A stretch of DNA of 64,000 nt, from NCBI RefSeq assembly GCF_003815535.1, contig NZ_RPFZ01000001.1, forward strand, positions 1,178,001 to 1,242,000, written 5' to 3'. The notes beneath the pieces were generated by a model. That model ran no database searches. It saw only the letters and a program-made list of their open reading frames with translations, and had not been told where the DNA came from. The stretch comes from Aurantiacibacter spongiae. GTDB lineage: Bacteria; Pseudomonadota; Alphaproteobacteria; Sphingomonadales; Sphingomonadaceae. The translations under genes were made by a program, and so were the position numbers. The stretch's first letter is position 1. The number at the start of each line of letters is the position of its first letter. Shown piece by piece: positions 1 to 64,000 of the stretch.

Positions 1-665
1 GCCCCGATGGCGGCGCAATGCGCGTCGGCGTCGAACGGAACGGGTCGCGATTCGATGCTCAGCCTATCGCAAACCTCGATCACCGACCATTGCGGACGGC
101 GATCGTCGCGATCGCGCGGCTGGCCCAGGGCAGGCAGGGTCGTGACGCTGGCCGTCCCGTCGTCATGGGCACGCGCGCGGTGCGAATGGCCGAACACGCC
201 GTGGCGCAGCCCCCGCTCCGCCAGCGTCTCGCACGCCCGGGCAAGCGCGGAGTCATCGGTGAGGTAGGTCCAGTCCCGCGCGCCGAACGGATTGGCATGC
301 GCGACCAGCAGATCGCCGTGCTGCCATTCGTCCTGCCAGGGCAAAGCCTCGAGCTGCGTCAGGTCGGCGTGCGCCGCGGTCCAGTCGACGGTTTCCTTCA
401 GCCAGCCCGGCAGGCGGTCGTAATAGGCGCGCTCCCCGTGCGCGAGATCGCGATACAGAGCATCGTGGTTGCCGATGAGGAAGATCGCACCGTCGGTCGC
501 GGCGGCTTCGCTCGCCGCATCCAGCGTGCGCTGCGGTTCCACTCCGTAGGTCAGCAGGTCGCCCATCACGACGAGCGTGTCGAAGCCATCGGCGCGCGCG
601 GCCGCGAGCGCCCTCTCGAACGGGGCGGCGAGCGCGTGAATGTCGGTTATGGCGGCGATACGCAC
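1..665 (-). CDS. Metallophosphoesterase (3' end beyond window)
   Basis: Calcineurin-like phosphoesterase, read on the minus strand and cut by the left window edge. Visible metal-binding blocks in order are DIH near the N-terminus (residues 8-10), GDLLT, GNHDAL, a VAHANPFG block and GHSHRA, which is the standard five-block layout of the family. The start is taken as the GTG at 663-665, which gives the protein start VRIAAITDIHAL; it lies directly after the stop of the upstream glycosyltransferase (667), so the two are probably co-transcribed. The substrate cannot be told; small members of this family act on phosphoesters of nucleotides or proteins. The role in the adjacent EPS locus is unknown. 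Confidence 0.85.
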   Translation of the reverse strand, partial: MRIAAITDIHALAAPFERALAAARADGFDTLVVMGDLLTYGVEPQRTLDAASEAAATDGAIFLIGNHDALYRDLAHGERAYYDRLPGWLKETVDWTAAHADLTQLEALPWQDEWQHGDLLVAHANPFGARDWTYLTDDSALARACETLAERGLRHGVFGHSHRARAHDDGTASVTTLPALGQPRDRDDRRPQWSVIEVCDRLSIESRPVPFDADAHCAAIG

Positions 666-666
666 C

Positions 667-1800
667 TCAGGCCCCCGCCGCGCTTTCGAACGCCCGGCGC
701 GAGGCCCGCTGCGACGCGTTGCCCGAAAGCTGCCGATACCAGTCGAGATGGGCGGCGGCGCAATGTTCGATGCCGAACGCCTTGCCCGCCTCGAGCGCCG
801 CGGCGGACATCGCTGCGTACAGGTCGGCATCGCCCAGCACTCGGGCGATGGCTTCGCCCAGCGCCTGCGGATCGCCGACCGGCACGCGCAACCCGTTGCG
901 GCCGTTCTCCACCAGTTCGCGCGAACCGTTGACGTCGGTCGCGACGATCGGCAGCGCCGCCATCGACGCCTCGATCATGGCGATGGCGAATCCTTCCCAC
1001 AGCGAGCTGTTGGCCAGCAGGTCCGCCTGCCGCATGAGGTCGGGCATGTCGCTGCGCGGGCCGAGCAGCTCGACGATGTCGCCGGCTCCCACCTCCTCGA
1101 CCAGAGCGCGCAGGGCGGGAAGCTCGGCGCCGCCGCCGGCGATGCGGATGGTGACGTCGCGGCCCAGCGCTTCGCGCAAGGGGCGGGCGGCGCGGACAAG
1201 GGTCGGATAATCCTTCTGCCGCGACGGCGTGCCCACCGCCAGCACGAGCGGGCGGTCCGCCGGCGCGATCCGCGGGCGCTCGACGCGGAAGCGCGGATCG
1301 GCGGCGTTGGCGATGCGGCGCACGGGTCGGCGCGAGAGTGCGCGCGTCTGTGCCTCGCATTCCGCGCTGATGGCGACGTTGCCGGTCACTGTCCGGTCGA
1401 ACAGCCGGTAGGCCCAGGGGGGGAAGCTGAGCCTGGTATTGTGATGCGTCAGCACGACGGGAACGCGCACCCCGGCAAGCGCCAGCATGGGCACGGCCCG
1501 CGCGGTGTGGGCATGGATCACATCGGGAGCGAAGTCGCGGATCGCCCGGCGCAGACGCCATGCGCCCTTCGCCAGATTGGCGCGGCTGGCAAGCGCCAGC
1601 GAGGTGAACAATGCACCATCCGACCTCAACCGCGTCTTCATGCTCCGCTCGATCTCGACCGGATTGCCGACCTGGTCCGCATCGCTCAGCGAAACGACGA
1701 GCGCATCGTGACCCCGGCGGACGAATTCGCCGGCAAGGTTCGTCACCAGCGTTTCCGCGCCGCCGGTGGTGAGCGTGGTGAGGATCGAGAGGACGCGCAT
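667..1800 (-). CDS. GT4-type glycosyltransferase
   Basis: 377-residue retaining glycosyltransferase of the GT4 (GT-B) family. The N-terminus MRVLSILTTLTTGGAETLV is the usual GGAE acceptor-side signature, and the C-terminal half has the donor-side block around SLWEGFAIAMIEASMAALP, with the EGF...E pattern that binds the nucleotide sugar. Expected to be a cytoplasmic or membrane-associated enzyme that adds one sugar to the lipid-linked EPS repeat unit. It follows a sulfotransferase by 6 bp and precedes the phosphoesterase by 1 bp, so it belongs to the minus-strand operon that starts with the export protein at 5639. Donor and linkage cannot be predicted. Confidence 0.9.
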   Translation of the reverse strand: MRVLSILTTLTTGGAETLVTNLAGEFVRRGHDALVVSLSDADQVGNPVEIERSMKTRLRSDGALFTSLALASRANLAKGAWRLRRAIRDFAPDVIHAHTARAVPMLALAGVRVPVVLTHHNTRLSFPPWAYRLFDRTVTGNVAISAECEAQTRALSRRPVRRIANAADPRFRVERPRIAPADRPLVLAVGTPSRQKDYPTLVRAARPLREALGRDVTIRIAGGGAELPALRALVEEVGAGDIVELLGPRSDMPDLMRQADLLANSSLWEGFAIAMIEASMAALPIVATDVNGSRELVENGRNGLRVPVGDPQALGEAIARVLGDADLYAAMSAAALEAGKAFGIEHCAAAHLDWYRQLSGNASQRASRRAFESAAGA

Positions 1801-1806
1801 GGCGGG

Positions 1807-2664
1807 CTACGCCTCGGCGGGCTGGCGCAGCGACTGGGCAAGCAGGTCGCGCGCGTCCCGGGTCAGTTCCGCCTCGCAGCGCGCCAGCACGACATCGGCC
1901 TGCCCGTCGCTCAGGGTATCGGCGAAGGCGTGGGCGCGCCCTTTGCGCATCCGCAGGGAATTGCGGTCCGACCGATCGTAATCGTGCCCCGGAATGCCGC
2001 TCTTGCGCTCCGTCTTCTGCATCCGGTCGAACGCCGCAGCGTCGATGGCGCGCGTCAGCGCCCCTTCGTCGACTTCGTGCCCGAGAAAGCGGATGATGCG
2101 CGAGATCTCGGCGTGCGGATCGTCCTGCATGCGTTCGTAGGTGACGGTCAGGCTGCGCCGCCCCGCCAGCCCTTCGGCCCAGCCGTTGAGATAGGCGATC
2201 AGCGCCGGCAACCCGTATTGCGAATCGTCGAGGAAGCCGTCGATCGGTCCCTCGAACGTGTGCTTGTGCCGCGTCGCGTGGAAGTAGGCGGAAACGATGA
2301 CGTCGCGCGGATCGCGCACCAGGAAGATGACGGGCGCGTCGGCGAACAGACGCTCTCGGTAGGGAAGATGAGAAACCGCGATCAGAGGCAGGCCCGGACG
2401 CGGGCCGACGAAGGCGGTCAGGCCGCGCACCGGGTCGCGGTCGAAATTCGGCAGCACCCGGAACGTCGTCGTCAGGTCCGGAGCGAAGCCCAGTCCCGCC
2501 GTTTCGGCGAAATAGCAGGACAGCAGGAAGCGCAGCCAGGTGCGCCCGCTCTTGGGATAGGAGACGAGGAACGCGTCGACCTCCCTCGCCGCGGCCCGCA
2601 GGTGCGGTTCGTGGACGTAGCGGCGACGCGCCGACTTGATCAGCTGGACGACGGCGCGCTTCAT
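1807..2664 (-). CDS. Sulfotransferase (PAPS-dependent), EPS locus
   Basis: 285-residue cytosolic-type sulfotransferase. The 5'-phosphosulfate loop is seen as YPKSGRTWLRFLL (residues 36-48) and the 3'-phosphate block as FLVRDPRDVIVSAYFH; both are the hallmark motifs of PAPS-dependent sulfotransferases. The ATG at 2662-2664 overlaps the stop of the upstream glycosyltransferase in an ATGA arrangement, which fixes the start and implies coupling. In this setting the likely acceptor is a sugar of the EPS repeat unit or a lipid-linked intermediate. It shares little beyond the fold with the other two sulfotransferases of the locus, so they probably sulfate different positions. Confidence 0.88.
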   Translation of the reverse strand: MKRAVVQLIKSARRRYVHEPHLRAAAREVDAFLVSYPKSGRTWLRFLLSCYFAETAGLGFAPDLTTTFRVLPNFDRDPVRGLTAFVGPRPGLPLIAVSHLPYRERLFADAPVIFLVRDPRDVIVSAYFHATRHKHTFEGPIDGFLDDSQYGLPALIAYLNGWAEGLAGRRSLTVTYERMQDDPHAEISRIIRFLGHEVDEGALTRAIDAAAFDRMQKTERKSGIPGHDYDRSDRNSLRMRKGRAHAFADTLSDGQADVVLARCEAELTRDARDLLAQSLRQPAEA

Positions 2665-3806
2665 GCCGCGCCTTCCCGGTGCCTGGCGAGCGCACCGTCG
2701 ATGACCTCTTCCCACATGGCCAGCACGCGGTCCGGATCGAACGCGCGCATCCGCTGGCGCGCCGCGGCGCCCATCCTCTCGCGCAGGGCTGCGTCCGAAC
2801 AGAGCCGCTCCATCGCCCCTGCCAGCGCATCGAGATCCCCGTCGGGCACCAGCAGCCCCTGCGAAGGATCGGCGATCATGTCGGCGGGTCCGAAGTCGCA
2901 ATCGGTCGCGATGACCGGGCGGCCCGCGGCCATGGCCTCGCTCAGAACCAGTCCCCAGCCCTCGAAGCGGGAGGACAGAACGAACACGTCGGCACTGTCG
3001 AGCCACGCTCCCGGCTCGGCGCTGATGCCGGGCATCGCGATCCGGTCGGTCAGGCCGAGACGGTCGCGCAGCGCTTCCAGCGCGGGCCGATCCGGCCCGT
3101 CGCCCCAGATCGTCAGCTTCCAGTCCGGTATCGCCTGACTCGCGCGGGCGAAAGCGCGTATCAGACGGTCGAACCCCTTCTGCGGGACGAAGCGGCCCAC
3201 CGCCACAAGATTGGTGCCGCCCACGCGCGGGCCGGCAATCTCGTCGGGCAGGGTGGCGGGGTTGGGTATGACGTGATCGCGCCGCCCGTCCGCCGGTGCA
3301 AACAGGGCCATCGCGCCGCGCGTCATGGTAACGAGCGCGCTGGCGCGGGCGTAGGTATGGCGTCGCAGGGCTTCCCATACCGTTCCGATTTTCTGCGCGG
3401 CGGGGTTGTTGCGCTCCGACACGATCACCGGCGGTCCGTCGCGGCCGGCGGCCAGTACCGAGAGGATATTGGTCCGGGTCAGGAAGCTTACGACGAGATC
3501 GGGCTGCAGCACCGAAAAGGCGCTTTTCAGCAGGCGCCGCCGTTCCAGCATGTAACGGATCGCCGCGACCGATCCCATCCGCTTCGACTTGTGCCCCAGC
3601 GGCATGATCGTGACAGAGGGGTGGTGGTCGTAATAGGGCTCCGCCCCGCGCTCTTCGAACGCCAGCACCGTCACCTTGTTGCCCTTCGCGGCGAAGTGGC
3701 TGCTCACCCGGCTGACGATATGCTCGGACCCGCCGGCCCCGAGCCCCTGCAGCACGAACACGATATGCGCGGCCCCGCCGCCCTCGTCGGAGCGTCGCAT
3801 CAGCAT
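2661..3806 (-). CDS. GT4-type glycosyltransferase
   Basis: 381-residue GT-B glycosyltransferase. The N-terminal strand HIVFVLQGLGAGGSEHIV carries the GGSE acceptor signature, and the C-terminal domain carries SSRFEGWGLVLSEAMAAGRP, the donor-binding EG...E block of GT4 enzymes. The middle contains VIVSERNNPA, often seen in transferases of the N-acetylgalactosamine/amino-sugar group, but I would not assign a donor from this. The start at 3806 (ATG, with a second in-frame ATG at 3800) has no strong ribosome site. It lies 16 bp downstream of the outer-membrane barrel gene in the same EPS operon and overlaps the next sulfotransferase by 4 bp. Confidence 0.9.
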   Translation of the reverse strand: MLMRRSDEGGGAAHIVFVLQGLGAGGSEHIVSRVSSHFAAKGNKVTVLAFEERGAEPYYDHHPSVTIMPLGHKSKRMGSVAAIRYMLERRRLLKSAFSVLQPDLVVSFLTRTNILSVLAAGRDGPPVIVSERNNPAAQKIGTVWEALRRHTYARASALVTMTRGAMALFAPADGRRDHVIPNPATLPDEIAGPRVGGTNLVAVGRFVPQKGFDRLIRAFARASQAIPDWKLTIWGDGPDRPALEALRDRLGLTDRIAMPGISAEPGAWLDSADVFVLSSRFEGWGLVLSEAMAAGRPVIATDCDFGPADMIADPSQGLLVPDGDLDALAGAMERLCSDAALRERMGAAARQRMRAFDPDRVLAMWEEVIDGALARHREGAA

Positions 3807-3822
3807 GGCAGGGCCGCTTTCG

Positions 3823-5067
3823 TCACAACGTCACCCGCAGGGTAACGGCCCCGCGAAAGCGCTCGAAATCCTCGAACGGCAGGTCGCTGTTGCGATCGGC
3901 ATAGCTGAGCGCCAGTCCCAGCCGGGCATTGCGACTGACGAGATATTCGGCCTCGTAAAAGGCGCCGTAGGTCGTCTGTCCGGTATCGGTGCCGTAGAAA
4001 TCGGTCCGCCGCACGAACACGCTCGATTGCCAGCGCAGATTGTGTAGCAGTTCGTTCTGCACGCCCAGGCGCAGGCTGGCGTCGCGACGCGAGCTGACGC
4101 CGTTGCGATAGGTGGCGACATCGCCCGAAAACCCCTCGAGGATCACCGCCGTTCGCCGGCGCGGTTGCCAGATGACGTTGGCGCGCGCGGAGAAACCGGT
4201 GCGGTCGTCGCGCAGCGGGTCGTCGGCGTCGAAGCGATAGATGCCGACACCCACCTCGCCACGGATCAGGCCGCCCGGATCGATACCAAGGCCGAGCCTG
4301 CCGGCATAGGTGTTGGCATCGCGCGAGCGGCCGGTGAGCGGATCGGGCAGACGATAGTCGCGCCACGTCACCCCGCCCTCCGCCGTCGCGCGCAGCAACG
4401 GGGAAATCGGATGCGACAGGCGCAGCACCGCGTTGTAACTGTCGAGGTCGCGGTATTCATCCGCCGCCCGGTCGTAACGGTAGCGGAAGGCGTCGCCTTT
4501 CAGCGTCACGCCGAGTTGCGCGAAACGGTGCGTGTAGCCGACATTGGCATCGAGAATGTCGAACTCGCGCGGGCCTCTGGTGAAGTCGTTTAGCCCTTCG
4601 GGAATGCCGCGATCCTCCACCGCGTGACGATAGCCGCCGCCGATCTGGAATTCCTGCGCCGATGTCGGACGCCAGGCGAATTGCACCGTGCCGCCGCCCG
4701 AAAGGGAGTCCTCCTGGTTGTAGGTGGCGAAGCGACGCGCCAGGGCGTCGGCCGCCAGGGTGATGGCCGTGGTGCCGGAATCGCGGCGCGCGACCACGAA
4801 CGGCCGCGCGTCGAGATGGACGTCGTCCAGCGCATCGTCCGACAAGGCATAGACGTTGCTGTCGTATTCGAGCCGCAGGGTGGCCCCCGCGGTGATGTTG
4901 AAACCGCCCGCGACGATGGGCAGCGGTTCGTATTCGGGCACCTCGATGCCGAGCGCGGGCGCGATCGGCTCTATGTCCTGCGCGCCCGCGGTCAGCGGCC
5001 ATGCGGCAAGGCTCGCGGCCAGCGCACCGCGCGCGGCGTGCCCCAGGCCCCGCGTCGGCAACCTCAC
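3823..5067 (-). CDS. Outer-membrane beta-barrel protein of the EPS locus
   Basis: 414 residues with a signal peptide (positive GLGHAARG stretch, hydrophobic AASLAAWPL, cleavage after TAGAQ). The rest is built of alternating amphipathic strands rich in Arg, Tyr and Asp, and it ends in an aromatic/hydrophobic strand (FRGAVTLRVTL), as outer-membrane barrels do. It resembles the BBP2-type putative porins that accompany Wza-like lipoproteins in sphingomonad and other proteobacterial EPS clusters. The GTG start overlaps the stop of the export-protein gene (GTGA at 5064-5067), so translation is coupled. Probable role: outer-membrane passage of the polymer together with the short Wza-like protein. 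No enzymatic motif is visible. Confidence 0.8.
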   Translation of the reverse strand: MRLPTRGLGHAARGALAASLAAWPLTAGAQDIEPIAPALGIEVPEYEPLPIVAGGFNITAGATLRLEYDSNVYALSDDALDDVHLDARPFVVARRDSGTTAITLAADALARRFATYNQEDSLSGGGTVQFAWRPTSAQEFQIGGGYRHAVEDRGIPEGLNDFTRGPREFDILDANVGYTHRFAQLGVTLKGDAFRYRYDRAADEYRDLDSYNAVLRLSHPISPLLRATAEGGVTWRDYRLPDPLTGRSRDANTYAGRLGLGIDPGGLIRGEVGVGIYRFDADDPLRDDRTGFSARANVIWQPRRRTAVILEGFSGDVATYRNGVSSRRDASLRLGVQNELLHNLRWQSSVFVRRTDFYGTDTGQTTYGAFYEAEYLVSRNARLGLALSYADRNSDLPFEDFERFRGAVTLRVTL

Positions 5068-5639
5068 AGGAAACGCTCCGCGACCATGATCGCATCGCCG
5101 GGCTGGATCATGTCGGTCTCCCGCGCGATCCCGGTGACGGAGCGCCCGTCGATGGTGCGCGTCACGCGAACCCGCTCGTCCTGCGCACGAAAGGTGTAGC
5201 CCCCCGCCGCGGCGACCGCGGCGAGAACCGACATGCCGGGGCGGAACGGATATTCGCCGGGCCGCTGAACCTCGCCCATGACATAGACCGGTCGCAGGCT
5301 GACAGGCTGGATGCTGACGGTCGGGTTGCGCAGGATCTGCGCATCGCGCAACCGCACCGCGACCTCTTCCTGCAATTGCGGCACCGTGCGTCCGCTGGCG
5401 TCGATATCCCCCAGAACGGGCAGAGACAGCATGCCGCTCTCGTTGATCGTGTAGGCCATGCCCTGCGGTTCGGCGTCGCTCAGTTCGGGGATGAGGACGC
5501 GCAGCTCGTCACCCGGGGCCAGCTCGTAGGAACTGATGGTTGCCGGGGGCAGCATCTCCAGCCCGGACAGCTTGTTCGTGCACCCGGCCAGCGCGAGCGC
5601 CAGCGCGCACATAGCGAGAAGGGAAAGTTTCTTGGCCAT
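5064..5639 (-). CDS. Polysaccharide export lipoprotein (Wza/BexD-like, short form)
   Basis: 191-residue outer-membrane polysaccharide exporter. A lipoprotein signal peptide ends in the lipobox LAGC (Cys near residue 20). The Poly_export block follows (YELAPGDELRVLIPEL, then the SLPVLGDIDASGRTVPQLQEE segment), then a SLBB-type segment containing VYVMGEVQRPGEYPFRPGMSV. At 191 residues it is half the length of E. coli Wza and lacks the extra SLBB repeats and C-terminal amphipathic helix. The barrel protein encoded directly downstream probably supplies the outer-membrane pore. It is the first gene of the minus-strand EPS operon running to position 1; a candidate operator lies about 155 bp upstream (5794-5812). 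Confidence 0.9.
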   Translation of the reverse strand: MAKKLSLLAMCALALALAGCTNKLSGLEMLPPATISSYELAPGDELRVLIPELSDAEPQGMAYTINESGMLSLPVLGDIDASGRTVPQLQEEVAVRLRDAQILRNPTVSIQPVSLRPVYVMGEVQRPGEYPFRPGMSVLAAVAAAGGYTFRAQDERVRVTRTIDGRSVTGIARETDMIQPGDAIMVAERFL

Positions 5640-5793
5640 CGACCTGCTCCAAATTTACCTGCGCCCGATCCTACCCGCGCCTCCCCGGCGGCACTTTTGC
5701 TATTGGGTGCAGAAACAGGGCGAAAACGGGAAAGCGCTCGTCGATTTTCGCGCCGGTCACCGCCTGAATATCCCCGTCCATTACCCTGAAGCC

Positions 5794-5812
5794 TTACCCC
5801 CTGTGGGTTAGG
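5794..5812. promoter_or_regulatory. Candidate EPS operator (site A)
   Basis: TTACCCCCTGTGGGTTAGG is an imperfect inverted repeat (TTACCC...GGGTTA). It overlaps the stop codon of the sulfotransferase gene and lies about 155 bp in front of the export-protein gene. It resembles the better-conserved sites at 10209, 13880, 19403 and 20854, but is the weakest of the set. The rest of the 5640-5807 gap shows no gene. Confidence 0.35.
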
Positions 5813-6677
5813 CCTTTCGCGCGATAGGCGCGGCGCCCGTCGCTGGCTCGGCGTGCGGCTTCCACGCGGAAAGGTCGCGCCCGATGATTCGTTCGAGGCG
5901 CGATACGTCATCGGCGTAGTAGTCGCGCAGCCGATCACGCAGATCGTCGGTCATCGCCGGATAGTCGATGGCGCGCGCCAGCATCGCGCGCATTCCCTCG
6001 AACGCGGCGTTGCCCCGCAACGGGCGGACCGCCTGCTTGAGCGGTGCCAGCGCCAGGCGCATGCCCATCGGCAGGAACCGGTCCGAACTGTCGTTTTGCG
6101 GCGTCGTGCCGATATCGTCCGCGTAATGTTCGCGCGCGCCGATATGGCGGCATATGCGATGAACGGTCGGGACCGGCGCCTGTTTCACGTCCTCGAACAG
6201 CAGCACGGCGAGCTGTTCCGAAGCGAAATATTCCAGCCAGCGCTCCAGGTGGCGGGCGTAGAGGCCGTCTTCCAGGAAACGCGGCTGCTCGCGGTTGCCG
6301 GGATGCAGATAACGCTCCGGCCCCTCGCGCACGGTGCCGCGCCGGTAGAGCATCTTGTAATCCGAATAGGCCCGCGCGACCGGATCGCGCAGCTGCACCA
6401 CCAGCCGTGCTTCCGGCAAGACGTCGGCCAGACGGCGCGCGGCGTCGGGATGGGCGAGGTAATCGGCCGATTTCTCGCCGATCAGCTGACCCTCTCGGGC
6501 GTCGCTGAAGAAGCCGCGATAGTAGTCGAGACCGCGTTCGTAATCCTGACTGAAATAATGCGGCTCCGGCGCGGGCAGGAAGATGTCGGGATGGTGCTGC
6601 AACTGATGATGCAGCCATGTCGTCGCGCCCTTGACCGCGCCGATTATGACGAAGCCGGGAAGGGTATCAGACGGCAT
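5808..6677 (-). CDS. Sulfotransferase (heparan-sulfate type)
   Basis: 289 residues from the ATG at 6675-6677 (MPSDTLPGFVIIGAVKG); an upstream in-frame ATG at 6707 would add ten residues without a better ribosome site. The PAPS 5' loop appears as GAVKGATTWLHHQL and the 3'-phosphate block as VQLRDPVARAYSDYKM, the pattern of Golgi-type heparan/keratan sulfotransferases and their bacterial homologues. The gene overlaps the aminotransferase gene by 11 bp and is the last member of the capD-like/aminotransferase/sulfotransferase set transcribed from about 10097. It presumably adds sulfate to a sugar of the EPS; specificity is unknown. Confidence 0.85.
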   Translation of the reverse strand: MPSDTLPGFVIIGAVKGATTWLHHQLQHHPDIFLPAPEPHYFSQDYERGLDYYRGFFSDAREGQLIGEKSADYLAHPDAARRLADVLPEARLVVQLRDPVARAYSDYKMLYRRGTVREGPERYLHPGNREQPRFLEDGLYARHLERWLEYFASEQLAVLLFEDVKQAPVPTVHRICRHIGAREHYADDIGTTPQNDSSDRFLPMGMRLALAPLKQAVRPLRGNAAFEGMRAMLARAIDYPAMTDDLRDRLRDYYADDVSRLERIIGRDLSAWKPHAEPATGAAPIARKA

Positions 6678-7914
6678 GGCGCATCTCCTGCTGCGCCTCG
6701 AGAGCATCGAGCGCGTCGCGCAGACCGTCCGCCAGGCGATGCATGTCGCTCGCGTCCAGCAGATGATCCACCGGCAGCGCGATGGCCGTGCGACCGACCG
6801 CGTGCGCGGTGGCCAGATCTCCGTCGCGGGGCGGCGGCCGGTCGGCGAAGGCGCTCTCGAGTGACATGTCGGGGCACGATCCGGCGGCGGCGGGAAGACC
6901 GCGCGCGTTCATTGCCGCGATCACCGGCGTGGCATCCCCCTCACCATCGGCGAGCCGGACGTAGAACCGGTAGAAGGCATGCGCCGCGTGGTCGGGCACA
7001 GGGGGCACGACAAGCCGCGCATCGGCGCCGAGCCGCTCGGCCAGGATCGCGGCATTGCCGCGCCGCCGCCCCAGCCAGCCGTCGAGCTTGGCGAGCTGCA
7101 CTTCACCGATGGCGGCCTGCATTTCGGTCAGCCGCCAGTTGGTGCCGAAGCTGTCGTGGATATAGCGAAACCCCGTTCCGCCATGCGCGGCGAATACCTT
7201 TTCGGGGTTCTTGCCGTGATCCTTGTAGGCCCAGGCACGCGCCCAGTGATCGCGATCCTTCAACAGCAGCATGCCGCCTTCGCCGCCGGTCGACATGATC
7301 TTGTCGGTGCAGAACGAGAACGCCGCCGCGTCGCCGAAGCTGCCGACCTTGCAGCCCCGCCATTCGGCCCCATGCGCCTGCGCGCAATCCTCGATCAGGA
7401 ACAGGTCGTGCTCGTCAGCGAGCGCGACCAGGGCGTCCATGTCGCAGGGGAAGCCGCCCAGATGCACGCACAGGATCGCCGCCGTCCGGCTGCTGATCAT
7501 CGCCCTCGCCGAGGCCGCGTGCATTCCCTGGCTGTCCGCCGCGATATCGGCGAAGACCGGGTCCGCCCCGACCGCGACCACGGCCGCGGCGCTCGCGAAG
7601 AAGCTGCGAGCCGGCACGATGACCTCGTCGCCCGGCCCGATACCGAGCGCGCGCAGCCCGAGTTCGAGGGCGAGCGTGCCGTTGGCCAGCGCAATCGCGT
7701 GGGGCGCCCCGACATAGTCGGCGAAGGCCTTTTCGAAGCGGCGGTTGCAATCGCCATGGACCAGCGCGTTGACCCGCCCGGTGGCGAGCACTTCGGCCAC
7801 CGCGTCGCGTTCGTCGTCGTCGAATTGCGGCCAGCGCAGGGCAGGATCGTCGAGCGGGCCGGATTTCGCGGTATCGTCGGGCGCTGCCGCGCGGAGGCTG
7901 GCCGGCCCGTTCAC
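6667..7914 (-). CDS. DegT/DnrJ/EryC1-type sugar aminotransferase
   Basis: 415-residue PLP-dependent aminotransferase of the sugar-modifying DegT family. The PLP lysine lies in FSFCTDKIMSTGGEGG, which matches the family's SF...K.....GEGG consensus. Upstream are ANGTLALELGLRALGIGPGD (phosphate-binding side) and FLIEDCAQAHGA, whose Asp contacts the pyridine nitrogen. The GTG at 7912-7914 overlaps the stop of the dehydratase gene (GTGA), so this start is preferred to in-frame codons inside that gene. Expected reaction: transfer of an amino group from glutamate to the 4-keto sugar made by the neighbouring CapD-like enzyme, giving a UDP-4-amino-4,6-dideoxy sugar. The exact stereochemistry is not predictable. 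Confidence 0.9.
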   Translation of the reverse strand: MNGPASLRAAAPDDTAKSGPLDDPALRWPQFDDDERDAVAEVLATGRVNALVHGDCNRRFEKAFADYVGAPHAIALANGTLALELGLRALGIGPGDEVIVPARSFFASAAAVVAVGADPVFADIAADSQGMHAASARAMISSRTAAILCVHLGGFPCDMDALVALADEHDLFLIEDCAQAHGAEWRGCKVGSFGDAAAFSFCTDKIMSTGGEGGMLLLKDRDHWARAWAYKDHGKNPEKVFAAHGGTGFRYIHDSFGTNWRLTEMQAAIGEVQLAKLDGWLGRRRGNAAILAERLGADARLVVPPVPDHAAHAFYRFYVRLADGEGDATPVIAAMNARGLPAAAGSCPDMSLESAFADRPPPRDGDLATAHAVGRTAIALPVDHLLDASDMHRLADGLRDALDALEAQQEMRHAV

Positions 7915-10097
7915 GCGCCCGCTCCATCGAGCTGCGGGAAGGCGGAGGCCCTGCCATCCGCGCGCGGGTTCATGACCCGTTCGATCAGGCTTTCCTCCGC
8001 AGCGAGCGCCTCGGGCTGCCACGCATCGGCGCGCACCTGCGCCGTGATCTGGGCCAGCATCTGCGACCACCGTGACAGGGCGGAGGCCTTCACCATCTTG
8101 TGCGTCAGCGCGCACAGTTCATCGGCATCACCGCTTTCGAGCAGCTTCTCCAGTTCGCGGAAGCCCTCGACCAGATGTTCGAGCGCGACCGGGGAGGGCA
8201 TCGCCTCGAAGATACCCGGAATGGCGCTCTCGATCTTCGATTCGCTTTCGTCGAACAGCTCCTCGAACATCTTTTCGCCGGGGCGCAGGCCGATGAAGTT
8301 GATCGGCACGTCGACATCGGGGCGCAGGCCGTGCATCCGGATGAGGCGCTTGGCGATGTCGACGATCCGCACTGGTTCGCCCATGTCCAGGACGAAGATC
8401 GTGCCACGATCGGATTCGGTCTGAAGCGCCCGTGCGCTGCTTTGCAGGATGAGCAGCACGGCCTCCTGCACGGTCATGAAGAAACGCTCGATGTCGGGGT
8501 GCGTGACCGTCAGCGGCTGGCCCGCGGCAAGCTGCCGCTGGAACAAGGGGATCAGCGAGCCGCTGGAACCTAGCACGTTACCGAAGCGCACGGTCAGGAA
8601 ACGCGGCGAATCCTCGTCGCAACTGCCGATAAGGTCGAGCGCCTGGCAATAGAGTTCGCCCAGCCGCTTGGTCGCCCCCATCAGGCCGACCGGATTGACC
8701 GCCTTGTCGGTCGAGACCTGCACCATCGCGGTAACGTCGAACGCGCAGGCCGCATCGGCGACGTTGCGCGTGCCCAGCACGTTGGTGTGGATGCCCGCCG
8801 CCGGATTGGTTTCCACCATCGGCACGTGCTTGAGCGCTGCGGCGTGGAAGACGATATCGGGCCGGCGCCGTTCGAACACCTGCCACAGCGCCGTGCGCTG
8901 GCGAATGGAGCACAGCTCGGGATGAATGACGAGATCGGGAAATTCCTCCCGCGTGCGCATCTCGGCGGCGTAGAGGCTGTATTCGGCATGATCGAGCAGC
9001 ACGATCTCGGCCGGATCGTAGCGGGCGATCTGGCGCACCAGTTCGCCCCCGATCGTGCCGCCAGCGCCCGTCACCATGATCCGCCGACCCGCGACCATCT
9101 GCTCGACATAGCTGTGTTCGATGTGAACCTCGGGCCGGCCGAGAAGGTCGGCGAGGGGCATCCGCTCGATGTCGACCGCGTCGCTGCCGCGCTGGCTGCG
9201 CGCCCAGGGCGGCTGGAAGCGGGATACGCTCAATTCCAGTTCCTCCGCCACCGAAGCCACGGCGACGATGTCTTGCGGGGTGATGAGGCTGGCGCTTTCC
9301 TGCACCACCAGATGGGCCGGCCGCCGGCCCCGCCGGTCGAGCGATTCGACGACCTGGTGGATATCCTCGGGCGCGCCCTCGATCCGCACGCCGCCGATAC
9401 GCAGGTTCTCGTCCTGGCCGCCGGGCGTCAATACGCCCACGATCTCCAGCCCGGAATCGGGATCGGTGCGCACCAGGTCGATCATGATGCGCGCCCAGTC
9501 TATCTCGCCCAGAAGGATCACCCGCCGCCGCGGGGCCAGCGCCGCGCGCCGCCGGTGCATCGCCAGCTGTTCGCGCAGGCCCCGGCGAACGGCGCGCACG
9601 GCGATCATCGCCACCAGCGTCAGCGCGACGTGCACCGCCACGAACAGGGCGAGCTCGGGTCCGTAGACGCGCTGCGGGAAGATGAAGGCCGCCGTCGCCA
9701 GCCAGATCAGCGTCGAGCTGCCCAGCAGCACCGCTGCGATGTAGGCGGTGTCGAGCACGGAGATGAAGCGCCAGCTGCGGCGGTACACGCCGAACACCAG
9801 CATGCTGACGATGAGCGCCGCGGTAAGGCCCGAGATGAACAGCCAGTCGGGCAAGGACGAAAGGGTGCGCACGCCCGGCAGTATCGCGCGGGACAACCGT
9901 AAGGCCAGCAGGATTGCTGCGGCGTCGAGCGACAGCACGACGATCAGCCGGACGATCGCGAAAGCGGTACGGTGGCGCACGGCGAGGACGCGGGTCTTCT
10001 GCGCCAACTGCTCTCCCAATCGCTCGGTGAAAGACCTGCTTTCGACCGCGTCGCGGCGGGGGGGTGCCGATCCTGCCGTTGCAGCCTGTTCGGACAT
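7911..10097 (-). CDS. CapD/FlaA1-type nucleotide-sugar 4,6-dehydratase, membrane form
   Basis: 728 residues. Four or five hydrophobic helices span roughly residues 45-175, followed by a CoA-binding-like/Rossmann segment (about 190-300) and the catalytic short-chain dehydrogenase domain. That domain has the NAD motif GAGGTIGG at about 345-352, STDK at 462-465 and MGATKR at 473-478, typical of PglF/CapD/FlaA1 enzymes that convert UDP-GlcNAc to the 4-keto-6-deoxy sugar. The start is the ATG at 10097 with AAGGGA upstream; an in-frame ATG 11 codons earlier lacks support. With the aminotransferase it forms the first two steps of a bacillosamine-type pathway, feeding the priming transferase at 11550. 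Confidence 0.92.
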   Translation of the reverse strand: MSEQAATAGSAPPRRDAVESRSFTERLGEQLAQKTRVLAVRHRTAFAIVRLIVVLSLDAAAILLALRLSRAILPGVRTLSSLPDWLFISGLTAALIVSMLVFGVYRRSWRFISVLDTAYIAAVLLGSSTLIWLATAAFIFPQRVYGPELALFVAVHVALTLVAMIAVRAVRRGLREQLAMHRRRAALAPRRRVILLGEIDWARIMIDLVRTDPDSGLEIVGVLTPGGQDENLRIGGVRIEGAPEDIHQVVESLDRRGRRPAHLVVQESASLITPQDIVAVASVAEELELSVSRFQPPWARSQRGSDAVDIERMPLADLLGRPEVHIEHSYVEQMVAGRRIMVTGAGGTIGGELVRQIARYDPAEIVLLDHAEYSLYAAEMRTREEFPDLVIHPELCSIRQRTALWQVFERRRPDIVFHAAALKHVPMVETNPAAGIHTNVLGTRNVADAACAFDVTAMVQVSTDKAVNPVGLMGATKRLGELYCQALDLIGSCDEDSPRFLTVRFGNVLGSSGSLIPLFQRQLAAGQPLTVTHPDIERFFMTVQEAVLLILQSSARALQTESDRGTIFVLDMGEPVRIVDIAKRLIRMHGLRPDVDVPINFIGLRPGEKMFEELFDESESKIESAIPGIFEAMPSPVALEHLVEGFRELEKLLESGDADELCALTHKMVKASALSRWSQMLAQITAQVRADAWQPEALAAEESLIERVMNPRADGRASAFPQLDGAGA

Positions 10098-10208
10098 CGT
10101 GCGTTCCCTTTCGTCCGGCGACCGGGACATGGCCGCCTGCGGGCGATTGTAGGCCCTGCGGGGGCGGCGCCGCCATTGGCCGCCGGACTACTATCCTTTA
10201 TTCTCGGC

Positions 10209-10249
10209 CTGTCCCGATGCGTAGGCACCCACCTATCCTTTCGAGAGGT
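10209..10249. promoter_or_regulatory. Candidate EPS operators (site B, two elements) in a divergent promoter
   Basis: CTGTCCCGATGCGTAGGC (10209-10226) matches 15 of 18 bases of the site at 19403-19420. Immediately after it, CTATCCTTTCGAGAGGT (10233-10249) resembles the sites at 13880 and 20854. The 10098-10386 gap separates the divergent dehydratase and glycosyltransferase genes and carries further CTATCC words at 10191 and 10289. No gene is seen in the gap. Confidence 0.5.
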
Positions 10250-10386
10250 CACGCAAATCTAAGGGGATGACCGCCGGCGTGCGCTGCCTATCCCTTTGCC
10301 CCGCCCATCGGCGCGGCCGGGCGTGTACACCTTTGGGCCATGTCGCTGCCCATCAGATCCGTTACCGCCGTGCGAGCGCGGCGCGC

Positions 10387-11553
10387 GTGAGGATCCTCGT
10401 CCTCTCCAGCCTGTCGATGTCGCTCGTCAACTTCCGCGGGGCGCTGCTGTGCGCGATGCGCGATGCCGGGCACGACGTGATCGCCTGCGCCCCGGACGCC
10501 GAACCCGGCGTGGTCGGCCAGCTGGAAGAATGGGGCATTGGCTTCCGCCTGACGCCGATGGCGCGCGCCTCGCTCGCTCCGCTCGAGGATCTGCGGACGC
10601 TCGCCGCCTATCGCCGGCTCATCTCGGCCGAGCGGATCGACATGGTGGTGGCCTACACGCAGAAACCGATCGTCTTCGGCGGCCTCGCCGCGCGCATGGC
10701 GCGCGTGCCCTTCTACGCCATCATGAGCGGCCTGGGCTACGTCTTCAGTCCTGTCGCCGACGACAAGCGGATGCTGCGCCGCCTGGTGGCGCGCGTCTAC
10801 CGCGCGGGCGTGGCCCGGGCGCGGGCGATATTCGTCTTCAATTCCGATGATCGCCGGATGATGCTGGAAGAAGGTATCGTGGACGAGGGGCAGCGCGTGT
10901 TGCAGGTGCCCGGATCGGGCGTCGATACGGCTCGCTTCGCGCAGGCGCCGCTTCCCGAAGGTCCGCCGACCTTTCTGATGGTAGGCCGCCTGATGCGCGA
11001 CAAGGGCGTGCACGAATACATCGCTGCGGCCCGCGCCATCAGCGCAGACCGGCCCGATGCCCGTTTCCTCCTGCTCGGTCGCCCCGAACCCGCCAACCCC
11101 ACGGGTCTGAGCCCGGAAGACCTCGCCCGCTTGCGCGCCGAGGGTATCGTCACCCTGCTCGACGAGGTGCGCGACGTGCGGCCCGTTCTCGCCCGGTCGC
11201 ACGTCTTCGTGCTGCCCTCCTTCTACCGGGAGGGTCTGCCGCGCACGATCCTGGAGGCTCTGGCGACGGGCCGGCCCGTCATCACCACCGACATGCCCGG
11301 GTGCCGGGACGCGATCGAACCGGGCGAAAACGGTCTTCTCGTGCCGCCACGCGATGCGCGGGCGCTCGAACGTGCGATGCAGACCCTCATGGACGATCCG
11401 GCGCGTGTGGCGCGCATGGGCGATGCCGCCCGGCGCACGGCGGTGGAGCGATATGACGTCGCCATCGTCAACGCCCTGCTGCTGCGCGAGATGGGCCTGG
11501 TCGCAAACGGGAAGACCGGTCAGCGGGCGGCCGGCGAACGGGTCGCGGCATGA
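10387..11553 (+). CDS. GT4-type glycosyltransferase
   Basis: 388-residue GT-B glycosyltransferase beginning at the GTG at 10387 (VRILVLSSLSMSLVNFRG). In-frame codons further upstream give a non-homologous, Arg-rich leader in the promoter region. The N-terminal domain has the S..NFRG acceptor pattern seen in PglA/WbpX-like enzymes (N-acetylgalactosaminyl or fucosyl transferases). The C-terminal part has PSFYREGLPRTILEALATGRP, the donor-binding block. It is the first gene of a plus-strand operon with the priming transferase, the formyltransferase and the deacetylase. It probably adds the second sugar to the undecaprenyl-linked primer; the donor is unknown. Confidence 0.88.
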   Translation: MRILVLSSLSMSLVNFRGALLCAMRDAGHDVIACAPDAEPGVVGQLEEWGIGFRLTPMARASLAPLEDLRTLAAYRRLISAERIDMVVAYTQKPIVFGGLAARMARVPFYAIMSGLGYVFSPVADDKRMLRRLVARVYRAGVARARAIFVFNSDDRRMMLEEGIVDEGQRVLQVPGSGVDTARFAQAPLPEGPPTFLMVGRLMRDKGVHEYIAAARAISADRPDARFLLLGRPEPANPTGLSPEDLARLRAEGIVTLLDEVRDVRPVLARSHVFVLPSFYREGLPRTILEALATGRPVITTDMPGCRDAIEPGENGLLVPPRDARALERAMQTLMDDPARVARMGDAARRTAVERYDVAIVNALLLREMGLVANGKTGQRAAGERVAA

Positions 11554-12149
11554 CCTTGCGCGTCGCGCTGGAAGCCGTGCTGGCGGCGCTGCTCCTCGTT
11601 CTGCTGGCGCCCGTCCTGCTGGCGACCGCGCTGGCAGTCCGGCTGGCACTGGGTCGCGGGGTGCTTTTCCGCCAGACTCGGAGCGGCCTTGGCGGCGTGC
11701 CGTTCCTGATGATCAAGTTCCGCACCATGACCGACGCGCGCGATGCACAGGGAAACCTTCTGCCAGACCCCGACCGTACGCCTGCGCTGGGACGCTGGCT
11801 GCGCCGGCTGCGGATCGACGAGCTTCCCGAACTGGTGAACATCGCGCGCGGCGAGATGGCGTTCGTCGGCCCGCGTCCGTTGCTGCCCGCCACGATCGCC
11901 GAAATGGGCGACGGCGGCATCGCGCGGGGCGCGGTGCGCCCCGGCCTCACCGGCTGGGCGCAGGTCAACGGCAATGCGCTCCTGTCGCGGGAGGACAAGC
12001 TGGCGCTCGATCTCGCCTATATCCGCGCCCGCTCGCTGCGCTTCGATACGAGGATCGTGTTGCGGACCGTGCTGGTCGTGCTGCTGGGTGAAAACGCGAC
12101 CATGACGAAGGAGGCTCGCGATGCGCGCGGTTCTCGTCGGCTCGGTTGA
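11550..12149 (+). CDS. Priming phosphoglycosyltransferase (PglC/WcaJ-type small form)
   Basis: 199 residues with one N-terminal hydrophobic helix (ALEAVLAALLLVLLAPVLLA) and the catalytic bacterial sugar-transferase core. The core contains FRQTRSGLGGVPF, the FRTM segment with acidic neighbours, RRLRIDELPELVNI, MAFVGPRPLLP and RPGLTGWAQVNG. These are the conserved blocks of monotopic enzymes that transfer a sugar-1-phosphate to undecaprenyl phosphate at the inner membrane. The length matches PglC rather than the polytopic WcaJ/WbaP. It overlaps the preceding gene by ATGA. With the dehydratase and aminotransferase it suggests that a di-N-acetylbacillosamine-like sugar is the first residue of the repeat. 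Confidence 0.93.
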   Translation: MTLRVALEAVLAALLLVLLAPVLLATALAVRLALGRGVLFRQTRSGLGGVPFLMIKFRTMTDARDAQGNLLPDPDRTPALGRWLRRLRIDELPELVNIARGEMAFVGPRPLLPATIAEMGDGGIARGAVRPGLTGWAQVNGNALLSREDKLALDLAYIRARSLRFDTRIVLRTVLVVLLGENATMTKEARDARGSRRLG

Positions 12150-13044
12150 GAGCAGTCGCATTGCGCTGGAGGCGCTCGGCGATGCCGCCGACTGGACGGT
12201 GGCGGGCGTCGTTTCGCTGCGCGATGCGCTGTCGGGGCGGCATTCCGATTTCGTCGACATGGCGGCGGCGGCGAAGGCGCGGGGGGCCCGGCCCATTCAG
12301 GTGGCCAACGTGAACGATCCCGAGGCCCTCTCGGCGATCCGCGACTGCCGGCCCGACTACCTGTTCGTCATCGGCTGGTCGCAGATCTGCGGGCCGGACT
12401 TTCGCGCCATCGCGCCCGGTAGGACGATCGGTTATCACCCCGCGGCCCTGCCCCGGATGCGGGGGCGCGCGGCAATCCCGTGGACGATCCTCGCCGACGA
12501 GAAGATCACTGCGGGAAGCCTGTTCTGGATCGACGGCGGAACCGATACCGGTGCGTTGCTCGACCAGGCCTATTTCCATGTCGCGCCCGGGGAAACCGCG
12601 GCGACGCTGTATGCCAAGCACATGCGGGCGCTGCGTGAAATGCTCGCTCGCACCTTGCCCGTCCTGGCGCGCGGCGAGGAGCCGCGGCGCGAGCAGGACG
12701 AGGATTGCGCAACCTGGTGCGCGCGGCGGACGGCGGCGGACGGGCGGATCGACTGGACACGACCCGCCTCGCAGATCGCCCGCCTGGTGCGCGCTGTCGG
12801 TCGCCCCTATCCCGGCGCCTGGACCTGCGCCGGCGACAATCGCCTGACGATCTGGTCCGCGCGCGAGTGCGGATCGGGCGAGCGCCATCTGGCCGGCGCG
12901 GGGCAGGTGATCAGCCGCGAGGAGAACGCCTTTACCGTATCGTGCGGCAATGGCGGGGCGTTGCGGGTCGAGGAATGGGAAAGCACCACCGGTCGGATGC
13001 CCGGGGTGCACGTCCTGCTCGGAGAAGGAGCCGCTTCGTGCTGA
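12121..13044 (+). CDS. Formyltransferase-family protein, lacks the catalytic Asn
   Basis: 307 residues, similar to methionyl-tRNA and sugar formyltransferases (N-terminal formyl-THF fold, C-terminal OB-like domain). The strong ribosome site AAGGAGG sits just before the ATG at 12121, inside the 3' end of the priming transferase gene (29-bp overlap). The signature reads IGYHPAALPRMRGRAAIPW at residues 103-121. The catalytic His is present (H106) and an Asp lies in DGGTDTG (about 142), but the Asn of the N-x-H-x-S-L-L-P motif is Gly104. Located before a PIG-L deacetylase, it probably acylates an amino sugar of the EPS. Whether it transfers formyl groups is uncertain because of the missing Asn. 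Confidence 0.75.
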   Translation: MRAVLVGSVESSRIALEALGDAADWTVAGVVSLRDALSGRHSDFVDMAAAAKARGARPIQVANVNDPEALSAIRDCRPDYLFVIGWSQICGPDFRAIAPGRTIGYHPAALPRMRGRAAIPWTILADEKITAGSLFWIDGGTDTGALLDQAYFHVAPGETAATLYAKHMRALREMLARTLPVLARGEEPRREQDEDCATWCARRTAADGRIDWTRPASQIARLVRAVGRPYPGAWTCAGDNRLTIWSARECGSGERHLAGAGQVISREENAFTVSCGNGGALRVEEWESTTGRMPGVHVLLGEGAASC

Positions 13045-13718
13045 GCGAGGACATGCGCACGATCGCGGTGGTCGCGCCCCATCCCGACGACGAGATCCTG
13101 GGATGCGGCGGGACGATCAGCCGCTTCGTCGCGGAGGGGCGGAGCGTCCACGTGGTGATCGTCACCCGCGGGCGGCCGCCGAAATTCCCGGAAGATCTCG
13201 TCAATCGGGTGCGCGCGGAAACGCAGGCGGCGCACGACCTCCTCGGGATTCATGCCACCCACCATCTCGACCTGCCGGCCGCCGAACTTGATACGCTGCC
13301 TCAGGCGGAGTTGAACGCGACCGTGGGAAAGGCGCTGGGCGCGATCCGCCCCGACGCGCTGTTCGTTCCCTTCAACGGCGACATCCACGCCGATCATCGC
13401 GCCTGTTTCGACGCGGCGATGGTCTATGCCCGCCCGCGCGACGGAGATTGTCCGCGGCTCGTGCTCGCCTACGAAACACTGTCGGAAACGAACTGGTGGG
13501 CGCCTGGCCTGACACCGGGCTTCCTGCCCAACGTCACGATCGACATCTCCGGCCATCTCGAAGCGAAGCTGGAGGCGTTTCGCTGCTTCGCTTCGCAGGT
13601 GAAGGACTTTCCCGACGAACGGTCTTTCGAGACGATCCGCGCCTTGGCGAAGCTGCGGGGATCGACCGTGTTTTGCGAAGCCGGCGAGGCGTTCGCGCTG
13701 GTGCGCCAGATCATCTGA
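13038..13718 (+). CDS. PIG-L (LmbE-like) N-acetyl sugar deacetylase
   Basis: 226 residues from a GTG at 13038, behind GGAGAAGGAG (13021-13030), one of the strongest ribosome sites in the locus. The zinc-binding motif APHPDDEILGCGG lies near the N-terminus and the third ligand lies in IHADHRACFD. The fold and length fit de-N-acetylases that act on GlcNAc-type sugars or nucleotide sugars. It overlaps the formyltransferase-like gene by 7 bp. A deacetylase encoded next to an acyl/formyl transferase suggests that an N-acetyl group is removed and replaced by another acyl group on one sugar of the EPS. Acceptor level (nucleotide, lipid-linked or polymer) is unknown. Confidence 0.85.
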   Translation: MLSEDMRTIAVVAPHPDDEILGCGGTISRFVAEGRSVHVVIVTRGRPPKFPEDLVNRVRAETQAAHDLLGIHATHHLDLPAAELDTLPQAELNATVGKALGAIRPDALFVPFNGDIHADHRACFDAAMVYARPRDGDCPRLVLAYETLSETNWWAPGLTPGFLPNVTIDISGHLEAKLEAFRCFASQVKDFPDERSFETIRALAKLRGSTVFCEAGEAFALVRQII

Positions 13719-14049
13719 GATCGCTCTTGGCGGCAGAAGGCCGGCGGGATCGGCCGACTCGCATTGTGCATCTGCGAACAAATATGCTCCGATTAGGAGG
13801 ATTCTTTCCGTGTCGCATATGTTCAAAAGTTAAAATCTGGTACTGTTTCAATCAGATACGATTCAACATATGAGCGCCTCTACCACTTTCGAGTAGCTAG
13901 CTGAAATAGTAAACAAGTGGTATACAAGTTATCGACAACAAAAATGATCCGTTGTTGCTCTCCGTCCGGATTACGGGGCGTGCGCCGACCTGTGGAAGGC
14001 GCAAGATCCGGGGTGAGGGTTCGTGCTTTCTCGAAGGGGGAAATTCATC
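13719..14049. promoter_or_regulatory. AT-rich upstream region of the LuxR-type regulator, with candidate operator (site E)
   Basis: About 330 bp without a gene and clearly more AT-rich than its surroundings between 13780 and 13960. CTACCACTTTCGAGTAG at 13880-13896 matches the site at 20854 over its first 12 bases except one. An 8-bp inverted repeat CATATGTT/AACATATG lies at 13816-13823 and 13865-13872. The regulator's ribosome site GAAGGGGG is at about 14034-14041. Placement suggests that the regulator controls its own gene. Confidence 0.45.
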
Positions 14050-14841
14050 ATGTCTGCCAATCGCAATGTCGCGATCATATGTCGCAATACCATTACGCGC
14101 GAAGGCTTGTGCCGCATTCTCGACGAGACGCGGTTCAATGTCCTGCAGGCCGCGGATTCGCCGGCGCAGCTGACCCGGGCCGACAGTCCCGAACTGCCCG
14201 CCGGGACGCTCGTCCTCATCGACGACGGAACCTGTCAGTGCGACGCGGCGACGGTGAAGGATCTTCATTCCGCCCATCCCGGCATCCGCCCGGTGGTGCT
14301 GACGGAAAGCTTCGACTATTCGGCGATGATCGAGGCCCTGCGCAGCGGTGCCTTCGGCTACATCGTCAAGGAAATCTCGTGCGAGCCGCTGGTGAACACG
14401 CTCGAACTTGTCGCACACGGGGAAAAGGTGCTGCCCAGCCAGCTGGCTGACGTGCTGCAGACCCGCCCCGCGCTCGGCGCGGTGGCCGATGTCGCCGACG
14501 TGCAGGCGGCAACCAATCTCTCGCAGCGTGAGGTCGAGATACTCGAATGGCTCATCATGGGTTGTCCCAACAAGGTCATCTCGCGCCACATGGACATCAG
14601 CGAGGCGACGGTGAAGGTTCACGTCAAGGCGATCCTGCGCAAGCTGAACGTCAAGAACCGCACCCAGGCGGCAATCTGGGCAGCCAATAACGGGCTGCGC
14701 GGGCGGTCCTTCGACGAAGCCTCCACGCCGGCGCTACCGCTTGGCACGAAGGCACCGGCCCCCGTCGCGACCGAGGCTCTCGTCGCCGCCGATGCGATCA
14801 AGTGGCCGACGGCCAGCGCCGGACTGACCGTTCCGGCCTGA
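14050..14841 (+). CDS. NarL/LuxR-type regulator with atypical receiver domain
   Basis: 263 residues; the ATG at 14050 follows GAAGGGGGAAATTCATC. Residues 6-125 form a receiver-like domain. The acidic pair that binds magnesium in true receivers is replaced (IICRNT at 9-14, where DD is expected). The candidate phospho-acceptor (D58), T85 and K107 remain. Residues 156-215 are a LuxR-type helix-turn-helix (LSQREVEILEWLI...NKVISRHMDISEATVKVH...LNVKNRTQAA). A 45-residue Ala/Pro-rich tail follows. No histidine kinase is nearby. It sits in the middle of the EPS locus and is the best candidate, with its partner at 16262, for binding the inverted repeats upstream of the EPS units. Confidence 0.85.
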   Translation: MSANRNVAIICRNTITREGLCRILDETRFNVLQAADSPAQLTRADSPELPAGTLVLIDDGTCQCDAATVKDLHSAHPGIRPVVLTESFDYSAMIEALRSGAFGYIVKEISCEPLVNTLELVAHGEKVLPSQLADVLQTRPALGAVADVADVQAATNLSQREVEILEWLIMGCPNKVISRHMDISEATVKVHVKAILRKLNVKNRTQAAIWAANNGLRGRSFDEASTPALPLGTKAPAPVATEALVAADAIKWPTASAGLTVPA

Positions 14842-14907
14842 TCTCCCTCTTCCCGGTCCGCTCCGGTTGCCGTTGGTTCCGGGGCGGGCCCGCGAGGCTT
14901 CGCCGTC

Positions 14908-16236
14908 ATGGCAAACGCGCAGACCCGGTCGTTCGACCTCAGATCCCGGCTGATCCCGATCGGCCACCTGCTTTCGGGCAATTTCATGAATGCGCTGATC
15001 GTCCTGGTGAGCACCGCCATCGCGGCGCGCGCGCTGGGGCCGGCGGTCTACGGCGTCATGGTGATCGTGCTGTCCTTTGGCCGTTTGATCGAACGGCTGG
15101 TGCGGTTCGAATCGTGGCAGGCGGTGATCCGCTACGCCGCCGAGGAAGAGATCACCGGCGACAAGCAGCGCCTCTCGCGGCTCTACGCCTTCGGCCTGGG
15201 GGTCGATGCGCTGGCCGCGATGGCCGCGGGGCTGCTTTCCGTGGCCATAGCGTGGCTGGCGGGATCGTGGTTCGATATCGGGCCGGGGCATCTCCTGCTC
15301 GTGGCAATCTATGCCGTCGCCCTCGTCTTCAACATCGCCGGCGTTCCCAATGCGGCCCTGCGCATGGCCGGGCAGTTCAAGCTGCTCGCCTATGCCCAGA
15401 TGGCCGGCAACGTGCTGCGCATCGTCCTGGCCGCGATCTGCCTGTGGCTGGACGCCGGAGTGACCGGCTTCATGATTGCCTGGACGCTTGCGCAACTGCT
15501 CGGGTCGCTGCTGATGATCTGGCTCGGCCTGCGGGCCATGACGCACATGGGTATTCCGGCTCCGTGGCGGGCCGATCTGCGCGGCCTGCACAAGGCCTTC
15601 CCGGGCTTTTTCAGCTTTGCCTTTTCGTCCAATCTCTCGCTGACGCTGCGCGTCATCACGACCGAGGCCGACACGCTGTTCGTGGGGGGCGCGCTGGGGC
15701 CGTCGGCCGCCGCGGTCTATTACCTCGCCAAGCGGATCGCCAAGGTAGCCATGCAGGTCGGTGCGCAGGTCCAGCAGGTGATCTATCCCGACGTCGCACG
15801 CCTGTGGATGCAGGGTGCGGTGCGGGAATTCCGCTCGGCCACGCTCCAGGTACAGGCAGCGCTCGCTGCGGTGTGCCTGGTGATGATCGGCGGCGCGTGG
15901 GTGCTGGGGCGACTGGTCATCGACCTGGGGTTGGGAACCGAATACGCCAGCGCCTATCCGCTCCTGCTGACGCAGCTTGTGGCGGTGTTCTTCACCATGC
16001 ACGCCGCCCCGGCGCGCTCGGCGGTCCTCGCCATGAACGAATCGTGGCGCATCCTCACCTACATGCTGATGGGCACGGTTGCCTTCTGGGCCGTCGCCTT
16101 CGTGGCGGTTCCGGTGTTCGGGGCAATGGGGGCGAACATGGCGCATATCGCGTTCGCCGCCATCACGGCCATATTGCTGGATATCCGGTTCCACCGTCGC
16201 ACGATGCCGCTGGCACAAGCCGCCGCGGCGCGCTGA
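14908..16236 (+). CDS. Wzx-like lipid-linked oligosaccharide flippase
   Basis: 442-residue polytopic inner-membrane protein of the polysaccharide-transporter/MOP superfamily. About twelve hydrophobic segments are recognisable, starting with HLLSGNFMNALIVLVSTAIA followed by ARALGPAVYGVMV, the usual N-terminal signature (ARxLGPxxYG). It should flip the undecaprenyl-linked repeat unit to the periplasm, where the Wzy-like protein at 19444 polymerises it. It stands 66 bp after the regulator gene in the same direction and converges on the second regulator gene (16262). No candidate EPS operator was found directly upstream, so it may be co-transcribed with the regulator. Confidence 0.88.
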   Translation: MANAQTRSFDLRSRLIPIGHLLSGNFMNALIVLVSTAIAARALGPAVYGVMVIVLSFGRLIERLVRFESWQAVIRYAAEEEITGDKQRLSRLYAFGLGVDALAAMAAGLLSVAIAWLAGSWFDIGPGHLLLVAIYAVALVFNIAGVPNAALRMAGQFKLLAYAQMAGNVLRIVLAAICLWLDAGVTGFMIAWTLAQLLGSLLMIWLGLRAMTHMGIPAPWRADLRGLHKAFPGFFSFAFSSNLSLTLRVITTEADTLFVGGALGPSAAAVYYLAKRIAKVAMQVGAQVQQVIYPDVARLWMQGAVREFRSATLQVQAALAAVCLVMIGGAWVLGRLVIDLGLGTEYASAYPLLLTQLVAVFFTMHAAPARSAVLAMNESWRILTYMLMGTVAFWAVAFVAVPVFGAMGANMAHIAFAAITAILLDIRFHRRTMPLAQAAAAR

Positions 16237-16261
16237 CGCGGCCCGTCCTTTATCCAGCCCG

Positions 16262-16960
16262 TCAGCGGACTGCGGCGAGGTAGTGCGCGGCGATCTGCGT
16301 GCGGTTGCGCAGCCCGCTCTCCGCCATGATGGCGCGCACATGCACCTTCACGGTGCTTTCGCTGATCGAGAGCATCTGGGCTATCGTCTTGTTGGAATGG
16401 CCCTTTACCAGCAGATCGAGAACCTCGCACTGCCGCGCGGTGAGTTCGCCGAAGCCGGATCGTACGTCGCCGTTAGCGGCGTTTTCCGAGCCGTCCGATG
16501 CTAGCATGGCCATGATCGCATCGAAGGTGTCCGCCGGCAGAACGGCATATCCCGCCGCCGCCAGACGCAACACCGCGCCCAGTTCCGACAGCGCCGATCG
16601 ATCGTCGAATATCGCCCCGGCGCCGGCGTTCAGAAGCGTACCGACGATGTCGTGCTGCTCGCCGAAATCGACGATGGCGACATGCACGGCATCGGGAAAC
16701 AGCTCGCGCGCGCGGGCGAGTTCGCTCGTCTGCGAACCGTTGGCGTTGCGATCGGGGAGGCGCAGGACCACGATATCGGGCGGATCGAGCACGTCGTGCG
16801 CATCGAGGCTCGCTCCGCAGGACGAAAGGCTCAACCCCTGCGTCGCTTCCAGAGCGGCGAGAATGGCATGGCGCGTCACCGGGTGCGGATCGACCAGCAG
16901 GACCGACGCCTCGCGCATCGTGGGCGCGGCCATGCTGCGTTGCGCCCCCGCCACTCTCAT
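16262..16960 (-). CDS. NarL/LuxR-type regulator with degenerate receiver domain
   Basis: 232 residues from the ATG at 16960, which overlaps the stop of the kinase gene (ATGA). ATG codons at 16933 (with GGGGG upstream) and 16918 are plausible alternatives, because the receiver fold begins only at about residue 18. In the receiver, DP replaces the acidic pair (LLVDPHP), the phospho-acceptor Asp is Arg67 (IVVLRLPD) and the conserved Lys is Asp120. The domain should therefore not be phosphorylated. The C-terminal LuxR helix-turn-helix (LTARQCEVLDLLV...NKTIAQMLSISESTVKVHV) is intact. Co-translation with the BY-kinase suggests feedback between polymer assembly and transcription. Confidence 0.85.
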   Translation of the reverse strand: MRVAGAQRSMAAPTMREASVLLVDPHPVTRHAILAALEATQGLSLSSCGASLDAHDVLDPPDIVVLRLPDRNANGSQTSELARARELFPDAVHVAIVDFGEQHDIVGTLLNAGAGAIFDDRSALSELGAVLRLAAAGYAVLPADTFDAIMAMLASDGSENAANGDVRSGFGELTARQCEVLDLLVKGHSNKTIAQMLSISESTVKVHVRAIMAESGLRNRTQIAAHYLAAVR

Positions 16961-19269
16961 CGCGAAGCGGACTGGCTGAAGGCGGTGCGCGTGAAAGGCG
17001 CCCGGATTGCCGCCCCCAGCCTGTCCGCCCAGTTGCCGCGCACCGGTTCCTCGTAATCCGAATAATAGCGCGAAGCGTTCATGTAGAAATCGGCCATGTC
17101 GCCATAGGACCGGGAGGCATGGCGCGCGTAGTCGACCTGGTTGATGACCGCCGCCGTGACGCTGCCGCCGAGCATCTGCATGGTGACGCGCAGCTGTTCG
17201 ATGGTGGTCTTGCCCCACTTCACCAGAACCAGCGTCTGATCGGCCAGCTGCGAGAGCGTGCGCGCATCGTGTACCGCGAGAACGGGCGGCGCGTTGATGA
17301 CGACGAGGTCGAAGCGATCCTTCAATTCGTTCATCAGGCGCGCGACCTGCCAGCCCTTGATCAGCGCGGCGGGATCGTGAATCGCCTCGGTGGTGCTGAG
17401 GACGACGGGGCCGGCGGTGTGGCCGTCCTCTGTTTCGGCCGCATGCGGGCCGACAGCACCGGGCAGCATCAGTTCGCCGCTTTCCGAATTCGTGCGCAGG
17501 CAGTCGAGCAGGCTCGGCGTACCGCTTCGCGCCTGGATCTCGCGCAGGATGTTGGTCTGCTTGTTGCGCAGGTCGAGGTCGAGGACGACCGCGGTATGGC
17601 CCAGCGCCGTCGCCGCGGCGGCGAGCGACAGGGCGACGCTCGATTTGCCGTCCCCCGGCAGCGGAGAGGTGACGAGCACCGAATGGCGGCCCGGATGCCC
17701 CGCGCCTTCCAGCACGCGGCTGGCCATGGAGCGCGACACTTCGGAATAAAGTGATTGCGGCTTCGTCAGCACCGGGTTGTCCGCCACGGTTTCGGGCAGG
17801 CCATCTTCGAGCTGCGGCAACATGCCGAAGGTTCGCAGGCCGAACAGACGGGCCAGCTGTTCGCTCGAACGAAGCCGGTTGTCGAGCAGTTCGATCGCCA
17901 GCACCAGCAGCATCGCGATGATGAAGGAGCCGATGAGAGCGGCCAGCGTCGCCTTTTTGGGATTGGGCGAGATCGGATCGGTCGGCACGGTGGCGGCCGA
18001 GACGAGGGTGGAATTCACCCCGGTCGTGTCGGGCTCGGCGCGGATGTTCTGCGCGCGTTCCGCCGTCGTGATGTAGGCCGCGCGGGCGACCTCCGCCCGC
18101 CGTTCGAGCGCGGCGAGTTCGACGTTGTTGGCGGTGTTGGCATAGGCCTTCCCGGTCAGCTGGTTCATCCGCGAACGCAGATTTCCCGCGCGCGCGGCCG
18201 CCGCCCGCGCCTCGGCCGAGGCCAATTGCCGCTCGCGCGAGGCATCGGCGGCGTTCTGCGCGGCGGTCGCGGCGACGACCGCGTTCTGTTCGCGCCGCAT
18301 GTCGCTTGCCACCCGGTCGATCTGCGCCTGCAGGCTCTGCATGCGCGGGTGGTTCGGGCCGAGCGTGGTCGAGAGATCGGAATATTGCTGCGCCAGCTCG
18401 TTGTTCTGGCGGATGAGCTGCTGGAGCACCGGAGAGGTCGCGCCGGCCGTCGTGCGTGCGCCGGCCGCGCCCGCTACCCCAGCGGCGCGCTGTGCATCGG
18501 CCGCCTCCAGCGCATCGGCGCTGGCGGCTTCCACCGCGATGCGGTTGAGCTGCTGGTAATCCTCCATGCCCCCGGCGCCGACCAGCATGCCGCGCGTCTG
18601 CCGGAAATCGGCCACGGCCTGTTCGGCCTCGTTCAGTTCGGCGGCCAGCCGCTCGCGTTCGACACCGACGTCGGACAGCAGCTTGTCGCGCCAGGTGCGC
18701 CGCCGCTCCACGCGCATCTGGCGCAGGCTCTCGACATACTGATTGGCGATCCGCTGGGCCAGCTGCGGGCTGGTGGATCGCACGGTGATATCGATGAGGT
18801 CGGACGCGTTGCTGGTGGTGATGATGGTCTGCGAGGACAGGTACCGCGCCGCCTGGCGCACCCCGATGCGCGGGCCGCCGGTGAATACCGGATTGGTGTT
18901 GAGGGCCATCGCCGCCACCACCTCCTCCGCCAGCGCCGGCGAGCGGTAGATCTCCGCCTCGTTGTTGACGCGCTGCATGTTGCGCGCCTCGTCCGCCTGG
19001 TTCGCGCCGCTGGAATCGTTGAGTTCGACCTGCACCATGGCTGTCGATTCGTAGACCTTTTCCTGCATCAGCTGGCTGGTGAGCACGACAGCCGTAGTCA
19101 CCGCCACGATCACCGCGATCAGCTTCCAGTGACGCGCCACCATGCGCCACAGCTGGCGCGCGGACAGGTTCGGCGCGCTCTGCTGATAGCCTGGGGAATA
19201 GGGAGTCGCCGCCGAGAGGGCGCGGCCGCCATTGTCCCCGTGATGGTCCAGAAGCGTGTTGCTCGACAT
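16957..19269 (-). CDS. Polysaccharide co-polymerase / BY-type tyrosine autokinase (Wzc/ExoP-like)
   Basis: 770 residues. An N-terminal Wzz domain has a first membrane helix (HWKLIAVIVAVTTAVVLTSQ, about residues 48-67), followed by a long periplasmic coiled-coil region and a second helix near LAALIGSFIIAMLLVLAIEL. The cytoplasmic kinase has Walker A in SPLPGDGKSSVALSL, Walker A' in AVVLDLDLRN and a C-terminal tyrosine cluster (ADFYMNASRYYSDY). This is the single-chain arrangement of proteobacterial Wzc. It controls chain length and polymerisation with the Wzy-like protein. It is the first gene of a two-gene unit with the regulator at 16262; two CTATCC-type elements precede it (19359, 19403). 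Confidence 0.93.
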   Translation of the reverse strand: MSSNTLLDHHGDNGGRALSAATPYSPGYQQSAPNLSARQLWRMVARHWKLIAVIVAVTTAVVLTSQLMQEKVYESTAMVQVELNDSSGANQADEARNMQRVNNEAEIYRSPALAEEVVAAMALNTNPVFTGGPRIGVRQAARYLSSQTIITTSNASDLIDITVRSTSPQLAQRIANQYVESLRQMRVERRRTWRDKLLSDVGVERERLAAELNEAEQAVADFRQTRGMLVGAGGMEDYQQLNRIAVEAASADALEAADAQRAAGVAGAAGARTTAGATSPVLQQLIRQNNELAQQYSDLSTTLGPNHPRMQSLQAQIDRVASDMRREQNAVVAATAAQNAADASRERQLASAEARAAAARAGNLRSRMNQLTGKAYANTANNVELAALERRAEVARAAYITTAERAQNIRAEPDTTGVNSTLVSAATVPTDPISPNPKKATLAALIGSFIIAMLLVLAIELLDNRLRSSEQLARLFGLRTFGMLPQLEDGLPETVADNPVLTKPQSLYSEVSRSMASRVLEGAGHPGRHSVLVTSPLPGDGKSSVALSLAAAATALGHTAVVLDLDLRNKQTNILREIQARSGTPSLLDCLRTNSESGELMLPGAVGPHAAETEDGHTAGPVVLSTTEAIHDPAALIKGWQVARLMNELKDRFDLVVINAPPVLAVHDARTLSQLADQTLVLVKWGKTTIEQLRVTMQMLGGSVTAAVINQVDYARHASRSYGDMADFYMNASRYYSDYEEPVRGNWADRLGAAIRAPFTRTAFSQSASR

Positions 19270-19402
19270 GGGTTCGATCCTGACAGGTTCAGCCGGAATT
19301 GGGCCCGGCAGGTGACATCATGCAGGGGCGGCCGTGCCGGAAGCAAAGGTTCTTGCGTCTATCCCCCAAGGTTGCGCCGCGGCGCGCATGGTAGGAAGCG
19401 GA

Positions 19403-19420
19403 CTATCCCGATGGGTAGGT
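19403..19420. promoter_or_regulatory. Candidate EPS operator (site C)
   Basis: CTATCCCGATGGGTAGGT is an inverted repeat (CTATCCC...GGGTAG) about 134 bp upstream of the kinase gene start. It matches 15 of 18 bases of the element at 10209. A further GTCTATCCCCC word lies at 19357-19367. The 19270-19443 gap holds no gene. Confidence 0.5.
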
Positions 19421-19443
19421 GTACGGCCAATCGGGGGCGCTGG

Positions 19444-20781
19444 TCAGGCCGGAAGCGGCCGCGGCCCGATGCTTTCGAACTGCGAGGGCCAGACATTGGC
19501 GGCGCGCGCATGGATCAGACTCAGGACGAGCATCACCGGGGCGATCCATTGCCGCGAATACATATGCGGATAGGAAACGGTGTAGATCAGGAACACCACC
19601 ACTACCGCCCCCGCGACCGCGCCTTCGGCCCGCATCGTCGGCCATGCGCCGAACGACATCGCGAGAAGCAGGACCAGCATCGCCGCGAGGCCCCCGATCG
19701 CCAGTGCTCCGCCCTCGTTCCAGATGAGGAGATAGAGGTTGTGCACGGGATTGTCGTGGGCGCTGATCACCCGGTATTCGTCCACCCCCATTCCGATGAT
19801 CGCGTTGTGCTCTGCCAGGTGCCACGCCTCCTCGATCAGTTCGGCGCGGTTGACGAAGGTGCCCGCCTGGTCGATCTCGCCGGTCTCGATGGCGTTGCCG
19901 ACCCGCTCCTGAAACGTCGCGGGCAATGGCGCGCCGCTGGCCACGAACAGGCCGATCGCCACCGTTGCGGCAACGCCCGCGATCGCCAGCCACCGCCAGT
20001 TGAACAGGGCCAGCGTGATGACGAGCGCAATGCAGGTGGAGGAGAAGCCGGTGAAGGATGCGCTCAGGATCAGGCCCCAGCCGAGCAGGAAGAACGCCGG
20101 CACGCCCAGCAGGGGGCGGATCAGGCGGCGGTGCATGCAGTAGATCAGCATGGGCATGGCGAACGCCACCGACGCGCCGTTGGGATTGGGCTCGCCCGCC
20201 ATGGCGCCGATCCGGCCGTTGCCCGTGATGAAGCCGTTACCGAAGAAATCGGGGAGCGCGTCGAATGTCAGCAGCTGACTGGCGAGGATCCCGACGATCT
20301 GCGACAGCGTGACGCCCACAACGAAGAACAGCGGCAGCCGCCGCGCCTGCTCGCGCGGAACGCTCATGAACAGGAAGGCAAGGGCCAGGTAGGCGACCGC
20401 ATACTGGCTGATGACGTTGACCGCGCGCAGCGGATCCCCGTTGATCAGCGTGCTCAGCATCAATCCACCCAAAAGGCACCCGACCGCGGCGATCCAGTAG
20501 ACCGTGAGCGGGCCGAAGGGTGACTGCCGCAGCTTGCCCCGCAGCGTCACCAGCACGAGGCTCGACAAAAGGGCGAAATCGGTGAGCGTGAAGTTGATGT
20601 CGCCGAGACGCAGCAGGTTCCAGCAGGCGAAGAAGCAACCCACGCACAGCAGCCACCAAGCGAGCTTCATCACGGGATCGCGCGCCGGGGCCCGAGCCGC
20701 CGGATCGACCTGATCGACCGCATCGACCTGATCCATCCCTTCCGGGCCTGCGGGAACCGCGTCTGAATAGAACTCTCGCAT
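19444..20781 (-). CDS. O-antigen ligase/polymerase family protein (Wzy-like)
   Basis: 445 residues from the ATG at 20781 (MREFYSDAVPAG); an in-frame TTG at 20820 could add 13 residues. The protein is polytopic, with about eleven hydrophobic segments, and has the large periplasmic loop of the Wzy_C family around GNAIETGEIDQAGTFVNRAE and LAEHNAIIGMGVDEYRVISA. The NPVHNLYL block that follows (usual form H-N-x-Y-L) is the family hallmark. In a locus with Wzx, Wzc and a phosphoglycosyltransferase, and away from lipid A core genes, it is most likely the EPS polymerase. It is divergent from the sulfotransferase at 21031, and both face the operator-like sites at 20854-20946. Confidence 0.85.
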   Translation of the reverse strand: MREFYSDAVPAGPEGMDQVDAVDQVDPAARAPARDPVMKLAWWLLCVGCFFACWNLLRLGDINFTLTDFALLSSLVLVTLRGKLRQSPFGPLTVYWIAAVGCLLGGLMLSTLINGDPLRAVNVISQYAVAYLALAFLFMSVPREQARRLPLFFVVGVTLSQIVGILASQLLTFDALPDFFGNGFITGNGRIGAMAGEPNPNGASVAFAMPMLIYCMHRRLIRPLLGVPAFFLLGWGLILSASFTGFSSTCIALVITLALFNWRWLAIAGVAATVAIGLFVASGAPLPATFQERVGNAIETGEIDQAGTFVNRAELIEEAWHLAEHNAIIGMGVDEYRVISAHDNPVHNLYLLIWNEGGALAIGGLAAMLVLLLAMSFGAWPTMRAEGAVAGAVVVVFLIYTVSYPHMYSRQWIAPVMLVLSLIHARAANVWPSQFESIGPRPLPA

Positions 20782-20853
20782 CGCGCGATCCGTTGTGAAC
20801 GCGCCGACCGGTGCGGGCAAAGGCGATTCGGATGCGACGTGGAATCTTCCCGA

Positions 20854-20946
20854 CTACCTCTTTCGGGGTAGCGCAACCCTGCCATCGGTACGCCGGCGCG
20901 CGGTCGGTCGTGTGGGGGGCGGCGCCTATCCCTGCGAACCTATCCC
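20854..20946. promoter_or_regulatory. Candidate EPS operators (site D) in a divergent promoter
   Basis: CTACCTCTTTCGGGGTAG at 20854-20871 is a 7-4-7 inverted repeat with one mismatch, the most symmetric of the set. Two CCTATCCC words at 20925-20932 and 20939-20946 lie 14 bp apart. The 20782-21030 gap separates the divergent polymerase and sulfotransferase genes and shows no gene of its own. Confidence 0.5.
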
Positions 20947-21030
20947 AAATCGCCAACGGCATGCCGCTCGCGCTATTGGGGCTGCGGGCGCCGCGGGTTA
21001 GCGTGCGGCCCCGAGATACCGGGAGTCGAC

Positions 21031-22047
21031 ATGGCACGAACAGCTGCGCACGATACGCTGGCGCTGGAACCGGAGCGAGCCGGAGACGTGCCGGGCGCAT
21101 CATCCGGCCGGGGGATGGCGCACGCAATCGCGGCTGCGCCGGTGACGGTCGTCTACATCGCCGGCTACGGGCGCAGCGGAACGACCCTGCTCGACATCTC
21201 GCTGGGAGCGGCCGAGGACGTGGCATCCTGCGGCGAACTCGCCACGCTGGCGCGCCATGTCTGGCATGAAGGCGAATTCTGCGCCTGCGGGGAGACCGTG
21301 CGCGATTGCGCCCAGTGGCGCGACATCGTCGCGGACTGGATGCCCGGCGATAGCGATTCCGGACTGGCCGAACTTGCACGGCTTCAACGGCCCCGCGAAG
21401 CGATGATCTCGCCCGCGCGGTGGAGCGACCGGCACGTGCCCGGCCGCTCGAGCGAACGGTTCGCCCGCGTGACTGGCGACCTCTACCGCCGCATCGCGGC
21501 GCGGACCGGCAAATCGATCGTGATCGATTCTTCCAAACTGCCGGGGCGCGGCCTGGCGCTGGCGGACATGCCCGGCATCGCGCTCTACGTCGTGCACATG
21601 ACGCGCGACGCGCGCGGAGTGGTGTGGTCGCTGCGCAAGCCGCACAAGATCGACAAGGAAGCCGGTGTTCAGCGCGAATTGCGGCCCAAACCGCTGCTCT
21701 ACGCCGCCGCGCGCTGGGCGCTGGTCAACCGCGCCGCCGAAGCTCTTGCGCAAAAGGTCGGCCCGGACCGTTCGATGCGCGTGCGCTACGAGGATTTCGT
21801 CGCCGATCCGCAAGGTACGGTGCGCGCGATCCTGACGATGGTACGCGGACGCCCGTCCCGCGACCCGGTCCTCGATGCGCAGGGCCGCGTCTTCCCGGGG
21901 CATCAGATGGCCGGCAGCCGTCATCGCATGGCTCCGTCCATCCGCTTCCGCGCCGACGAAAGCTGGAAGCGCGACATGCCGGCGCGCGAACGTCGGATCG
22001 TCACCGCCGCCACCCGCCCGATGCTGGCGGCCTACGGATACATCTGA
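21031..22047 (+). CDS. Sulfotransferase family protein
   Basis: 338 residues; the ATG at 21031 follows GGGAG. The PAPS loop is GYGRSGTTLLDISLG, the 3'-phosphate block is VVHMTRDARGVVWSL and the Ser is in SIVIDSSKLPGRG, the pattern of the third bacterial sulfotransferase group in this locus. Its FCACGETVRDCAQWRDI segment contributes three cysteines near residue 90-105, a common feature of this subgroup, possibly a metal or disulfide site. It is the first gene of a plus-strand unit that continues with the lyase (5 bp downstream) and a glycosyltransferase. The probable target is the EPS or its lipid-linked precursor. Confidence 0.87.
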   Translation: MARTAAHDTLALEPERAGDVPGASSGRGMAHAIAAAPVTVVYIAGYGRSGTTLLDISLGAAEDVASCGELATLARHVWHEGEFCACGETVRDCAQWRDIVADWMPGDSDSGLAELARLQRPREAMISPARWSDRHVPGRSSERFARVTGDLYRRIAARTGKSIVIDSSKLPGRGLALADMPGIALYVVHMTRDARGVVWSLRKPHKIDKEAGVQRELRPKPLLYAAARWALVNRAAEALAQKVGPDRSMRVRYEDFVADPQGTVRAILTMVRGRPSRDPVLDAQGRVFPGHQMAGSRHRMAPSIRFRADESWKRDMPARERRIVTAATRPMLAAYGYI

Positions 22048-22052
22048 CATCC

Positions 22053-23459
22053 ATGCCGAGATCCGTATCCTTCTGCGTGTTTGCCGTTGCCGCCGGCCTC
22101 GCCCTCGCGGCGACCAATGCCCCCGGCTCCTGTTCGGGTTCGGGCTCCAACTCCGCCTCGGCCCCGATCGAGCAGCCGGGGCCGAGCCAGCCGGTCGTGC
22201 AAACGAATTCCGCCGCCTTCCCCGGCGCGACGGGCTACGGTGCCGCCAGCCGCGGGGGGCGCGACGGACGGATCATGTGGGTCACCACCACCGCCGACAA
22301 TACCAGCGGATCGTTGCGCGAATGCCTCGAAGCGCGGGGCGCGCGCGTCTGCATCTTCCGGACCGGCGGCATCTTCCGCTTTGTCGGCCGCCCTCCGGTG
22401 ATCCACGATCCCTACCTCACCATCGCCGGCGAAAGCGCTCCCGCCCCCGGGGTGACGCTGGCGCATTCGGGCGGCAGCGAGGCCCGCACCCCGCTCGTCG
22501 TGAAGGGGACGCACGACGTCGTGGTGCGCCACATTCGCGTGCGCAACGACATCGAAGGCGAGCATCGCCAGTCGGAAGACTCGTTCACTATCGAAGACAG
22601 CGACAACGTCATCCTCGATCACGTCAGCGGCAGCTGGGCACGCGACGAACTGGTCAACGGATATGGCGACAACGACCGTATCACCATCAGCAATTCGATC
22701 TTCGCGGAAGGCATTCCCCGGCACGACAAGTGCGCCCTGCTGGCGAGCGACCCCACCGGAGCGCAGCGGCTGAGCTTCATCGGCAATCTGTGCGCGCATA
22801 ACGGCGACCGCAATCCCGACGTCAACTTTCCGCCCATGTCCTGTGTCGAGATCATCAACAACACGTTCTACAACGCCCAGTCCGCCTTTGCGGAGATCTG
22901 GTCCAGCTTCGGTGGATCGCCGGTTTCGCTGGTCGGCAACAGCTTCATCGCCGGCCCGAATACCGGTCACAACGCCATCGGAATAATGCAGCACGAACTC
23001 AACGCGACGGGCGAGGCGCAAATCTACGAATGGGACAACGCCTTCGACGGAAGGTTCGTTCATATCGGTCCGGAAGTGGCGGCCGTGCGCGTGGCCGAAC
23101 CGCCCTGCCCCCTCACCGTCAATCCGCTCTCCCCCGCCGACGCCTATCGACGGGTGCTGGCAAGTTCCGGCGCCCTGCCGCGCGATGCGGTGGACGAACG
23201 GATCGTGACCGAAGTCCGCAACCGTTCCGGCAGCATCGTACAGGCCCCGGGGTCGATCCCCGCGCGCTTCCTCGCCGGAAGCACCGAACCTGCCTATCCC
23301 GACATCGACCGTGACGGCATGGATGACGGGTGGGAGGAGGCGAACGGCATCGATCGCTACGAACCCGACGCGTGGGAGGACGCCGATCGCGACGGGATCG
23401 CCAATCTGGAGGAATTCCTGGCCTATCGCCACACGCAGCTGATGAATGCGGCACGCTGA
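22053..23459 (+). CDS. Secreted pectate-lyase-like polysaccharide lyase (PL1 fold) with dockerin/EF-hand-like tail
   Basis: 468 residues with a signal peptide (SFCVFAVAAGLALAATNA) followed by a low-complexity Ser/Gly/Pro linker. The catalytic part starts FPGATGYGAASRGGRDG and runs through a right-handed beta-helix whose turns are visible as repeated NVILDHVSGSW, RITISNSIFAE, LSFIGNLCAHNG and CVEIINNTFYN. This matches PL1 lyases. The C-terminus has two calcium-loop-like repeats (DIDRDGMDDGWE and DADRDGIANLEEF). Within an EPS locus such a lyase usually trims or releases the polymer, as gellan/sphingan lyases do. The presence of uronic acid in this EPS is therefore plausible but not shown. Confidence 0.82.
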   Translation: MPRSVSFCVFAVAAGLALAATNAPGSCSGSGSNSASAPIEQPGPSQPVVQTNSAAFPGATGYGAASRGGRDGRIMWVTTTADNTSGSLRECLEARGARVCIFRTGGIFRFVGRPPVIHDPYLTIAGESAPAPGVTLAHSGGSEARTPLVVKGTHDVVVRHIRVRNDIEGEHRQSEDSFTIEDSDNVILDHVSGSWARDELVNGYGDNDRITISNSIFAEGIPRHDKCALLASDPTGAQRLSFIGNLCAHNGDRNPDVNFPPMSCVEIINNTFYNAQSAFAEIWSSFGGSPVSLVGNSFIAGPNTGHNAIGIMQHELNATGEAQIYEWDNAFDGRFVHIGPEVAAVRVAEPPCPLTVNPLSPADAYRRVLASSGALPRDAVDERIVTEVRNRSGSIVQAPGSIPARFLAGSTEPAYPDIDRDGMDDGWEEANGIDRYEPDAWEDADRDGIANLEEFLAYRHTQLMNAAR

Positions 23460-24667
23460 TGGCGAGCCGGGCGAGGCTTGCGGGCGAACGCCGCGCCCCT
23501 GCCAGCGATAGCGCCCGGCGGACCGGCGCCGCCGAGGGGGTGCCGGTGGTCTGCTACCCCTTCTCGGGAGCGGCGGTGGGTGGCAGCCACCTGTCGGTCA
23601 AGGGACTGATCGACAATCTCGGTGCCTCCAGCGTATCCCCGCTGATCGTCGTCGAAGCGGGCGACAACCCGATCGCGCGGCTGTTTCCCGGCCGGCGCGT
23701 CGTCGTCGACCCGGCCGCCGCCAGCGGGTTCGCGCCCGGACAGCGCGTGTCGCTGGCAGCCTATCTCGGCACGCTTCGCCATGCCCTGCGCCGCGCCCGG
23801 TTCCTCCGGCGGCACGGCGTCGCCATCGTGCATTGCAACGACGGTCGATCCTGCGCCGACTGGGGGCTGGCGGCCAAGCTGGCGGGGGCCAAGCTGCTGT
23901 GGCACCATCGCAGCGATCCGGGTTCTGTCGGGCTGCGCTTTGTCGCCCCCCTGCTGGCGGACCGCGTGGCGACCGTTTCGCGCTTCGCCCTGCCGCCGCC
24001 GGGCCGGTGGTCGGCGGCCGCGCGGGCACAGGTCGTTCACAGCCCCTTCGATACCTCCATCGCCGTCGATCGCTCGACCATGCGAGCGCGCCTTGCCGAA
24101 GAGATCGGTCTTGACGCAGGCGGCGCGATCCTCGGCTTCTTCGGTGCCTTCGTGGAGCGCAAGCGGCCCGAGATGTTCGTGCGCGCCCTCGCCGATCTGC
24201 GGGAACGAACCGGGCGCGATGTGCGCGGCGTCATGTTCGGAGAGGCGCGTTCTCCCCACATGGCCGAAAGGCTCGCGGCGACGATTGCCGAAACCGGGAT
24301 GGGGCAGGCGGTGCATCGTCCCGGCTATCGTGACGAGGGATGGCGCTGGATCGCCGCCTGCGACGTGCTGCTGGTGCCCGCGGTAGGCGAACCCTTCGGG
24401 CGAACGCTGGTCGAGGCCATGCTCGTGCAGACGCCCGTCGTCGCTGCCCGGTCGGGCGGCAATGTCGAGGCGCTCGAGCCGGATCTCGGGCTGCTGGTCG
24501 CGCCCGACGATCCGGCGGCCCTCGCGGGAGCCTGCGCGCATATACTGGATCGGCCCGGTGTCGCGCTGGAGATGGCTCGCCGGGCGAGGGCGTCCGCGCT
24601 CGAGCGGTTCGGCATCGACCGGCACCGGGAAGCGATCCTGACGATCTACCGCCAGCTTCTGGATTGA
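23459..24667 (+). CDS. GT4-type glycosyltransferase
   Basis: 402 residues beginning at the ATG that shares its A with the lyase stop codon (TGATG at 23457-23461). GT-B fold: an N-terminal acceptor domain with FSGAAVGGSHLSVKGLIDNL and IVHCNDGRSCADWGLAAKL, and a donor domain with LGFFGAFVERKRPEMFV and PAVGEPFGRTLVEAMLVQTP, the G-x-F-x-R-x-x-x-E-A block of GT4 enzymes. It is the last gene of the sulfotransferase-lyase-GT unit and closes the EPS locus before the Crp-type regulator. Donor and linkage are unknown. About 80 bp follow before the next gene. Confidence 0.87.
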   Translation: MASRARLAGERRAPASDSARRTGAAEGVPVVCYPFSGAAVGGSHLSVKGLIDNLGASSVSPLIVVEAGDNPIARLFPGRRVVVDPAAASGFAPGQRVSLAAYLGTLRHALRRARFLRRHGVAIVHCNDGRSCADWGLAAKLAGAKLLWHHRSDPGSVGLRFVAPLLADRVATVSRFALPPPGRWSAAARAQVVHSPFDTSIAVDRSTMRARLAEEIGLDAGGAILGFFGAFVERKRPEMFVRALADLRERTGRDVRGVMFGEARSPHMAERLAATIAETGMGQAVHRPGYRDEGWRWIAACDVLLVPAVGEPFGRTLVEAMLVQTPVVAARSGGNVEALEPDLGLLVAPDDPAALAGACAHILDRPGVALEMARRARASALERFGIDRHREAILTIYRQLLD

Positions 24668-24745
24668 CAGCACGCCCCGGGGCCGTCGCCCGCAACGCGA
24701 TAGGACTTGTGCCGCGAGGCCTTCCATCGTCTAGAACATGCCATC

Positions 24746-25528
24746 ATGACGGACCGGACCTTCGCATCGCCAGACCTTGCCGGTGACAACCGGCGCAGCG
24801 CGCTCGAACGCAAGCTCGGCCATTACATGACGCTGACCTATTCGGAGCGAGACGCTCTGCGCTGGCTCGAGCGGCGCGAACGCCGTTACGCGGCGGGCAG
24901 CGTGGTTCTGCACGAGAACGAGGAAACGGATGCGCTCCATGTCGTCGCGTCGGGCTGGCTTCACGGCTCGACCCGCCTGCCTGACGAGGCGCGGCAGATC
25001 CTGCGCTTCTATTTCGTCGGCGACCTGACGACGACCTTCTCGATCGCCTGGGGGGTCAGCGCGGCCACGCTGACGGCGGTGAGCGATTGCACGCTCTACG
25101 AATTCCCGCGCGATGCGCTGTGGCGTATCTTTTCCGAACATCCCCGGCTCGCGGGCCTGTTCTACGGCGTGGCGGCGTCGGAACAGGTAGCGATGGCCGA
25201 CAGGCTCACCTCCGTTGGCCGGACCGACGCCATTACGCGGATCGGCAAGCTGCTGCTCGACATCCGTTCGCAATTGCGGGTTGTCGACGGGGAGAGCGGA
25301 TCGACCTTCGAACTGCCGCTCACGCTGCAGGATTTGGGCGATGCCGTCGGCCTGACCAAGACGCATGTCAGCCGAACGCTGAAGAAGCTGGAGGATCAGC
25401 GGCTTCTCGAGCGGGACGGGCGGATCATCCGTATCGTCGACGTGGCGGAACTGGCCAGCCGTGTCGGGTTCGAGGATCGCTACGGCCATATCGCCACCGA
25501 CTGGCTGCCGGACGCCGCCCCGCGATAG
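24746..25528 (+). CDS. Crp/Fnr-family transcriptional regulator
   Basis: 260 residues from the ATG at 24746. Residues 25-140 form the cyclic-nucleotide-binding-like jelly roll (AAGSVVLHENEETDALHVVASGW). Residues 193-217 form the winged helix-turn-helix (LTLQDLGDAVGLTKTHVSRTL). There is no N-terminal cysteine cluster, so it is not an oxygen-sensing FNR. The RE..SAR-type phosphate-binding cassette of cAMP-dependent CRP is also absent, so the ligand is unknown. The gene stands 168 bp in front of the nine-gene inositol/YcaO operon, on the same strand, and a repeat with a palindromic core lies between them. It is therefore the probable regulator of that operon. Confidence 0.85.
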   Translation: MTDRTFASPDLAGDNRRSALERKLGHYMTLTYSERDALRWLERRERRYAAGSVVLHENEETDALHVVASGWLHGSTRLPDEARQILRFYFVGDLTTTFSIAWGVSAATLTAVSDCTLYEFPRDALWRIFSEHPRLAGLFYGVAASEQVAMADRLTSVGRTDAITRIGKLLLDIRSQLRVVDGESGSTFELPLTLQDLGDAVGLTKTHVSRTLKKLEDQRLLERDGRIIRIVDVAELASRVGFEDRYGHIATDWLPDAAPR

Positions 25529-25539
25529 GCGCCTTACGG

Positions 25540-25582
25540 TGACATAGGTCATCGCACCGGACCGTGCCGGACACATAGGTCA
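25540..25582. promoter_or_regulatory. Candidate Crp-type operator pair before the inositol/YcaO operon
   Basis: ACATAGGTCA occurs twice, at 25542-25551 and 25573-25582, 31 bp apart (about three helical turns). The first copy completes the palindrome TGACATAGGTCA (25540-25551), a TGAC-N4-GTCA layout reminiscent of Crp/Fnr-family sites. Together with its position after the regulator gene and about 115-155 bp before the first operon gene, this suggests an operator. The remainder of 25529-25695 shows nothing else. Confidence 0.5.
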
Positions 25583-25695
25583 CCCCCGCCACCGGTTTTC
25601 TTCGGTTTTCGCCTCGCCGGGTGCAGCCCTCACGCGCCCGGCGCGTATCCCAGCCAGCGGTGCCAGACGGTGCCGCAATGCGAGGGAGAGGCACA

Positions 25696-26874
25696 ATGGC
25701 GGAGAAGGTTGGCGTGGCGATCGTGGGTCTGGGCGGCGCTGTCGCGACCACCGCGGTCGCGGGCATCGAGATGATCAAGGCCGGATCGAACGGTCTTTCG
25801 GGTCTGCCCCTGGCGGACCGCGACATCGCCGACATGGCGGCCTATCGCGATCTCGAATTCGGCGGATGGGATCTGGCCGATGCCGATCTCGGCACCTGCG
25901 CGACACGGCACGGCGTGCTTACCGAAGCCGATCTTCAGAATGGCGCGTCTGCCCTGCGCGACATGCGGGCATGGCCAGCCGTTGGCAGCAAGGCGCACTG
26001 CGCCAATATCGACGGCAACAACCGGATGGCGGACGGGCACCGCGCCGCGATCGGCCAGATCCAGTCCGATCTCGACCGGTTCCGGGAAGATCGCGGGCTG
26101 GACCGGATGGTGGTCGTCAACCTCGCCTCGACCGAGAAAACCCCCGACGCGAACGAATCCAGCCTGGCTTCGCTCGATGCGTTCGAGGAAGGTCTGGACG
26201 GCGACGATACGGCGATCAGCCCGGCCATGCTCTATGCCTACGCCGCGATCGACGCCGGCGTGCCCTACGCCAATTTCACGCCGTCCGTTGCTGCCGACCT
26301 GGCCCCGCTGGCGGAGATGGCGCGGACGCGCGGCGTGCCGGTGGCAGGCAAGGACGGCAAGACCGGCCAGACCTTCCTCAAGACGGTGATCGCACCCGCG
26401 CTCAGGGAACGCTCGCTGCATGTCGACGGATGGTTCTCGACCAACATCCTGGGCAATTCGGACGGGCTGGCGCTGGACGATCCCAAGTCGCTCGCGTCGA
26501 AGCTCGGCACCAAGGGCAGCGTGCTGGACGATATCCTCGGCTACAAGGTCGAGGATCACATCATCATGATCCACTATTACCGCCCGCGCGGGGACGACAA
26601 GGAGGCGTGGGACAATATCGACATGACCGGGTTCCTCGGTCAGAAGATGCAGCTCAAGCTGAACTTCCTGTGCAAGGATTCCATCCTCGCCGCTCCGCTG
26701 GCGATAGAGATCGCGCGGTGTCTCGATCTCGCCGCGCAGCGCGGTGACGGCGGCGTGCGAGAGGAACTGAGCCTGTTCTTCAAGCTGCCGCAGACGGCCG
26801 ACGGCGGAGCCCCCGTTCACGGCTTCGCGCAGCAACAGGCGATGCTCGACGAATGGCTCGGCGAACCGGCCTGA
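25696..26874 (+). CDS. Inositol-3-phosphate synthase family protein
   Basis: 392 residues; the ATG at 25696 follows GAGGGAGAGG. The NAD motif VGLGGAVATT is at 10-19 and ANFTPS at 192-197. The substrate-binding region shows GKDGKTGQT at 218-226, NILGNSDG at 250-257 and CKDSILAAP at 326-334. These correspond to the conserved blocks of myo-inositol-1-phosphate synthases, which convert glucose 6-phosphate to inositol phosphate through an NAD-dependent aldol cyclisation. It is shorter than the eukaryotic enzyme (over 500) and close to archaeal/actinobacterial forms. As first gene of the operon it supplies a cyclitol phosphate, the presumed scaffold for the other enzymes. Confidence 0.9.
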   Translation: MAEKVGVAIVGLGGAVATTAVAGIEMIKAGSNGLSGLPLADRDIADMAAYRDLEFGGWDLADADLGTCATRHGVLTEADLQNGASALRDMRAWPAVGSKAHCANIDGNNRMADGHRAAIGQIQSDLDRFREDRGLDRMVVVNLASTEKTPDANESSLASLDAFEEGLDGDDTAISPAMLYAYAAIDAGVPYANFTPSVAADLAPLAEMARTRGVPVAGKDGKTGQTFLKTVIAPALRERSLHVDGWFSTNILGNSDGLALDDPKSLASKLGTKGSVLDDILGYKVEDHIIMIHYYRPRGDDKEAWDNIDMTGFLGQKMQLKLNFLCKDSILAAPLAIEIARCLDLAAQRGDGGVREELSLFFKLPQTADGGAPVHGFAQQQAMLDEWLGEPA

Positions 26875-27767
26875 TGACGCTGTCGCCAGCCCTGCTGCCG
26901 CTGCTGCGCGAACTCGGCGATCTGAAGCGGATACGGTCCGCGGGGCGAGACGGAACGGTCGCGACACGCCTGTTCGAAATGGCGTGGAGCGCGTGGCTGG
27001 CCGGGGAAGACCGCGACACGGTGGCGATGCGAGCGATGGCGCAGGCGCTGGCGGCTTGCCGTCTGGGCGATCTCGACCACGCCAAGCTTGGCGAACTGGG
27101 CATGTCCGGGGATGATCGCCGCACGGCCCTCGAACGCGCCGTGGACGAGATTGCCGCACCCTTGCCCGACGATCATGCCGCCGCGCTCAAGACGTATCTC
27201 GATGCGCCGCTGTCGCCCCCCGGGCCGCTCCCCGATGCCATCGCCGCGCTGCGTCACCAGCCGCGCGCGGGGGTGACGGGGCCGGGCCGACCGCGCATCA
27301 TGCTGCAACCCGAGGAAAACCACGCGGAGCACAGCTTCCTCGTCGCGCTCTATGCCAGTCTGCTGGCGCCGTTTTACGGTGCGCCCCCCGCCCGATCCTT
27401 CTGGCACGGCATGGTCCACCACCTCCATTCCGCCGCCATGCCGGACGCGGGCTATACCGGGGAAGTGCTGCTGGGCGACCGTCTCGGCAGCGTGATCGAC
27501 CGTGCGCGCGAGCTGGCGCTGGCACAGCTTCCCGACAAGCCGGCGGCCGTGTCGCGCGAGCATCTGCTGGAGATTGCCGACGACACCACCCCCGCCGCCC
27601 GCGCCTTTCATGCCGGCGATGTCATCGACCGGGTCGTGGAGATCGAGCAGCATCTGAAGCGCGGTGCCGTCACGATGGACGTGGTGCTCGGTGATTACGG
27701 CCTCGTGCACGATGGCCCGGTAAAGCCATTCCACGACCGGGTGCTGGCCGAGACAGGGCTGCCGTGA
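26874..27767 (+). CDS. HD-fold protein with altered metal site
   Basis: 297 residues; the ATG shares its A with the stop of the synthase gene (TGATG), so translation is coupled. The C-terminal half looks like an HD-domain phosphohydrolase of the YfbR type. It has NHAEHSFLVALYASLLAPF (His153 as first ligand), then MVHHLHSA, where the defining His-Asp is His182-His183, and GDVIDRVVEIEQH with Asp249. The N-terminal 140 residues are helical and unfamiliar. HD folds include phosphatases and the diiron oxygenase MIOX, so dephosphorylation or oxidation of the cyclitol are both conceivable. The Asp-to-His change argues against a standard HD phosphatase. The function is not established. Confidence 0.65.
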   Translation: MTLSPALLPLLRELGDLKRIRSAGRDGTVATRLFEMAWSAWLAGEDRDTVAMRAMAQALAACRLGDLDHAKLGELGMSGDDRRTALERAVDEIAAPLPDDHAAALKTYLDAPLSPPGPLPDAIAALRHQPRAGVTGPGRPRIMLQPEENHAEHSFLVALYASLLAPFYGAPPARSFWHGMVHHLHSAAMPDAGYTGEVLLGDRLGSVIDRARELALAQLPDKPAAVSREHLLEIADDTTPAARAFHAGDVIDRVVEIEQHLKRGAVTMDVVLGDYGLVHDGPVKPFHDRVLAETGLP

Positions 27768-28864
27768 TCTGGCATTCGCCCGTTACCGGCCGCCCGCTCG
27801 CCGCCGACACGCCCCATTCGTTGAGCGATGGGCGAGGCGAGCGCTGGCCGCTGGTGGAGGGCATCCCCTATCTGCGCTCCGGGAGCGAGGCGCTGGTCGA
27901 ACTGGCGCTCGGCCTGCTCGATTCGGGCGATATGGACGCCGCCCTCGTCGCCTTGCTGAGCGACCAGGATGAATGGTGGAGCGGGACCGGCACCGATCCG
28001 GGGGAGCTGCGCGAACTGGTCGCGCGCCGCGACGAACTGACCTTGCGCGAAGCGATGCGCCTGCTGCGCTTCGGGCCCGTCGCCGACTATTTCGCGCATC
28101 GCTGGTCCGATCCGACCTTTCTCGCCGGTCTCGCCCTGCTCGAGGCGCATCGCGGCGGGGCGCGAACCGCCTTCGAACTGGCCGGTGGGATCGGCCACTA
28201 CTCTCGCGATCTGGCGCGGCACGCCGTTCGCTGCGTCAGCGGCGACGTGGTTTTCGCGAAGTGCTGGCTGGCGAAGAACTGGATCGCGCCCGAAGCGCAA
28301 TACGTCGTGTTCGACGCGCAGGATCGCTGGCCGATCGGCGATGCGCGCTTCGATCTCGTGCATTGCCAGGATGCGTTCTACTTCCTTCCCGAACAAGGCC
28401 GCGTGGCGCAGCGCATGCGCGAGGCTCTTGCCGATGGCGGCACCCTCCTCGTCGGGCATCTGCACAATGCCGATTATGCCGCCGGGGCGATGGGACCGGC
28501 ACGAACGGCAGGGGAATGGCGCGCCATCTTCCCCGAAGCCCTCGTTTACGACGAGCGCGAGTTGCGGGCCGCCCTGCTCGCCGCCCGGGCGCCGGACCCC
28601 GTAGCCTTGCGCGAGGACGAGAGCGTGGAAGCGTGGTCGCTGGCCGAGCGGGCAACCGCCCCTGGCGCCGTCGAAGCGGGCCTCGCCCTGCCCCCGCCAT
28701 CCGCCCGCCTGCGGCCCAATCCGCTGATCGGGAGCGACGGGCCGCAATGGCCTTCGCAGCGATACGCAAGCGAATACGGCCCCGCAGCGACCTGGACCGA
28801 TCCCGCCGCGACGAGCGATCCCGAACGCGATCGCCGGCTGGTCGACCTGCCGGAAAGGTGGTGA
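27764..28864 (+). CDS. Class I SAM-dependent methyltransferase-like protein
   Basis: 366 residues; the GTG at 27764 overlaps the previous stop (GTGA). The N-terminus (MIWHSPVTGRPLAADT...WPLVEGIPYLR) resembles a Trm112-like zinc-ribbon segment often fused to methyltransferases, but without the cysteines. The central part has a Rossmann pattern: FELAGGIGHYSRDLA as the SAM-binding glycine loop, then FDAQDRWPIGDARFDLVHCQD and a LADGGTLLVGHLHN strand. The last 100 residues are unfamiliar and end in DLPERW. The acceptor is presumably an intermediate of the operon's product. Methyl transfer is inferred from fold only. Confidence 0.75.
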   Translation: MIWHSPVTGRPLAADTPHSLSDGRGERWPLVEGIPYLRSGSEALVELALGLLDSGDMDAALVALLSDQDEWWSGTGTDPGELRELVARRDELTLREAMRLLRFGPVADYFAHRWSDPTFLAGLALLEAHRGGARTAFELAGGIGHYSRDLARHAVRCVSGDVVFAKCWLAKNWIAPEAQYVVFDAQDRWPIGDARFDLVHCQDAFYFLPEQGRVAQRMREALADGGTLLVGHLHNADYAAGAMGPARTAGEWRAIFPEALVYDERELRAALLAARAPDPVALREDESVEAWSLAERATAPGAVEAGLALPPPSARLRPNPLIGSDGPQWPSQRYASEYGPAATWTDPAATSDPERDRRLVDLPERW

Positions 28865-28866
28865 CG

Positions 28867-29859
28867 ATGCGGTGGGGAATCGCCGGTTACGGATGGGTGG
28901 CGCGCGACTACATGGCGCCGGCCATTGCCGCCGCCGGCGGGACCGTCGCGGCGGTCTGCGATCCCTCCCGCGAAGCGCGTGCCCTGGCGGAGGAACGCGG
29001 CGCGCAAGGGTTCGCACGGCTCGAGGACATGCTGGATGGCTGTGCGCTCGACGCGCTTTACGTCGCGACGCCCAACCACCTGCATGCCGGGACGATAGAG
29101 ACGGCGGCGGCGGCGGGCCTGCCCATCTTGTGCGAGAAGCCGCTGGCCGAGGACATCGCCGGCGTGGAGCGTATCGCGGCGGTCGCCGATTCCGGTAGCA
29201 CGGCGATCGCCACCGCTTTCGACCAGCGCCATCATCCCGCGCACGAGGCTGTTCGCCAACGTATCCGCGCCGGCGATCTCGGAACCGTCACCGCGATCCG
29301 CATCGTCTATTGCTGCTGGGTCGATCCCGAATGGTCGCGGGGCACGGGCGAAAACTGGCGCGCGCAGCCCCGGTGCGCGGGCGGCGGAGCGGTGCTCGAT
29401 CTCGCGCCGCACGGGCTGGACCTCGCGGAATACCTGCTCGGGGAACCGGTGGGCGATCTTTCCGTGACCCTCCAGCGCCGGATCCACGATTACCCGGTCG
29501 AGGACGGGGGCATGGTGATCGGGCGCACCGCATCGCACGTGCTGTTTTCCAGCCACGTCTCCTACAACTGGCCCGAGGAACTGCCGCGCCGCCGGCTGGA
29601 GATCGCCGGGACCGGAGGGCTGATCGTCGCTACCGACACGATGGGCCAGGACGCGGGCGGGCACGTGTCGCTGATAGACGCGGCGGGCGGGGGCCGGCAG
29701 GTGATCGCCTTCGACAGCGCGACCACCCCCTTCGTGCGGCAGGCGCTGGCTTTCGCACATTGGTGCGAACGGCCGTCAGGCACATTCTCGATCGCGCGCG
29801 ACATCGCCGCCGCGCGCCGCTTTTTCGCGGCCTACCGAAAGGCGCAACCATGCCCCTGA
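28867..29859 (+). CDS. Gfo/Idh/MocA-family NAD(P)-dependent oxidoreductase
   Basis: 330 residues; the ATG at 28867 (a GTG at 28861 is an alternative) stands 2 bp after the methyltransferase stop. The N-terminal Rossmann motif is IAGYGWVARDYM and the catalytic EKP is at 90-92 (LCEKPLAED). The C-terminal sheet domain carries GGGAVLDLAPHGLDLAEYL with the family's catalytic-side His. Enzymes of this family oxidise or reduce sugars and cyclitols (inositol dehydrogenase IolG is a member). Next to an inositol-phosphate synthase and a TIM-barrel isomerase, oxidation of the cyclitol ring to an inosose is the most natural guess, though a nucleotide sugar is possible. Confidence 0.87.
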   Translation: MRWGIAGYGWVARDYMAPAIAAAGGTVAAVCDPSREARALAEERGAQGFARLEDMLDGCALDALYVATPNHLHAGTIETAAAAGLPILCEKPLAEDIAGVERIAAVADSGSTAIATAFDQRHHPAHEAVRQRIRAGDLGTVTAIRIVYCCWVDPEWSRGTGENWRAQPRCAGGGAVLDLAPHGLDLAEYLLGEPVGDLSVTLQRRIHDYPVEDGGMVIGRTASHVLFSSHVSYNWPEELPRRRLEIAGTGGLIVATDTMGQDAGGHVSLIDAAGGGRQVIAFDSATTPFVRQALAFAHWCERPSGTFSIARDIAAARRFFAAYRKAQPCP

Positions 29860-30665
29860 ACCATTTCGCCTGCGCCAATTGCGGCTTCTGGCAATTGCAT
29901 TTCGATCCGCCGGAGTGCCCCGTCTGCACCGACGTTCGCAACGATCTGCCGGAGGATGGCTGGCGTTTCCTGCCCGAACGCGAAGTCGCCGCCAGTCACG
30001 ACGGGTCGGCACGGGAGGTAGCGGAAGGGTTGTGGGCCTTCACCACGACGCCCGCCCTCGGGCTGGGCGGAACCGGCTGGCTGCTGGTGCGCGAAGGCGG
30101 CAACGTCGCCTTCGAGGCCGCCCCCTATTACTCGCCGCCCATGCTGGACACGCTCGCGCGGCTCGGCGGCATTGCCGCACTGGCGGCCAGTCATCCCCAC
30201 GGCTACGGCGCGTTGTTCCAGTTGCAGCGCGAATTCGATCCCCCTGTCGTCGCGATCCACAAGGACGATCTGGCCTACACCAAGGCGTTTCGCGTGACCG
30301 CTCCCTACGATGAGACCCTGGAGCTGGCGTCCGGCTGCACGCTCTACCGGGTCGGCGGGCATTACGCGGGACAGGCGGCGCTGCACGATGCCGGCGGCGG
30401 GCGCCTGTTCTGCGGCGACATGTTCAAGGTCGATCAGGACGAGGCGGGGCGGTCCACCCATGTCTCCAGCCACAAGGCGTTTCACAGAAACATTCCGCTG
30501 ACCCACGGCGAGTTGCGGCACTATCGCGATGTCATCGCGCCACTCTCGTTCGAGGCGCTGCTCACCCCCTTCGAATACGCGCCCGAGATCGGACGCGAAA
30601 CCGCGCTCGCGGTGCTGGACGAGGCGCTGGCCCGTCCGCCCCAGGTCAGGAGATACGCCCTGTGA
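29850..30665 (+). CDS. Zinc-ribbon plus metallo-beta-lactamase-fold protein
   Basis: 271 residues; the ATG at 29850 overlaps the oxidoreductase gene by 10 bp. Residues 8-26 carry a zinc ribbon or rubredoxin-like knuckle pair (C-ANC at 8/11 and CPVC at 23/26). The rest looks like a metallo-beta-lactamase fold. ASHPHGYG at 113-120 sits where HxHxDH is expected, GGHYAGQ at 169-175 supplies a further His, and CGDMFK with Asp190 the bridging acid. The first motif keeps two His but lacks the DH, so the metal site is degenerate or of another type. A hydrolase, or a redox partner using the ribbon, are both possible. The role is inferred only from the operon. Confidence 0.7.
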   Translation: MPLNHFACANCGFWQLHFDPPECPVCTDVRNDLPEDGWRFLPEREVAASHDGSAREVAEGLWAFTTTPALGLGGTGWLLVREGGNVAFEAAPYYSPPMLDTLARLGGIAALAASHPHGYGALFQLQREFDPPVVAIHKDDLAYTKAFRVTAPYDETLELASGCTLYRVGGHYAGQAALHDAGGGRLFCGDMFKVDQDEAGRSTHVSSHKAFHRNIPLTHGELRHYRDVIAPLSFEALLTPFEYAPEIGRETALAVLDEALARPPQVRRYAL

Positions 30666-32173
30666 GAACCGGCAGCGCCCATAAGGACCTTCCCGCCGGC
30701 CTGCCCGACGCGGCGCGACTCTATCTCGATGCCTTCCCGGCGGGCGAGATCGTCGCCTTCCCCATCGACCCCGTCGACCGGCTGGGCATCCCTGTATGGA
30801 TCGTCGCGCTGTTTCCCGACGACCAGACACCGCTCGGCGGCGTCATGCCCTACGGCGTGGGCTACGGCGCCGACGAAGGGCAGGCGATCCTGGGCGCGAT
30901 GGGCGAGATTGCGGAAATGGCCTTCCCGGCCCTTTCGCTGTCACGGCGCAGCAAGGTGCGCGCCAGCTATGCCGACCTGATCGCCAGCGAAGGCGAGCAC
31001 GCGGCAGCAGACCCGTTGACGCTGTGCCTGCCGGCCGGTTCTCCGGTCGCGCGCGACACGGTGCTGGAATGGGTCGAGGCGGTGCGCCACGCGGACGGTT
31101 CCCGCGTGCTCGTGCCGATAGACCTCGCCGCCTACAATTCCGCCGAGCTGTCGCCCGGATACGCGCCTTTCACGACGATCATCTCGAACGGCATGGGCGC
31201 GGGACCGGATATCGACTGGGCGGTCGGCCACGGACTTTGCGAGATCCTGCAACGAGACGGCAACGGCCTGCTGTTCCGCGCGCTCGACCGGGGCGTGGCG
31301 CTGGGCCTGCCACACGATCCGCCGGCCGGCATCGCGGCCCTGCTGGCGCGCTACGAACAGGCCGGCATCCGCCCGATACCCAAATTCGCGACCGACGAGT
31401 TCGGCATCGCCAACATCTATTGCGTGGGCGAGGATACGCACGTCGATCCCGCCGAACCGATCATGGTGTCGAGCTGCGGCGAAGCGGCGCATCCCGATGC
31501 CCTCGCCGCGCTGGAGAAGGCGCTGACCGAATATGCCGCCAGCCGATCGCGCAAGGCCTACGCGCATGGCGACGAGGCGCGGACCCGCGCTCTCAGTCCG
31601 TCGGGCTATGTCGAGCGTTTCCTCGCGCAGAGCGGCGGCGCGGCGAAAAGCAGTGACCGGCGCGCGCTCGATGCCATGATCGACTGGCAAGCGCGCGCAG
31701 CCGGCGAGATCCGCGAGTGGCTCGCGCCGAACATGCTCGCCGAGACGACCCGCAAGCCGTTCGCCGACCTGCCGCACACGCCCTGCCCCGGCCCGCGCGA
31801 CAGGGGCCGCATTGCGCTCGAACGCGTGATCGCGGCGGGGTTCGACCCCCTCTATGTCGACATGGCGCCCGAAGGTTGCCCGGTCAGCACGGTCAAGCTG
31901 ATCGTGCCGGGCATGGAGGTCGAGACGATGAGCTATTACCGCATAGGCGAGCGCGGCGTGGCCAAGCTGATGGCGATGGACAGCGAGCTTGTCGGCTTCG
32001 TCCCCGGCCCGGGAAAGGAACCGGTGCGCCTCACGCCCGAGGCGGTCGAACGGCTGGGCGGGCAACCCTATTTCGATACCGCGCTGGCGGAACGGATCGT
32101 CGGCCCGCTCTACCCGCTCTATCGCGAACCGGAGGCGCACCACGCCGCCGCCGCGCGAAACGCAGCGACATGA
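30662..32173 (+). CDS. YcaO-domain protein
   Basis: 503 residues; the GTG at 30662 overlaps the previous stop (GTGA). The YcaO ATP/Mg fold is recognisable in GYGADEGQAILGAMGEIAEM (67-86), ISNGMGAGPDIDWAVGHG (174-191), CEILQRD (193-199) with the metal-binding Glu, and GEAAHPDALAALEKALTEYA. YcaO enzymes phosphorylate a backbone amide oxygen and introduce azolines, thioamides or amidines. The C-terminus ends EAHHAAAARNAAT and lacks the PxPxP tail of azoline-forming YcaO proteins. There is no TfuA, no RRE or E1-like partner and no visible precursor peptide gene, so a non-ribosomal substrate within this pathway is likely. The reaction is unknown. Confidence 0.85.
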   Translation: MRTGSAHKDLPAGLPDAARLYLDAFPAGEIVAFPIDPVDRLGIPVWIVALFPDDQTPLGGVMPYGVGYGADEGQAILGAMGEIAEMAFPALSLSRRSKVRASYADLIASEGEHAAADPLTLCLPAGSPVARDTVLEWVEAVRHADGSRVLVPIDLAAYNSAELSPGYAPFTTIISNGMGAGPDIDWAVGHGLCEILQRDGNGLLFRALDRGVALGLPHDPPAGIAALLARYEQAGIRPIPKFATDEFGIANIYCVGEDTHVDPAEPIMVSSCGEAAHPDALAALEKALTEYAASRSRKAYAHGDEARTRALSPSGYVERFLAQSGGAAKSSDRRALDAMIDWQARAAGEIREWLAPNMLAETTRKPFADLPHTPCPGPRDRGRIALERVIAAGFDPLYVDMAPEGCPVSTVKLIVPGMEVETMSYYRIGERGVAKLMAMDSELVGFVPGPGKEPVRLTPEAVERLGGQPYFDTALAERIVGPLYPLYREPEAHHAAAARNAAT

Positions 32174-33003
32174 CACTGCGCTACGCCTACAACACCAATG
32201 GTGCGGCCAATCACCGGCTGGACGACGCGCTGCGCCTGATCGCCGACAGCGGCTATGCCGGGGCCGCGATCACGCTCGACCATCATCACTGCGACCCGCT
32301 GGCCCCCGGCTGGCGTGCCGAAGCGGAGCGCGTTGCCCGCCTGCTAAGCGAACTCGGGCTCGGTGCCGTCGTCGAGACAGGAGCCCGCTTCCTGCTCGAT
32401 CCGCGGTCCAAGCACGAACCGACGCTGATCTCGCCCGAACCCGAAGGGCGCGAGAGGCGCATCGGTTTTCTGACCCGCGCGCTCGACATCGCGGCGATCT
32501 GGCGGGCCGATGCGGTCAGCTTCTGGGCCGGCGTTCCTCGTCCCGGAACCGGGCGGGAGGATGCGATGGAATGGCTGCACGAGGGCCTGGCGCGCGTGCT
32601 CGACCACGCCGAGGCGATCGGGGTCGATGCCGCGTTCGAACCGGAACCGGGAATGCTGATCGAAACGTGCGGAGAATGGGCAGACCTGCGCGCCCGCCAC
32701 CCGCGCCTCAAGCTGGCGCTCGACACCGGACATTGCCTCGTGAGCGGCGACATCGACCCCGCCGACGCCGTACGCCGGCACGCCGACCATCTCGGCACCG
32801 TTGCCATCGAGGACATGGCGACGGGCGTTCACGTCCATCTGCCTTTCGGGGAGGGCGACATGGACATCCCCGCCGTGCTCGCGGCGCTGTCGGACATCGG
32901 TTTCGAGCGCCTCGTTTCGGTAGAACTTTCGCGCGAAAGCCCGCGCGCGCACGAGGCTATTCCCGAAAGCATCGCCTATCTGAAGGACCACGAGCCGGCA
33001 TGA
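32170..33003 (+). CDS. AP-endonuclease-2-type TIM-barrel sugar isomerase/epimerase
   Basis: 277 residues; ATGA overlap with the YcaO gene. TIM-barrel protein of the xylose-isomerase-like superfamily. The strands begin YAYNTNGAANHRLDDALRLI, and metal ligands are seen as FEPEPG (Glu), LALDTGHC (Asp, His) and VSVELSRES (Glu), with a VAIEDMATGVHVHLPFGEGD loop that carries further His and Asp. IolE, IolI, hydroxypyruvate isomerase and tagatose epimerases belong here. In an operon with inositol-phosphate synthase and a Gfo/Idh/MocA enzyme, isomerisation or dehydration of an inosose is a reasonable expectation, but the substrate is not shown by the sequence. Confidence 0.83.
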   Translation: MTLRYAYNTNGAANHRLDDALRLIADSGYAGAAITLDHHHCDPLAPGWRAEAERVARLLSELGLGAVVETGARFLLDPRSKHEPTLISPEPEGRERRIGFLTRALDIAAIWRADAVSFWAGVPRPGTGREDAMEWLHEGLARVLDHAEAIGVDAAFEPEPGMLIETCGEWADLRARHPRLKLALDTGHCLVSGDIDPADAVRRHADHLGTVAIEDMATGVHVHLPFGEGDMDIPAVLAALSDIGFERLVSVELSRESPRAHEAIPESIAYLKDHEPA

Positions 33004-34223
33004 GAACCTGCTTTGTCAGCCGCCGCTTCTTTCCCGCCATCAGCGGCATGTCCATCTACGCCATCAACCTGCTGCGCCAGCTGGTCGCACGCGGTCACGA
33101 CGTCACCATGATAAGCCAGTATCGCGGAGACGACTTCGGCAAGGGCGTGTACGGGGGCGGCCCGCCGCCCGGTGTCGCGGGCGTGAAGGTCATCGGACTC
33201 GAGCAGCTTGGAGAGCAGCTGGCGAACGATACCGCCGCCGACTTCGAACGCGACATCGACACCATCGTGGCGACGATAGAACGCGAGCACGCCGCCGCCC
33301 CCTTCGATCTGCTTCACGCCCAATACGGCTACCCGACCGGCTGGGCGGCGCTGCTTGCCGGACAGCGGCTCGGCCTGCCGGTCGTGGTGTCGATCCAGGG
33401 CGGCGACGGCCACTGGGTCGGTTCGTGTTGCGAGACGCACCGGGCGGCGATGGTCCGCGTTCTGGATCATGCGGATGCCGTGCTGATCGGCGGAGAGAGC
33501 TTCGCCCGCGAAGTGCATGACCGGCTCGGCACGCCAATGGATCGCTTCACCCTCATTCCCGGCGCGGTCGATACGAAGCGCTTTACGCCCGGCACGCTGG
33601 GCGACGGGAACACCGTTCGCATCCTCTACCACGGCCGCGTCGACCGCCGGAAGGGCGTCCTCGACTTCATCGCCGCCTGCGACCGTCTGACGGGGGATTG
33701 GCGCGCGACCATTTCGGGGATCGGACCCGATCTCGACGCGGCGAAGGCGCTGACCGCGAAAAGAGATCTGGGCGAGCGTATCGTCTTCACCGGTTATGCC
33801 GATTACGCCGACGTGCCGCAGATCTACCGCGAGCACCACATCTTCGCTTCGCCCACCTATGCGGAAGGGTTTTCCAACACCATCCTCGAAGCGATGGCGA
33901 GCGGACTGGCGATCGTCTCGTGCCACGCGGTCGGCGTTTCCGATTGCCTGCGCGACGCGGAAAACGGCTTGCTGATCGAACCGGGCGACGTGGAAGCGCA
34001 GGCGGCCTGCCTGCAACGCCTGATCGACGACGAGGGCGAGCGCCACCGGCTTGCCGACGCCGCGCTTACCGAATGCCGCGCGGTCTACAGCTGGGACGTG
34101 GTCGGCGGCATGATTGCCGGGATCTACGGGCAGCTTCGCGGCAGCGGCGGGCCGACATCGTTCGATCCCGTGCTGCCGGCAGACCCGGACTGCCGTTTCC
34201 GCGCGGAGCCGCATCTGCTGTGA
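33000..34223 (+). CDS. GT4-type glycosyltransferase of the inositol/YcaO operon
   Basis: 407 residues; ATGA overlap with the isomerase gene. The N-terminus FVSRRFFPAISGMSIYAINL carries the G-M acceptor pattern of GT4 enzymes. The donor domain has ILYHGRVDRRKGVLDFI and SPTYAEGFSNTILEAMASGL (E-G-F...E). The fold class is that of MshA, which joins GlcNAc to inositol phosphate in mycothiol synthesis. The adjacent deacetylase and the inositol-phosphate synthase make a glycosyl-inositol product attractive, but overall likeness to MshA cannot be measured here and the gene could equally serve a different acceptor. Confidence 0.85.
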   Translation: MRTCFVSRRFFPAISGMSIYAINLLRQLVARGHDVTMISQYRGDDFGKGVYGGGPPPGVAGVKVIGLEQLGEQLANDTAADFERDIDTIVATIEREHAAAPFDLLHAQYGYPTGWAALLAGQRLGLPVVVSIQGGDGHWVGSCCETHRAAMVRVLDHADAVLIGGESFAREVHDRLGTPMDRFTLIPGAVDTKRFTPGTLGDGNTVRILYHGRVDRRKGVLDFIAACDRLTGDWRATISGIGPDLDAAKALTAKRDLGERIVFTGYADYADVPQIYREHHIFASPTYAEGFSNTILEAMASGLAIVSCHAVGVSDCLRDAENGLLIEPGDVEAQAACLQRLIDDEGERHRLADAALTECRAVYSWDVVGGMIAGIYGQLRGSGGPTSFDPVLPADPDCRFRAEPHLL

Positions 34224-34936
34224 GCCGGGTGCTGGCGATCTCCCCGCATCTCGACGACGCGGTCTTTTCCGCCGGCGGCACCCTGGCGGCCCATGCGGAT
34301 GCGGGCGACGTCGTCACTGTCGTCACCTGCTTCACCGGCAGCGTCGCAAATCCCGCGGGCTTCGCGCTCGCCTGCCAGCTCGACAAGGGACTGGACAAGG
34401 ATGCTGACTACATGGCGCTGCGCCGGGCGGAGGATGTGGTGGCATGTGCGGCGATCGGCGCCCGCTGCGTCCATCTGCCGCTGCTCGAGGCGCCGCATCG
34501 CGGTTACGAGAACGCCGCCGCGCTGTTCGGTGCGCTAAAGGCCAGCGACGATGCGATCGAAACCGTCGCCGAGGCGCTCCGCCCGGTCATCGCGCGTCGC
34601 AGGCCGGATATCATCTACGGTCCCTGCGGTGTCGGCGGTCACGTGGATCACCTGGCGGTGCGCGAAGCCCTGGCACGAATTGCCCCCGGCGCGGTGCTGT
34701 GGGAGGACTTTCCCTATGCGATGCGAGAGGCGGCAGCACCGCGAGGGATCGAGCGTGCCTGTCTTTCGGACGAGATCCTGGAACGCAAGACTGCGGCCGT
34801 CCTCGCCTACCGCAGCCAGATCGGCTTCCAGTTCGGCTCGTCGGAAGACGCGCGCCGGACGCTCGCCCGGTGGCGTTACGAAGGATTTGCCAAGCCGGCG
34901 GTCACGGCATCTTTCCCATCCAGCCATGCATGGTGA
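34220..34936 (+). CDS. PIG-L family deacetylase of the inositol/YcaO operon
   Basis: 238 residues; the GTG at 34220 overlaps the glycosyltransferase stop (GTGA). The zinc motif is ISPHLDDAVFSAGG (residues 7-20, with His-Leu-Asp-Asp in place of the more common His-Pro-Asp-Asp) and the third ligand lies in GVGGHVDHLAV. The PIG-L family includes MshB, which deacetylates GlcNAc-inositol. Here it ends the nine-gene operon, and its last 35 bp overlap the convergent esterase gene. Expected role: removal of an acetyl group from an amino-sugar moiety of the pathway product. It is not closely alike to the EPS-locus deacetylase at 13038. Confidence 0.85.
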   Translation: MSRVLAISPHLDDAVFSAGGTLAAHADAGDVVTVVTCFTGSVANPAGFALACQLDKGLDKDADYMALRRAEDVVACAAIGARCVHLPLLEAPHRGYENAAALFGALKASDDAIETVAEALRPVIARRRPDIIYGPCGVGGHVDHLAVREALARIAPGAVLWEDFPYAMREAAAPRGIERACLSDEILERKTAAVLAYRSQIGFQFGSSEDARRTLARWRYEGFAKPAVTASFPSSHAW

Positions 34937-35849
34937 GCCGGCTGGCAAAGGCGTCGAACCACCCGGTGCTCGTGGTGTCCTTGGGATACATGCCGAAGCC
35001 GTGCCCGCCCTGTTCGTACAGATGGAATTCCACCGGCCTTCCCGCCGTGCGCCACGCCTCGATCAGTCCGAAGCCGCTATCGGCGAACAATCCGTCATCC
35101 GCCGCCAGGGCGACGAAAAGCGGGGGCGCGTCGTCCGGCACCGGAACGGACGCGAGCGGCCCGTAGATCGTGGCGATGAAGGCGGGGTCGGCCGCGTCCC
35201 CCCGCAACTCCGTCGCCAGGGTCAGCATGGCGCCAGCTGAAAATCCGATCATGCCGATCCGGTCCGGATCGACGTGCCATTGCGCCGCGCGGTGGCGCAC
35301 CAGGTCGAAAGCCGCTTCGGCATCGGCGATCTGCGGAGCCAGCGCGCGGACTTCCTCGGCGGAGCCGCGTGGCGGCCGTTGGCCCCCTTCCGTGAACATC
35401 CGCTCCATGGATTCGGCGAACTCGTCGAGCGCGGCTGGCGTCTGGTTCAGACGATATTTCAGGACGAAGGCGGCGACGCCCCGGTCGGCAAGCGCCTGCG
35501 CGACGTCCCAACCCTCGTTTTCCATGGACAAGGTGCGAAAACCCCCGCCGGGAGCGACGATGACGGCGGTTCCATTCGCCCGTGCCGGATCGGGAAGGAA
35601 CGGGGTCAGCGTCGCCTGCGTAACGTTACGCGCAAACATGCTGCCATACTGGCTGTGCCAGCTTTCCTCCGTCGTGGCGCCCGGCAGGCGCCCCGTATCG
35701 AGGTCGACCGCGGCGGGCTGCGTTGGTGCATCGATCTCTACCATGCGATCATCCTGCGCCAGCGCCGGCGTCGCCAGCGCCACGAAGGCGAACGTCACCG
35801 CTGCCAGGACAGAGTTTGCCGAGGTTCTGCTACTGGTCGGAAAGATCAT
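34902..35849 (-). CDS. Secreted alpha/beta-hydrolase, acetyl-xylan-esterase-like
   Basis: 315 residues with a signal peptide (SVLAAVTFAFVALATPALAQ). Alpha/beta-hydrolase fold: oxyanion block VIVAPGGGFRTLS, nucleophile in MIGFSAGAML, acid near ALAADDGLFA, and catalytic His in QGGHGFGMYP. This is the type of esterase often encoded beside xylan-degrading glycosidases. The start overlaps the stop of the GH43 gene (ATGA), so both formed one operon driven from the xyl-box promoter at 36888. The 3' end overlaps the convergent deacetylase gene by 35 bp. Substrate is probably an acetylated xylan oligosaccharide; this is inferred from the neighbour and the operator. Confidence 0.83.
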   Translation of the reverse strand: MIFPTSSRTSANSVLAAVTFAFVALATPALAQDDRMVEIDAPTQPAAVDLDTGRLPGATTEESWHSQYGSMFARNVTQATLTPFLPDPARANGTAVIVAPGGGFRTLSMENEGWDVAQALADRGVAAFVLKYRLNQTPAALDEFAESMERMFTEGGQRPPRGSAEEVRALAPQIADAEAAFDLVRHRAAQWHVDPDRIGMIGFSAGAMLTLATELRGDAADPAFIATIYGPLASVPVPDDAPPLFVALAADDGLFADSGFGLIEAWRTAGRPVEFHLYEQGGHGFGMYPKDTTSTGWFDAFASRLTMHGWMGKMP

Positions 35850-36835
35850 TTTCGGTCGTCATCCTCATGCGTCTGGACGACGGGCTTCATGGTTCCGTGG
35901 GGATTGTAGGTCAGGGGCCAGACGGTGACCGCCCGGCGGCCGAGGGCGCCCTCCTCCCCGGCGATGGCCATGTCAGCATCGTGGGCGAACAGATACCAGC
36001 GCCCCCGGAACTCGGCGATGCCCGGATGAATGGTAAAGCTGTTGCGCCCGGCGTCCGCCAGCAGGCCGCGAGGCGTCCAGGGCCCCTCGATCGACGGCGC
36101 GGTGGCGTAGGAAATATGCTCGTTGGTCTGCGTTGCGCGGTCCAGCGAGGCATAGGTGAGGTAATAGAGGTCGCCGCGCTTGTGGAGCCACGGACCCTCT
36201 TCGAAGAACGGCGGGGTTATCTCCCTGATCGGACCGTCGATGTCGATCATGTTCGGCTTGAGCCGAGCGATGTAGCACTGCCGGTTCCCCCAGGCGATCT
36301 AGCTCGTACCGTCGTCGTCGGTAAAGACCGTGGGATCGATGTCCTCCCAGCTGTGCGTACCCCTGGGCGTCATGTCGTTGGTGACGAGCGCCGACCCCTT
36401 GGCATCGACGAACGGGCCGGTGGGGCTGTTCGATACCGCGACGCCGATGGCCTTGCCCGGATTGCTGTCGTCGTGCTCCACGGCGGCGTAGAACCAGTAG
36501 CGACCGTCCTTGCGGACCACTTGCGAAGCCCAGGCATCCTGTTTCGCCCAGCCGAAATCCGCCACATTCATGATCGGGCCGCGATAGGTCCAGTCCTGCA
36601 TGTTCGTGGTCGAATAGGCGAGCCACTCGCGCATATCGAACATCTCGCCCGGTCCGGCCTGGTCATGGCCGACATAAAGGTAAAGCGTGTCGCCCACGAC
36701 CAGGGGCGCGGGGTCTGCCGTGAACCGGTCGCGGATGATATGACCGGACGGCGTATCGGTCACCGGCGTCGTGGCGCACCCCGCGAGCGACAGGGCCAGC
36801 GCAGCCGCGCGAACCGTTCGTGTGCCCTCCATCAT
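35846..36835 (-). pseudogene. GH43 glycosidase lipoprotein, interrupted by one amber codon
   Basis: A single reading frame of 330 codons broken by TAG at 36299-36301 (codon 179). The part before it has a lipoprotein signal (LSLAGC), the catalytic-base block RFTADPAPLVVG, and WEDIDPTVFTDDDGTS. The part after the stop resumes in the same frame with IAWGN and then FFEEGPWLHKRG, the catalytic-acid block. Family members have an aromatic residue at the interrupted place (TSY-W pattern), so a Tyr codon changed to TAG by one base explains it. The ribosome site AGGAGAG precedes the ATG at 36835. Either a recent loss of function, a sequencing error or read-through; no frameshift is needed. Confidence 0.82.
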
Positions 36836-36887
36836 CGCGAGCCGCTCTCCTGACGCTACCGACGGACTGTGCGCCGCCCGCAGGTCA

Positions 36888-36901
36888 TGGTAGCGCTAAC
36901 A
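36888..36901. promoter_or_regulatory. xyl-box-type operator (LacI-family XylR)
   Basis: TGGTAGCGCTAACA, with the perfect core TAGCGCTA, lies 53-66 bp upstream of the GH43 start. It is identical to the xyl-box described for xylose/xylan regulons of Xanthomonas and close to the Caulobacter xylose-regulon motif. The regulator itself is not in this window. Confidence 0.7.
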
Positions 36902-36985
36902 GCAGGCTCCGCAAGGCCGGAATTCGAACACCCGTGTGCCGTTTGCCGCGCCCCGGCGGCATACGCGATGACTGCAGGATGGGTA

Positions 36986-37072
36986 TGGTGCGGTCGAGAA
37001 GACTCGAACTTCCACGGCCTTTCGGCCACAACGACCTCAACGTTGCGCGTCTACCAGTTCCGCCACGACCGC
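36986..37072 (-). tRNA. tRNA-Leu(GAG)
   Basis: 87-nt cloverleaf on the minus strand. The acceptor stem GCGGTCG/CGACCGC is perfect, and the discriminator A and CCA are encoded (36986-36989). The D loop contains GGTAGACGCG as in leucine tRNAs. The anticodon arm CAACG-TTGAGGT-CGTTG gives anticodon GAG. A long variable arm (GTGGCCGAAAGGCCGT) supports type II, and the T arm reads GTTCGAGTC. It lies between the xylan operon and the DUF3426 gene, at the boundary of accessory and core genes. Confidence 0.95.
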
Positions 37073-37182
37073 ACATCATGCTGGAAGGGCCGCCGTGGCC
37101 GCCCGTCCCGGTAGGAGCGCGCCCCTAGCAGCACCGATGCAGCGCTGCAAGGTGAAGATGCGACCACTCTCGCGACGAACGA

Positions 37183-38037
37183 TCAGTCGGGCTTCCAGCC
37201 GATCTCCGCGAAGCGGGCGGAGCGGGGGATGTCCGTCACCGCCTCGTTCACCGGGACGGTCTCGCCCGGGGCCAGGCTGCGCTGCGGGGGCGGAACTTCC
37301 CAGCTGTAGACGATCCGGTCGCGCGCGTCGCGCAGCACGATCAGGATCGTGGGCACGGCGCGACTGGTGGTTCCGATATTGGTGATCGTGCCGCTCGCGC
37401 CGAAGAATTCGGTGCCGTTGGGCAGTTGCCGCCGCTCCTGCTGCGCCGGGGGGAAATCGAGTTGCAGGTCGGGCTGGTTGGCGGCGAAGGTCGGGCGTTC
37501 CACCGGCACCCAGTCGGGCAGACCCCAGAACGAGACGGCCAGGATCGTCCCGGCCGCGATGAGCGCGAAGATCGCCGCCGCCCACGTCCACATCTTCAGC
37601 GGATTGCGCCGGGGGCGAAAGGGCGGTTCGCGCTCGAACCGGGAGGGCTGCGCACCCTCTTCGTGGCTGCGCGGCGCGGCGTTTGCGGGCGCCGGGCGCG
37701 ACGCGGGTGCGGCGATTGGGCCATCGTCGAACGGCGGTTCGTCCGGGTCTTCGGCAGCCGTTGCGGCCCCTGCCGGCGCGGGCGGGATGATCGGCGCGCG
37801 CTCGTAATCCTCGTCCGGCTCACGCTGCGGCGGGGGAGCGGACCGGGCCGGCGGCGGAGCAGCGGGCGGCGCGGGATCGGGGGCGGCTGGCGGTTCCCCG
37901 GGCGGCGCGGCGATACCGGGCCCTTCCTGGAACCAGCTGTGGCGGCACTTGGCGCAGCGCACGGTCCGCCCTTCGACCCCCAGGGCGGTATCGGGCACGA
38001 CATAGCGGGTCGCACAGGCGGGGCACTGAATGATCAT
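37183..38037 (-). CDS. MJ0042-type zinc-ribbon / DUF3426 membrane protein
   Basis: 284 residues. An N-terminal zinc ribbon (CPACATRYVVPD...VRCAKCRHSW, Cys at 5, 8, 28, 31) is followed by a long Pro/Ala-rich, acidic linker (about 40-145). Next comes one transmembrane helix (WTWAAAIFALIAAGTILAVS, about 150-169) and a periplasmic DUF3426 domain with a beta-rich GTITNIGTTSRAVPTILIVL core. Such proteins are commonly encoded divergently from ftsEX in alphaproteobacteria, as here. Topology implies a cytoplasmic zinc ribbon and a periplasmic domain; the function is not known. Confidence 0.88.
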   Translation of the reverse strand: MIIQCPACATRYVVPDTALGVEGRTVRCAKCRHSWFQEGPGIAAPPGEPPAAPDPAPPAAPPPARSAPPPQREPDEDYERAPIIPPAPAGAATAAEDPDEPPFDDGPIAAPASRPAPANAAPRSHEEGAQPSRFEREPPFRPRRNPLKMWTWAAAIFALIAAGTILAVSFWGLPDWVPVERPTFAANQPDLQLDFPPAQQERRQLPNGTEFFGASGTITNIGTTSRAVPTILIVLRDARDRIVYSWEVPPPQRSLAPGETVPVNEAVTDIPRSARFAEIGWKPD

Positions 38038-38198
38038 GGCCGTTCCGCCTTGCTACGCCCGGGGGCACCGCGCAACAAGCGCATCGCCGGGCGGGGCGGG
38101 CGCCAAACGCCTTTTTTCCACAAGCGGCACGTCCTATAGGCCGTGCGAATGTCCGTTTCCCGCTTCCCCATCGCCCCCGGCGGCCGTACCGAGCGGCC

Positions 38199-38924
38199 AT
38201 GACCGGGAGCGACGCGTCCATCGTCCAGTTCGACAATGTCGGACTGCGCTACGGCACCGAGCGCGAGGTGCTGAGCGATATCTCGTTCACGCTCTATCCG
38301 GGCAGCTTCTACTTCCTCACGGGCGCCAGCGGTGCGGGCAAGACATCCATGCTGAAGCTGCTCTACCTCGCCCAGCGGCCCAGTCGCGGGATGATCCGCA
38401 TGTTCGGCGAGGACGTGATTACCGCCGCGCGCCGGTCCCTGCCCGAATTCCGCCGCCGCATCGGCACCGTGTTCCAGGACTTCCGCCTCGTGCCGCACCT
38501 CACCGCGTTCGACAACGTGGCCCTGCCCCTGCGCATTTCCGGCATGGGGGAGCAGGACATCCGCAAGCCGGTGGCGGACATGCTCGACTGGGTCGGACTG
38601 GATCACCGGGCCGAGGCACGTCCGGCCACGCTTTCGGGCGGCGAGCAGCAGCGCGTCGCCATAGCCCGCGCGGTCATCGCCCGGCCCGAGATGCTGGTGG
38701 CGGACGAGCCGACCGGCAACGTCGACCCGGACATGGCGGTCAAGCTGCTGCGCCTGTTCGAGGCGCTCAACCGGCTCGGCACGACGGTCGTCGTCGCCAC
38801 GCATGACGTTCACCTGCTGCGCAAGGTGCCCGATTCGCTTATCATGCGGCTCGACAAGGGGCGGCTGTCCGACCCGACGGGCGCGCTGCGCTATCCGCCC
38901 CGGCGCGAAAGAATCGCGCGATGA
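38199..38924 (+). CDS. ftsE: FtsE, cell-division ABC transporter ATPase
   Basis: 241 residues. Walker A is [15 protein letters not shown], the Q-loop [16 protein letters not shown], the signature [15 protein letters not shown] and Walker [13 protein letters not shown], with the H-loop in [12 protein letters not shown]. Together with FtsX it forms the complex that activates periplasmic peptidoglycan hydrolases at the divisome. The gene is followed by ftsX with an ATGA overlap (38921-38924). The 160-bp gap upstream, shared with the divergent DUF3426 gene, presumably carries both promoters. Confidence 0.95.
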
Positions 38925-39910
38925 GCGAGGCGCCTTACCACGCCGATTACGACGAGGCGGAGGAGACCGGCATCGGTCCCTCTCCCGTACGCCGCGGCCT
39001 GCCGCTGTTCGGTCGGCGGTTGGCCGGGGAAAGCGCGCGGATGCTGCCGCAGGCGCGCATCGCCGGGCCGATGCCGTGGGTCATCGCCATCATGATCGCG
39101 CTGACCGTGATGGCGGCGGGCGCGGGGCTGGCGCTCAACAACCTGGCCGAGAACGCCCGGGCCGAGATCGCCGGTGGGCTGACCGTGCAGATCGTGGAGG
39201 GAGCGCCCGCGGCGCGTGCCCGGCAGGCGGCCGCCGCGGTCGATTACCTCGCGGCGCGCGACGACATCGCCTCGGTCCGGCTGGTGCCCGAGGAAGAGCT
39301 GGCCGCCCTGCTCGAACCCTGGCTTGGCGGACGGTCGGGCGCGCTCGCAGAGGAGGACGCCGTGCCCGTCCCCGCGCTGATCGACGTGGCGTTGTCCGGT
39401 CCTGTCACCGCGCAGCGGGTGCGCAGCCTTCGCGCTCGGCTGGAACGGGTCGCCCCCGCCGCCCGGTTGGACGCGCAGGCGGCCTGGCTCGGCCCGGTGT
39501 TCGAGGCGATCCGCTCGATGCAGATCCTCGCGCTCGGCCTGATCGTGCTGCTCGCCGCGACCAGCGTGGCGGCGGTGTGGCTGGCCGCACGCAGCGCCCT
39601 GGGCAGCAACCGCGAGACGATCGAGGTCATTCATCACCTGGGGGGCACCGACGGACAGATCGCCCGCATCTTCCAGCGGTCCATCGGCATCGACGCGGCG
39701 CTGGGCGGCGCGGCGGGCCTGCTGCTCGGCGTGGCGGCGATCCTGCTGCTCGGACGCCAGTTCGCCGGCCTGGATTCGGGCCTGGTCGCGGGTGGAGGAC
39801 TGGGGATTGCCGACTGGGTGGTGCTTGCAGCCGTGCCGCTGGCGGGTATCGCGCTCGCCATGCTGACCGCCCGCCTTACCGTGACCGCCGCCCTGCGGAA
39901 GATGCTGTGA
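38921..39910 (+). CDS. ftsX: FtsX, cell-division ABC transporter permease
   Basis: 329 residues. A cytoplasmic N-terminus precedes a first helix (MPWVIAIMIALTVMAAGAGLAL, about residues 48-69) and an extracytoplasmic domain that begins LAENARAEIAGGLTVQIVEG. Three further helices lie in the C-terminal FtsX domain (IRSMQILALGLIVLLAATSV, ALGGAAGLLLGVAAILLLG, WVVLAAVPLAGIALAM). The length is close to other alphaproteobacterial FtsX. The NRETIEVIHHLGGTDGQIAR segment is the conserved cytoplasmic loop that contacts FtsE. It is coupled to ftsE upstream and to the YdcF-like gene downstream (GTGA). Confidence 0.95.
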   Translation: MSEAPYHADYDEAEETGIGPSPVRRGLPLFGRRLAGESARMLPQARIAGPMPWVIAIMIALTVMAAGAGLALNNLAENARAEIAGGLTVQIVEGAPAARARQAAAAVDYLAARDDIASVRLVPEEELAALLEPWLGGRSGALAEEDAVPVPALIDVALSGPVTAQRVRSLRARLERVAPAARLDAQAAWLGPVFEAIRSMQILALGLIVLLAATSVAAVWLAARSALGSNRETIEVIHHLGGTDGQIARIFQRSIGIDAALGGAAGLLLGVAAILLLGRQFAGLDSGLVAGGGLGIADWVVLAAVPLAGIALAMLTARLTVTAALRKML

Positions 39911-40434
39911 TCCGCCGGCTCGTCTCGCTGCTGCTCGTCGTCTGGGCGCTGGGTTTCATCTGGTTCGCCGCCGCCCTGCCGCAACCGGTGGACGGGCAGC
40001 GCACCGATGCCATCGTGGTGCCCACGGGCAGCGGCGGGCGGATCGAGCGCGGGCTGCAGATGCTGGAGATGGGCGCGGCGCGGCAGATGCTGGTGACGGG
40101 CGTGGGCGAGGACGTCACGCCTGCCGATTTCCAGCGCGAATACGACGTTTCCGACCGGCTGATGGGTTGCTGCGTCACGCTGGGCTTCGCTGCGCTCGAC
40201 ACGCGCGGCAACGCGCGTGAGACGGCGCAGTGGATGGCGGACCGGGACTACAATTCGCTGCGCCTCGTCACCGCCGACTGGCACATGCGCCGCGCCGCCG
40301 CGGAGCTGGCCGAGCAGGTTCCGCCCGAGATCGACGTGACCCGCGACGCGGTCCGCTCCGAAGTGAGCCTGTGGACGCTGTTCCTCGAATATCACAAGTT
40401 CCTGGCAGCCTGGACCTTGCAGGCGCTCAAGTGA
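39907..40434 (+). CDS. YdcF-family (DUF218) membrane-anchored protein
   Basis: 175 residues; the GTG start overlaps the ftsX stop. One N-terminal hydrophobic anchor (LVSLLLVVWALGFIWFAAAL) is followed by a DUF218 domain with DAIVVPTGSGGRIERGLQML, LVTGVGED, NARETAQWM and LVTADWHMRRAAAEL, the family's conserved blocks. Homologues (YdcF, SanA, ElyC) act on envelope precursors or bind nucleotides; none has a firm enzymatic assignment. Its place between ftsX and an acyltransferase gene, in a four-gene coupled operon, suggests an envelope function. Confidence 0.88.
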   Translation: MIRRLVSLLLVVWALGFIWFAAALPQPVDGQRTDAIVVPTGSGGRIERGLQMLEMGAARQMLVTGVGEDVTPADFQREYDVSDRLMGCCVTLGFAALDTRGNARETAQWMADRDYNSLRLVTADWHMRRAAAELAEQVPPEIDVTRDAVRSEVSLWTLFLEYHKFLAAWTLQALK

Positions 40435-41135
40435 TCTACCTGCGTAACATCGCCTTTCTCGCCGCCTTCACGGCGATCTCCATACCGATGATCTTCCTGG
40501 CCTGGGTCGGTTCGCATCTGTGGCGCCCGATGACGCTGACAATGTGCGACTGGTGGTCTGCCGGCCATGCGGCATGCGCGCGCATCTTCCTCGGCATCCG
40601 GCTGGAGGAGACGGGCGCGCGCCCCGCTTTTCCCGCGCTCTATGCGGTGAAGCACGAAAGCTTCTACGAGGCGATCAGCCTGCCGTGGCTGTTCGACTAC
40701 CCGACGGGCTTCGCCAAGAAGGAACTGTTCGCCATTCCCGGCTGGGGCCGCGCCGCGCGCGTCTACGGTGCGATCCCCGTCGCCCGGGACGAGGGCGCGC
40801 GCGCCTTGATGAGCATGGTGCGCGAGGTACGGCCAAACGTGGCGGAAGGGCGCAGCGTGGTGATCTTTCCCGAAGGCACCCGCGTCCCCCACGGACAGCG
40901 CCCGCGCCTGCAATCGGGGTTCGCCGCGCTATACAAGCTGCTCGGCCTGCCGGTGGTGCCCGTGGCGGTGGATTCGGGACCGCTCTACCAGCGCAAGTGG
41001 AAGCGCCCGGGCACGATCCGCGTGCATTTCGGCGAACCGATCGAGCCCGGCCTCGACCGGCGCGAGATCGAAAGGCGGGTGCATGAGGGGATAAACCGTC
41101 TCAACGAAGGCGGCGCGGCGCAGCCGGCGAACTAG
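40431..41135 (+). CDS. 1-acyl-sn-glycerol-3-phosphate acyltransferase (PlsC-type)
   Basis: 234 residues; the GTG start overlaps the preceding stop. A hydrophobic N-terminus (NIAFLAAFTAISIPMIFLAW) is followed by the PlsC domain. The catalytic block normally written HxxxxD appears as AVKHESFYEAISL (His followed by Glu at the Asp position), and the glycerol-phosphate block is FPEGTRVPHG. The His-x4-Glu variant is known in some lysophospholipid acyltransferase relatives. Expected role: second acylation step in phosphatidic acid synthesis at the inner membrane, or transfer to another lysolipid. It converges with the Nmad3-like gene, overlapping by 4 bp. Confidence 0.85.
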   Translation: MIYLRNIAFLAAFTAISIPMIFLAWVGSHLWRPMTLTMCDWWSAGHAACARIFLGIRLEETGARPAFPALYAVKHESFYEAISLPWLFDYPTGFAKKELFAIPGWGRAARVYGAIPVARDEGARALMSMVREVRPNVAEGRSVVIFPEGTRVPHGQRPRLQSGFAALYKLLGLPVVPVAVDSGPLYQRKWKRPGTIRVHFGEPIEPGLDRREIERRVHEGINRLNEGGAAQPAN

Positions 41136-41863
41136 CCGCGCATTTCGCCGACGATCCGTTCGGCCCATGCGCGCGCATCGGCCCGCTCGCCCACGTCCGC
41201 GACGAATTCCTGGCCGCGCGGGGCGCTGCGCAGGCGGTCGCCCGGCAACCAGCGGGCCGCGTCGCGATGGTAGCTCAGTCCCGTTTCCGGCAACCAGGCG
41301 GGCACCCGCCACACGCTCGGCGGGCCTTCGGGTACCGTCAGGCGGAGCGCGGCGCTCGCCCGCTTCGCCGTTCCGCCCGGCCCCATCCAGACGGTGTCGT
41401 TGCGTGCGTGCATGCCCAGTGCGTGCGGCATCCCCGTCGAGGCAAGCTGTGCCAGCCTGGCAGGCGAAGCCTCGGCGACGGGGAGAATTTCCGCCACCCG
41501 CATCCATCCGAACAGGCGGTGATGCGGATGTTCGCCTGCTGCCTGAAACAGACCGAAAAACACGAACAGGTCGCCCACGCCCACACCCTCGTTCTCGAGA
41601 TGCGACTGCGCCGCGCTGCACTGGCCGAGCATGGCCCGTTCCCCCGGCAGGAACATGGGATCGTGGTGGCACAGATCCTCCGCCCCCAGCCGCCCCCGGC
41701 TCGCCCGGACGGCGTGATCGCCAAGACCGAGGTCGGCGTAGCTCGTGCGCGACAGGCTGCCGTAGGCGGGGATCGGCAGGCTGAACGGCCGCCCGTTCAC
41801 GATCGGGGAGGGGCCGCCGCCTGCGGAACTGTCGAATCCCTTGCGGCTGAACACGATACGCAT
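41132..41863 (-). CDS. Nmad3-like putative nucleotide-modification protein
   Basis: 243 residues without signal peptide or membrane segment. The N-terminus MRIVFSRKGFDSSAGGGPSP, followed by FSLPIP and SYADLGLGDH, matches my memory of the Nmad3 domain, proposed from genomic context to take part in modified-nucleotide biology of phages and bacteria. Conserved-looking residues further on are CHHDPMFLPGERAMLGQC, FGLFQAAGE and PHALGMHARND. No restriction, methylase or phage gene is adjacent; the neighbours are plsC and putA, so it seems a stand-alone chromosomal copy. No biochemical function is established for the family. Confidence 0.6.
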   Translation of the reverse strand: MRIVFSRKGFDSSAGGGPSPIVNGRPFSLPIPAYGSLSRTSYADLGLGDHAVRASRGRLGAEDLCHHDPMFLPGERAMLGQCSAAQSHLENEGVGVGDLFVFFGLFQAAGEHPHHRLFGWMRVAEILPVAEASPARLAQLASTGMPHALGMHARNDTVWMGPGGTAKRASAALRLTVPEGPPSVWRVPAWLPETGLSYHRDAARWLPGDRLRSAPRGQEFVADVGERADARAWAERIVGEMRG

Positions 41864-41999
41864 GGACCATGCGCTCTAGCGCAATGAAAGGGGCGCGCCC
41901 ACCGCGCGATTTTTGCAAGGATTACCGCGACCTCGGCAATCTCGGGCCGGCGCGCCCGCTTTGCTTGAAAGGGCGGATGACAAGTGACAAGTGGGCGCA

Positions 42000-44900
42000 A
42001 TGTCCATCGACCGTACCGAGCTTCGCAACGCCTATCGCCTCGACGAGGGAGACTGCATCGCCCAGCGCCTCGAACAGGCCGGGCCGGCATCCGCCGTCCA
42101 TGACGAAGCGGCGGCTATCGCCACCTCGCTGATCGAGGGCGCGCGAAAACGCGAGAGCAGCGGGCTGGACGCCTTCCTCGCCAGCTACGGTCTCAACACC
42201 GACGAGGGCATCGCCCTCATGTGCCTGGCGGAGGCGCTGCTGCGCGTGCCGGACACGCGCACGGCCGACGCGCTCATCATGGACAAGCTCGGCGGCGTCG
42301 ACTGGGCCGAGCATGTCGGAGAAAGCAAGTCCACCTTCGTCAACGCGGCGACCTTCTCGCTGATGCTGACGGGCGAGGTGCTGCGCGGTGGCAGGAAGAC
42401 CGAGGAAGGCCTGTGGGGCGCGCTGAGCCGCGCGACCGGGCGGCTGGGCGAACCCGTCATCCGCACCGCCACGACCCAGGCGATGCGCATCATCGGCGGC
42501 CAGTTCGTCTATGCCCGCACCATCGACGAGGCGATGACCCGCGCCGCGCCCGAGCGCAAGAAGGGCGAAACGCACAGCTTCGACATGCTGGGCGAGGCGG
42601 CGATGACCTTCGACGACGCGGAATCCTATCGCCAGGCCTACGAGGACGCGATCGCGCGGCTGGCCCGGGAGGAGGGCGACGTGCACACCGGGCCGGGCAT
42701 TTCGGTCAAGCTGAGCGCGCTGTACCCCAAATACGATTTCTACCATGCCGAGGATGCGAAGGCCGCGCTCGTTCCCATCGTCCGGCAGCTCGCCATGCAG
42801 GCGCGCGACGCCAACATGCACTTCACCGTCGATGCGGAAGAGGCGGAGCGGCTGGAACTCAGCCTCGACATCATCGAGGCGCTGGTGGCGGACGACGAAT
42901 TGTTCGAGACCGGCTGGGAAGGCTTCGGCATGGCCATCCAGGCTTATCAGAAGCGCGGCGTGCCGCTGTGCCGGTGGGTCGGCGACCTGTCGCGCAGGCA
43001 TGGCCGCCGGCTGTTCGTGCGGCTGGTCAAGGGTGCCTACTGGGATGCCGAGATCAAGCTGAGCCAGGTGGGCGGCTTCACCGATTATCCGGTGTTCACG
43101 CGCAAGCTGGCGACCGACGTGTCCTACCTCGCCTGCGCCCACGAACTGCTGGAGGCGGGCGATGCGATCTATCCCGCCTTCGCCACGCACAATGCCTACA
43201 CCATCGGCGCGATCAAGGCGATGGCGGGGGAGACCGCTTTCGAATTCCAGCGCCTGCACGGCATGGGCGAGGACGTCTACGGCGTGCTCGGAAAGCTGGA
43301 AGATAACGATCGCACCCCGGTGCGCATCTACGCGCCCGTCGGCGGGCACAAGGAACTGCTCGCCTATCTCGTGCGCCGGCTGCTCGAAAACGGGGCGAAC
43401 TCCTCTTTCGTCAACCGCATGGCCGATGCCGACGTACCCGTCAGCGACCTGACGACCGATCCGGCGGCGGACCTTGCCGGGTTGCGTCCGCGCCGCAACC
43501 CGAACATCCCGCTGCCCCGCAACATCTACCCCAACCGCCGCAACAGCGCGGGGGTCGACATCGCCCACCCGCCCGAACTGGCGGAGCTGCGCGAAAAGCT
43601 CGCCTACTGGCGGCGGGACGACCCCGTGGCCACCCCGACCCTGCGCGCGAGCGTAGGTGGGGAGCGCATCGCCATCTGCGCGCCGCAGACCGGCAAGGTG
43701 GTGGGCCACTGGGTCGAGTCGACCGAGACCGACGTCGATCTCGCCGTCGCCCGCGCCGTCACCGCGCAGCCCGCCTGGGATGCGCTGGGCGGCGAAGCGC
43801 GCGCGGAAATGCTCGTGCGGGCCTCCGACCTTCTGGAAGAGAACACCGCGCGCCTGATCGACCTGTGCCGCCGGGAGGCGGGCAAGACGCTGACCGACGC
43901 CATTCTGGAGGTGCGCGAGGCGGTCGATTTCCTGCGCTATTACGCCTGCGAGGCGCGGATGCTGTTCGCCGCGCCCCTGCCGCTGCCCGGCCCGACGGGC
44001 GAGCAGAACCTGCTGCGCCTGGTCGGGCGCGGCGTATTCGCGACGATCAGCCCGTGGAACTTCCCGCTGGCGATCTTCATGGGGCCGGCCGCAGCCGCGC
44101 TGGCGGCGGGCAATTGCGTCATTGCCAAGCCGGCTCAGCAGACCCCGCTGATCGCCGCCCTCGCGATCGAGTTGTGCCACCAGGCGGGCATCCCGCGCGA
44201 CGTGCTGCAACTCGTGCCGGGCGGCGGGAAGGTCGGCGCGGCGCTCACCGCCAATCCGCAGATCACCGGCGTGGCCTTCACCGGCTCGACCCGCACCGCG
44301 CACGCCATCAACCGCTCGCTGGCCGCCCGTGAAGGTGCGATCCCGACCCTGATCGCGGAGACCGGGGGCCAGAACGCGATGATCGTCGACAGTTCGGCCC
44401 TGCCCGAACAGGTGACCCGCGACGTCGTGGGCAGCGCCTTTCAGAGCGCCGGGCAGCGCTGCTCGGCCCTGCGCGTCCTCTATCTGCAGGACGACGTGGC
44501 GGACGAGATGCTGGACATGATCAAGGGCGCTTTCCGGGCGCTGACCATCGGCGACCCGGCGGATCTCGATACCGATGTCGGCCCGGTGATCGATGCCGAC
44601 GCGAAGGAACGGCTGGAGGCGCATGTCGCCGACATGGCCGATCACGGCTTCCCCGTCTGGCGACGCAGCCTGCCGGGCGATTGCGAACACGGCCATTTCG
44701 TATCGCCTACGATCATCGAGATCGGCTCCATCCTCGATCTGGACGAGGAGCATTTCGGCCCCATCCTGCACGTCGCGCGCTTTCCGTCGGGCGGCATGGG
44801 CCAGGTGATCGACGACATCAATTCGACCGGATACGGCCTGACGCTGGGCCTCCACAGTCGTATCGAGGAAGTTCGCCGCTTCGTGGAAAGCCGCGCGAAG

Positions 44901-45095
44901 GTCGGCAATTTCTACGTCAACCGCAACCAGATCGGCGCGGTCGTGGGCAGCCAGCCCTTCGGCGGGGAGGGCAAATCCGGCACCGGCCCCAAGGCCGGCG
45001 GCCCGCACTACGTCGCCCGCTTCGCGACCGAGCGCGTGACGACGATCGACACGACGGCGGCGGGCGGCAACGCGACGTTGCTGGCAGGGGGTTAG
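42000..45095 (+). CDS. putA: PutA, bifunctional proline dehydrogenase / P5C dehydrogenase
   Basis: 1031 residues from the ATG at 42000 (a GTG nine bases earlier is possible). It oxidises proline to glutamate in two steps at the membrane face. The FAD-dependent barrel (about 90-470) contains GPGISVKLSALYPKYD, RLVKGAYWDAEIK, ATHNAYTI and LVRRLLENGANSSFVNR. The aldehyde dehydrogenase part (about 530-1000) has ATISPWNFPLAIF, the Glu in IAETGGQNAMI, the catalytic Cys in GQRCSALRVLY, and FGGEGKSGTGPKAGGPHY. The N-terminus has no ribbon-helix-helix domain, so it is the catalytic type without own DNA binding. The upstream 136 bp hold a TGACAAGTGACAAGTG repeat; no Lrp-type activator gene is adjacent. 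Confidence 0.96.
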   Translation: MSIDRTELRNAYRLDEGDCIAQRLEQAGPASAVHDEAAAIATSLIEGARKRESSGLDAFLASYGLNTDEGIALMCLAEALLRVPDTRTADALIMDKLGGVDWAEHVGESKSTFVNAATFSLMLTGEVLRGGRKTEEGLWGALSRATGRLGEPVIRTATTQAMRIIGGQFVYARTIDEAMTRAAPERKKGETHSFDMLGEAAMTFDDAESYRQAYEDAIARLAREEGDVHTGPGISVKLSALYPKYDFYHAEDAKAALVPIVRQLAMQARDANMHFTVDAEEAERLELSLDIIEALVADDELFETGWEGFGMAIQAYQKRGVPLCRWVGDLSRRHGRRLFVRLVKGAYWDAEIKLSQVGGFTDYPVFTRKLATDVSYLACAHELLEAGDAIYPAFATHNAYTIGAIKAMAGETAFEFQRLHGMGEDVYGVLGKLEDNDRTPVRIYAPVGGHKELLAYLVRRLLENGANSSFVNRMADADVPVSDLTTDPAADLAGLRPRRNPNIPLPRNIYPNRRNSAGVDIAHPPELAELREKLAYWRRDDPVATPTLRASVGGERIAICAPQTGKVVGHWVESTETDVDLAVARAVTAQPAWDALGGEARAEMLVRASDLLEENTARLIDLCRREAGKTLTDAILEVREAVDFLRYYACEARMLFAAPLPLPGPTGEQNLLRLVGRGVFATISPWNFPLAIFMGPAAAALAAGNCVIAKPAQQTPLIAALAIELCHQAGIPRDVLQLVPGGGKVGAALTANPQITGVAFTGSTRTAHAINRSLAAREGAIPTLIAETGGQNAMIVDSSALPEQVTRDVVGSAFQSAGQRCSALRVLYLQDDVADEMLDMIKGAFRALTIGDPADLDTDVGPVIDADAKERLEAHVADMADHGFPVWRRSLPGDCEHGHFVSPTIIEIGSILDLDEEHFGPILHVARFPSGGMGQVIDDINSTGYGLTLGLHSRIEEVRRFVESRAKVGNFYVNRNQIGAVVGSQPFGGEGKSGTGPKAGGPHYVARFATERVTTIDTTAAGGNATLLAGG

Positions 45096-45227
45096 CGAAA
45101 CATTTCGGAAAGCGCGCTGACGACCCCGTAAGGCGGACGCCGAATGAGTCTTGCGATAAGGGGATAACGTCCTATGCCCCCTGCCCCACCCCTTGCCCCG
45201 CACGCCGCCATCGGCAATCCCCGTCTC

Positions 45228-45782
45228 ATGGCAATCCTCTCCGACAAATGGATTCGCGAGGCGGCGACGACGCGCGGGATGATCGAGCCGTTCGTGGAGG
45301 CGCAGCGGCGGGAGGGGAATATCTCCTATGGCCTCTCCAGCTTCGGCTACGACGCGCGCGTGGCGGACGAGTTCAAGATCTTCACCAACGTCAATTCCGC
45401 CGTGGTCGACCCCAAGGATTTCGACGGCGACAGCCTGGTGGACCGGCAGACCGACGTCTGCATCATCCCCCCCAACAGCTTCGCGCTCGCCCGCACGGTC
45501 GAATATTTCCGCATACCGGAAGACGTGCTCGTCATCTGCCTCGGCAAGAGCACCTATGCGCGCTGCGGGATCATCGTGAACGTCACCCCGCTGGAGCCGG
45601 GCTGGGAAGGCCACGTCACGCTGGAATTCTCCAACACCACGCCGCTTCCCGCCCGGATCTACGCCCATGAGGGCGCGTGCCAGTTCCTGTTCCTGCAGGG
45701 CAACGAACGGCCCGAAGTCACCTATGCCGACAGGGCGGGAAAATACATGGGACAGCGCGGCGTCACCCTGCCCCGCCTGTAG
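45228..45782 (+). CDS. dcd: dCTP deaminase
   Basis: 184 residues from the ATG at 45228 ([13 protein letters not shown]), the family's normal length; in-frame codons upstream add a Pro/Ala leader without homology. It deaminates dCTP to dUTP for thymidylate synthesis. Conserved blocks are [25 protein letters not shown], the active-site motif [27 protein letters not shown] (catalytic Glu) and GACQFLF. It stands alone, 132 bp after putA, and converges with the TonB receptor gene 8 bp away. Confidence 0.96.
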
Positions 45783-45789
45783 CCCCCCG

Positions 45790-47925
45790 CTAGAGCCGCG
45801 TGCGCAACGTCAGCTTCACGTTGCGGCCCGCCAGCGGCACGTAATCCTTGGTGAAGCTGGCGTGCCGGCGGCCGGTCGCATCGAACAGGTTTTCCGCCTG
45901 CACCAGGACCGTCACCCGGTCCGTTCCCAGCGGACGCCAGCGGGCCGACAGGTTGACGAAGGTAAATCCGTCGGTCGGCGTTTCGTAGGCAGCAATGCGG
46001 TCCTGCCGCGCCGTCCAGTCGATTTCCGCGCGCAAATCGTAGCTCCGGGCCTGCCATTCGACACCCCCGCCCAGGCCGAGCGGCGGAATACGCGGCACCG
46101 GGCTGCCATCCTCCAGCTTGGCGCGCACGTAGGACCCGTGTGCGTCGGCTACCAGCTCGCCCGCCGCCGTCGCCAATAGCGGCGCGGTCGCCTCCGTCTC
46201 GAAGCCGGTGAAGGTCGCATCCTGCTGCGCGTGGCGGAAGACGGGCAGATCGTCACGCACCTGTCCGGTTTCGGCGAGGTATATGAAATGCCGGAACGCG
46301 TTGCGGTAGGCGGCGAGGCGAATGTCCGCCCCCGCCAGACGTGCCTGCACGCACCCCTCCAGCCCGAACGCGCCTTCCGTGTCCAGATCGGGGTCGCCGA
46401 TCTCGAATTGCTGGGTGGCGACGTGCGGGCCCCGGGCGAACAGTTCCTCCGCCGTGGGTGCGCGTTCGGCGCGCGACAGGTTCACGCCAACACGCACGTC
46501 GTTGTCGAACGTCCAGGACAGGCCGAGCGCGCCCGAGATCGTATCGAAATCGCGCTGTCGACCGTCCAGGTTTTCGGTGATGTCCGTGCGTTCGTAGCGC
46601 GCGCCGAGTTCCGCCTCGAAAGCGCCGATATCGACCTCCTGCAAGGCGAACAGGGCGGCATTTTCGGTGACGTTGGGCGGCACGAAGGCCTCTTCTCCGG
46701 TGGCGACGAAATCGGTATGGCCGTACTGTCCGCCGAGTGAGCCGCGCCAGTCGGCATTCTCGCCCAGCGCGCGTTCGTTCTGGATCAGTTCGAGCCGCGC
46801 CTCGACGCCCTCGACATCGAACACGGTGCCGGTTTCCGCCCCCTCGAACTCGGTATGGGTGTAGTCGGAATAGCCGGCGCGGGCGATGATGTCGTGAAAC
46901 ACCCCGCCCTCGCCCAGATGTATCTGACCGCGAAAATCGCCGCGCCACTGCTTCAGGCCGATGGCGACGCCGCCCTCTTCCGCTGCCCCGTCGCCAGCGT
47001 CTTGCGCGGGGCCGGGACCGGGACGTTCGGGCACACCGTAGAACGTATCGTAATAGCCGACCGATGCCCCGAAGTTCACGTCGGGCGTGACGTAACCCAG
47101 GCCCGCGCCCAGCGTGTACGTCTCCGTCGCGGAATTGGGCAGGACGTCGCGCCGGTCGGCGGCACTGCGCAGTTCGGCCGCTTCCCCGGGCGCGACCGCA
47201 GCGCGCGCCGCCGCCTCTGCCAGCAATTCCTCACGCAGCGGCGGGGCGAGGACGTAGCCCGGCACCTCGACATCGTTGGTGGTGCGGTAGCTGCCATCGG
47301 CGTGGAGCACGATCGCCCGGCCGAGCGTGACGTCACCCGATGCGCCGGCCTCGCGCAGGTCATAGGCGGTATCGGTGCTCGCCAGCGTATCGAGCCGCGC
47401 GCCGCCTTCGGGCTTCTCGGTGGGAATGCGCCGGTCGATGACGTTGACCGCGCCGCCGATCGCGGAGCTGCCGAACAGCAGCGTGGCCGGGCCACGCAGC
47501 ACCTCCACCCGGTCGGCCAGCAGCGGATTGATGGCAACGGCATGGTCTGCCGACGTGCTTGACGCATCGATGCTGCCGATCCCGTCGGTCAGCACGCGCA
47601 CCCGGTCGCCCTGTAGCCCGCGCAGGACGGGGCGCGAAGCGCCGGGCGAGAAACTGGTGGCCGACACACCGGGCAGTTTTGCCAGCACCTCTCCGATCTG
47701 GCCGTCGGCATCGCGCTCGAGCTGAAAATCGTCGACCATGCTGGTGCTGGCGAGGATGTCGAGCCGGTCCAGCCCGCCCGCACGCACCACGATGACCTCG
47801 CTGACGGTGTCGGTATCGTCGGGATTTGCGGATTGCGGAGCGGCGGGTTCGGATGTCTCCTGCGCGGCGGCGGAAACGGGGAATGCAGCCGAACCACACA
47901 GGACGACGAGAACGGCGATTTTCAT
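45790..47925 (-). CDS. TonB-dependent outer-membrane receptor, ZnuD-like
   Basis: 711 residues from the ATG at 47925, with signal peptide (IAVLVVLCGSAAFPVSAAAQ). The plug domain contains SADHAVAINPLLADRVEVLR and GPATLLFGSSAIGGAVNVID, which is the wording typical of ZnuD and related zinc receptors. A 22-strand barrel ends in NVKLTLRTRL. A TonB-box-like stretch (SEVIVVRAG) follows the signal peptide. The ligand is inferred to be zinc or another metal complex. A 13-bp palindrome lies 26 bp upstream of the start, which fits a Zur/Fur-type control. The in-frame upstream ATG at 48006 would place the signal peptide internally and is rejected. Confidence 0.87.
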   Translation of the reverse strand: MKIAVLVVLCGSAAFPVSAAAQETSEPAAPQSANPDDTDTVSEVIVVRAGGLDRLDILASTSMVDDFQLERDADGQIGEVLAKLPGVSATSFSPGASRPVLRGLQGDRVRVLTDGIGSIDASSTSADHAVAINPLLADRVEVLRGPATLLFGSSAIGGAVNVIDRRIPTEKPEGGARLDTLASTDTAYDLREAGASGDVTLGRAIVLHADGSYRTTNDVEVPGYVLAPPLREELLAEAAARAAVAPGEAAELRSAADRRDVLPNSATETYTLGAGLGYVTPDVNFGASVGYYDTFYGVPERPGPGPAQDAGDGAAEEGGVAIGLKQWRGDFRGQIHLGEGGVFHDIIARAGYSDYTHTEFEGAETGTVFDVEGVEARLELIQNERALGENADWRGSLGGQYGHTDFVATGEEAFVPPNVTENAALFALQEVDIGAFEAELGARYERTDITENLDGRQRDFDTISGALGLSWTFDNDVRVGVNLSRAERAPTAEELFARGPHVATQQFEIGDPDLDTEGAFGLEGCVQARLAGADIRLAAYRNAFRHFIYLAETGQVRDDLPVFRHAQQDATFTGFETEATAPLLATAAGELVADAHGSYVRAKLEDGSPVPRIPPLGLGGGVEWQARSYDLRAEIDWTARQDRIAAYETPTDGFTFVNLSARWRPLGTDRVTVLVQAENLFDATGRRHASFTKDYVPLAGRNVKLTLRTRL

Positions 47926-47950
47926 GGGCTGGTGCGATCCGCCTAGTAAT

Positions 47951-47963
47951 GATATTTTATATC
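47951..47963. promoter_or_regulatory. Candidate Zur/Fur-type operator before the TonB receptor gene
   Basis: GATATTTTATATC, a perfect 5-3-5 inverted repeat in an AT-rich island, centred about 32 bp upstream of the receptor start codon. Layout and position suit a metal-responsive repressor site. No exact consensus for this group was available to compare, so Zur is a guess from the receptor type. Confidence 0.4.
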
Positions 47964-48018
47964 GTCGCGCCTTTATTTCGCCGCCGGTGATTGTCAAGTG
48001 CTGCACCGCGCCATGCGG

Positions 48019-49356
48019 TCAACCGTTTGCGGTAGCCGCCCGCTCGAGCCGCCGGCGCGCGCGCTCCTCGCCGATGAGCGGCAGCAGCTCGCCCATGTCG
48101 GGGCCGTGGTCGCGCCCGGTCAGCGCCTGGCGCAGCGGCAGGAACAGGGCCTTGCTCTTGCGTCCTGTCCGGGCCTTGAGAGCGGCCGTCAGGTCCGCCC
48201 ACGGCGTTTCGCTCCAGGCCAGTTCGCGGGCCGCCAGCCCGAGGTATTCGCGCGTTTCGGCGTCGAACTGCGGCAGATCGACCGGGCCGGTGACGAGACG
48301 CCACCACTCGCCCACCTCGTTCACGCGCGACAGGTTGGGCCGGATGGCATGCCAGGCGGCGGCATTCATTCCGGCGGGCAGACGGCCGGCCACGTCGCCG
48401 TAGTCCATCGCGTGAACGATGGCCGCGTTCACCCGCTCCAGCTCGGCCTCGTCGAAACGCGCCGGCGCACGGCCGAACGTGGCGAGATCGAAGCTTTCGA
48501 GCAGGACCGCGCGATCGGCGACCGGCTCGACCGGCAGGCTGGTGCCCAGCCGGGCGAGCAGCGCGACGAGCGCCTCCGGCTCCAGTCCCGCCTCGCGCAG
48601 GGCATCGCAGCCGAGCGACCCCAGGCGCTTTGACAGCTTCCCCTCGCTACCGACCAGAAGCGCCTCGTGCGCGAAGCGCGGGGGTGCGGCGCCGAGGGCG
48701 GTAAACATCTGGATCTGCACGGCCGTGTTGGAAACGTGATCTTCTCCGCGCAGCACGTGGGTAACGCCCATGGCGATATCGTCCACCGCGCTCGGCAGCA
48801 TGTAGAGCCAGCTGTTGTCAGCCCGCCGGACGACCGGGTCGGACAGTTGCGCGGCGTCGAACTTCTGCGCCCCGCGCACGCCGTCGTCCCAGGCGATCGG
48901 TTCATCGTGGTCGAGCCGGAAGCGCCAGTGCGGCGCGATCCCGCCCGCTTCCTTCGCCGCGCGGTCGGCGTCGGTCAGCGTCAGCGCGGCGCGGTCGTAG
49001 ATCGGCGGCAGGCCCCGCCCCATCAGCACCTTGCGACGCAATTCCAGCTCCTGCTGCGTCTCGTAGGCCGGGTAGATCCGCCCCGCCTCGCGCAGCCGTT
49101 CGAACGCCGCCTCGTAGAGCGCCAGCCGGCGCGACTGCCGCTCCTCCCCATCGGGCGCGAGGCCGAGCCAGCCGAGATCCTCGCGGATGGCATCGACGAA
49201 GCGGTCCTCGCTGCGCTGGGCGTCGGTATCGTCGATCCGCAGCATGAAACGCCCGCCATGTTTCCTCGCCAGCATCCAGTTATGCAGCGCGGTGCGGATA
49301 TTGCCGACGTGGAGCCGGCCGGTCGGCGACGGGGCGAAGCGGGTGACAACTGCCAT
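48019..49356 (-). CDS. gltX: Glutamyl-tRNA synthetase (GltX)
   Basis: 445 residues. Class I synthetase: the HIGH-type motif appears as FAPSPTGRLHVGNIR (residues 7-21) and the KMSKS-type as GKLSKRLGS. The middle contains HVLRGEDHVSNTAVQ and the C-terminal anticodon-binding helices end the protein. It charges tRNA-Glu (some alphaproteobacteria have two GltX, one of which serves tRNA-Gln; which type this is cannot be told here). It is transcribed leftwards and followed by the divergent-end TonB receptor gene after about 93 bp that hold only that gene's promoter. Confidence 0.95.
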   Translation of the reverse strand: MAVVTRFAPSPTGRLHVGNIRTALHNWMLARKHGGRFMLRIDDTDAQRSEDRFVDAIREDLGWLGLAPDGEERQSRRLALYEAAFERLREAGRIYPAYETQQELELRRKVLMGRGLPPIYDRAALTLTDADRAAKEAGGIAPHWRFRLDHDEPIAWDDGVRGAQKFDAAQLSDPVVRRADNSWLYMLPSAVDDIAMGVTHVLRGEDHVSNTAVQIQMFTALGAAPPRFAHEALLVGSEGKLSKRLGSLGCDALREAGLEPEALVALLARLGTSLPVEPVADRAVLLESFDLATFGRAPARFDEAELERVNAAIVHAMDYGDVAGRLPAGMNAAAWHAIRPNLSRVNEVGEWWRLVTGPVDLPQFDAETREYLGLAARELAWSETPWADLTAALKARTGRKSKALFLPLRQALTGRDHGPDMGELLPLIGEERARRRLERAATANG

Positions 49357-49385
49357 GATGCGCGCGCTCTAGCGCGGGATCGCCG

Positions 49386-49871
49386 CTATTGCGAGAACAG
49401 GGTGACGGTGTGCCGGCCGCCCGTGAACAGCAGGGCGTTGGCGGGTGTGCGGACGAAGCTTCCGCCGGCATCGAAGGCGGCCTGCAATCCCTCTTCCGCC
49501 GGGTAGGGCGCCCTTTCGCAAGCCTCTTCGGACACGCCCCGGGTTGCCAGAAGATCGCCTTCGAAAGCGTAGCGCCACGTTCCCGTCACGCAGTCGGAGA
49601 CGAAGCGGATCGTCGCATCGTCGATGGAGAGGGTAATGGCGTGCGGCAAGTCGACCTCGGCGCCGTCCACCCCGGCTACGCGGTATTCGCCGGCGATCAT
49701 GGTCACGCGGTCCGACCGGTCGGCCGGGGCGCCGGGGGTCGGCGCGTCCCCCTCTTCGAGCGCCTCGTCCTCCCAGATGCGGTCCTGCCCATCATCGGGA
49801 TTGGCGGAACAGCCGGCACAGGCAAGCGCGGCGGCGGCGGCGGCGGCGGCGATGAGTGGCAAACGGGTCAC
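49386..49871 (-). CDS. Lipoprotein with META/HslJ-like domain
   Basis: 161 residues. The GTG at 49869-49871 is preceded by AAGGAG, giving VTRLPLIAAAAAAAALACAG with a lipobox (ACAGC). The mature part has GEYRVAGVDGAEVDLPHAIT and SIDDATIRFVSDCVTGTWRY, followed by a YPAEEGLQAAFDAGGSFVR segment. That is roughly the META-domain pattern (G.W.L...G, a calculation of residual stretch, ETLY-like). The family includes heat-shock lipoprotein HslJ; its function is not settled. It lies between rpoC and gltX in the same direction, after the rpoC terminator, so it likely has its own promoter. The identification is tentative. Confidence 0.6.
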   Translation of the reverse strand: MTRLPLIAAAAAAAALACAGCSANPDDGQDRIWEDEALEEGDAPTPGAPADRSDRVTMIAGEYRVAGVDGAEVDLPHAITLSIDDATIRFVSDCVTGTWRYAFEGDLLATRGVSEEACERAPYPAEEGLQAAFDAGGSFVRTPANALLFTGGRHTVTLFSQ

Positions 49872-49917
49872 GCTGGTCTCCTTCGCCCGGTTCAATGCGC
49901 GGCGCGGCAAAAAGGCA

Positions 49918-49953
49918 CGAAAAAGCCCCGGCAGGATCGCTCCCGCCGGGGCC
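49918..49953 (-). terminator. Rho-independent terminator of rpoBC
   Basis: On the minus strand GGCCCCGGC and GCCGGGGCT form a 9-bp stem around a 12-nt loop, followed by TTTTTCGTGCCTTTTT. It lies about 30 bp after the rpoC stop codon. Confidence 0.85.
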
Positions 49954-49980
49954 ATTTCGGTCAGGAGGGTCCGGCGGGGC

Positions 49981-54426
<4,446 letters not shown>

Positions 54427-54446
54427 GTCTTTTCCGCCTTCCTGAG

Positions 54447-54540
54447 CCCCTCCCCCCGGGGGAGGGGTTGGGGTGGGGGGTCAGTTCTTTCCGGTGGGGC
54501 GCAACCCCCACCCCTCAGTCCCCTCCCCGCCGGGGAGGGG
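54447..54540. repeat. Composite GC-rich inverted repeat between rpoB and rpoC
   Basis: Two near-identical hairpins, CCCCTCCCCCCGGGGGAGGG(G) at 54447-54467 and CCCCTCCCCGCCGGGGAGGG(G) at 54520-54540, flank complementary GGGGTGGGGG and CCCCCACCCC arms. The whole block can fold into one large stem. It resembles dispersed GC-rich intergenic repeats common in alphaproteobacteria. It is inside the rpoBC transcription unit. Confidence 0.75.
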
Positions 54541-54548
54541 AAGTTGTC

Positions 54549-58715
<4,167 letters not shown>

Positions 58716-59288
58716 AGGGGTGGACGGGCCTCTTCTTCGCGTGTCGCGCCGGCCGAATCGCACATGCGACTCGCCCCGGCACAGGGAAATGTCTGGAGCG
58801 GTTCGAATCGCCGGACGCGAAAACAGCCGCAAGCGCGCGCACCCTGCCGGGATACCGCCGTTGCAGCCATGTCGTCGTGTCTCGCGCGAATGCCGGAGCT
58901 TCCGTTCCTGGACAGGCCCCCGCGTCAGGCCCGCCTTGCTCGAAGCTGTCCGGCGATGGCGGCGATATAGGGGGCGAAGGGCGATGGGTCAATGGGCGGC
59001 GGGGCGGATGGCGCAGCCATGTGCGACCTTTCCTACAGGCCCGGCCTGCATGCAGCACCTGTCGTCATGGTTTTGCAAAGTCTTCGCCCGTCATGCGACT
59101 CTCCGCGCTGTCGCCCGATCGCCCCGTTCGACAGGATTTCGACTCGCCGGGTGTCAACTTCGCTTTTCCCAGCGAGACGTGCGGAAATCTGCCATTCCGA
59201 TGGCGAAACCCCGGCTTGACGCGGTGTCAACTTCGTCAGCATCGCAGCGGCCTGAAATGCCGTTCAACGATAAGCACCGCATTGCTTT
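58716..59288. promoter_or_regulatory. rpoBC upstream region with tandem TTGACA elements
   Basis: About 570 bp without a convincing gene. GGTGTCAACTTCG occurs twice (59150-59162 and 59223-59235); on the minus strand, towards rpoB, each reads CGAAGTTGACACC with a consensus -35 element TTGACA. No good -10 partner stands out, so these are tentative tandem promoters for rpoBC with a leader of about 450-520 nt. Open frames in the region have unusual composition and no homology I recognise. Confidence 0.4.
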
Positions 59289-59336
59289 TCGATATTATCG
59301 ATTGACAATAAGACACGACTCGGCCATATCGATATT
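59289..59336 (+). promoter_or_regulatory. Promoter with repeated ATCGAT palindromes before the DUF2975/HTH genes
   Basis: TTGACA at 59302-59307 and CATATC at 59325-59330 with a 17-bp spacer form a good promoter. TCGATATT occurs at 59289-59296 and 59329-59336, exactly 40 bp apart; the second is part of the perfect palindrome ATATCGATAT (59326-59335) and the first is followed by ATTATCGATT. The sites flank the promoter, which suits autorepression by the HTH protein of this operon. Confidence 0.6.
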
Positions 59337-59362
59337 CGGTAAGTCAGACCAAGGAGATCGAT

Positions 59363-59494
59363 ATGAACCGCCTCGCCACCAATTCGCTCGCCGCGCTGGC
59401 CGCGATCGTCATCGCCGCGACGAGCTTCACTGCCGTCGTCACCGTTCCCGCGCCGCAAGCCGTGGCCGCGGTGCACATCCCGGCGCTGGCCTGA
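59363..59494 (+). CDS. Small exported peptide, 43 residues
   Basis: Short gene with AAGGAG six bases before the ATG at 59363. The product starts MNRLATNSLAALAAIVIAAT, a signal-peptide-like run, and ends VHIPALA after the PAPQAVA segment. It lies just downstream of the promoter at 59302 and 21 bp before the DUF2975 gene, so it is the first gene of that small operon. No similarity recognised; it could be a secreted peptide or a membrane-inserted regulator. Ribosome site, promoter and codon usage support its being real. Confidence 0.6.
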   Translation: MNRLATNSLAALAAIVIAATSFTAVVTVPAPQAVAAVHIPALA

Positions 59495-59515
59495 CCTCGG
59501 GAAGGGAGACACGCC

Positions 59516-60052
59516 ATGTCCGTCCGTCTCAACGATCCGTTGCTCACCGTGTCACGCATCGTCGTTCTCGTCATCCAGGTGTTGCTGGGTATCGCGGCGC
59601 TCGCGCTGACTGCCGCCATCCCCTTCGTGCTGTTCGGCAAATCGCTGATCGAGGCGGAGATCGACGAGGAGGCCGTCCCCCTGGTCGGCGCCTTCCCCTC
59701 GCTGCAGATTGCCGGGCTGATGCTTGCCGGCCTCGTCGTCGTCGTGCTGGCCTTCGTCTTCCTGCGGCATCTCGGCCGCATCATCGACACGGTGGGCGAT
59801 GGCGACCCCTTCGTGCCCGACAACGCGGATCGACTGCGGGCGATGGGCTGGCTGATGCTGGGCATCCAGATCGCCACCGTCGCCATGGTGCCGCTGATCG
59901 TGGCCGTGCAGCGCGCGTTCGAGGAAACCCGGCCGTCGATGGAAACCGACGTCGACCTGTCGGGCATCGTGCTCGTGCTCGTCCTGTTCATCCTCGCCCG
60001 CGTGTTCCGCCATGGCGCGGCGATGCGCGAAGACCTGGAAGGAACCGTGTGA
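59516..60052 (+). CDS. DUF2975 membrane protein
   Basis: 178 residues with four hydrophobic helices (VVLVIQVLLGIAALALTAAI, LMLAGLVVVVLAFVFL, LMLGIQIATVAMVPLIVAV, GIVLVLVLFILARVF). The conserved IIDTVGDGDPFVPDNADRLR loop is typical of DUF2975. The ATG follows GAAGGGAG. In many bacteria DUF2975 proteins are encoded directly before a small XRE/YozG-type regulator, as here, where the genes overlap (TGATG at 60050-60054). The pair probably forms a membrane-linked regulatory module; signal and targets are unknown. Confidence 0.85.
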   Translation: MSVRLNDPLLTVSRIVVLVIQVLLGIAALALTAAIPFVLFGKSLIEAEIDEEAVPLVGAFPSLQIAGLMLAGLVVVVLAFVFLRHLGRIIDTVGDGDPFVPDNADRLRAMGWLMLGIQIATVAMVPLIVAVQRAFEETRPSMETDVDLSGIVLVLVLFILARVFRHGAAMREDLEGTV

Positions 60053-60279
60053 TGGGCGCCGATACCGAAGGGAGCACCATCGTGGTCAGGCTCGACGACC
60101 TGCTGCACGAGCGCCGCATGACGCTGACCGAGCTGGCCGAGCGGGTCGGACTGACGCTCGCCAACCTGTCGATCCTCAAGACCGGCAAGGCCAGGGCGAT
60201 CCGCTTTTCCACACTCGAGGCGATCTGCCGCGAACTCGATTGCCAGCCGGGCGACCTGCTCGAATATGCGGCGAAATGA
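60052..60279 (+). CDS. Small XRE/YozG-type helix-turn-helix regulator
   Basis: 75 residues. Nearly the whole protein is one Cro/C1-type HTH: IVVRLDDLLHERRMTLTELA, then ERVGLTLANLSILKTGKARA (recognition region) and LEAICRELDCQPGDLLEY. It is translationally coupled to the DUF2975 gene. By analogy with other small single-domain regulators it probably controls its own promoter, where ATCGAT palindromes flank the -35/-10 elements at 59302-59330. Confidence 0.88.
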   Translation: MGADTEGSTIVVRLDDLLHERRMTLTELAERVGLTLANLSILKTGKARAIRFSTLEAICRELDCQPGDLLEYAAK

Positions 60280-60365
60280 GGGCGGGCTGCGTGCAAATCG
60301 CTTGCGCCGCCCCGCGAATGTGGCGATAATAAGGCCGCCAATCACGGCTGTGAGGAATCACGATC

Positions 60366-60620
60366 ATGAAGAAGATTGTTTTCGCCGCTCTCCCCCTCGC
60401 CCTGACGCTCGTCGCCTGCGACAGCGCGCCCGAGGAAGCCGCCACCACCGAACCGATGGCCGCCGAGACCGTCGCCCCCGCTCCGATGGCGTCCGATCCG
60501 GCCATGACCGATCCGGCCATGACCGAAGACGGTGCCATGACCGACGACACCATGACGGACGACGGCGCGATGACGGACGAGACCGCCACCGACACGCCCA
60601 CCACCGACGAGACGATGTAA
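60366..60620 (+). CDS. Small acidic repeat lipoprotein
   Basis: 84 residues. A lipobox LVAC closes the signal peptide (KKIVFAALPLALTLVAC). The mature part is almost only Ala, Met, Thr, Asp and Pro, with repeated units of the type DPAMT, DGAMTDD and TMTDDGAMTDE. This low-complexity acidic, methionine-rich tail has no enzymatic motif. It stands between the HTH gene and the rplJ leader, and its transcript is ended by the hairpin at 60647. Function unknown; similar short lipoproteins are common in Erythrobacteraceae. Confidence 0.75.
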   Translation: MKKIVFAALPLALTLVACDSAPEEAATTEPMAAETVAPAPMASDPAMTDPAMTEDGAMTDDTMTDDGAMTDETATDTPTTDETM

Positions 60621-60646
60621 GACACCTCGTTCGCATCGATACAGGG

Positions 60647-60673
60647 AAGGCCCGCCCGAGCGGCGGGCCTTTT
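60647..60673 (+). terminator. Rho-independent terminator
   Basis: AAGGCCCGCC and GGCGGGCCTT form a 10-bp stem with a short CGAGC loop, followed by TT. It ends the small lipoprotein transcript 27 bp after its stop codon. Confidence 0.85.
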
Positions 60674-60689
60674 CGCGTCCGGCGCCCCG

Positions 60690-60968
60690 CTGCGCTTGAC
60701 CTTTGGTTCCGGTCTGCTAGGGGCCGCAGCCGACCGCCCAGGCGGTCATCCGTCCGAGACAGCTGGTGCCTCCGATTTCGCGGGGGCTTAATTTCCGGCC
60801 TAGACGGGGAAAAGAGATTACCGGAACCGGCCCGTCCGCGTTCCCAAGTCACGCCAGACGGCGTGCTCCTTCCCCCATCAACGGACTCGCCCGCGCCGAC
60901 CTGTCGGCGCGGACAGACATGAGCCGGTCGCCCGGGCAATCCGGTCGGCCATAATGAAGGAGTACGGC
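60690..60968 (+). promoter_or_regulatory. rplJL promoter and untranslated leader (putative L10 leader)
   Basis: A TTGACC -35 element at 60696-60701 with TGCTAGGGG about 13-16 bases later is a likely promoter. The following 240 bases up to rplJ contain several stems (such as GCCGACCTGTCGGC at 60896) and no gene. Bacterial rplJL operons have a structured leader through which L10-L12 represses translation; the position and length fit, but the consensus fold was not verified. Confidence 0.5.
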
Positions 60969-61484
60969 ATGGATCGTTCGCAGAAATCCGAATCGGTCGC
61001 CCAGCTCAACGATGTCTTCAACCAGGTCGGCGTGGTGGTCGTCACCCGCAATCTGGGTCTCTCGGTGGACCAGTCCACCGCGCTGCGCGGGAAGATGCGT
61101 GAAGCCGGTGCAACCTACAAGGTCGCGAAGAACCGTCTCGCCAAGCTCGCCCTGAAGGACACCGACTACACCGGCATCGAGGAATACCTCACCGGTCCGG
61201 TCGGCCTCGCCTGGTCCGAAGACCCGGTTGCGGCCGCCAAGGCAGCTGTCGAATTCGCCAAGGATAACGACAGGCTGGAAATCGTCGGTGGCGCGATGGG
61301 CACGCAGGTGCTCGACGAAGCGGGGGTGAGGTCGCTGGCCTCGCTGCCCAGCCTCGACGAACTGCGCGGCAAGATCGTGGGCCTGGTCAACGCCCCGGCG
61401 ACGAAGATCGCCCAGGTGGTCAACGCCCCGGCAGCCAAGCTCGCCCGCGTGTTCGGTGCCTACGGCGCCAAGGACGCGGCGTAA
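60969..61484 (+). CDS. rplJ: 50S ribosomal protein L10
   Basis: 171 residues; AAGGAGTACGGC precedes the ATG at 60969. Conserved features are MDRSQKSESVAQLNDVF, the rRNA-binding stretch LRGKMREAGATYKVAKNRLA, YLTGPVGLAWSEDPV, and the C-terminal helix that anchors L7/L12 dimers (KIAQVVNAPAAKLARVFGAY). It is followed by rplL after 75 bp. Together they form the ribosomal stalk. rplK and rplA, usually upstream, are not in the window. Confidence 0.97.
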   Translation: MDRSQKSESVAQLNDVFNQVGVVVVTRNLGLSVDQSTALRGKMREAGATYKVAKNRLAKLALKDTDYTGIEEYLTGPVGLAWSEDPVAAAKAAVEFAKDNDRLEIVGGAMGTQVLDEAGVRSLASLPSLDELRGKIVGLVNAPATKIAQVVNAPAAKLARVFGAYGAKDAA

Positions 61485-61559
61485 GAGACGCTATTCGCAT
61501 TCGATACGAAACATACTGCGGGGCCGGTTCGCGCCCCGAAAAAACTGGAGTGATACATC

Positions 61560-61934
61560 ATGGCCGATATTGCCAAGCTTGTTGAAGAACTGTCGTCGCT
61601 GACCGTCATGGAAGCCGCCGAACTCGCCTCGAAGCTCGAGGAAGAGTGGGGCGTTTCCGCTGCCGCGGCCGTCGCCATGCCCGCCGCCGGCGGTGGCGGT
61701 GACGCCGCGCCCGCCGAAGAGAAGGACGAGTTCGACGTCGTCCTGACCGGCGATGGTGGCAAGAAGATCCAGGTCATCAAGGAAGTCCGCGCCATCACCG
61801 GCCTGGGCCTGACCGAAGCCAAGGCCCTGGTCGAAGGCGCGCCCAAGCCGCTCAAGGAAGGCGTGAACAAGGCCGAAGCCGAAGAGATCAAGGGCAAGAT
61901 CGAAGCCGCCGGCGGTACCGTCGAGCTTAAATAA
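61560..61934 (+). CDS. rplL: 50S ribosomal protein L7/L12
   Basis: 124 residues. The N-terminal dimerisation part ([20 protein letters not shown]), the Ala/Gly hinge ([17 protein letters not shown]) and the C-terminal factor-binding domain with [20 protein letters not shown] and [16 protein letters not shown] are all standard. The ribosome site GGAGTG lies before the ATG. Terminator-like hairpins follow at 61974. Confidence 0.98.
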
Positions 61935-61973
61935 GCCCCCACGCTTGCGCTTCGATCCACAACCGGATCACTA

Positions 61974-62007
61974 GGAAGGGCGGTGCCGCGAGGTGCCGCC
62001 CTTTCCT
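61974..62007 (+). terminator. Terminator of rplJL
   Basis: GGAAGGGCGG and CCGCCCTTTCC pair with one bulged T around TGCCGCGAGGTG, about 40 bp after the rplL stop. There is no long T-run beyond the stem's own TTT. Confidence 0.6.
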
Positions 62008-62024
62008 CGTCCTGGCCCACGGGC

Positions 62025-62060
62025 AAAAAAACAGGCGCCGCCCACGACGGGCGGCGCCTG
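62025..62060 (-). terminator. Rho-independent terminator of the entericidin-like gene
   Basis: On the minus strand CAGGCGCCGCCC and GGGCGGCGCCTG form a perfect 12-bp stem with a GTCGT loop, followed by TTTTTTT. It lies about 28 bp after the stop codon at 62088. Confidence 0.93.
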
Positions 62061-62087
62061 CTCTGTTCGATCATCTGAAAACGGGCG

Positions 62088-62222
62088 TCAGCAATTCCCT
62101 TCGACGCCGTCAGCGCAATCGCCGACCGATTCGACGTCGTCAGCGGCACCGCGGATGGTGTTGCAGGCCGGCAGAAGCACCATCGTGCTGCCCAGGACTA
62201 CCAGAGTGAGAACCTTCTTCAT
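62088..62222 (-). CDS. Entericidin-like small lipoprotein
   Basis: 44 residues (MKKVLTLVVLGSTMVLLPAC followed by NTIRGAADDVESVGDCADGV and EGNC). The hydrophobic signal ends in LPAC, and the CNTIRGAADDVESVG stretch is the entericidin A/B signature (CNTxxGxGxDxxxxG). The usual C-terminal AV is replaced by a short tail with two further cysteines (Cys36 and Cys44). Members are small outer-membrane lipoproteins linked to stationary phase or envelope stress. It has its own strong terminator downstream and is transcribed opposite to rplL. Confidence 0.85.
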   Translation of the reverse strand: MKKVLTLVVLGSTMVLLPACNTIRGAADDVESVGDCADGVEGNC

Positions 62223-62309
62223 GTTTTCGTCTCCCCGACCGCGGACACGCAACCGTGCCGCTTCAAGGCAACCAAAACGCTCTTTTCACACGAGAGTTCC
62301 GTCCGGTCG

Positions 62310-62855
62310 CTAGAGCCGCCAGTTCATCCGCGCGCCGATCATGTCTATTCCCGGGTTCTGCTCGCCATCGAAGATCTGGCCCTGACTGATATGCATCCAG
62401 TGCGCCTCCACGCTGGCCCGGTCCGTCAGGCGATACCCGACGCCGATTTCCGGTTCGAACAGGACGCGGCTGCCCAGGTCGGTACGGTATCCGGTTTCCG
62501 GGTTGACGCGGAATTCGGGCGCGTCGTGCACCACCATGCCGATGCCGGGACGTACGTAGACCGGGCCGTCGCCGATGGTCCAGGCAAGTCCGCCCCCGAC
62601 AAAGGAGGTGTAGCCATCCGTATTGAGGTTGCCCACGACGTAGGGCGCAGGCGAACCGATGAAATCCAGAGCGTCGATCCGCCCGAAGCGAATGCCGGCG
62701 GCAATGTCGAGCGTGCCGCTTTCCGTCGTGTCCAGCGTGAACGGCGTATCGACCGCATGGGCATAGACGCCGCCGAAGATCTCCTGCGCACTGGCGCTTG
62801 CGGGAACGGCGAGGGCGGCGATGGCTGCTAAAGCCCGAAGGATAACGTGTTTCAT
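62310..62855 (-). CDS. PagL-like acyloxyacyl hydrolase (lipid A 3-O-deacylase)
   Basis: 181 residues from the ATG at 62855 with signal peptide (VILRALAAIAALAVPASASA, then QEIFGG). The mature part is an eight-stranded barrel ending in MIGARMNWRL. The catalytic region EAHWMHISQGQIFDGEQNPG corresponds to the PagL His-x-Ser block (family form H-x-S-N), with Gln in place of the usual Asn; Glu before it may complete the triad. Expected role: removal of the 3-O acyl chain of lipid A in the outer membrane. It lies in the same direction as the lipoprotein genes on either side but shares no overlap with them. Confidence 0.8.
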   Translation of the reverse strand: MKHVILRALAAIAALAVPASASAQEIFGGVYAHAVDTPFTLDTTESGTLDIAAGIRFGRIDALDFIGSPAPYVVGNLNTDGYTSFVGGGLAWTIGDGPVYVRPGIGMVVHDAPEFRVNPETGYRTDLGSRVLFEPEIGVGYRLTDRASVEAHWMHISQGQIFDGEQNPGIDMIGARMNWRL

Positions 62856-62900
62856 GCCCGAGCCGCTAATCGCCGGCGGCTTTCGCATTGCTGACCGCGA

Positions 62901-63329
62901 TCAATCGACCCCCTCGGCGGCCGGGGCCGTCGCGCTGTGCGTCGGCGTCGGAGTTGGAGTCTGCTCTCCGGTCGGACGGGCAGATGCCGATGACCTGGAC
63001 GATGGCCCCGTTGTGGCGGCGCTCGTCGGCGGCGGTCCGGGTACCGGGGTGGCGGGCGGCGGTTCGGACGGGGCCGGTCGTGGTTGGCGGTCCGCGCTGA
63101 CATCGGCCTTGCCGGAGGAGGGATCGCGGTCCACCGGTTCGTTCACGCGAACACCGCTCGCATCCCCGGCACTCCCGGTATCCTCACCGCCAGCCATTTC
63201 CTGCGGACTGGCGGTCAGCACTTCGTCCACCGCGTCCGCATTCCCCGCTTTCTCGCCCCCGCACGCGCCAAGTCCCAGCGCGAGAAAGGCGGCGGAAGCA
63301 ATTGCGAGGCCCGGATGTCTGGTCGTCAT
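62901..63329 (-). CDS. Proline-rich lipoprotein of unknown function
   Basis: 142 residues. Signal peptide IASAAFLALGLGAC with lipobox LGAC, then a mature part rich in Glu, Ala, Gly and Asp (EKAGNADAVDEVLTAS...) and a C-terminal Pro/Ser/Thr-rich stretch (PAPSEPPPATPVPGPPP, TPTPTPTHSATAPAAEG). No domain is recognisable; such disordered tails are typical of lipoproteins that span or contact the cell wall. It starts 43 bp after the PagL-like gene's upstream side. Function unknown. Confidence 0.65.
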   Translation of the reverse strand: MTTRHPGLAIASAAFLALGLGACGGEKAGNADAVDEVLTASPQEMAGGEDTGSAGDASGVRVNEPVDRDPSSGKADVSADRQPRPAPSEPPPATPVPGPPPTSAATTGPSSRSSASARPTGEQTPTPTPTHSATAPAAEGVD

Positions 63330-63416
63330 GCCGGATGAAGCAAGCCGCGCACCCGATTGGTTCCCGCAGAGCTCTCTTTCCTACAGCGTCGCGAGCGCCT
63401 AACGCGCCTGCTTCGC

Positions 63417-64000
63417 GTGCGACCCGTTGCCCATCCCCCCACGCCCGGCTGGCGCACCGAGGCCGCGGAAACCTTCCGCCTGTCGTGGCCGCTGGCGCTC
63501 GCCAACCTGCTGCAGATGCTCACCTACGCCATCGACGTCATGTTCATCGCCCGGCTGGGAGCGGACGAACTGGCGGCGTCCAGCCTGGCGGTAGCCCTGT
63601 TCGGCCTGCTGACCTGGTCCCTCCAGGGTCTGACCGGGGCCGTCTCCCCCATCATGGCGGCGGAACTGGGTGCGCGGGCGCCGGCCTTGCGGCCCGTGCG
63701 TCGTTCGGTTCGGATGGCGATGTGGCTTGCGCTGGCGACCGGTGCGGTGGCCATGATCGTGTGCGCCTTCGCGGAAAGCCTGATGCTGCTGACCGGCCAG
63801 CCGCCCCGGATCGCCGCGCTGGCCGGCGACTACATGGACGTCCTGCTGCTCGCGCTGGGGCCGATGGTGATGGCAGGTGTTTTCCGGAATTTCGTCTCGA
63901 CGCTCGGGCGGCCCATCCTCGCCACGCTCATAACCGCCTCCGGCATAGGCGTGAACGCCGCGGCGAACTGGGCCTTCATTTTCGGCAATTGGGGCGCGCC
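63417..64000 (+). CDS. MATE-family efflux transporter (5' part, continues beyond window)
   Basis: At least 194 residues are visible before the window ends. The first membrane segment follows TEAAETFRLSWPLALANLLQ and the ATPGA-like loop DVMFIARLGADELAASSLAV is the typical MATE N-terminus. Further helices include MAMWLALATGAVAMIVCAFA and LLLALGPMVMAGVFRNFVST with the conserved LGRP segment. The start is uncertain: the GTG at 63417 is chosen, with a TTG at 63357 as alternative, and neither has a clear ribosome site. Substrates of the family are drugs or metabolites exchanged for Na+ or H+. Confidence 0.85.
   Translation, partial: MRPVAHPPTPGWRTEAAETFRLSWPLALANLLQMLTYAIDVMFIARLGADELAASSLAVALFGLLTWSLQGLTGAVSPIMAAELGARAPALRPVRRSVRMAMWLALATGAVAMIVCAFAESLMLLTGQPPRIAALAGDYMDVLLLALGPMVMAGVFRNFVSTLGRPILATLITASGIGVNAAANWAFIFGNWGA

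Follow-up and report, generated by a model that had tools for sequence, protein, structure and literature searches.

A NarL-type regulator gene and NarL-like operator candidates in an exopolysaccharide locus of Aurantiacibacter spongiae

The window analysed here, a stretch of 64,000 nucleotides from the Aurantiacibacter spongiae genome, contains an exopolysaccharide (EPS) locus with a flaA1-like gene, wzc, wzy, sulfotransferase genes and two genes for NarL-type regulators, LuxR1 and LuxR2 (Table 1). A first-pass annotation had recognised two LuxR/NarL-type genes, both of which are real, and had placed one of its promoter sites, at 13880, in a gap that indeed precedes luxR1. It had further described a single inverted repeat shared by the promoters of the EPS transcription units. 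The quoted site sequences are all present in the window at the positions given for them; the repeat itself has to be replaced by a different picture.

Table 1. Regulator genes and sequence elements of the EPS locus, in window positions
Feature	Position	Strand	Remark
Stem-loop at 3' end of sulfotransferase gene	5791..5813	-	first-pass 'weaker' 5794 site; z -2.1
CTATCC in ACTATCCTTTATTC	10191..10196	+	upstream of flaA1-like gene; aligns with conserved block of relatives
First-pass site CTGTCCCGATGCGTAGGC	10209..10226	+	match to 19403 at chance level
CTATCC	10233..10238	+	
CTATCC (TATCCCT)	10288..10293	+	
Imperfect dyad TACCACT-T-TCGAGTA	13881..13895	.	spacer one base shorter; in front of luxR1
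TAGTAAA-CA-AGTGGTA	13907..13922	.	7-2-7 spacing, one good heptamer; in front of luxR1
LuxR1, NarL-type regulator	14050..14841	+	receiver-like domain and NarL-type HTH; proposed reader of dyads
LuxR2, second NarL-type regulator	16262..16960	-	R where phospho-acceptor Asp expected
CTATCC	19359..19364	+	upstream of wzc
CTATCC in GACTATCCCGATGG	19403..19408	+	upstream of wzc
NarL heptamer TACCCAT	19411..19417	-	upstream of wzc; within first-pass 19403 site
7-2-7 dyad TACCTCT-TT-CGGGGTA	20855..20870	.	between wzy (-) and sulfotransferase gene (+)
CTATCC	20926..20931	+	upstream of wzy
CTATCC in CCTATCCCAAATCGCC	20940..20945	+	upstream of wzy; aligned to CCTATCCGAATTTGCC of relatives

The helix-turn-helix (HTH) domain of LuxR1 matches Pfam GerE (6.4e-22). 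The best of its 38 PDB sequence matches is NarL (E 3.3e-22), and the NarL-DNA complex 1je8 is matched with an E value of 4.8e-14. The core of the recognition helix, TVKVHVK, is identical in LuxR1 and NarL, and the residues K189, V190 and K193, of the type which we take to be the base contacts of NarL, are invariant in 63 of 63 LuxR1 family members. LuxR1 can be assigned to the regulators having a GerE/NarL-type HTH with the NarL recognition helix, whereas neither the LuxR1 family nor LuxR2 belongs to the classical phosphorylated response regulators. The Pfam Response_reg match of the LuxR1/LuxR2 receiver is below its cut-off. Position 58 of the 63 family members is occupied by D (56) or E (7) and Lys107 is found in 56, but of the acidic pair, aligned to NarL by eye, the first position is acidic in none. 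Since the acidic pair is missing though the acceptor Asp and the Lys are kept, LuxR1 activity is presumably set otherwise than by ordinary phosphorylation, for example via its own level (autoregulation) or a ligand.

Sites at 10209 and 19403 had been noted to match at 15 of 18 bases. The agreement is correct, but it does not exceed chance: the best ungapped 18-base alignment of any two of the five EPS gaps scores 15/18, a value reached in 29 of 100 shuffles of these gaps and in 50 of 100 sets of gaps drawn at random from elsewhere in the genome, and the 18-base motif was therefore rejected as a real repeat. Nor do the two groups of sites make up one motif, the site at 20854 being a true dyad and those at 10209, 10233 and 19403 poor inverted repeats. 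Within the group of 20854, 13880 and 10233, only the first two share a half-site, with the arms of 13880 one base closer together. The 5794 site does lie in a gap, but it extends into the 3' end of a sulfotransferase gene, 5808-6707(-), and folds as an RNA stem-loop; it was discarded as an operator.

The dyad at 20855-20870 has exactly the 7-2-7 geometry of NarL sites, and the NarL heptamer consensus is TACYYMT. TACCTCT of this dyad and TACCCAT upstream of wzc fit the consensus, whereas TACCACT deviates from it at one base, position 5. Strict TACYYMT heptamers number two in the EPS gaps, against 0.19 expected; a degenerate form, TAYCNMT, was defined after the boxes of relatives had been viewed. 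The extended form of the dyad, CTACCN8GGTAG, has one exact copy in the whole 2.86 Mb genome. For TACYNCN4GNRGTA the genome contains two places, one in the EPS locus and one inside a tRNA-Ser gene. Neither in the g97 relatives nor in G034 did the gap between wzy and the sulfotransferase gene yield the 20855 dyad.

The luxR1 promoter of the window is without a clean 7-2-7 dyad. Its heptamer at 13881-13895 is identical to one half of the luxR1 operator of relatives, and the good heptamer of 13907-13922 is TACCACT on the - strand (13916-13922). Thus TACCACT, the heptamer of the relatives, occurs twice in this gap, a result equalled in 2 of 20,000 simulations in a test that was set up after inspection of the relatives' boxes. 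The box reads TACCACCAAAGTGGTA in relatives and TACCTCTTTCGGGGTA in the window. When 407,712 positions were scanned with a matrix built on the luxR1 boxes of nine relatives, 13906 came third and 20853 fourth. The 13880 site ranked only 194th and is therefore weak evidence by itself.

In nine relatives CCAAAGTNGTA is present in exactly one copy per 20-kb locus, always upstream of luxR1; this expression was built from nine of 12 syntenic relatives, leaving out L093, L147 and L148 as more diverged. In a separate survey of spacing the luxR1 dyad was exact in the L147 genome, had one mismatch in the L093 genome and was absent from the L148 genome. Upstream of 62 LuxR1 relatives, the pattern TACNNC-Nk-GNNGTA occurs with k=4, the 7-2-7 spacing, at 11 loci, and with every other k within 0-10 at 0 or 1 locus. 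If one mismatch is allowed, 24 regions have the 7-2-7 spacing versus 2-10 for other spacings. The 11 loci are not independent, because the carriers mostly belong to one genus. One of the 12 syntenic relatives (L148, G451) has no such dyad, and neither do most of those among the 62 loci that are more distant. Of 18 TACYNCN4GNRGTA places in 11 relative genomes, 5 fall in the luxR1 promoter. Three things were observed directly: the geometry of the dyad, its retention in front of luxR1 relatives, and a conserved recognition helix. A control with the reversed pattern (25 vs 2) was set aside as unmatched, because reversal gives a word with different composition biases. The related-locus search of genome contigs returned three loci of 29-40% identity, which were judged unrelated and excluded. 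The conserved luxR1 leader gave no Rfam match at gathering score (L061, L002).

The most enriched hexamer of the five EPS gaps is CTATCC, which 10233 and 19403 have in common with five further places. It occurs seven times in the EPS gaps (1,139 bp) and seven times in 16,756 bp of gaps from elsewhere in the genome; an equally enriched 6-mer turns up in 18 of 1000 random gap sets. All seven have one orientation, with GGATAG on the coding strand of leftward genes. Pairs of CTATCC are enriched in EPS gaps but not confined to them (3 of 14 places), at a spacing of 8-38 chosen afterwards so as to include the three EPS pairs. Gene calls came from a custom script; one CTATCC pair is not intergenic, as an alanine-racemase-like frame, recognised by eye at G000:C1:108761, lies there. 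Conservation of the word is partial: five of nine close relatives have TCATCC in its place in the flaA1 block, and upstream of wzc the g97 relatives carry GACTATTCCGGATCG, the window GACTATCCCGATGG. It was not seen at the corresponding places of the same-genus loci G034, G017 and G019, nor in the gaps of several loci that are more distant. CTATCC is a putative second cis-element, partly kept in relatives.

The first-pass annotation had proposed testing whether the motif is confined to EPS promoters. The full dyad is, its other place in the genome lying inside the tRNA-Ser gene; the CTATCC pairs are not, and the 10209/19403 match does not exceed chance. Given these three outcomes, and sites that differ in half-site spacing, the notion of a single inverted repeat common to the EPS promoters is wrong. 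The suggestion of NarL-type heptamers fares better than the list of motifs. It gains from the 7-2-7 geometry at 20854, from NarL as the best PDB match of LuxR1 and from the 7-2-7 TACC dyad, with its sharp spacing optimum, in the luxR1 promoters of related species; for 13880 and 20854 it is likely, judged from sequence, that such heptamers are present and that a regulator of the locus probably reads them.

The explanation that we favour, and hold to be rather probable, is that LuxR1 is an autoregulated NarL-type regulator with NarL's DNA code and an atypical receiver, acting on the EPS locus. It would recognise TACC-type heptamers, best of all as inverted pairs with 7-2-7 spacing, and its targets would be the promoter of its own gene (13881-13922) and the divergent wzy/sulfotransferase promoter (20855-20870) of the surrounding locus. 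We infer the identity of LuxR1 as the binding protein, its control of transcription and the direction of this control. The weakest step concerns CTATCC upstream of flaA1, wzc and wzy, which may be a variant half-site, with TATCC in place of TACCC, for LuxR1 or LuxR2.

This step is where a division of labour could enter, in which LuxR1 reads the 7-2-7 TACC dyads and LuxR2 or an unlinked factor reads CTATCC at flaA1, wzc and wzy. The CTATCC copies are single or direct, in one orientation and without a partner at 7-2-7 spacing, LuxR2 orthologues are present in most fully syntenic relatives, and CTATCC/CTACCC is kept at one aligned place of the wzy block across species, all of which would suit two codes. 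However, the exchange of TATCC and TACCC at the wzy block suits a single NarL-type reader, and L148 has ACTATCCTTTAT at the flaA1 block, yet its locus showed no LuxR2 orthologue (a LuxR2 match at L148 in a separate locus survey may be a cross-match to LuxR1). We regard two codes as a possibility worth keeping, though not the expected outcome. Somewhat unlikely in our view is a broader scheme of a family of orphan regulators, spread through this bacterial family, that has kept the NarL code, lost ordinary phosphorylation and become a resident, self-regulating EPS switch, with LuxR1 and LuxR2 here using common TAYCC half-sites in dyads and same-strand arrays, possibly as homo- or heterodimers.

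CTATCC could also be no operator, its complement GGATAG on the coding strand being a core promoter part of the leftward EPS genes. The common orientation of all seven copies and the resemblance that we see between GATAGT and a -10 hexamer point in this direction, but no sigma-70-like promoters were found in 10000-21100, gaps hold two or three copies at differing distances, and conservation among relatives runs downstream of CTATCC and not into the -35 region; such an origin is unlikely. Finally, the matches might be chance words in AT-richer gaps, used by no regulator of the locus. The chance-level 10209/19403 match, the equally enriched 6-mers of random gap sets and the choice of several motif definitions after looking would agree with this, whereas the single occurrence of the full dyad genome-wide, the spacing optimum across the 62 upstream regions and the prediction of 20853 and 13906 from the relatives' boxes speak against it, and we consider it very unlikely.

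Control of surface polysaccharide by NarL/LuxR-type proteins is already known from VpsT and RcsB. Vibrio VpsT (3kln, 3klo) has an atypical receiver and a LuxR HTH and is linked to control of matrix polysaccharide. LuxR1 has the same combination and a Foldseek match to VpsT; however, its sequence match to VpsT (1.1e-9) stands against 3.3e-22 for NarL, and the site geometry is that of NarL. The VpsT-type c-di-GMP motif, W[FLM][TS]R, is absent from the LuxR1 and LuxR2 translations, inspected by eye, which sets them apart from that type. RcsB, a NarL/FixJ-type regulator of capsule genes, gives Foldseek matches to LuxR1 but is not among its 38 PDB sequence matches, and the RcsB box is a different one. 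With E. coli NarL (1je8), LuxR1 has in common the identical TVKVHVK and the TACC-type inverted heptamer pairs with a 2-bp spacer; it differs in the receiver without the acidic pair and in its position in an EPS locus, with sites before its own gene. No nitrate genes were seen in the scanned part of this locus. A 7-2-7 site of E. coli NarL is given as TACCCCTAAAGGGGTA in the available extract of PMC4549865.

Among sphingomonads, SpnA, GelA and SsA are exopolysaccharide (sphingan) regulators, described in the available part of PMC5399355 as hybrid histidine kinases encoded outside the cluster, as opposed to the NarL-like DNA-binding protein found here. LuxR402 of Novosphingobium HR1a is another LuxR-named regulator, one that affects the cell envelope of a sphingomonad; it is a LuxR-solo whose promoter responds to acyl-homoserine lactone, according to the available part of PMC10413115. 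Those portions of the published descriptions do not support LuxR402 or SpnA as the same regulator as LuxR1. A literature search over such partial texts found no report of a NarL-type operator in a sphingomonad EPS locus, which is no proof of absence.

EPS genes surround 32 of 45 fetched LuxR1-family loci. Such a LuxR-named gene is a frequent part of EPS loci in this bacterial family, and we found its targets described nowhere. Judged from the sequence, the EPS cluster probably has its own built-in switch. If this is true, LuxR1-type genes would gain a DNA code together with an operator and an initial list of targets, and a NarL-type code would have been retained despite loss of the classical phosphorylation pocket.

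The genome of A. spongiae (G000) comprises 2.86 Mb, and the sites studied sit in its exopolysaccharide (EPS) locus. Here, Pfam matches were found for Wza, Wzc (Wzz), Wzy, a flippase, a FlaA1-like epimerase, a bacterial sugar transferase, glycosyltransferases, three sulfotransferases and two NarL/LuxR-type regulators, LuxR1 and LuxR2. A search of the own genome with LuxR1 returned four matches only, these two among them.

Regulator genes of the EPS locus (window coordinates)
Gene product	Position	Strand	Basis
LuxR1	14050-14841	+	Pfam, NarL/LuxR-type
LuxR2	16262-16960	-	Pfam, NarL/LuxR-type

The first-pass annotation had proposed one inverted repeat shared by the EPS promoters, and all sequences quoted in it were recovered in place. 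As a common 18-base motif, however, they do not exceed chance: the best ungapped match between the five EPS gaps (1,139 bp) is 15/18; 29 of 100 shuffles reached this score, as did 50 of 100 sets drawn at random from other G000 gaps. The weaker site, at 5794, shares bases with the end of a sulfotransferase gene and forms a stem-loop. The annotation had caught a true signal and assigned the wrong motif to it.

A signal is seen upstream of luxR1 in nine close relatives, where TACYACCAAAGTNGTA or a near variant is located about 270 bases before the gene, while CCAAAGTNGTA is absent elsewhere in their 20-kb loci. Read as heptamers, this box is TACCACC-AA-AGTGGTA, two inverted heptamers with a 2-bp spacer (7-2-7), the same arrangement that NarL prefers. 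TACCCCTAAAGGGGTA is a published NarL site (PMC4549865; also PMC2718512). In a survey of 62 regions upstream of LuxR1 relatives, TACNNC-Nk-GNNGTA occurs at 11 loci for k=4, mostly of one genus and thus not independent (L064 and L066 come from a different one, g96), and at 0 or 1 for every other k (0-10); with one mismatch permitted, the numbers are 24 versus 2-10. TAC-N10-GTA is present in 12 loci, in 11 of them (exception L065) at 269-308 bases upstream, distances that depend on our choice of start codon.

The approximately 150 bases immediately 5′ of luxR1 are nearly invariant in L091 (12640-12800) and at the same place in ten other loci of genus g97, with a mean alignment identity of 83%. 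This stretch, possibly a leader RNA or an overlapping small frame, had no match in Rfam and is not clearly retained in the window upstream of 14050.

In the own genome, CTACCN8GGTAG without mismatch occurs at a single place, window position 20854. The looser TACYNCN4GNRGTA has a second place (G000:C1:991624) within a tRNA-Ser gene. The perfect TACCCC-N4-GGGGTA there (991624-991639; L154), a decoy in motif searches, is probably the variable arm of the tRNA. A matrix built from the nine relatives' luxR1 boxes and run on 204 kb of G000 (407,712 positions) placed 13906 at rank 3 and 20853 at rank 4, ranks 1 and 2 being other intergenic sites. TACCACT occurs twice in the luxR1 gap, at 13881(+) and 13916(-), which arose in 2 of 20,000 first-order simulations of this gap. 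Strict matches to TACYYMT, the NarL heptamer consensus, number 2 in the EPS gaps versus 0.19 expected from other gaps. The putative luxR1 operator of the window is a degraded or shifted version of that in the relatives, since the arms at 13881 lie one base closer than in 7-2-7 and the 13880 site reached only rank 194; the clean dyad stands at wzy.

In a PDB sequence search with LuxR1, NarL was the best match and the NarL-DNA complex the third, and K189, V190, H191, K193, R197 and K198 are invariant in 63/63 family members. The AlphaFold2 model (mean pLDDT 85) comprises a receiver-like domain and an HTH, with Foldseek matches to LiaR, VraR, NarL, FixJ, RcsB and VpsT. The receiver is atypical: none of the 63 members has an acidic residue at the first position of the acidic pair, although the acceptor position (D in 56/63, E in 7/63) and the Lys (56/63) are mostly kept. 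LuxR2 carries R at the acceptor place.

LuxR1 matches were found in 59 of 397 family genomes (E < 1e-30) and in 25 of 94 genomes of g97, a genus other than its own (E < 1e-40). Of 45 LuxR1-family loci fetched as extended regions, 32 are placed among two or more homologues of this locus's core EPS genes. Close LuxR1 relatives (~55% identity) are also found away from loci carrying these EPS genes (L134, L135, L136, L138, L088), and the genomes of four of them retain a dyad, for example TAAGCCTAAAGTAGTA, near -270 (L108, L109, L110, L112). Twelve g97 loci share most of their gene order with the window. The gene order of 667-24667 fits g97 loci (L091 and L092) more fully than own-genus loci, which suggests horizontal transfer of the EPS locus. 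Relatives carry an additional reading frame (~1 kb), placed between wzc and wzy (L091:18450-19440, L093:7340-8310), which is absent from the window.

Apart from the dyads, no hexamer is as enriched in the EPS gaps as CTATCC, with 7 copies in 1,139 bp versus 7 in 16,756 bp of other G000 gaps; an equally strong hexamer was present in 18 of 1000 random gap sets. Pairs 8-38 bases apart, a range picked so as to include the three EPS pairs, occur at 14 places in the genome; three are in the three EPS gaps, and two of the other 11 were judged intergenic. In the flaA1/glycosyltransferase gap, alignment of g97 loci revealed two conserved blocks: GGTAATCGGTCGANCGGACACTATCCTTTATCCC aligns to window ACTATCCTTTATTC at 10191, with TCATCC replacing CTATCC in 5/9 close relatives, and GGGGTAATCTACCGATGC lacks an obvious equivalent in the window. 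Within the wzy/sulfotransferase gap, the relatives' CCTATCCGAATTTGCC aligns to CCTATCCCAAATCGCC at window position 20939, with ACCC instead of ATCC in two relatives. Upstream of wzc, GACTATTCCGGATCG in relatives was matched by eye to GACTATCCCGATGG in the window, the gap lengths being different. In a g97 genome (L156:5298), TACCCCATCGGGGGTA adjoins an intergenic CTATCC near unrelated genes.

The sequence evidence is best read as an autoregulated NarL-type regulator, which would act on its own promoter as well as on wzy and the sulfotransferase gene divergent from it; less certainly, CTATCC may form a second element beside the NarL-type dyads.

Follow-up and report, generated by a model that had tools for sequence, protein, structure and literature searches.

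A nine-gene operon joining inositol-phosphate synthase with a YcaO enzyme in Aurantiacibacter spongiae and distant bacteria: a candidate glucosaminyl-cyclitol pathway

Organization of the locus

The DNA analyzed here (the window) is a stretch of 64,000 nucleotides from A. spongiae contig NZ_RPFZ01000001.1. At positions 25696-34936 it carries nine tightly coupled genes, encoding in order Ino1, an HD-fold protein, a methyltransferase, a Gfo/Idh/MocA oxidoreductase, a zinc-ribbon MBL-fold protein, a YcaO enzyme, a TIM barrel, a GT4 glycosyltransferase, and a PIG-L deacetylase. A Crp/Fnr gene lies 5′ of the set, with a gap of ∼170 bases to Ino1. A preliminary description of this DNA had proposed these nine families behind a Crp/Fnr gene, and Pfam and NCBIfam profiles, structure models, and a reading of the junctions bear it out. 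The features are as follows.

24746..25528, + strand: Crp/Fnr-type regulator (HTH_Crp_2 5e-15, cNMP_binding 6e-14)
25543..25580 (approximate), no strand: putative operator pair, TGACATAGGTCA then ACATAGGTCA ∼31 bases on (comparison of Crp-Ino1 gaps)
25696..26874, + strand: Ino1, myo-inositol-phosphate synthase, 392 aa (NAD_binding_5 2e-55, Inos-1-P_synth 1e-32)
26874..27767, + strand: HD-fold protein of the YfbR/HDDC2/OxsA type, 297 aa (HD_3 7e-5, barely above cut-off)
27764..28864, + strand: SAM-dependent methyltransferase, 366 aa (Methyltransf_11 8e-9)
28861..29859, + strand: Gfo/Idh/MocA oxidoreductase, start GTG 28861 or ATG 28867 (GFO_IDH_MocA 4e-19)
29850..30665, + strand: zinc-ribbon and MBL-fold protein, 271 aa (AlphaFold model and alignment; no Pfam match)
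30662..32173, + strand: predicted YcaO ATP-dependent enzyme, 503 aa (YcaO 3e-48)
32170..33003, + strand: xylose-isomerase-like TIM barrel, 277 aa; isomerase, epimerase, or dehydratase (AP_endonuc_2 5e-38)
33000..34223, + strand: GT4 glycosyltransferase, 407 aa (Glycos_transf_1/GT4 6e-31)
34220..34936, + strand: PIG-L type N-deacetylase, 238 aa (PIG-L 7e-19)

Nearly all of the junctions had been described as ATGA, GTGA, or TGATG overlaps, and this holds for most of them. Read from the sequence, the Ino1 and HD genes share TGATG and the HD and methyltransferase genes GTGA; GTGA also joins MBL to YcaO and GT4 to PIG-L, with ATGA on either side of the TIM barrel gene. The methyltransferase/Gfo junction is GTGA if the Gfo gene starts at GTG 28861 and not at the alternative ATG 28867, but the Gfo and MBL genes depart from the pattern, overlapping by 10 bases. 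The G+C content of the operon (0.66-0.70) equals that of its surroundings; composition is therefore no sign of recent transfer, and foreign base composition was dropped as an indicator.

The Crp/Fnr gene precedes the operon here, as described, but falls outside the conserved unit: it is found at 26 of the 36 sphingomonad loci and is absent from those of Streptomyces, Methylobacterium, and Hymenobacter, and is a lineage-specific companion added in the sphingomonads. Of the 26 Crp-Ino1 gaps, 18 contain a TGACAT-type site (0.01 in shuffles) and 17 contain another half-palindrome (0.07 in shuffles), both patterns having been picked after inspection, such that the shuffle test is not independent.

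The encoded proteins

Ino1 carries both domains of the myo-inositol-phosphate synthases (Inos-1-P_synth, 113 bits; NAD_binding_5, 189 bits). Its best match in the PDB is the inositol-3-phosphate synthase 7nwr (240 bits, with 1u1i at 192 bits), and the catalytic lysine segment KDGKTG at residue 219 aligns with both structures. Judged by these domains and this segment, it is a genuine myo-inositol-phosphate synthase, as had been proposed.

The HD protein is absent from all 148 other genomes of the order that were sampled. Residues 117-272 of its structure model (pLDDT 92.6) match HDDC2 (Z 11.2, rmsd 4.0, 149 aligned), and the model also matches YfbR (Z 10.1, rmsd 2.5, 135 aligned). An oxygenase akin to MIOX or PhnZ is disfavored, with the YfbR/HDDC2/OxsA folds ranking higher and PhnZ and TmpB weak in Foldseek. 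His-153, His-182, His-183, Asp-191, and Asp-249 are invariant in the alignment. We regard the protein, on its modeled fold, as a putative cyclitol-phosphate phosphatase; the activity is uncertain because HH replaces the HD doublet and the protein lacks the catalytic Glu of YfbR. The methyltransferase that follows is dispensable, since its gene is missing from the Hymenobacter operon.

The Gfo protein (motifs EKP and DxxPHxxD) had been called IolG-like. The family assignment stands, but IolG is just one option: the match to the iolG model (98 bits) is below cut-off, and the closest solved sequence is 1,5-anhydrofructose reductase (3e-31). An enzyme of this kinship could run in the reducing direction, a point against the explanation that we prefer below. 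The TIM barrel scores far under cut-off against IolO (32 bits) and IolE (24 bits, cut-off 290). Its segments FEPEPG (residue 156), DTGH (185), HVHL (221), and VEL (251) form a plausible metal-ligand pattern.

The GT4 protein, which carries an Ex7E motif at residue 289, scores 75 bits against BshA and 63.8 bits against MshA (TIGR03449, cut-off 462.5). The PIG-L protein, with motifs PHLDD and GHVDH, scores 30 bits against BshB1 and 28.5 bits against MshB (TIGR03445, cut-off 224.35). By these scores, the two are family relatives of MshA and MshB and not those enzymes, so that of the parallel originally drawn with this pair the kinship survives and the identity does not.

YcaO enzymes are, to our knowledge, so far known only as modifiers of peptides and proteins. 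The operon YcaO scores 165 bits against the Pfam family (cut-off 25.7), and its own family alignment contains an invariant ExxQRDGN signature and a C-terminal tail lacking PxPxP. The nearest solved sequence is Methanocaldococcus jannaschii YcaO MJ1094 (5e-28), ahead of LynD (7e-10). Ligand positions Glu-82, Glu-85, Asn-176, Glu-194, Arg-198, and Glu-290 are invariant, but the second Glu of ExxER is an invariant Gln-197, opposite which a profile alignment places Glu in both MJ1094 and LynD. With Gln where other YcaO proteins have the Glu of ExxERD, its use of ATP or metal is putative. The NCBIfam thioamide and SagD models give about equal scores, both well under cut-off (SagD TIGR03604, 85.1 against 219.25 bits).

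The protein encoded immediately upstream has an N-terminal knuckle (C8xxC11...C23xxC26) and an MBL fold, recognized in its AlphaFold model (pLDDT 92) via a match to 2p97 (Z 20.0, rmsd 2.6, 195 aligned). It keeps H115xH117, His-171, and Asp-190, with Tyr-119-Gly-120 in place of the usual DH. It is probably a partner of YcaO; the two form a single polypeptide on one verrucomicrobial contig (L037:9044-11413). It is not needed in cis, as operons of the Methylobacterium type do without its gene (3 of 3).

Distribution and co-conservation

The nine genes occur in identical order in all 36 scorable sphingomonad loci, in 6/6 Streptomyces, in 2/2 Roseomonas-like α-proteobacteria, and in five of six other actinobacteria, the sixth being a truncated contig; the loci were sampled via YcaO, and the count of co-occurrence is biased by that bait. 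Scattered homologues would have spoken against a common function. Instead, dozens of distant genomes have this order, which rules out a chance neighborhood, and from lineage to lineage the nine proteins show correlated pairwise identities (r = 0.51-0.90). Carriers span at least three phyla (α-proteobacteria, Actinomycetota, and Bacteroidota, with a variant in Verrucomicrobiota), so that the system is not specific to an α-proteobacterium, as first framed; their distribution is patchy and partly plasmid-borne.

The variants are informative. At the Ino1 position of L037 lies an AroB/EboD-like cyclase (PRK06203, 546 bits, cut-off 333); with a second kind of cyclitol-forming cyclase in this place, the first relevant product is probably a carbocycle. 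Two actinobacterial loci carry a YcaO of this subfamily but none of the other eight genes; in one of them (L085) it is surrounded by genes for sugar ABC transporters and glycosidases. In both, a NodB-type polysaccharide deacetylase gene follows that of YcaO, and an unrelated deacetylase fold thus again accompanies it. Comparison of the flanks yielded no gene conserved between clades, whether transporter, resistance gene, or other, and hidden additional cluster genes were discounted.

Relation to known systems

The first half of mycothiol biosynthesis (Ino1-MshA-phosphatase-MshB-MshC-MshD) follows a similar logic, in which inositol-phosphate synthase, GT4, a phosphatase role, and PIG-L lead to glucosaminyl-inositol, but that pathway has no counterpart to the methyltransferase, Gfo, MBL, YcaO, and TIM barrel proteins, and the MshA and MshB cut-offs lie far above the scores given above. 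Mycothiol itself was rejected as the product: the best MshC match in the A. spongiae genome reaches 193.7 bits against a cut-off of 485.1, and 14 control genomes were likewise below cut-off except one, the sub-cut-off matches being those expected of cysteinyl-tRNA synthetase. Streptomyces carriers should already make mycothiol.

The archaeal YcaO that forms the McrA thioglycine (MJ1094, TIGR03266) resembles the operon enzyme over the ATP core and a C-terminal VxVxxPxxEV...R segment. It differs in having Glu in ExxERD, and the operon enzyme is ∼120 residues longer, has cyclitol/amino-sugar neighbors, and lacks TfuA. With the mycosporine-like amino acid pathway the operon shares a sugar phosphate-derived carbocycle, a methyltransferase, and ATP-dependent carbonyl activation (MysC there). 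However, it has Ino1 for the DHQS-like cyclase (except in L037) and YcaO for the ATP-grasp enzyme, and the GT4, PIG-L, Gfo, TIM barrel, HD, and MBL proteins are extra. The Ebo cluster (eboA-F) also contains TIM barrels, and the cyclase upstream in L037 is a PRK06203 AroB-like protein, which we take to be the type associated with EboD. Nonetheless, the operon lacks the UbiA prenyltransferase, EboA, EboB, and EboF, and that of A. spongiae lacks EboD; in Pfam and NCBIfam searches no operon protein matched the EboA-F families, the AroB-like cyclase being confined to L037. As the preliminary description had supposed, no paper on the nine-gene set was found in the open-access literature; a subscription paper or recent preprint may exist.

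Proposed pathway and alternatives

The pathway encoded by the operon is most likely self-contained and horizontally mobile, its product being an intracellular glucosaminyl-cyclitol. That the nine genes form a dedicated cyclitol/amino-sugar pathway in which the YcaO substrate is not a peptide seems to us reasonably probable; the type of pathway is well supported, and the YcaO reaction and product we infer. Ino1 would convert glucose 6-phosphate to inositol phosphate, from which the HD protein would strip the phosphate. GT4 would add N-acetylglucosamine and PIG-L would liberate the 2-amine, while the Gfo oxidoreductase and TIM barrel would oxidize a hydroxyl to a ketone and carry this on, by isomerization or dehydration, to an enol or vinylogous acid, the oxidized ring being decorated in most lineages by the methyltransferase. 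YcaO, aided by the zinc-ribbon MBL protein, may then activate the carbonyl oxygen with ATP for attack by the freed amine, giving a cyclic imine, amidine, or enaminone. In this scheme the nucleophile would come from the deacetylase and the electrophile from the oxidoreductase, and YcaO would join them, much as in bottromycin macroamidine formation, there on a peptide and here on a sugar. This exact amine-plus-carbonyl step is possible but doubtful. Of the original suggestion that YcaO acts on a non-ribosomal amide, the non-peptide substrate is favored, there being no conserved precursor peptide, whereas an amide as that substrate is unproven.

Alternatively, YcaO might activate an amide to which sulfide is added, yielding a thioamide or other sulfur-bearing glucosaminyl-inositol, a mycothiol-like antioxidant for which the MBL/zinc-ribbon protein would handle sulfur. 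The kinship with archaeal thioamide-forming YcaO and the membership of GT4 and PIG-L in the MshA/BshA and MshB/BshB families favor this, but it seems unlikely: the operon includes neither a sulfur-transfer gene nor an amide-forming ligase, the thioamide model fares no better than SagD, and TfuA (PF07812) is absent from the A. spongiae genome (a Methanosarcina acetivorans control was positive), so that TfuA-dependent thioamidation was dropped.

A mycosporine-like UV screen strikes us as equally improbable. Here, the Gfo protein and IolE-like TIM barrel would oxidize and dehydrate inositol to an O-methylated trihydroxycyclohexanedione, and YcaO, in place of MysC, would form the enaminone, the amine being glucosamine. 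The enzyme set fits this order of chemistry, many carriers come from light or air (Sphingomonas leaf isolates, Methylobacterium, Hymenobacter from air, and Erythrobacter), and DNA-repair genes adjoin the operon in several lineages, but those genes differ between lineages, Streptomyces and one tick isolate are also carriers, and the TIM barrel is remote from IolE. Phyllosphere Methylobacterium contain UVA-absorbing compounds (Yoshida 2017, as cited in PMC12573535), which also speaks for such a screen, but we could not connect these compounds with the operon.

Modification of a missed ribosomal peptide by YcaO, with glycosylation by the sugar genes, is very improbable and was dropped. Every well-studied YcaO cluster acts on peptides or proteins, a 2021 survey states that evidence of YcaO outside RiPP pathways is lacking in Actinobacteria (PMC8442711), and genome mining files such genes as azoline peptide clusters, as in Roseomonas mucosa (PMC8776678), whose gene may be kin to the operon YcaO. 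However, no short ORF within the operon plus 2 kb is conserved between clades (a remote peptide gene is conceivable), the PxPxP tail is missing, the SagD score is low, and YcaO has no TfuA partner gene. Pfam and NCBIfam searches with the ten proteins gave no match to an E1-like/Ocin-ThiF or RRE family.

Returning to the glucosaminyl-cyclitol pathway, we tentatively suggest, with rather less confidence than in the pathway as such, that YcaO proteins of the ExxQRDGN type act on carbohydrates and not peptides, fusing, together with an N-deacetylase and driven by ATP, an amino-sugar amine to an oxidized cyclitol, and that distant bacteria share, through horizontal transfer, protective intracellular metabolites of a new class. 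The operon is small, complete, mobile, and present in readily cultured Sphingomonas, Methylobacterium, and Streptomyces, making deletion and heterologous expression straightforward. If the proposal is correct, sugar/cyclitol metabolism would gain its first example of YcaO chemistry, and a class of natural products would come to light that RiPP-oriented mining would misread.

Conservation of the nine-gene operon

The 2.86-Mb genome that holds the window (C1:1178001-1242000) encodes a single YcaO, whose nearest named relatives, at 81-83% identity, are from Erythrobacter and Porphyrobacter. The gene lies in the operon listed here with the gene preceding it.

24746-25528, Crp/Fnr gene, preceding the nine-gene operon
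25696-34936, + strand, nine-gene operon with gene ends touching or overlapping

Eight of the nine protein families were confirmed by Pfam, and the zinc-ribbon/MBL protein, to which Pfam assigned nothing by sequence, gave a high-confidence model with the MBL fold; the coupled operon behind a Crp/Fnr gene that the preliminary description proposed is thus upheld.

When GTDB species genomes were scanned with the YcaO protein, 43 loci emerged, each with relatives of further operon genes next to YcaO; YcaO being the bait, the counts speak for YcaO-bearing loci only. The exact order (Ino1, HD protein, methyltransferase, Gfo/Idh/MocA oxidoreductase (Gfo), MBL protein, YcaO, TIM barrel, GT4, PIG-L) is found in 36/36 scored sphingomonad loci, 6/6 from Streptomyces, 2/2 from Roseomonas-like alphaproteobacteria and 5/6 from other actinobacteria, the sixth being without the methyltransferase on a contig that stops within the operon. 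These counts combine the scan loci with plasmid and sampled-genome matches and omit L012, L020 and L034, three loci whose contigs are truncated or frameshifted. Gene order has been kept across great divergence, since identities between the window and Streptomyces proteins fall to 39-57%, and across lineages the nine proteins show correlated identities (r 0.51-0.90). Homologues are therefore not scattered, the outcome that would have counted against the earlier proposal, and recur in the same order in distant clades. The co-conserved operon is real, on a stronger case than the window could have offered.

Because a comparison of locus flanks found no gene common to the clades, the nine genes are taken as the unit. 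Nor did it find a transporter, a resistance gene or, except for the sphingomonad Crp/Fnr, a dedicated regulator conserved with the operon; no precursor peptide is conserved with it across clades. In the window, a palindrome, TGACATAGGTCA, with a second half-site lies at 25543-25580 between the Crp/Fnr gene and Ino1; kept in most sphingomonads, it is likely the operator of this regulator. Immediately upstream of the operon (21031-24667) are a sulfotransferase-family gene, a secreted beta-helix protein (pectate-lyase-like by eye) and an additional GT4 gene; together they may form the end of a gene cluster for exopolysaccharide.

Open-access literature yielded no description of this gene set, in agreement with the earlier remark that its author knew of no published pathway with it, and as far as that literature goes nothing comparable to the cluster family has been described. 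A study of YcaO proteins in actinobacteria states that evidence of non-RiPP roles is lacking in that group (PMC8442711), and a survey of Acetobacteraceae filed a Roseomonas mucosa YcaO locus, at most a candidate family member, as an azoline peptide cluster (PMC8776678).

Distribution and variants

Carriers are patchy. A YcaO match (E < 1e-3) occurs in 9/298 genomes of the order, seven of the nine being strong, and YcaO is absent from other genomes of the same genus as carriers; the figures are 3/385 within the class, 9/296 in Actinomycetota (two without the other eight genes) and 1/195 in Verrucomicrobiota, namely the centre genome itself. In Methylobacterium, Roseomonas and Hymenobacter, copies are found on replicons that are filed as plasmids. 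Such a distribution is most naturally read as horizontal spread, although the G+C content of the window operon bears no mark of recent arrival.

In Methylobacterium-type loci (L058, L061 and L076), MBL is missing from its place between Gfo and YcaO. In G580, the one whole genome of this type examined, a relative of the MBL protein lies outside the operon (L089:7818-8858; G580:C1:4639841-4640647), adjoining housekeeping genes read as ffh, rpsP and rimM. The Hymenobacter plasmid operon (L060) is without the methyltransferase, and the sequence as deposited has both Gfo and GT4 split; the YcaO of one sphingomonad locus (L086, genome G272) is broken by a frameshift. These split genes reflect either decay or sequencing error.

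The verrucomicrobial locus L037, a single metagenome contig, has an AroB-like cyclase (PRK06203; 546 bits, cut-off 333) directly upstream of HD, at the Ino1 position, and the replacement of one kind of cyclase by another suggests that a carbocycle derived from a sugar phosphate is what the pathway requires. On the same contig MBL and YcaO are fused into one 790-residue protein, which suggests that they work jointly. Another member of the YcaO subfamily (L037:13464-15005) immediately follows PIG-L at the contig end, so the absence of the TIM barrel and methyltransferase there proves nothing.

Proposed pathway and biological role

Ino1 is an ordinary MIPS. Residues 117-272 of the HD protein adopt the YfbR/HDDC2/OxsA fold by structure comparison (Z 9-11, rmsd 2.4-4.0) and H153, H182, D191 and D249 are kept, but His replaces Asp in the HD doublet, so that a phosphatase role is a guess. 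The MBL protein retains H115, H117, H171 and D190 and, with Y-G in place of D-H, probably binds a single metal. GT4 falls in the MshA/BshA family and PIG-L in the MshB/BshB family, both outside those equivalogs, and the nearest relative of Gfo is 1,5-anhydrofructose reductase. YcaO is closer to that of M. jannaschii than to LynD; it has no PxPxP tail, and the second Glu of ExxERD is Gln197 in all aligned members.

Past gene identity and co-conservation, we infer the following steps. Ino1, the putative phosphatase, GT4 and PIG-L would yield glucosaminyl-inositol, as in mycothiol synthesis; unlike in that pathway, no cysteine ligase is at hand in the window genome. Because of this, and because YcaO is the sole ATP-dependent activating enzyme among the nine, YcaO is proposed as the user of the free amine. 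In the amidine formation known for YcaO, ATP activates a carbonyl oxygen and an amine then attacks the carbonyl; in the proposed pathway the amine would come from PIG-L and the carbonyl from Gfo together with the TIM barrel.

Two related actinobacterial loci, L083 and L085, give the best independent hint that the operon-type YcaO works on amino sugars. They have the same subfamily with its ExxQRDGN signature but none of its eight operon partners. At each of them YcaO is followed by a NodB-type polysaccharide deacetylase, an unrelated deacetylase fold thus standing in the same relation to it, and in L085 YcaO is surrounded by sugar ABC transporter and glycosidase genes.

DNA-repair genes, different ones per lineage, adjoin some copies: two for spore photoproduct lyases in Roseomonas (L059:14828-16949), UDG-superfamily genes in a Methylobacterium-type locus (L061:13271-13972) and in L077:2270-2935 and, immediately 3' in two actinobacteria (L081 and L082), genes that read by eye as Fpg/Nei-type glycosylases. 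This is perhaps chance, or a tie to light or oxidative stress.

The operon being without a transporter, its product is suggested to be retained inside the cell. Carriers include bacteria of leaf, air and sunlit water and, since Streptomyces and one tick isolate carry the operon too, these habitats are only a lead, one that points to a role in photoprotection or as an antioxidant.

Follow-up and report, generated by a model that had tools for sequence, protein, structure and literature searches.

Nine genes that read on the forward strand at positions 25696-34936 of the window, the 64,000-nucleotide stretch of the Aurantiacibacter spongiae genome analyzed here, form an operon whose sixth gene encodes a YcaO protein. 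The operon genes (INO1, HD, methyltransferase, Gfo/Idh, rubredoxin-MBL, YcaO, TIM, GT4, and PIG-L, in this order), the upstream elements, and two sites within the YcaO gene are as follows.

24707-25528, + strand: Crp/Fnr-type regulator upstream of the operon (PF13545 and PF00027; start codon uncertain)
25540-25551, no strand: palindrome TGACATAGGTCA in the Crp-INO1 gap, a candidate operator from gap comparison
25696-26874, + strand: INO1, myo-inositol-phosphate synthase family (PF07994 and PF01658; ATG start chosen by eye)
26874-27767, + strand: HD-fold protein, phosphohydrolase-like, with His-His replacing the His-Asp pair (PF13023, barely above cut-off)
27764-28864, + strand: SAM methyltransferase (PF08241)
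28861-29859, + strand: Gfo/Idh/MocA oxidoreductase (PF01408 and PF22725)
29856-30665, + strand: protein with rubredoxin-like Cys4 and MBL-like domains (weak MBL/ODP matches, homologues)
30662-32173, + strand: YcaO gene, GTG start, 503 aa (Pfam, AlphaFold model, structure comparison)
31250-31252, + strand: Gln197 codon, at the position of Glu202 of E. coli YcaO
32108-32131, + strand: C-terminal motif LYPLYREP, residues 483-490 (family comparison)
32170-33003, + strand: TIM-barrel protein of the sugar isomerase/epimerase family AP_endonuc_2 (PF01261)
33000-34223, + strand: GT4 glycosyltransferase (PF00534, PF13439, PF13579)
34220-34936, + strand: PIG-L de-N-acetylase family (PF02585; SPHLDD and HVDH motifs in the translation)

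An alpha/beta hydrolase ORF on the opposite strand (34902-35849) overlaps the end of the PIG-L gene.

The 503-aa product matches the YcaO profile PF02624 at 165.4 bits (cut-off 25.7, E=2.7e-48), and its AlphaFold model (pLDDT 88.6) is closest to M. jannaschii YcaO 6peu (Z 32.7, rmsd 3.0, 365 residues), so that sequence profile and fold both place it in the YcaO superfamily. This bears out the fold recognized in a preliminary description of the same DNA, which had also pointed to overlapping gene junctions, carbohydrate enzymes as neighbors, and a 168-bp gap before the first gene. The YcaO gene indeed shares 4 bp with each neighbor (30662-30665 upstream, 32170-32173 downstream); Pfam identifies INO1, Gfo/Idh, TIM, GT4, and PIG-L around it, in a context kept across phyla; and the gap is present, although it measures 167 bp (25529-25695) if translation begins with the ATG at 25696. 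This gene is the sole YcaO match in the whole 2.86-Mb genome, and a search of 36 further genomes of the genus gave no homologue at E<=0.001. The nearest solved fold is that of the methanogen McrA-thioamidating YcaO (MJ1094; 6peu, 6pe3), which is also the best PDB sequence match (E=2.7e-14). However, the window protein is about 22% identical to it, scores 82.5 bits where the NCBIfam cut-off is 365, carries a C-terminal extension past residue 441 that 6peu leaves uncovered, and belongs to a bacterial operon of cyclitol type.

The reaction types predicted for the other operon enzymes are those of their protein families. The Gfo/Idh protein scores 98 bits against the inositol 2-dehydrogenase model, below its cut-off of 355, and the TIM protein has distant IolO and IolE model matches, likewise below cut-off. 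The predicted structure of the HD protein (pLDDT 91.2) resembles the phosphohydrolases HDDC2 (Z 13.3) and YfbR (Z 11.8). However, no Foldseek match reached E<=0.001 (best 5.4e-3), and helical proteins can give Z values around 13 by chance. Phosphatase activity of this protein is a guess, because its His-Asp pair reads His-His. Since several His and Asp residues are invariant, a MIOX-like diiron oxygenase was also considered; it is possible but not favored, as the best fold matches are phosphohydrolases and Foldseek ranks PhnZ and TmpB low. The window copy of the rubredoxin-MBL protein has no Pfam match at 0.001. This protein gives weak MBL, ODP-type, and rubredoxin-like matches, with the Roseomonas copy above the Lactamase_B cut-off, and its Cys4 motif is invariant in 13 rows; against the PDB, one sequence found no match and a profile gave weak MBL matches.

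In uniting inositol phosphate synthase, GT4, and PIG-L families in one operon, the locus resembles mycothiol and bacillithiol biosynthesis (MshA/MshB, BshA/BshB). It differs from these in having no cysteine ligase (MshC or BshC) among its nine genes, and the corresponding models score far below their cut-offs (INO1 43.6 against 638, MshA 63.8 against 462.5, BshA 75.1 against 273.7, and MshB 28.5 against 224.35). Among 61 genomes, its own and those of 60 relatives, INO1 was found only in A. spongiae itself, which, from this single positive genome, is consistent with inositol synthesis having arrived together with the operon.

Scanning genome contigs with the window YcaO, we found 43 loci: 36 from Sphingomonadales (one labeled uncultured bacterium), 6 from Streptomyces, and 1 from a Verrucomicrobia MAG. 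The nine genes were matched in identical order in 40/43 loci, from Sphingomonadales and Streptomyces, the exceptions being two loci cut by contig ends inside the block (L011, L019) and the rearranged locus of the Verrucomicrobia MAG (L036); operon matches in L033 and L041 came in pieces. A 4-bp overlap of the MBL and YcaO genes was likewise measured in 40/43 loci; of the remaining three, L036 has a single ORF, L033 is matched in pieces, and L035 has a 53-bp gap. Profile searches passed 10 of 398 in Pseudomonadota (the own genome, five strong from one other alphaproteobacterial genus, and four weak), 13 of 396 in Actinomycetota (the known Streptomyces, nine further strong, and three weak), and 2 of 337 in Verrucomicrobiota (the known MAG and one weak). 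Five further Actinobacteria have all nine genes (L086, L087, L089, L090, L093); another actinobacterial locus, on a short contig (L088), gave no methyltransferase match, and in three more (L091, L092, L094) the YcaO gene lies in a non-operon setting. Plasmids of Methylobacterium aquaticum, M. bullatum, Roseomonas haemaphysalidis, and Hymenobacter volaticus are also carriers, and that of Roseomonas holds a complete annotated operon with all nine genes.

The operon varies in its MBL, methyltransferase, and TIM genes, each of which is absent from some loci. For example, the Hymenobacter operon (L099) has no methyltransferase match, and the MBL gene is missing from the operons of Methylobacterium (L097, L100) and of the other alphaproteobacterial genus (L078-L082). 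In 5/5 genomes of the latter, an MBL homologue is found unlinked to the operon. A second linked cluster around this copy was rejected, as its neighbors are unlike among the five genomes; gene calls there and around L091 followed a rough GC-position rule, with some genes miscalled on the wrong strand. Within the window's order, 7/296 genomes pass the YcaO search, and the YcaO copies of G1413 and G1401 are disrupted or split. Such patchy occurrence, together with the plasmid location, would fit horizontal transfer.

Upstream of the operon, a Crp homologue precedes INO1 in 23/36 Sphingomonadales loci. The sequence TGACATA or its complement occurs in 11/24 gaps, whereas 1000 shuffles averaged 0.29 and never exceeded 3; this comparison flatters the motif, which was picked after viewing the same gaps. 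An operator of the form TGAC-N4-GTCA was rejected, being present in only 4/24 gaps, and the TGACATA core was adopted instead.

A phylogeny of YcaO families, which the preliminary description had named as a check, places the window protein in a discrete clade. A tree of 60 YcaOs separates the 35 family rows, labeled by a profile score >400 bits, from the rest by a single branch (100/99, length 1.88). Left out of this tree were the family members L096 (partial), L100, and the re-fetches L137-L140, and, from the others, L104, one of L141, and two of L147. Full-length family members score at least 499 bits with profile A1, compared to 128 for the best other YcaO. The sister group of the clade is unsure, because the long family branch meets the long E. 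coli-type branch.

The commonest setting of known YcaOs is RiPP biosynthesis, according to the introduction of PMC13063428. We therefore looked for RiPP hallmarks around the operon, where the preliminary description had seen no precursor peptide, no TfuA, and no PxPxP tail and had held that a conserved short peptide gene next to homologous loci would speak against its non-RiPP reading. In 54 loci, 1683 short ORFs (18-130 aa) lie no more than 1.5 kb from the block, and no cluster of them spans more than one clade. Clustering of flank ORFs, larger ones included, returned across clades the Crp regulator with overlapping frames and otherwise scattered ORFs only, each present in 2 to 13 loci and at no fixed distance, so a precursor beside the operon was rejected for lack of a conserved cross-clade candidate. 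TfuA was found at E<1e-3 in 0/63 sources (the window and 62 family loci), while 7/7 control loci matched, 3 being the seeds. None of the 40 family translations (with 5 re-fetches or near-copies among them) has PxPxP in its last 15 residues. All three absences in the preliminary description are thereby confirmed.

The window YcaO shares its fold, and a weak SagD-model match, with azoline-forming YcaOs (SagD type, TruD, McbD). Unlike them, it has no PxPxP, no nearby precursor, and, by Pfam, no E1-like, ocin-ThiF-like, or FMN dehydrogenase partner among the nine operon genes. A separate conserved motif is found near the same place as PxPxP: [LH]Yx[LM]YRE, mostly LYPLYREP, occurs in the tail of 40/40 family translations (the same 5 re-fetches or near-copies included) and of 0/28 others. 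In structural alignments to the model, TruD, McbD, and the heterocyclase of 4v1t-4v1v extend as far as residues 487-489, so LYPLYREP is probably placed where the tails of these three end. A RiPP enzyme could still draw on a precursor encoded elsewhere in the genome, and the family's usual occupation favors this; given a carbohydrate operon kept across phyla, the lack of a common short ORF close to the block, and PxPxP in 0/40, we regard it as most improbable. The conserved cyclitol/amino-sugar context and the missing shared peptide gene instead support a non-RiPP substrate, as the preliminary description had suggested.

A standalone YcaO may also modify a housekeeping protein. E. coli YcaO thioamidates ribosomal protein uL16 and is equally standalone, with no TfuA and no nearby small ORF (PMC13063428); the window clade is like it in these absences and in sharing E75, E78, E199, R203, and E290. 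However, E. coli YcaO falls outside the window clade, lies in another gene context, and has Glu202 and Arg286 where the clade has Gln and Lys. With a patchy distribution (7/296 genomes of the order, 0/36 others of the genus), fixed biosynthetic neighbors, and a separate clade, a housekeeping target is very doubtful for the window protein.

We take E75, E78, E199, E202, R203, R286, and E290 to be the ATP/Mg-site residues in E. coli YcaO, with E202 presumably binding metal. At the E202 position, Gln is found in 35/35 family rows and Glu in 24/24 others, which says that the metal site of the clade would differ. R286 is Lys in 35/35 family rows; the 24 others have Arg there in 14 cases and Lys in 4. 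An E202A variant of E. coli YcaO was used in PMC13063428. The two replacements in the clade put ordinary ATP/Mg chemistry in doubt. The clade could then be catalytically altered, with Gln ending ATP-dependent amide activation and the protein serving as an enzyme that needs no ATP, or as a scaffold or sensor for the MBL partner. Beside the 35/35 against 24/24 contrast, the MBL-YcaO single ORF and the near-constant overlap of the two genes would suit such a role, but the five other ATP-site residues are kept in 35/35 rows, which suggests that nucleotide is still bound, and Methylobacterium has an operon without the MBL gene. We consider an altered enzyme of this kind unlikely.

Variant loci show which operon features can change. 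In L036, the MBL and YcaO genes are fused in one ORF (9044-11416), a second YcaO of the clade lies at 13500-15005, and INO1, methyltransferase, and TIM were not found within its 15 kb. The INO1 position, directly before HD, is taken by a DHQ-synthase-family gene (545.7 bits with the 3-dehydroquinate synthase model, cut-off 333). This cyclase could be an ordinary AroB; its family also includes cyclitol-making cyclases, and its matches include 'Cyclase' 4p53 and 2-deoxy-scyllo-inosose synthase. In three actinobacterial carriers of a clade YcaO (G1041, G1164, G1073), no HD homologue was found, where two operon genomes gave one, and the stretches examined around YcaO hold no other operon gene. In G1041 (L094), the YcaO gene is flanked by a sugar ABC importer on one side and a carbohydrate deacetylase on the other, and GH5, GH1, and GH2 genes are nearby. 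PIG-L and Polysacc_deac_1 are separate Pfam families, and a sugar deacetylase thus accompanies YcaO in both settings. Judged by eye, the surroundings of YcaO in L091 resemble those in L094.

Taken together, we think it probable that this discrete YcaO clade acts on a small cyclitol-amino-sugar molecule instead of a peptide, along the following lines, in which substrate, step order, ATP use, nucleophile, and product are what we infer. INO1 would make inositol phosphate, which the HD protein may dephosphorylate, Gfo/Idh oxidize, and TIM isomerize, with the methyltransferase methylating the cyclitol ring. GT4 would attach a sugar and PIG-L liberate an amine, comparable to the early mycothiol steps. 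YcaO, coupled to the rubredoxin-MBL protein, might then activate a carbonyl of the pseudodisaccharide at ATP cost, either an amide or a keto/enol group behaving as a vinylogous acid or amide, which the liberated amine or a hydroxyl could attack. The introduction of PMC13063428 describes known YcaO chemistry as nucleophilic attack on an amide carbonyl, followed by ATP-dependent phosphorylation and loss of the oxygen.

In favor of action on such a small molecule we count the conserved nine-gene order, the MBL/YcaO overlap or fusion, the L036 cyclase of a carbocycle-forming family in the INO1 place, INO1 in 1/61 genomes, the absence of a cross-clade peptide or TfuA, the sugar context of L094, the clade itself (100/99), and the five residues kept. 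Against it we count Gln for E202 and Lys for R286, the YcaO genes of G1041, G1164, and G1073 without operon genes, the variable MBL, methyltransferase, and TIM genes, and the AroB-like character of the L036 cyclase. The operon also offers no obvious amide-bearing intermediate and no known amide ligase, which we count against it as well.

As a special case of this cyclitol-amino-sugar reading, the product may be a UV-absorbing photoprotectant. Mycosporine-like pathways combine a sugar phosphate cyclase with an ATP-grasp ligase, which couples the amine. Here, the amine would be coupled by YcaO to a methoxy-cyclohexenone, a ring that the dehydrogenase, the IolE-like TIM barrel, and the methyltransferase could build. 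In contrast to that pathway, no ATP-grasp gene is among the nine, and a DHQ-synthase-family gene is found in L036 alone, where it holds the INO1 place next to two YcaOs. The same methyltransferase gave no match in L036, L088, and L099. Some carriers are leaf or air isolates, but this niche link consists of a few names with no statistics, and the Roseomonas strain is a tick isolate. Its operon is followed by two genes with a spore photoproduct lyase family annotation, yet the one lyase scanned lies under the curated cut-offs. UVA-absorbing compounds of Methylobacterium have been published (PMC9664959), and methylobamine may be a lead. On this evidence, a photoprotectant of the mycosporine type is quite improbable.

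The YcaO reactions in the introduction of PMC13063428 concern peptides or proteins throughout, and PMC8442711 (2021) reports no evidence for non-RiPP YcaO roles in Actinobacteria. Among titles and abstract starts in the open-licence literature on YcaO together with inositol, inositol phosphate synthase, cyclitol, PIG-L, Methylobacterium, or Sphingomonas, none describes such a cluster. We infer that the clade has a non-peptide substrate, a reading well supported by comparative genomics. On balance, we lean toward a joint picture in which a YcaO clade with Gln at the metal site and a LYPLYREP tail left peptides for a cyclitol-amino-sugar metabolite, perhaps a photoprotectant, made by a horizontally moving nine-gene operon in Pseudomonadota, Actinomycetota, and Bacteroidota and, in altered form, in Verrucomicrobiota. 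If so, the known chemistry of a widely used enzyme family would extend to small molecules, and bacteria such as Sphingomonas and Methylobacterium would make an undescribed metabolite. Moreover, the use of YcaO as a RiPP marker in genome mining could then misfile such clusters.

In a Verrucomicrobia metagenome-assembled genome (locus L036), the metallo-beta-lactamase (MBL) and YcaO genes are fused as a single open reading frame, an additional YcaO of the same clade is present, and a gene of another family occupies the INO1 position.

L036 5599-6945: DHQ-synthase-family gene, in the position of INO1
L036 9044-11416: MBL and YcaO as a single ORF
L036 13500-15005: additional YcaO, same clade

Operon genes are disrupted or split in several places. 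Among genomes from the same family as the window organism, the YcaO of G1413 is broken into two pieces and that of G1401 is interrupted by one TGA, while matches to operon genes are fragmented at two further loci (L033 and L041), and in Hymenobacter (L099) the Gfo/Idh gene lies in two overlapping frames.

L099 12102-13150: Gfo/Idh, two overlapping frames

These broken genes reflect either decay or sequencing errors.

The gap between the Crp/Fnr gene and INO1 contains a palindrome that is a candidate operator, and TGACATA or its complement is found in 11 of 24 such gaps (that of the window and those of 23 Sphingomonadales loci).

Window 25529-25695: Crp/Fnr-INO1 gap, with palindrome TGACATAGGTCA

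Upstream of the operon, the window carries genes of polysaccharide type; the listed region of a Roseomonas plasmid (L098) follows the operon.

Window 19444-24667, within, minus strand: Wzy_C O-antigen-ligase family
Window 19444-24667, within: Sulfotransfer_3 gene and GT4 glycosyltransferase gene
L098 16278-19949: glucosyltransferase gene annotated mdoH
L098 16278-19949, opposite strand: two genes that carry a spore photoproduct lyase family annotation

At three actinobacterial loci (L091, L092 and L094), the clade YcaO is located apart from the operon.

L094 1443-13688, surroundings of the YcaO: genes for an ABC sugar importer, an aldo/keto reductase, GH1, GH5 and GH2, plus one of the polysaccharide deacetylase family

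A gene for a rubredoxin-MBL homologue unlinked to the operon occurs in all five genomes of one alphaproteobacterial genus (L158-L162), and its flanking genes vary from genome to genome.
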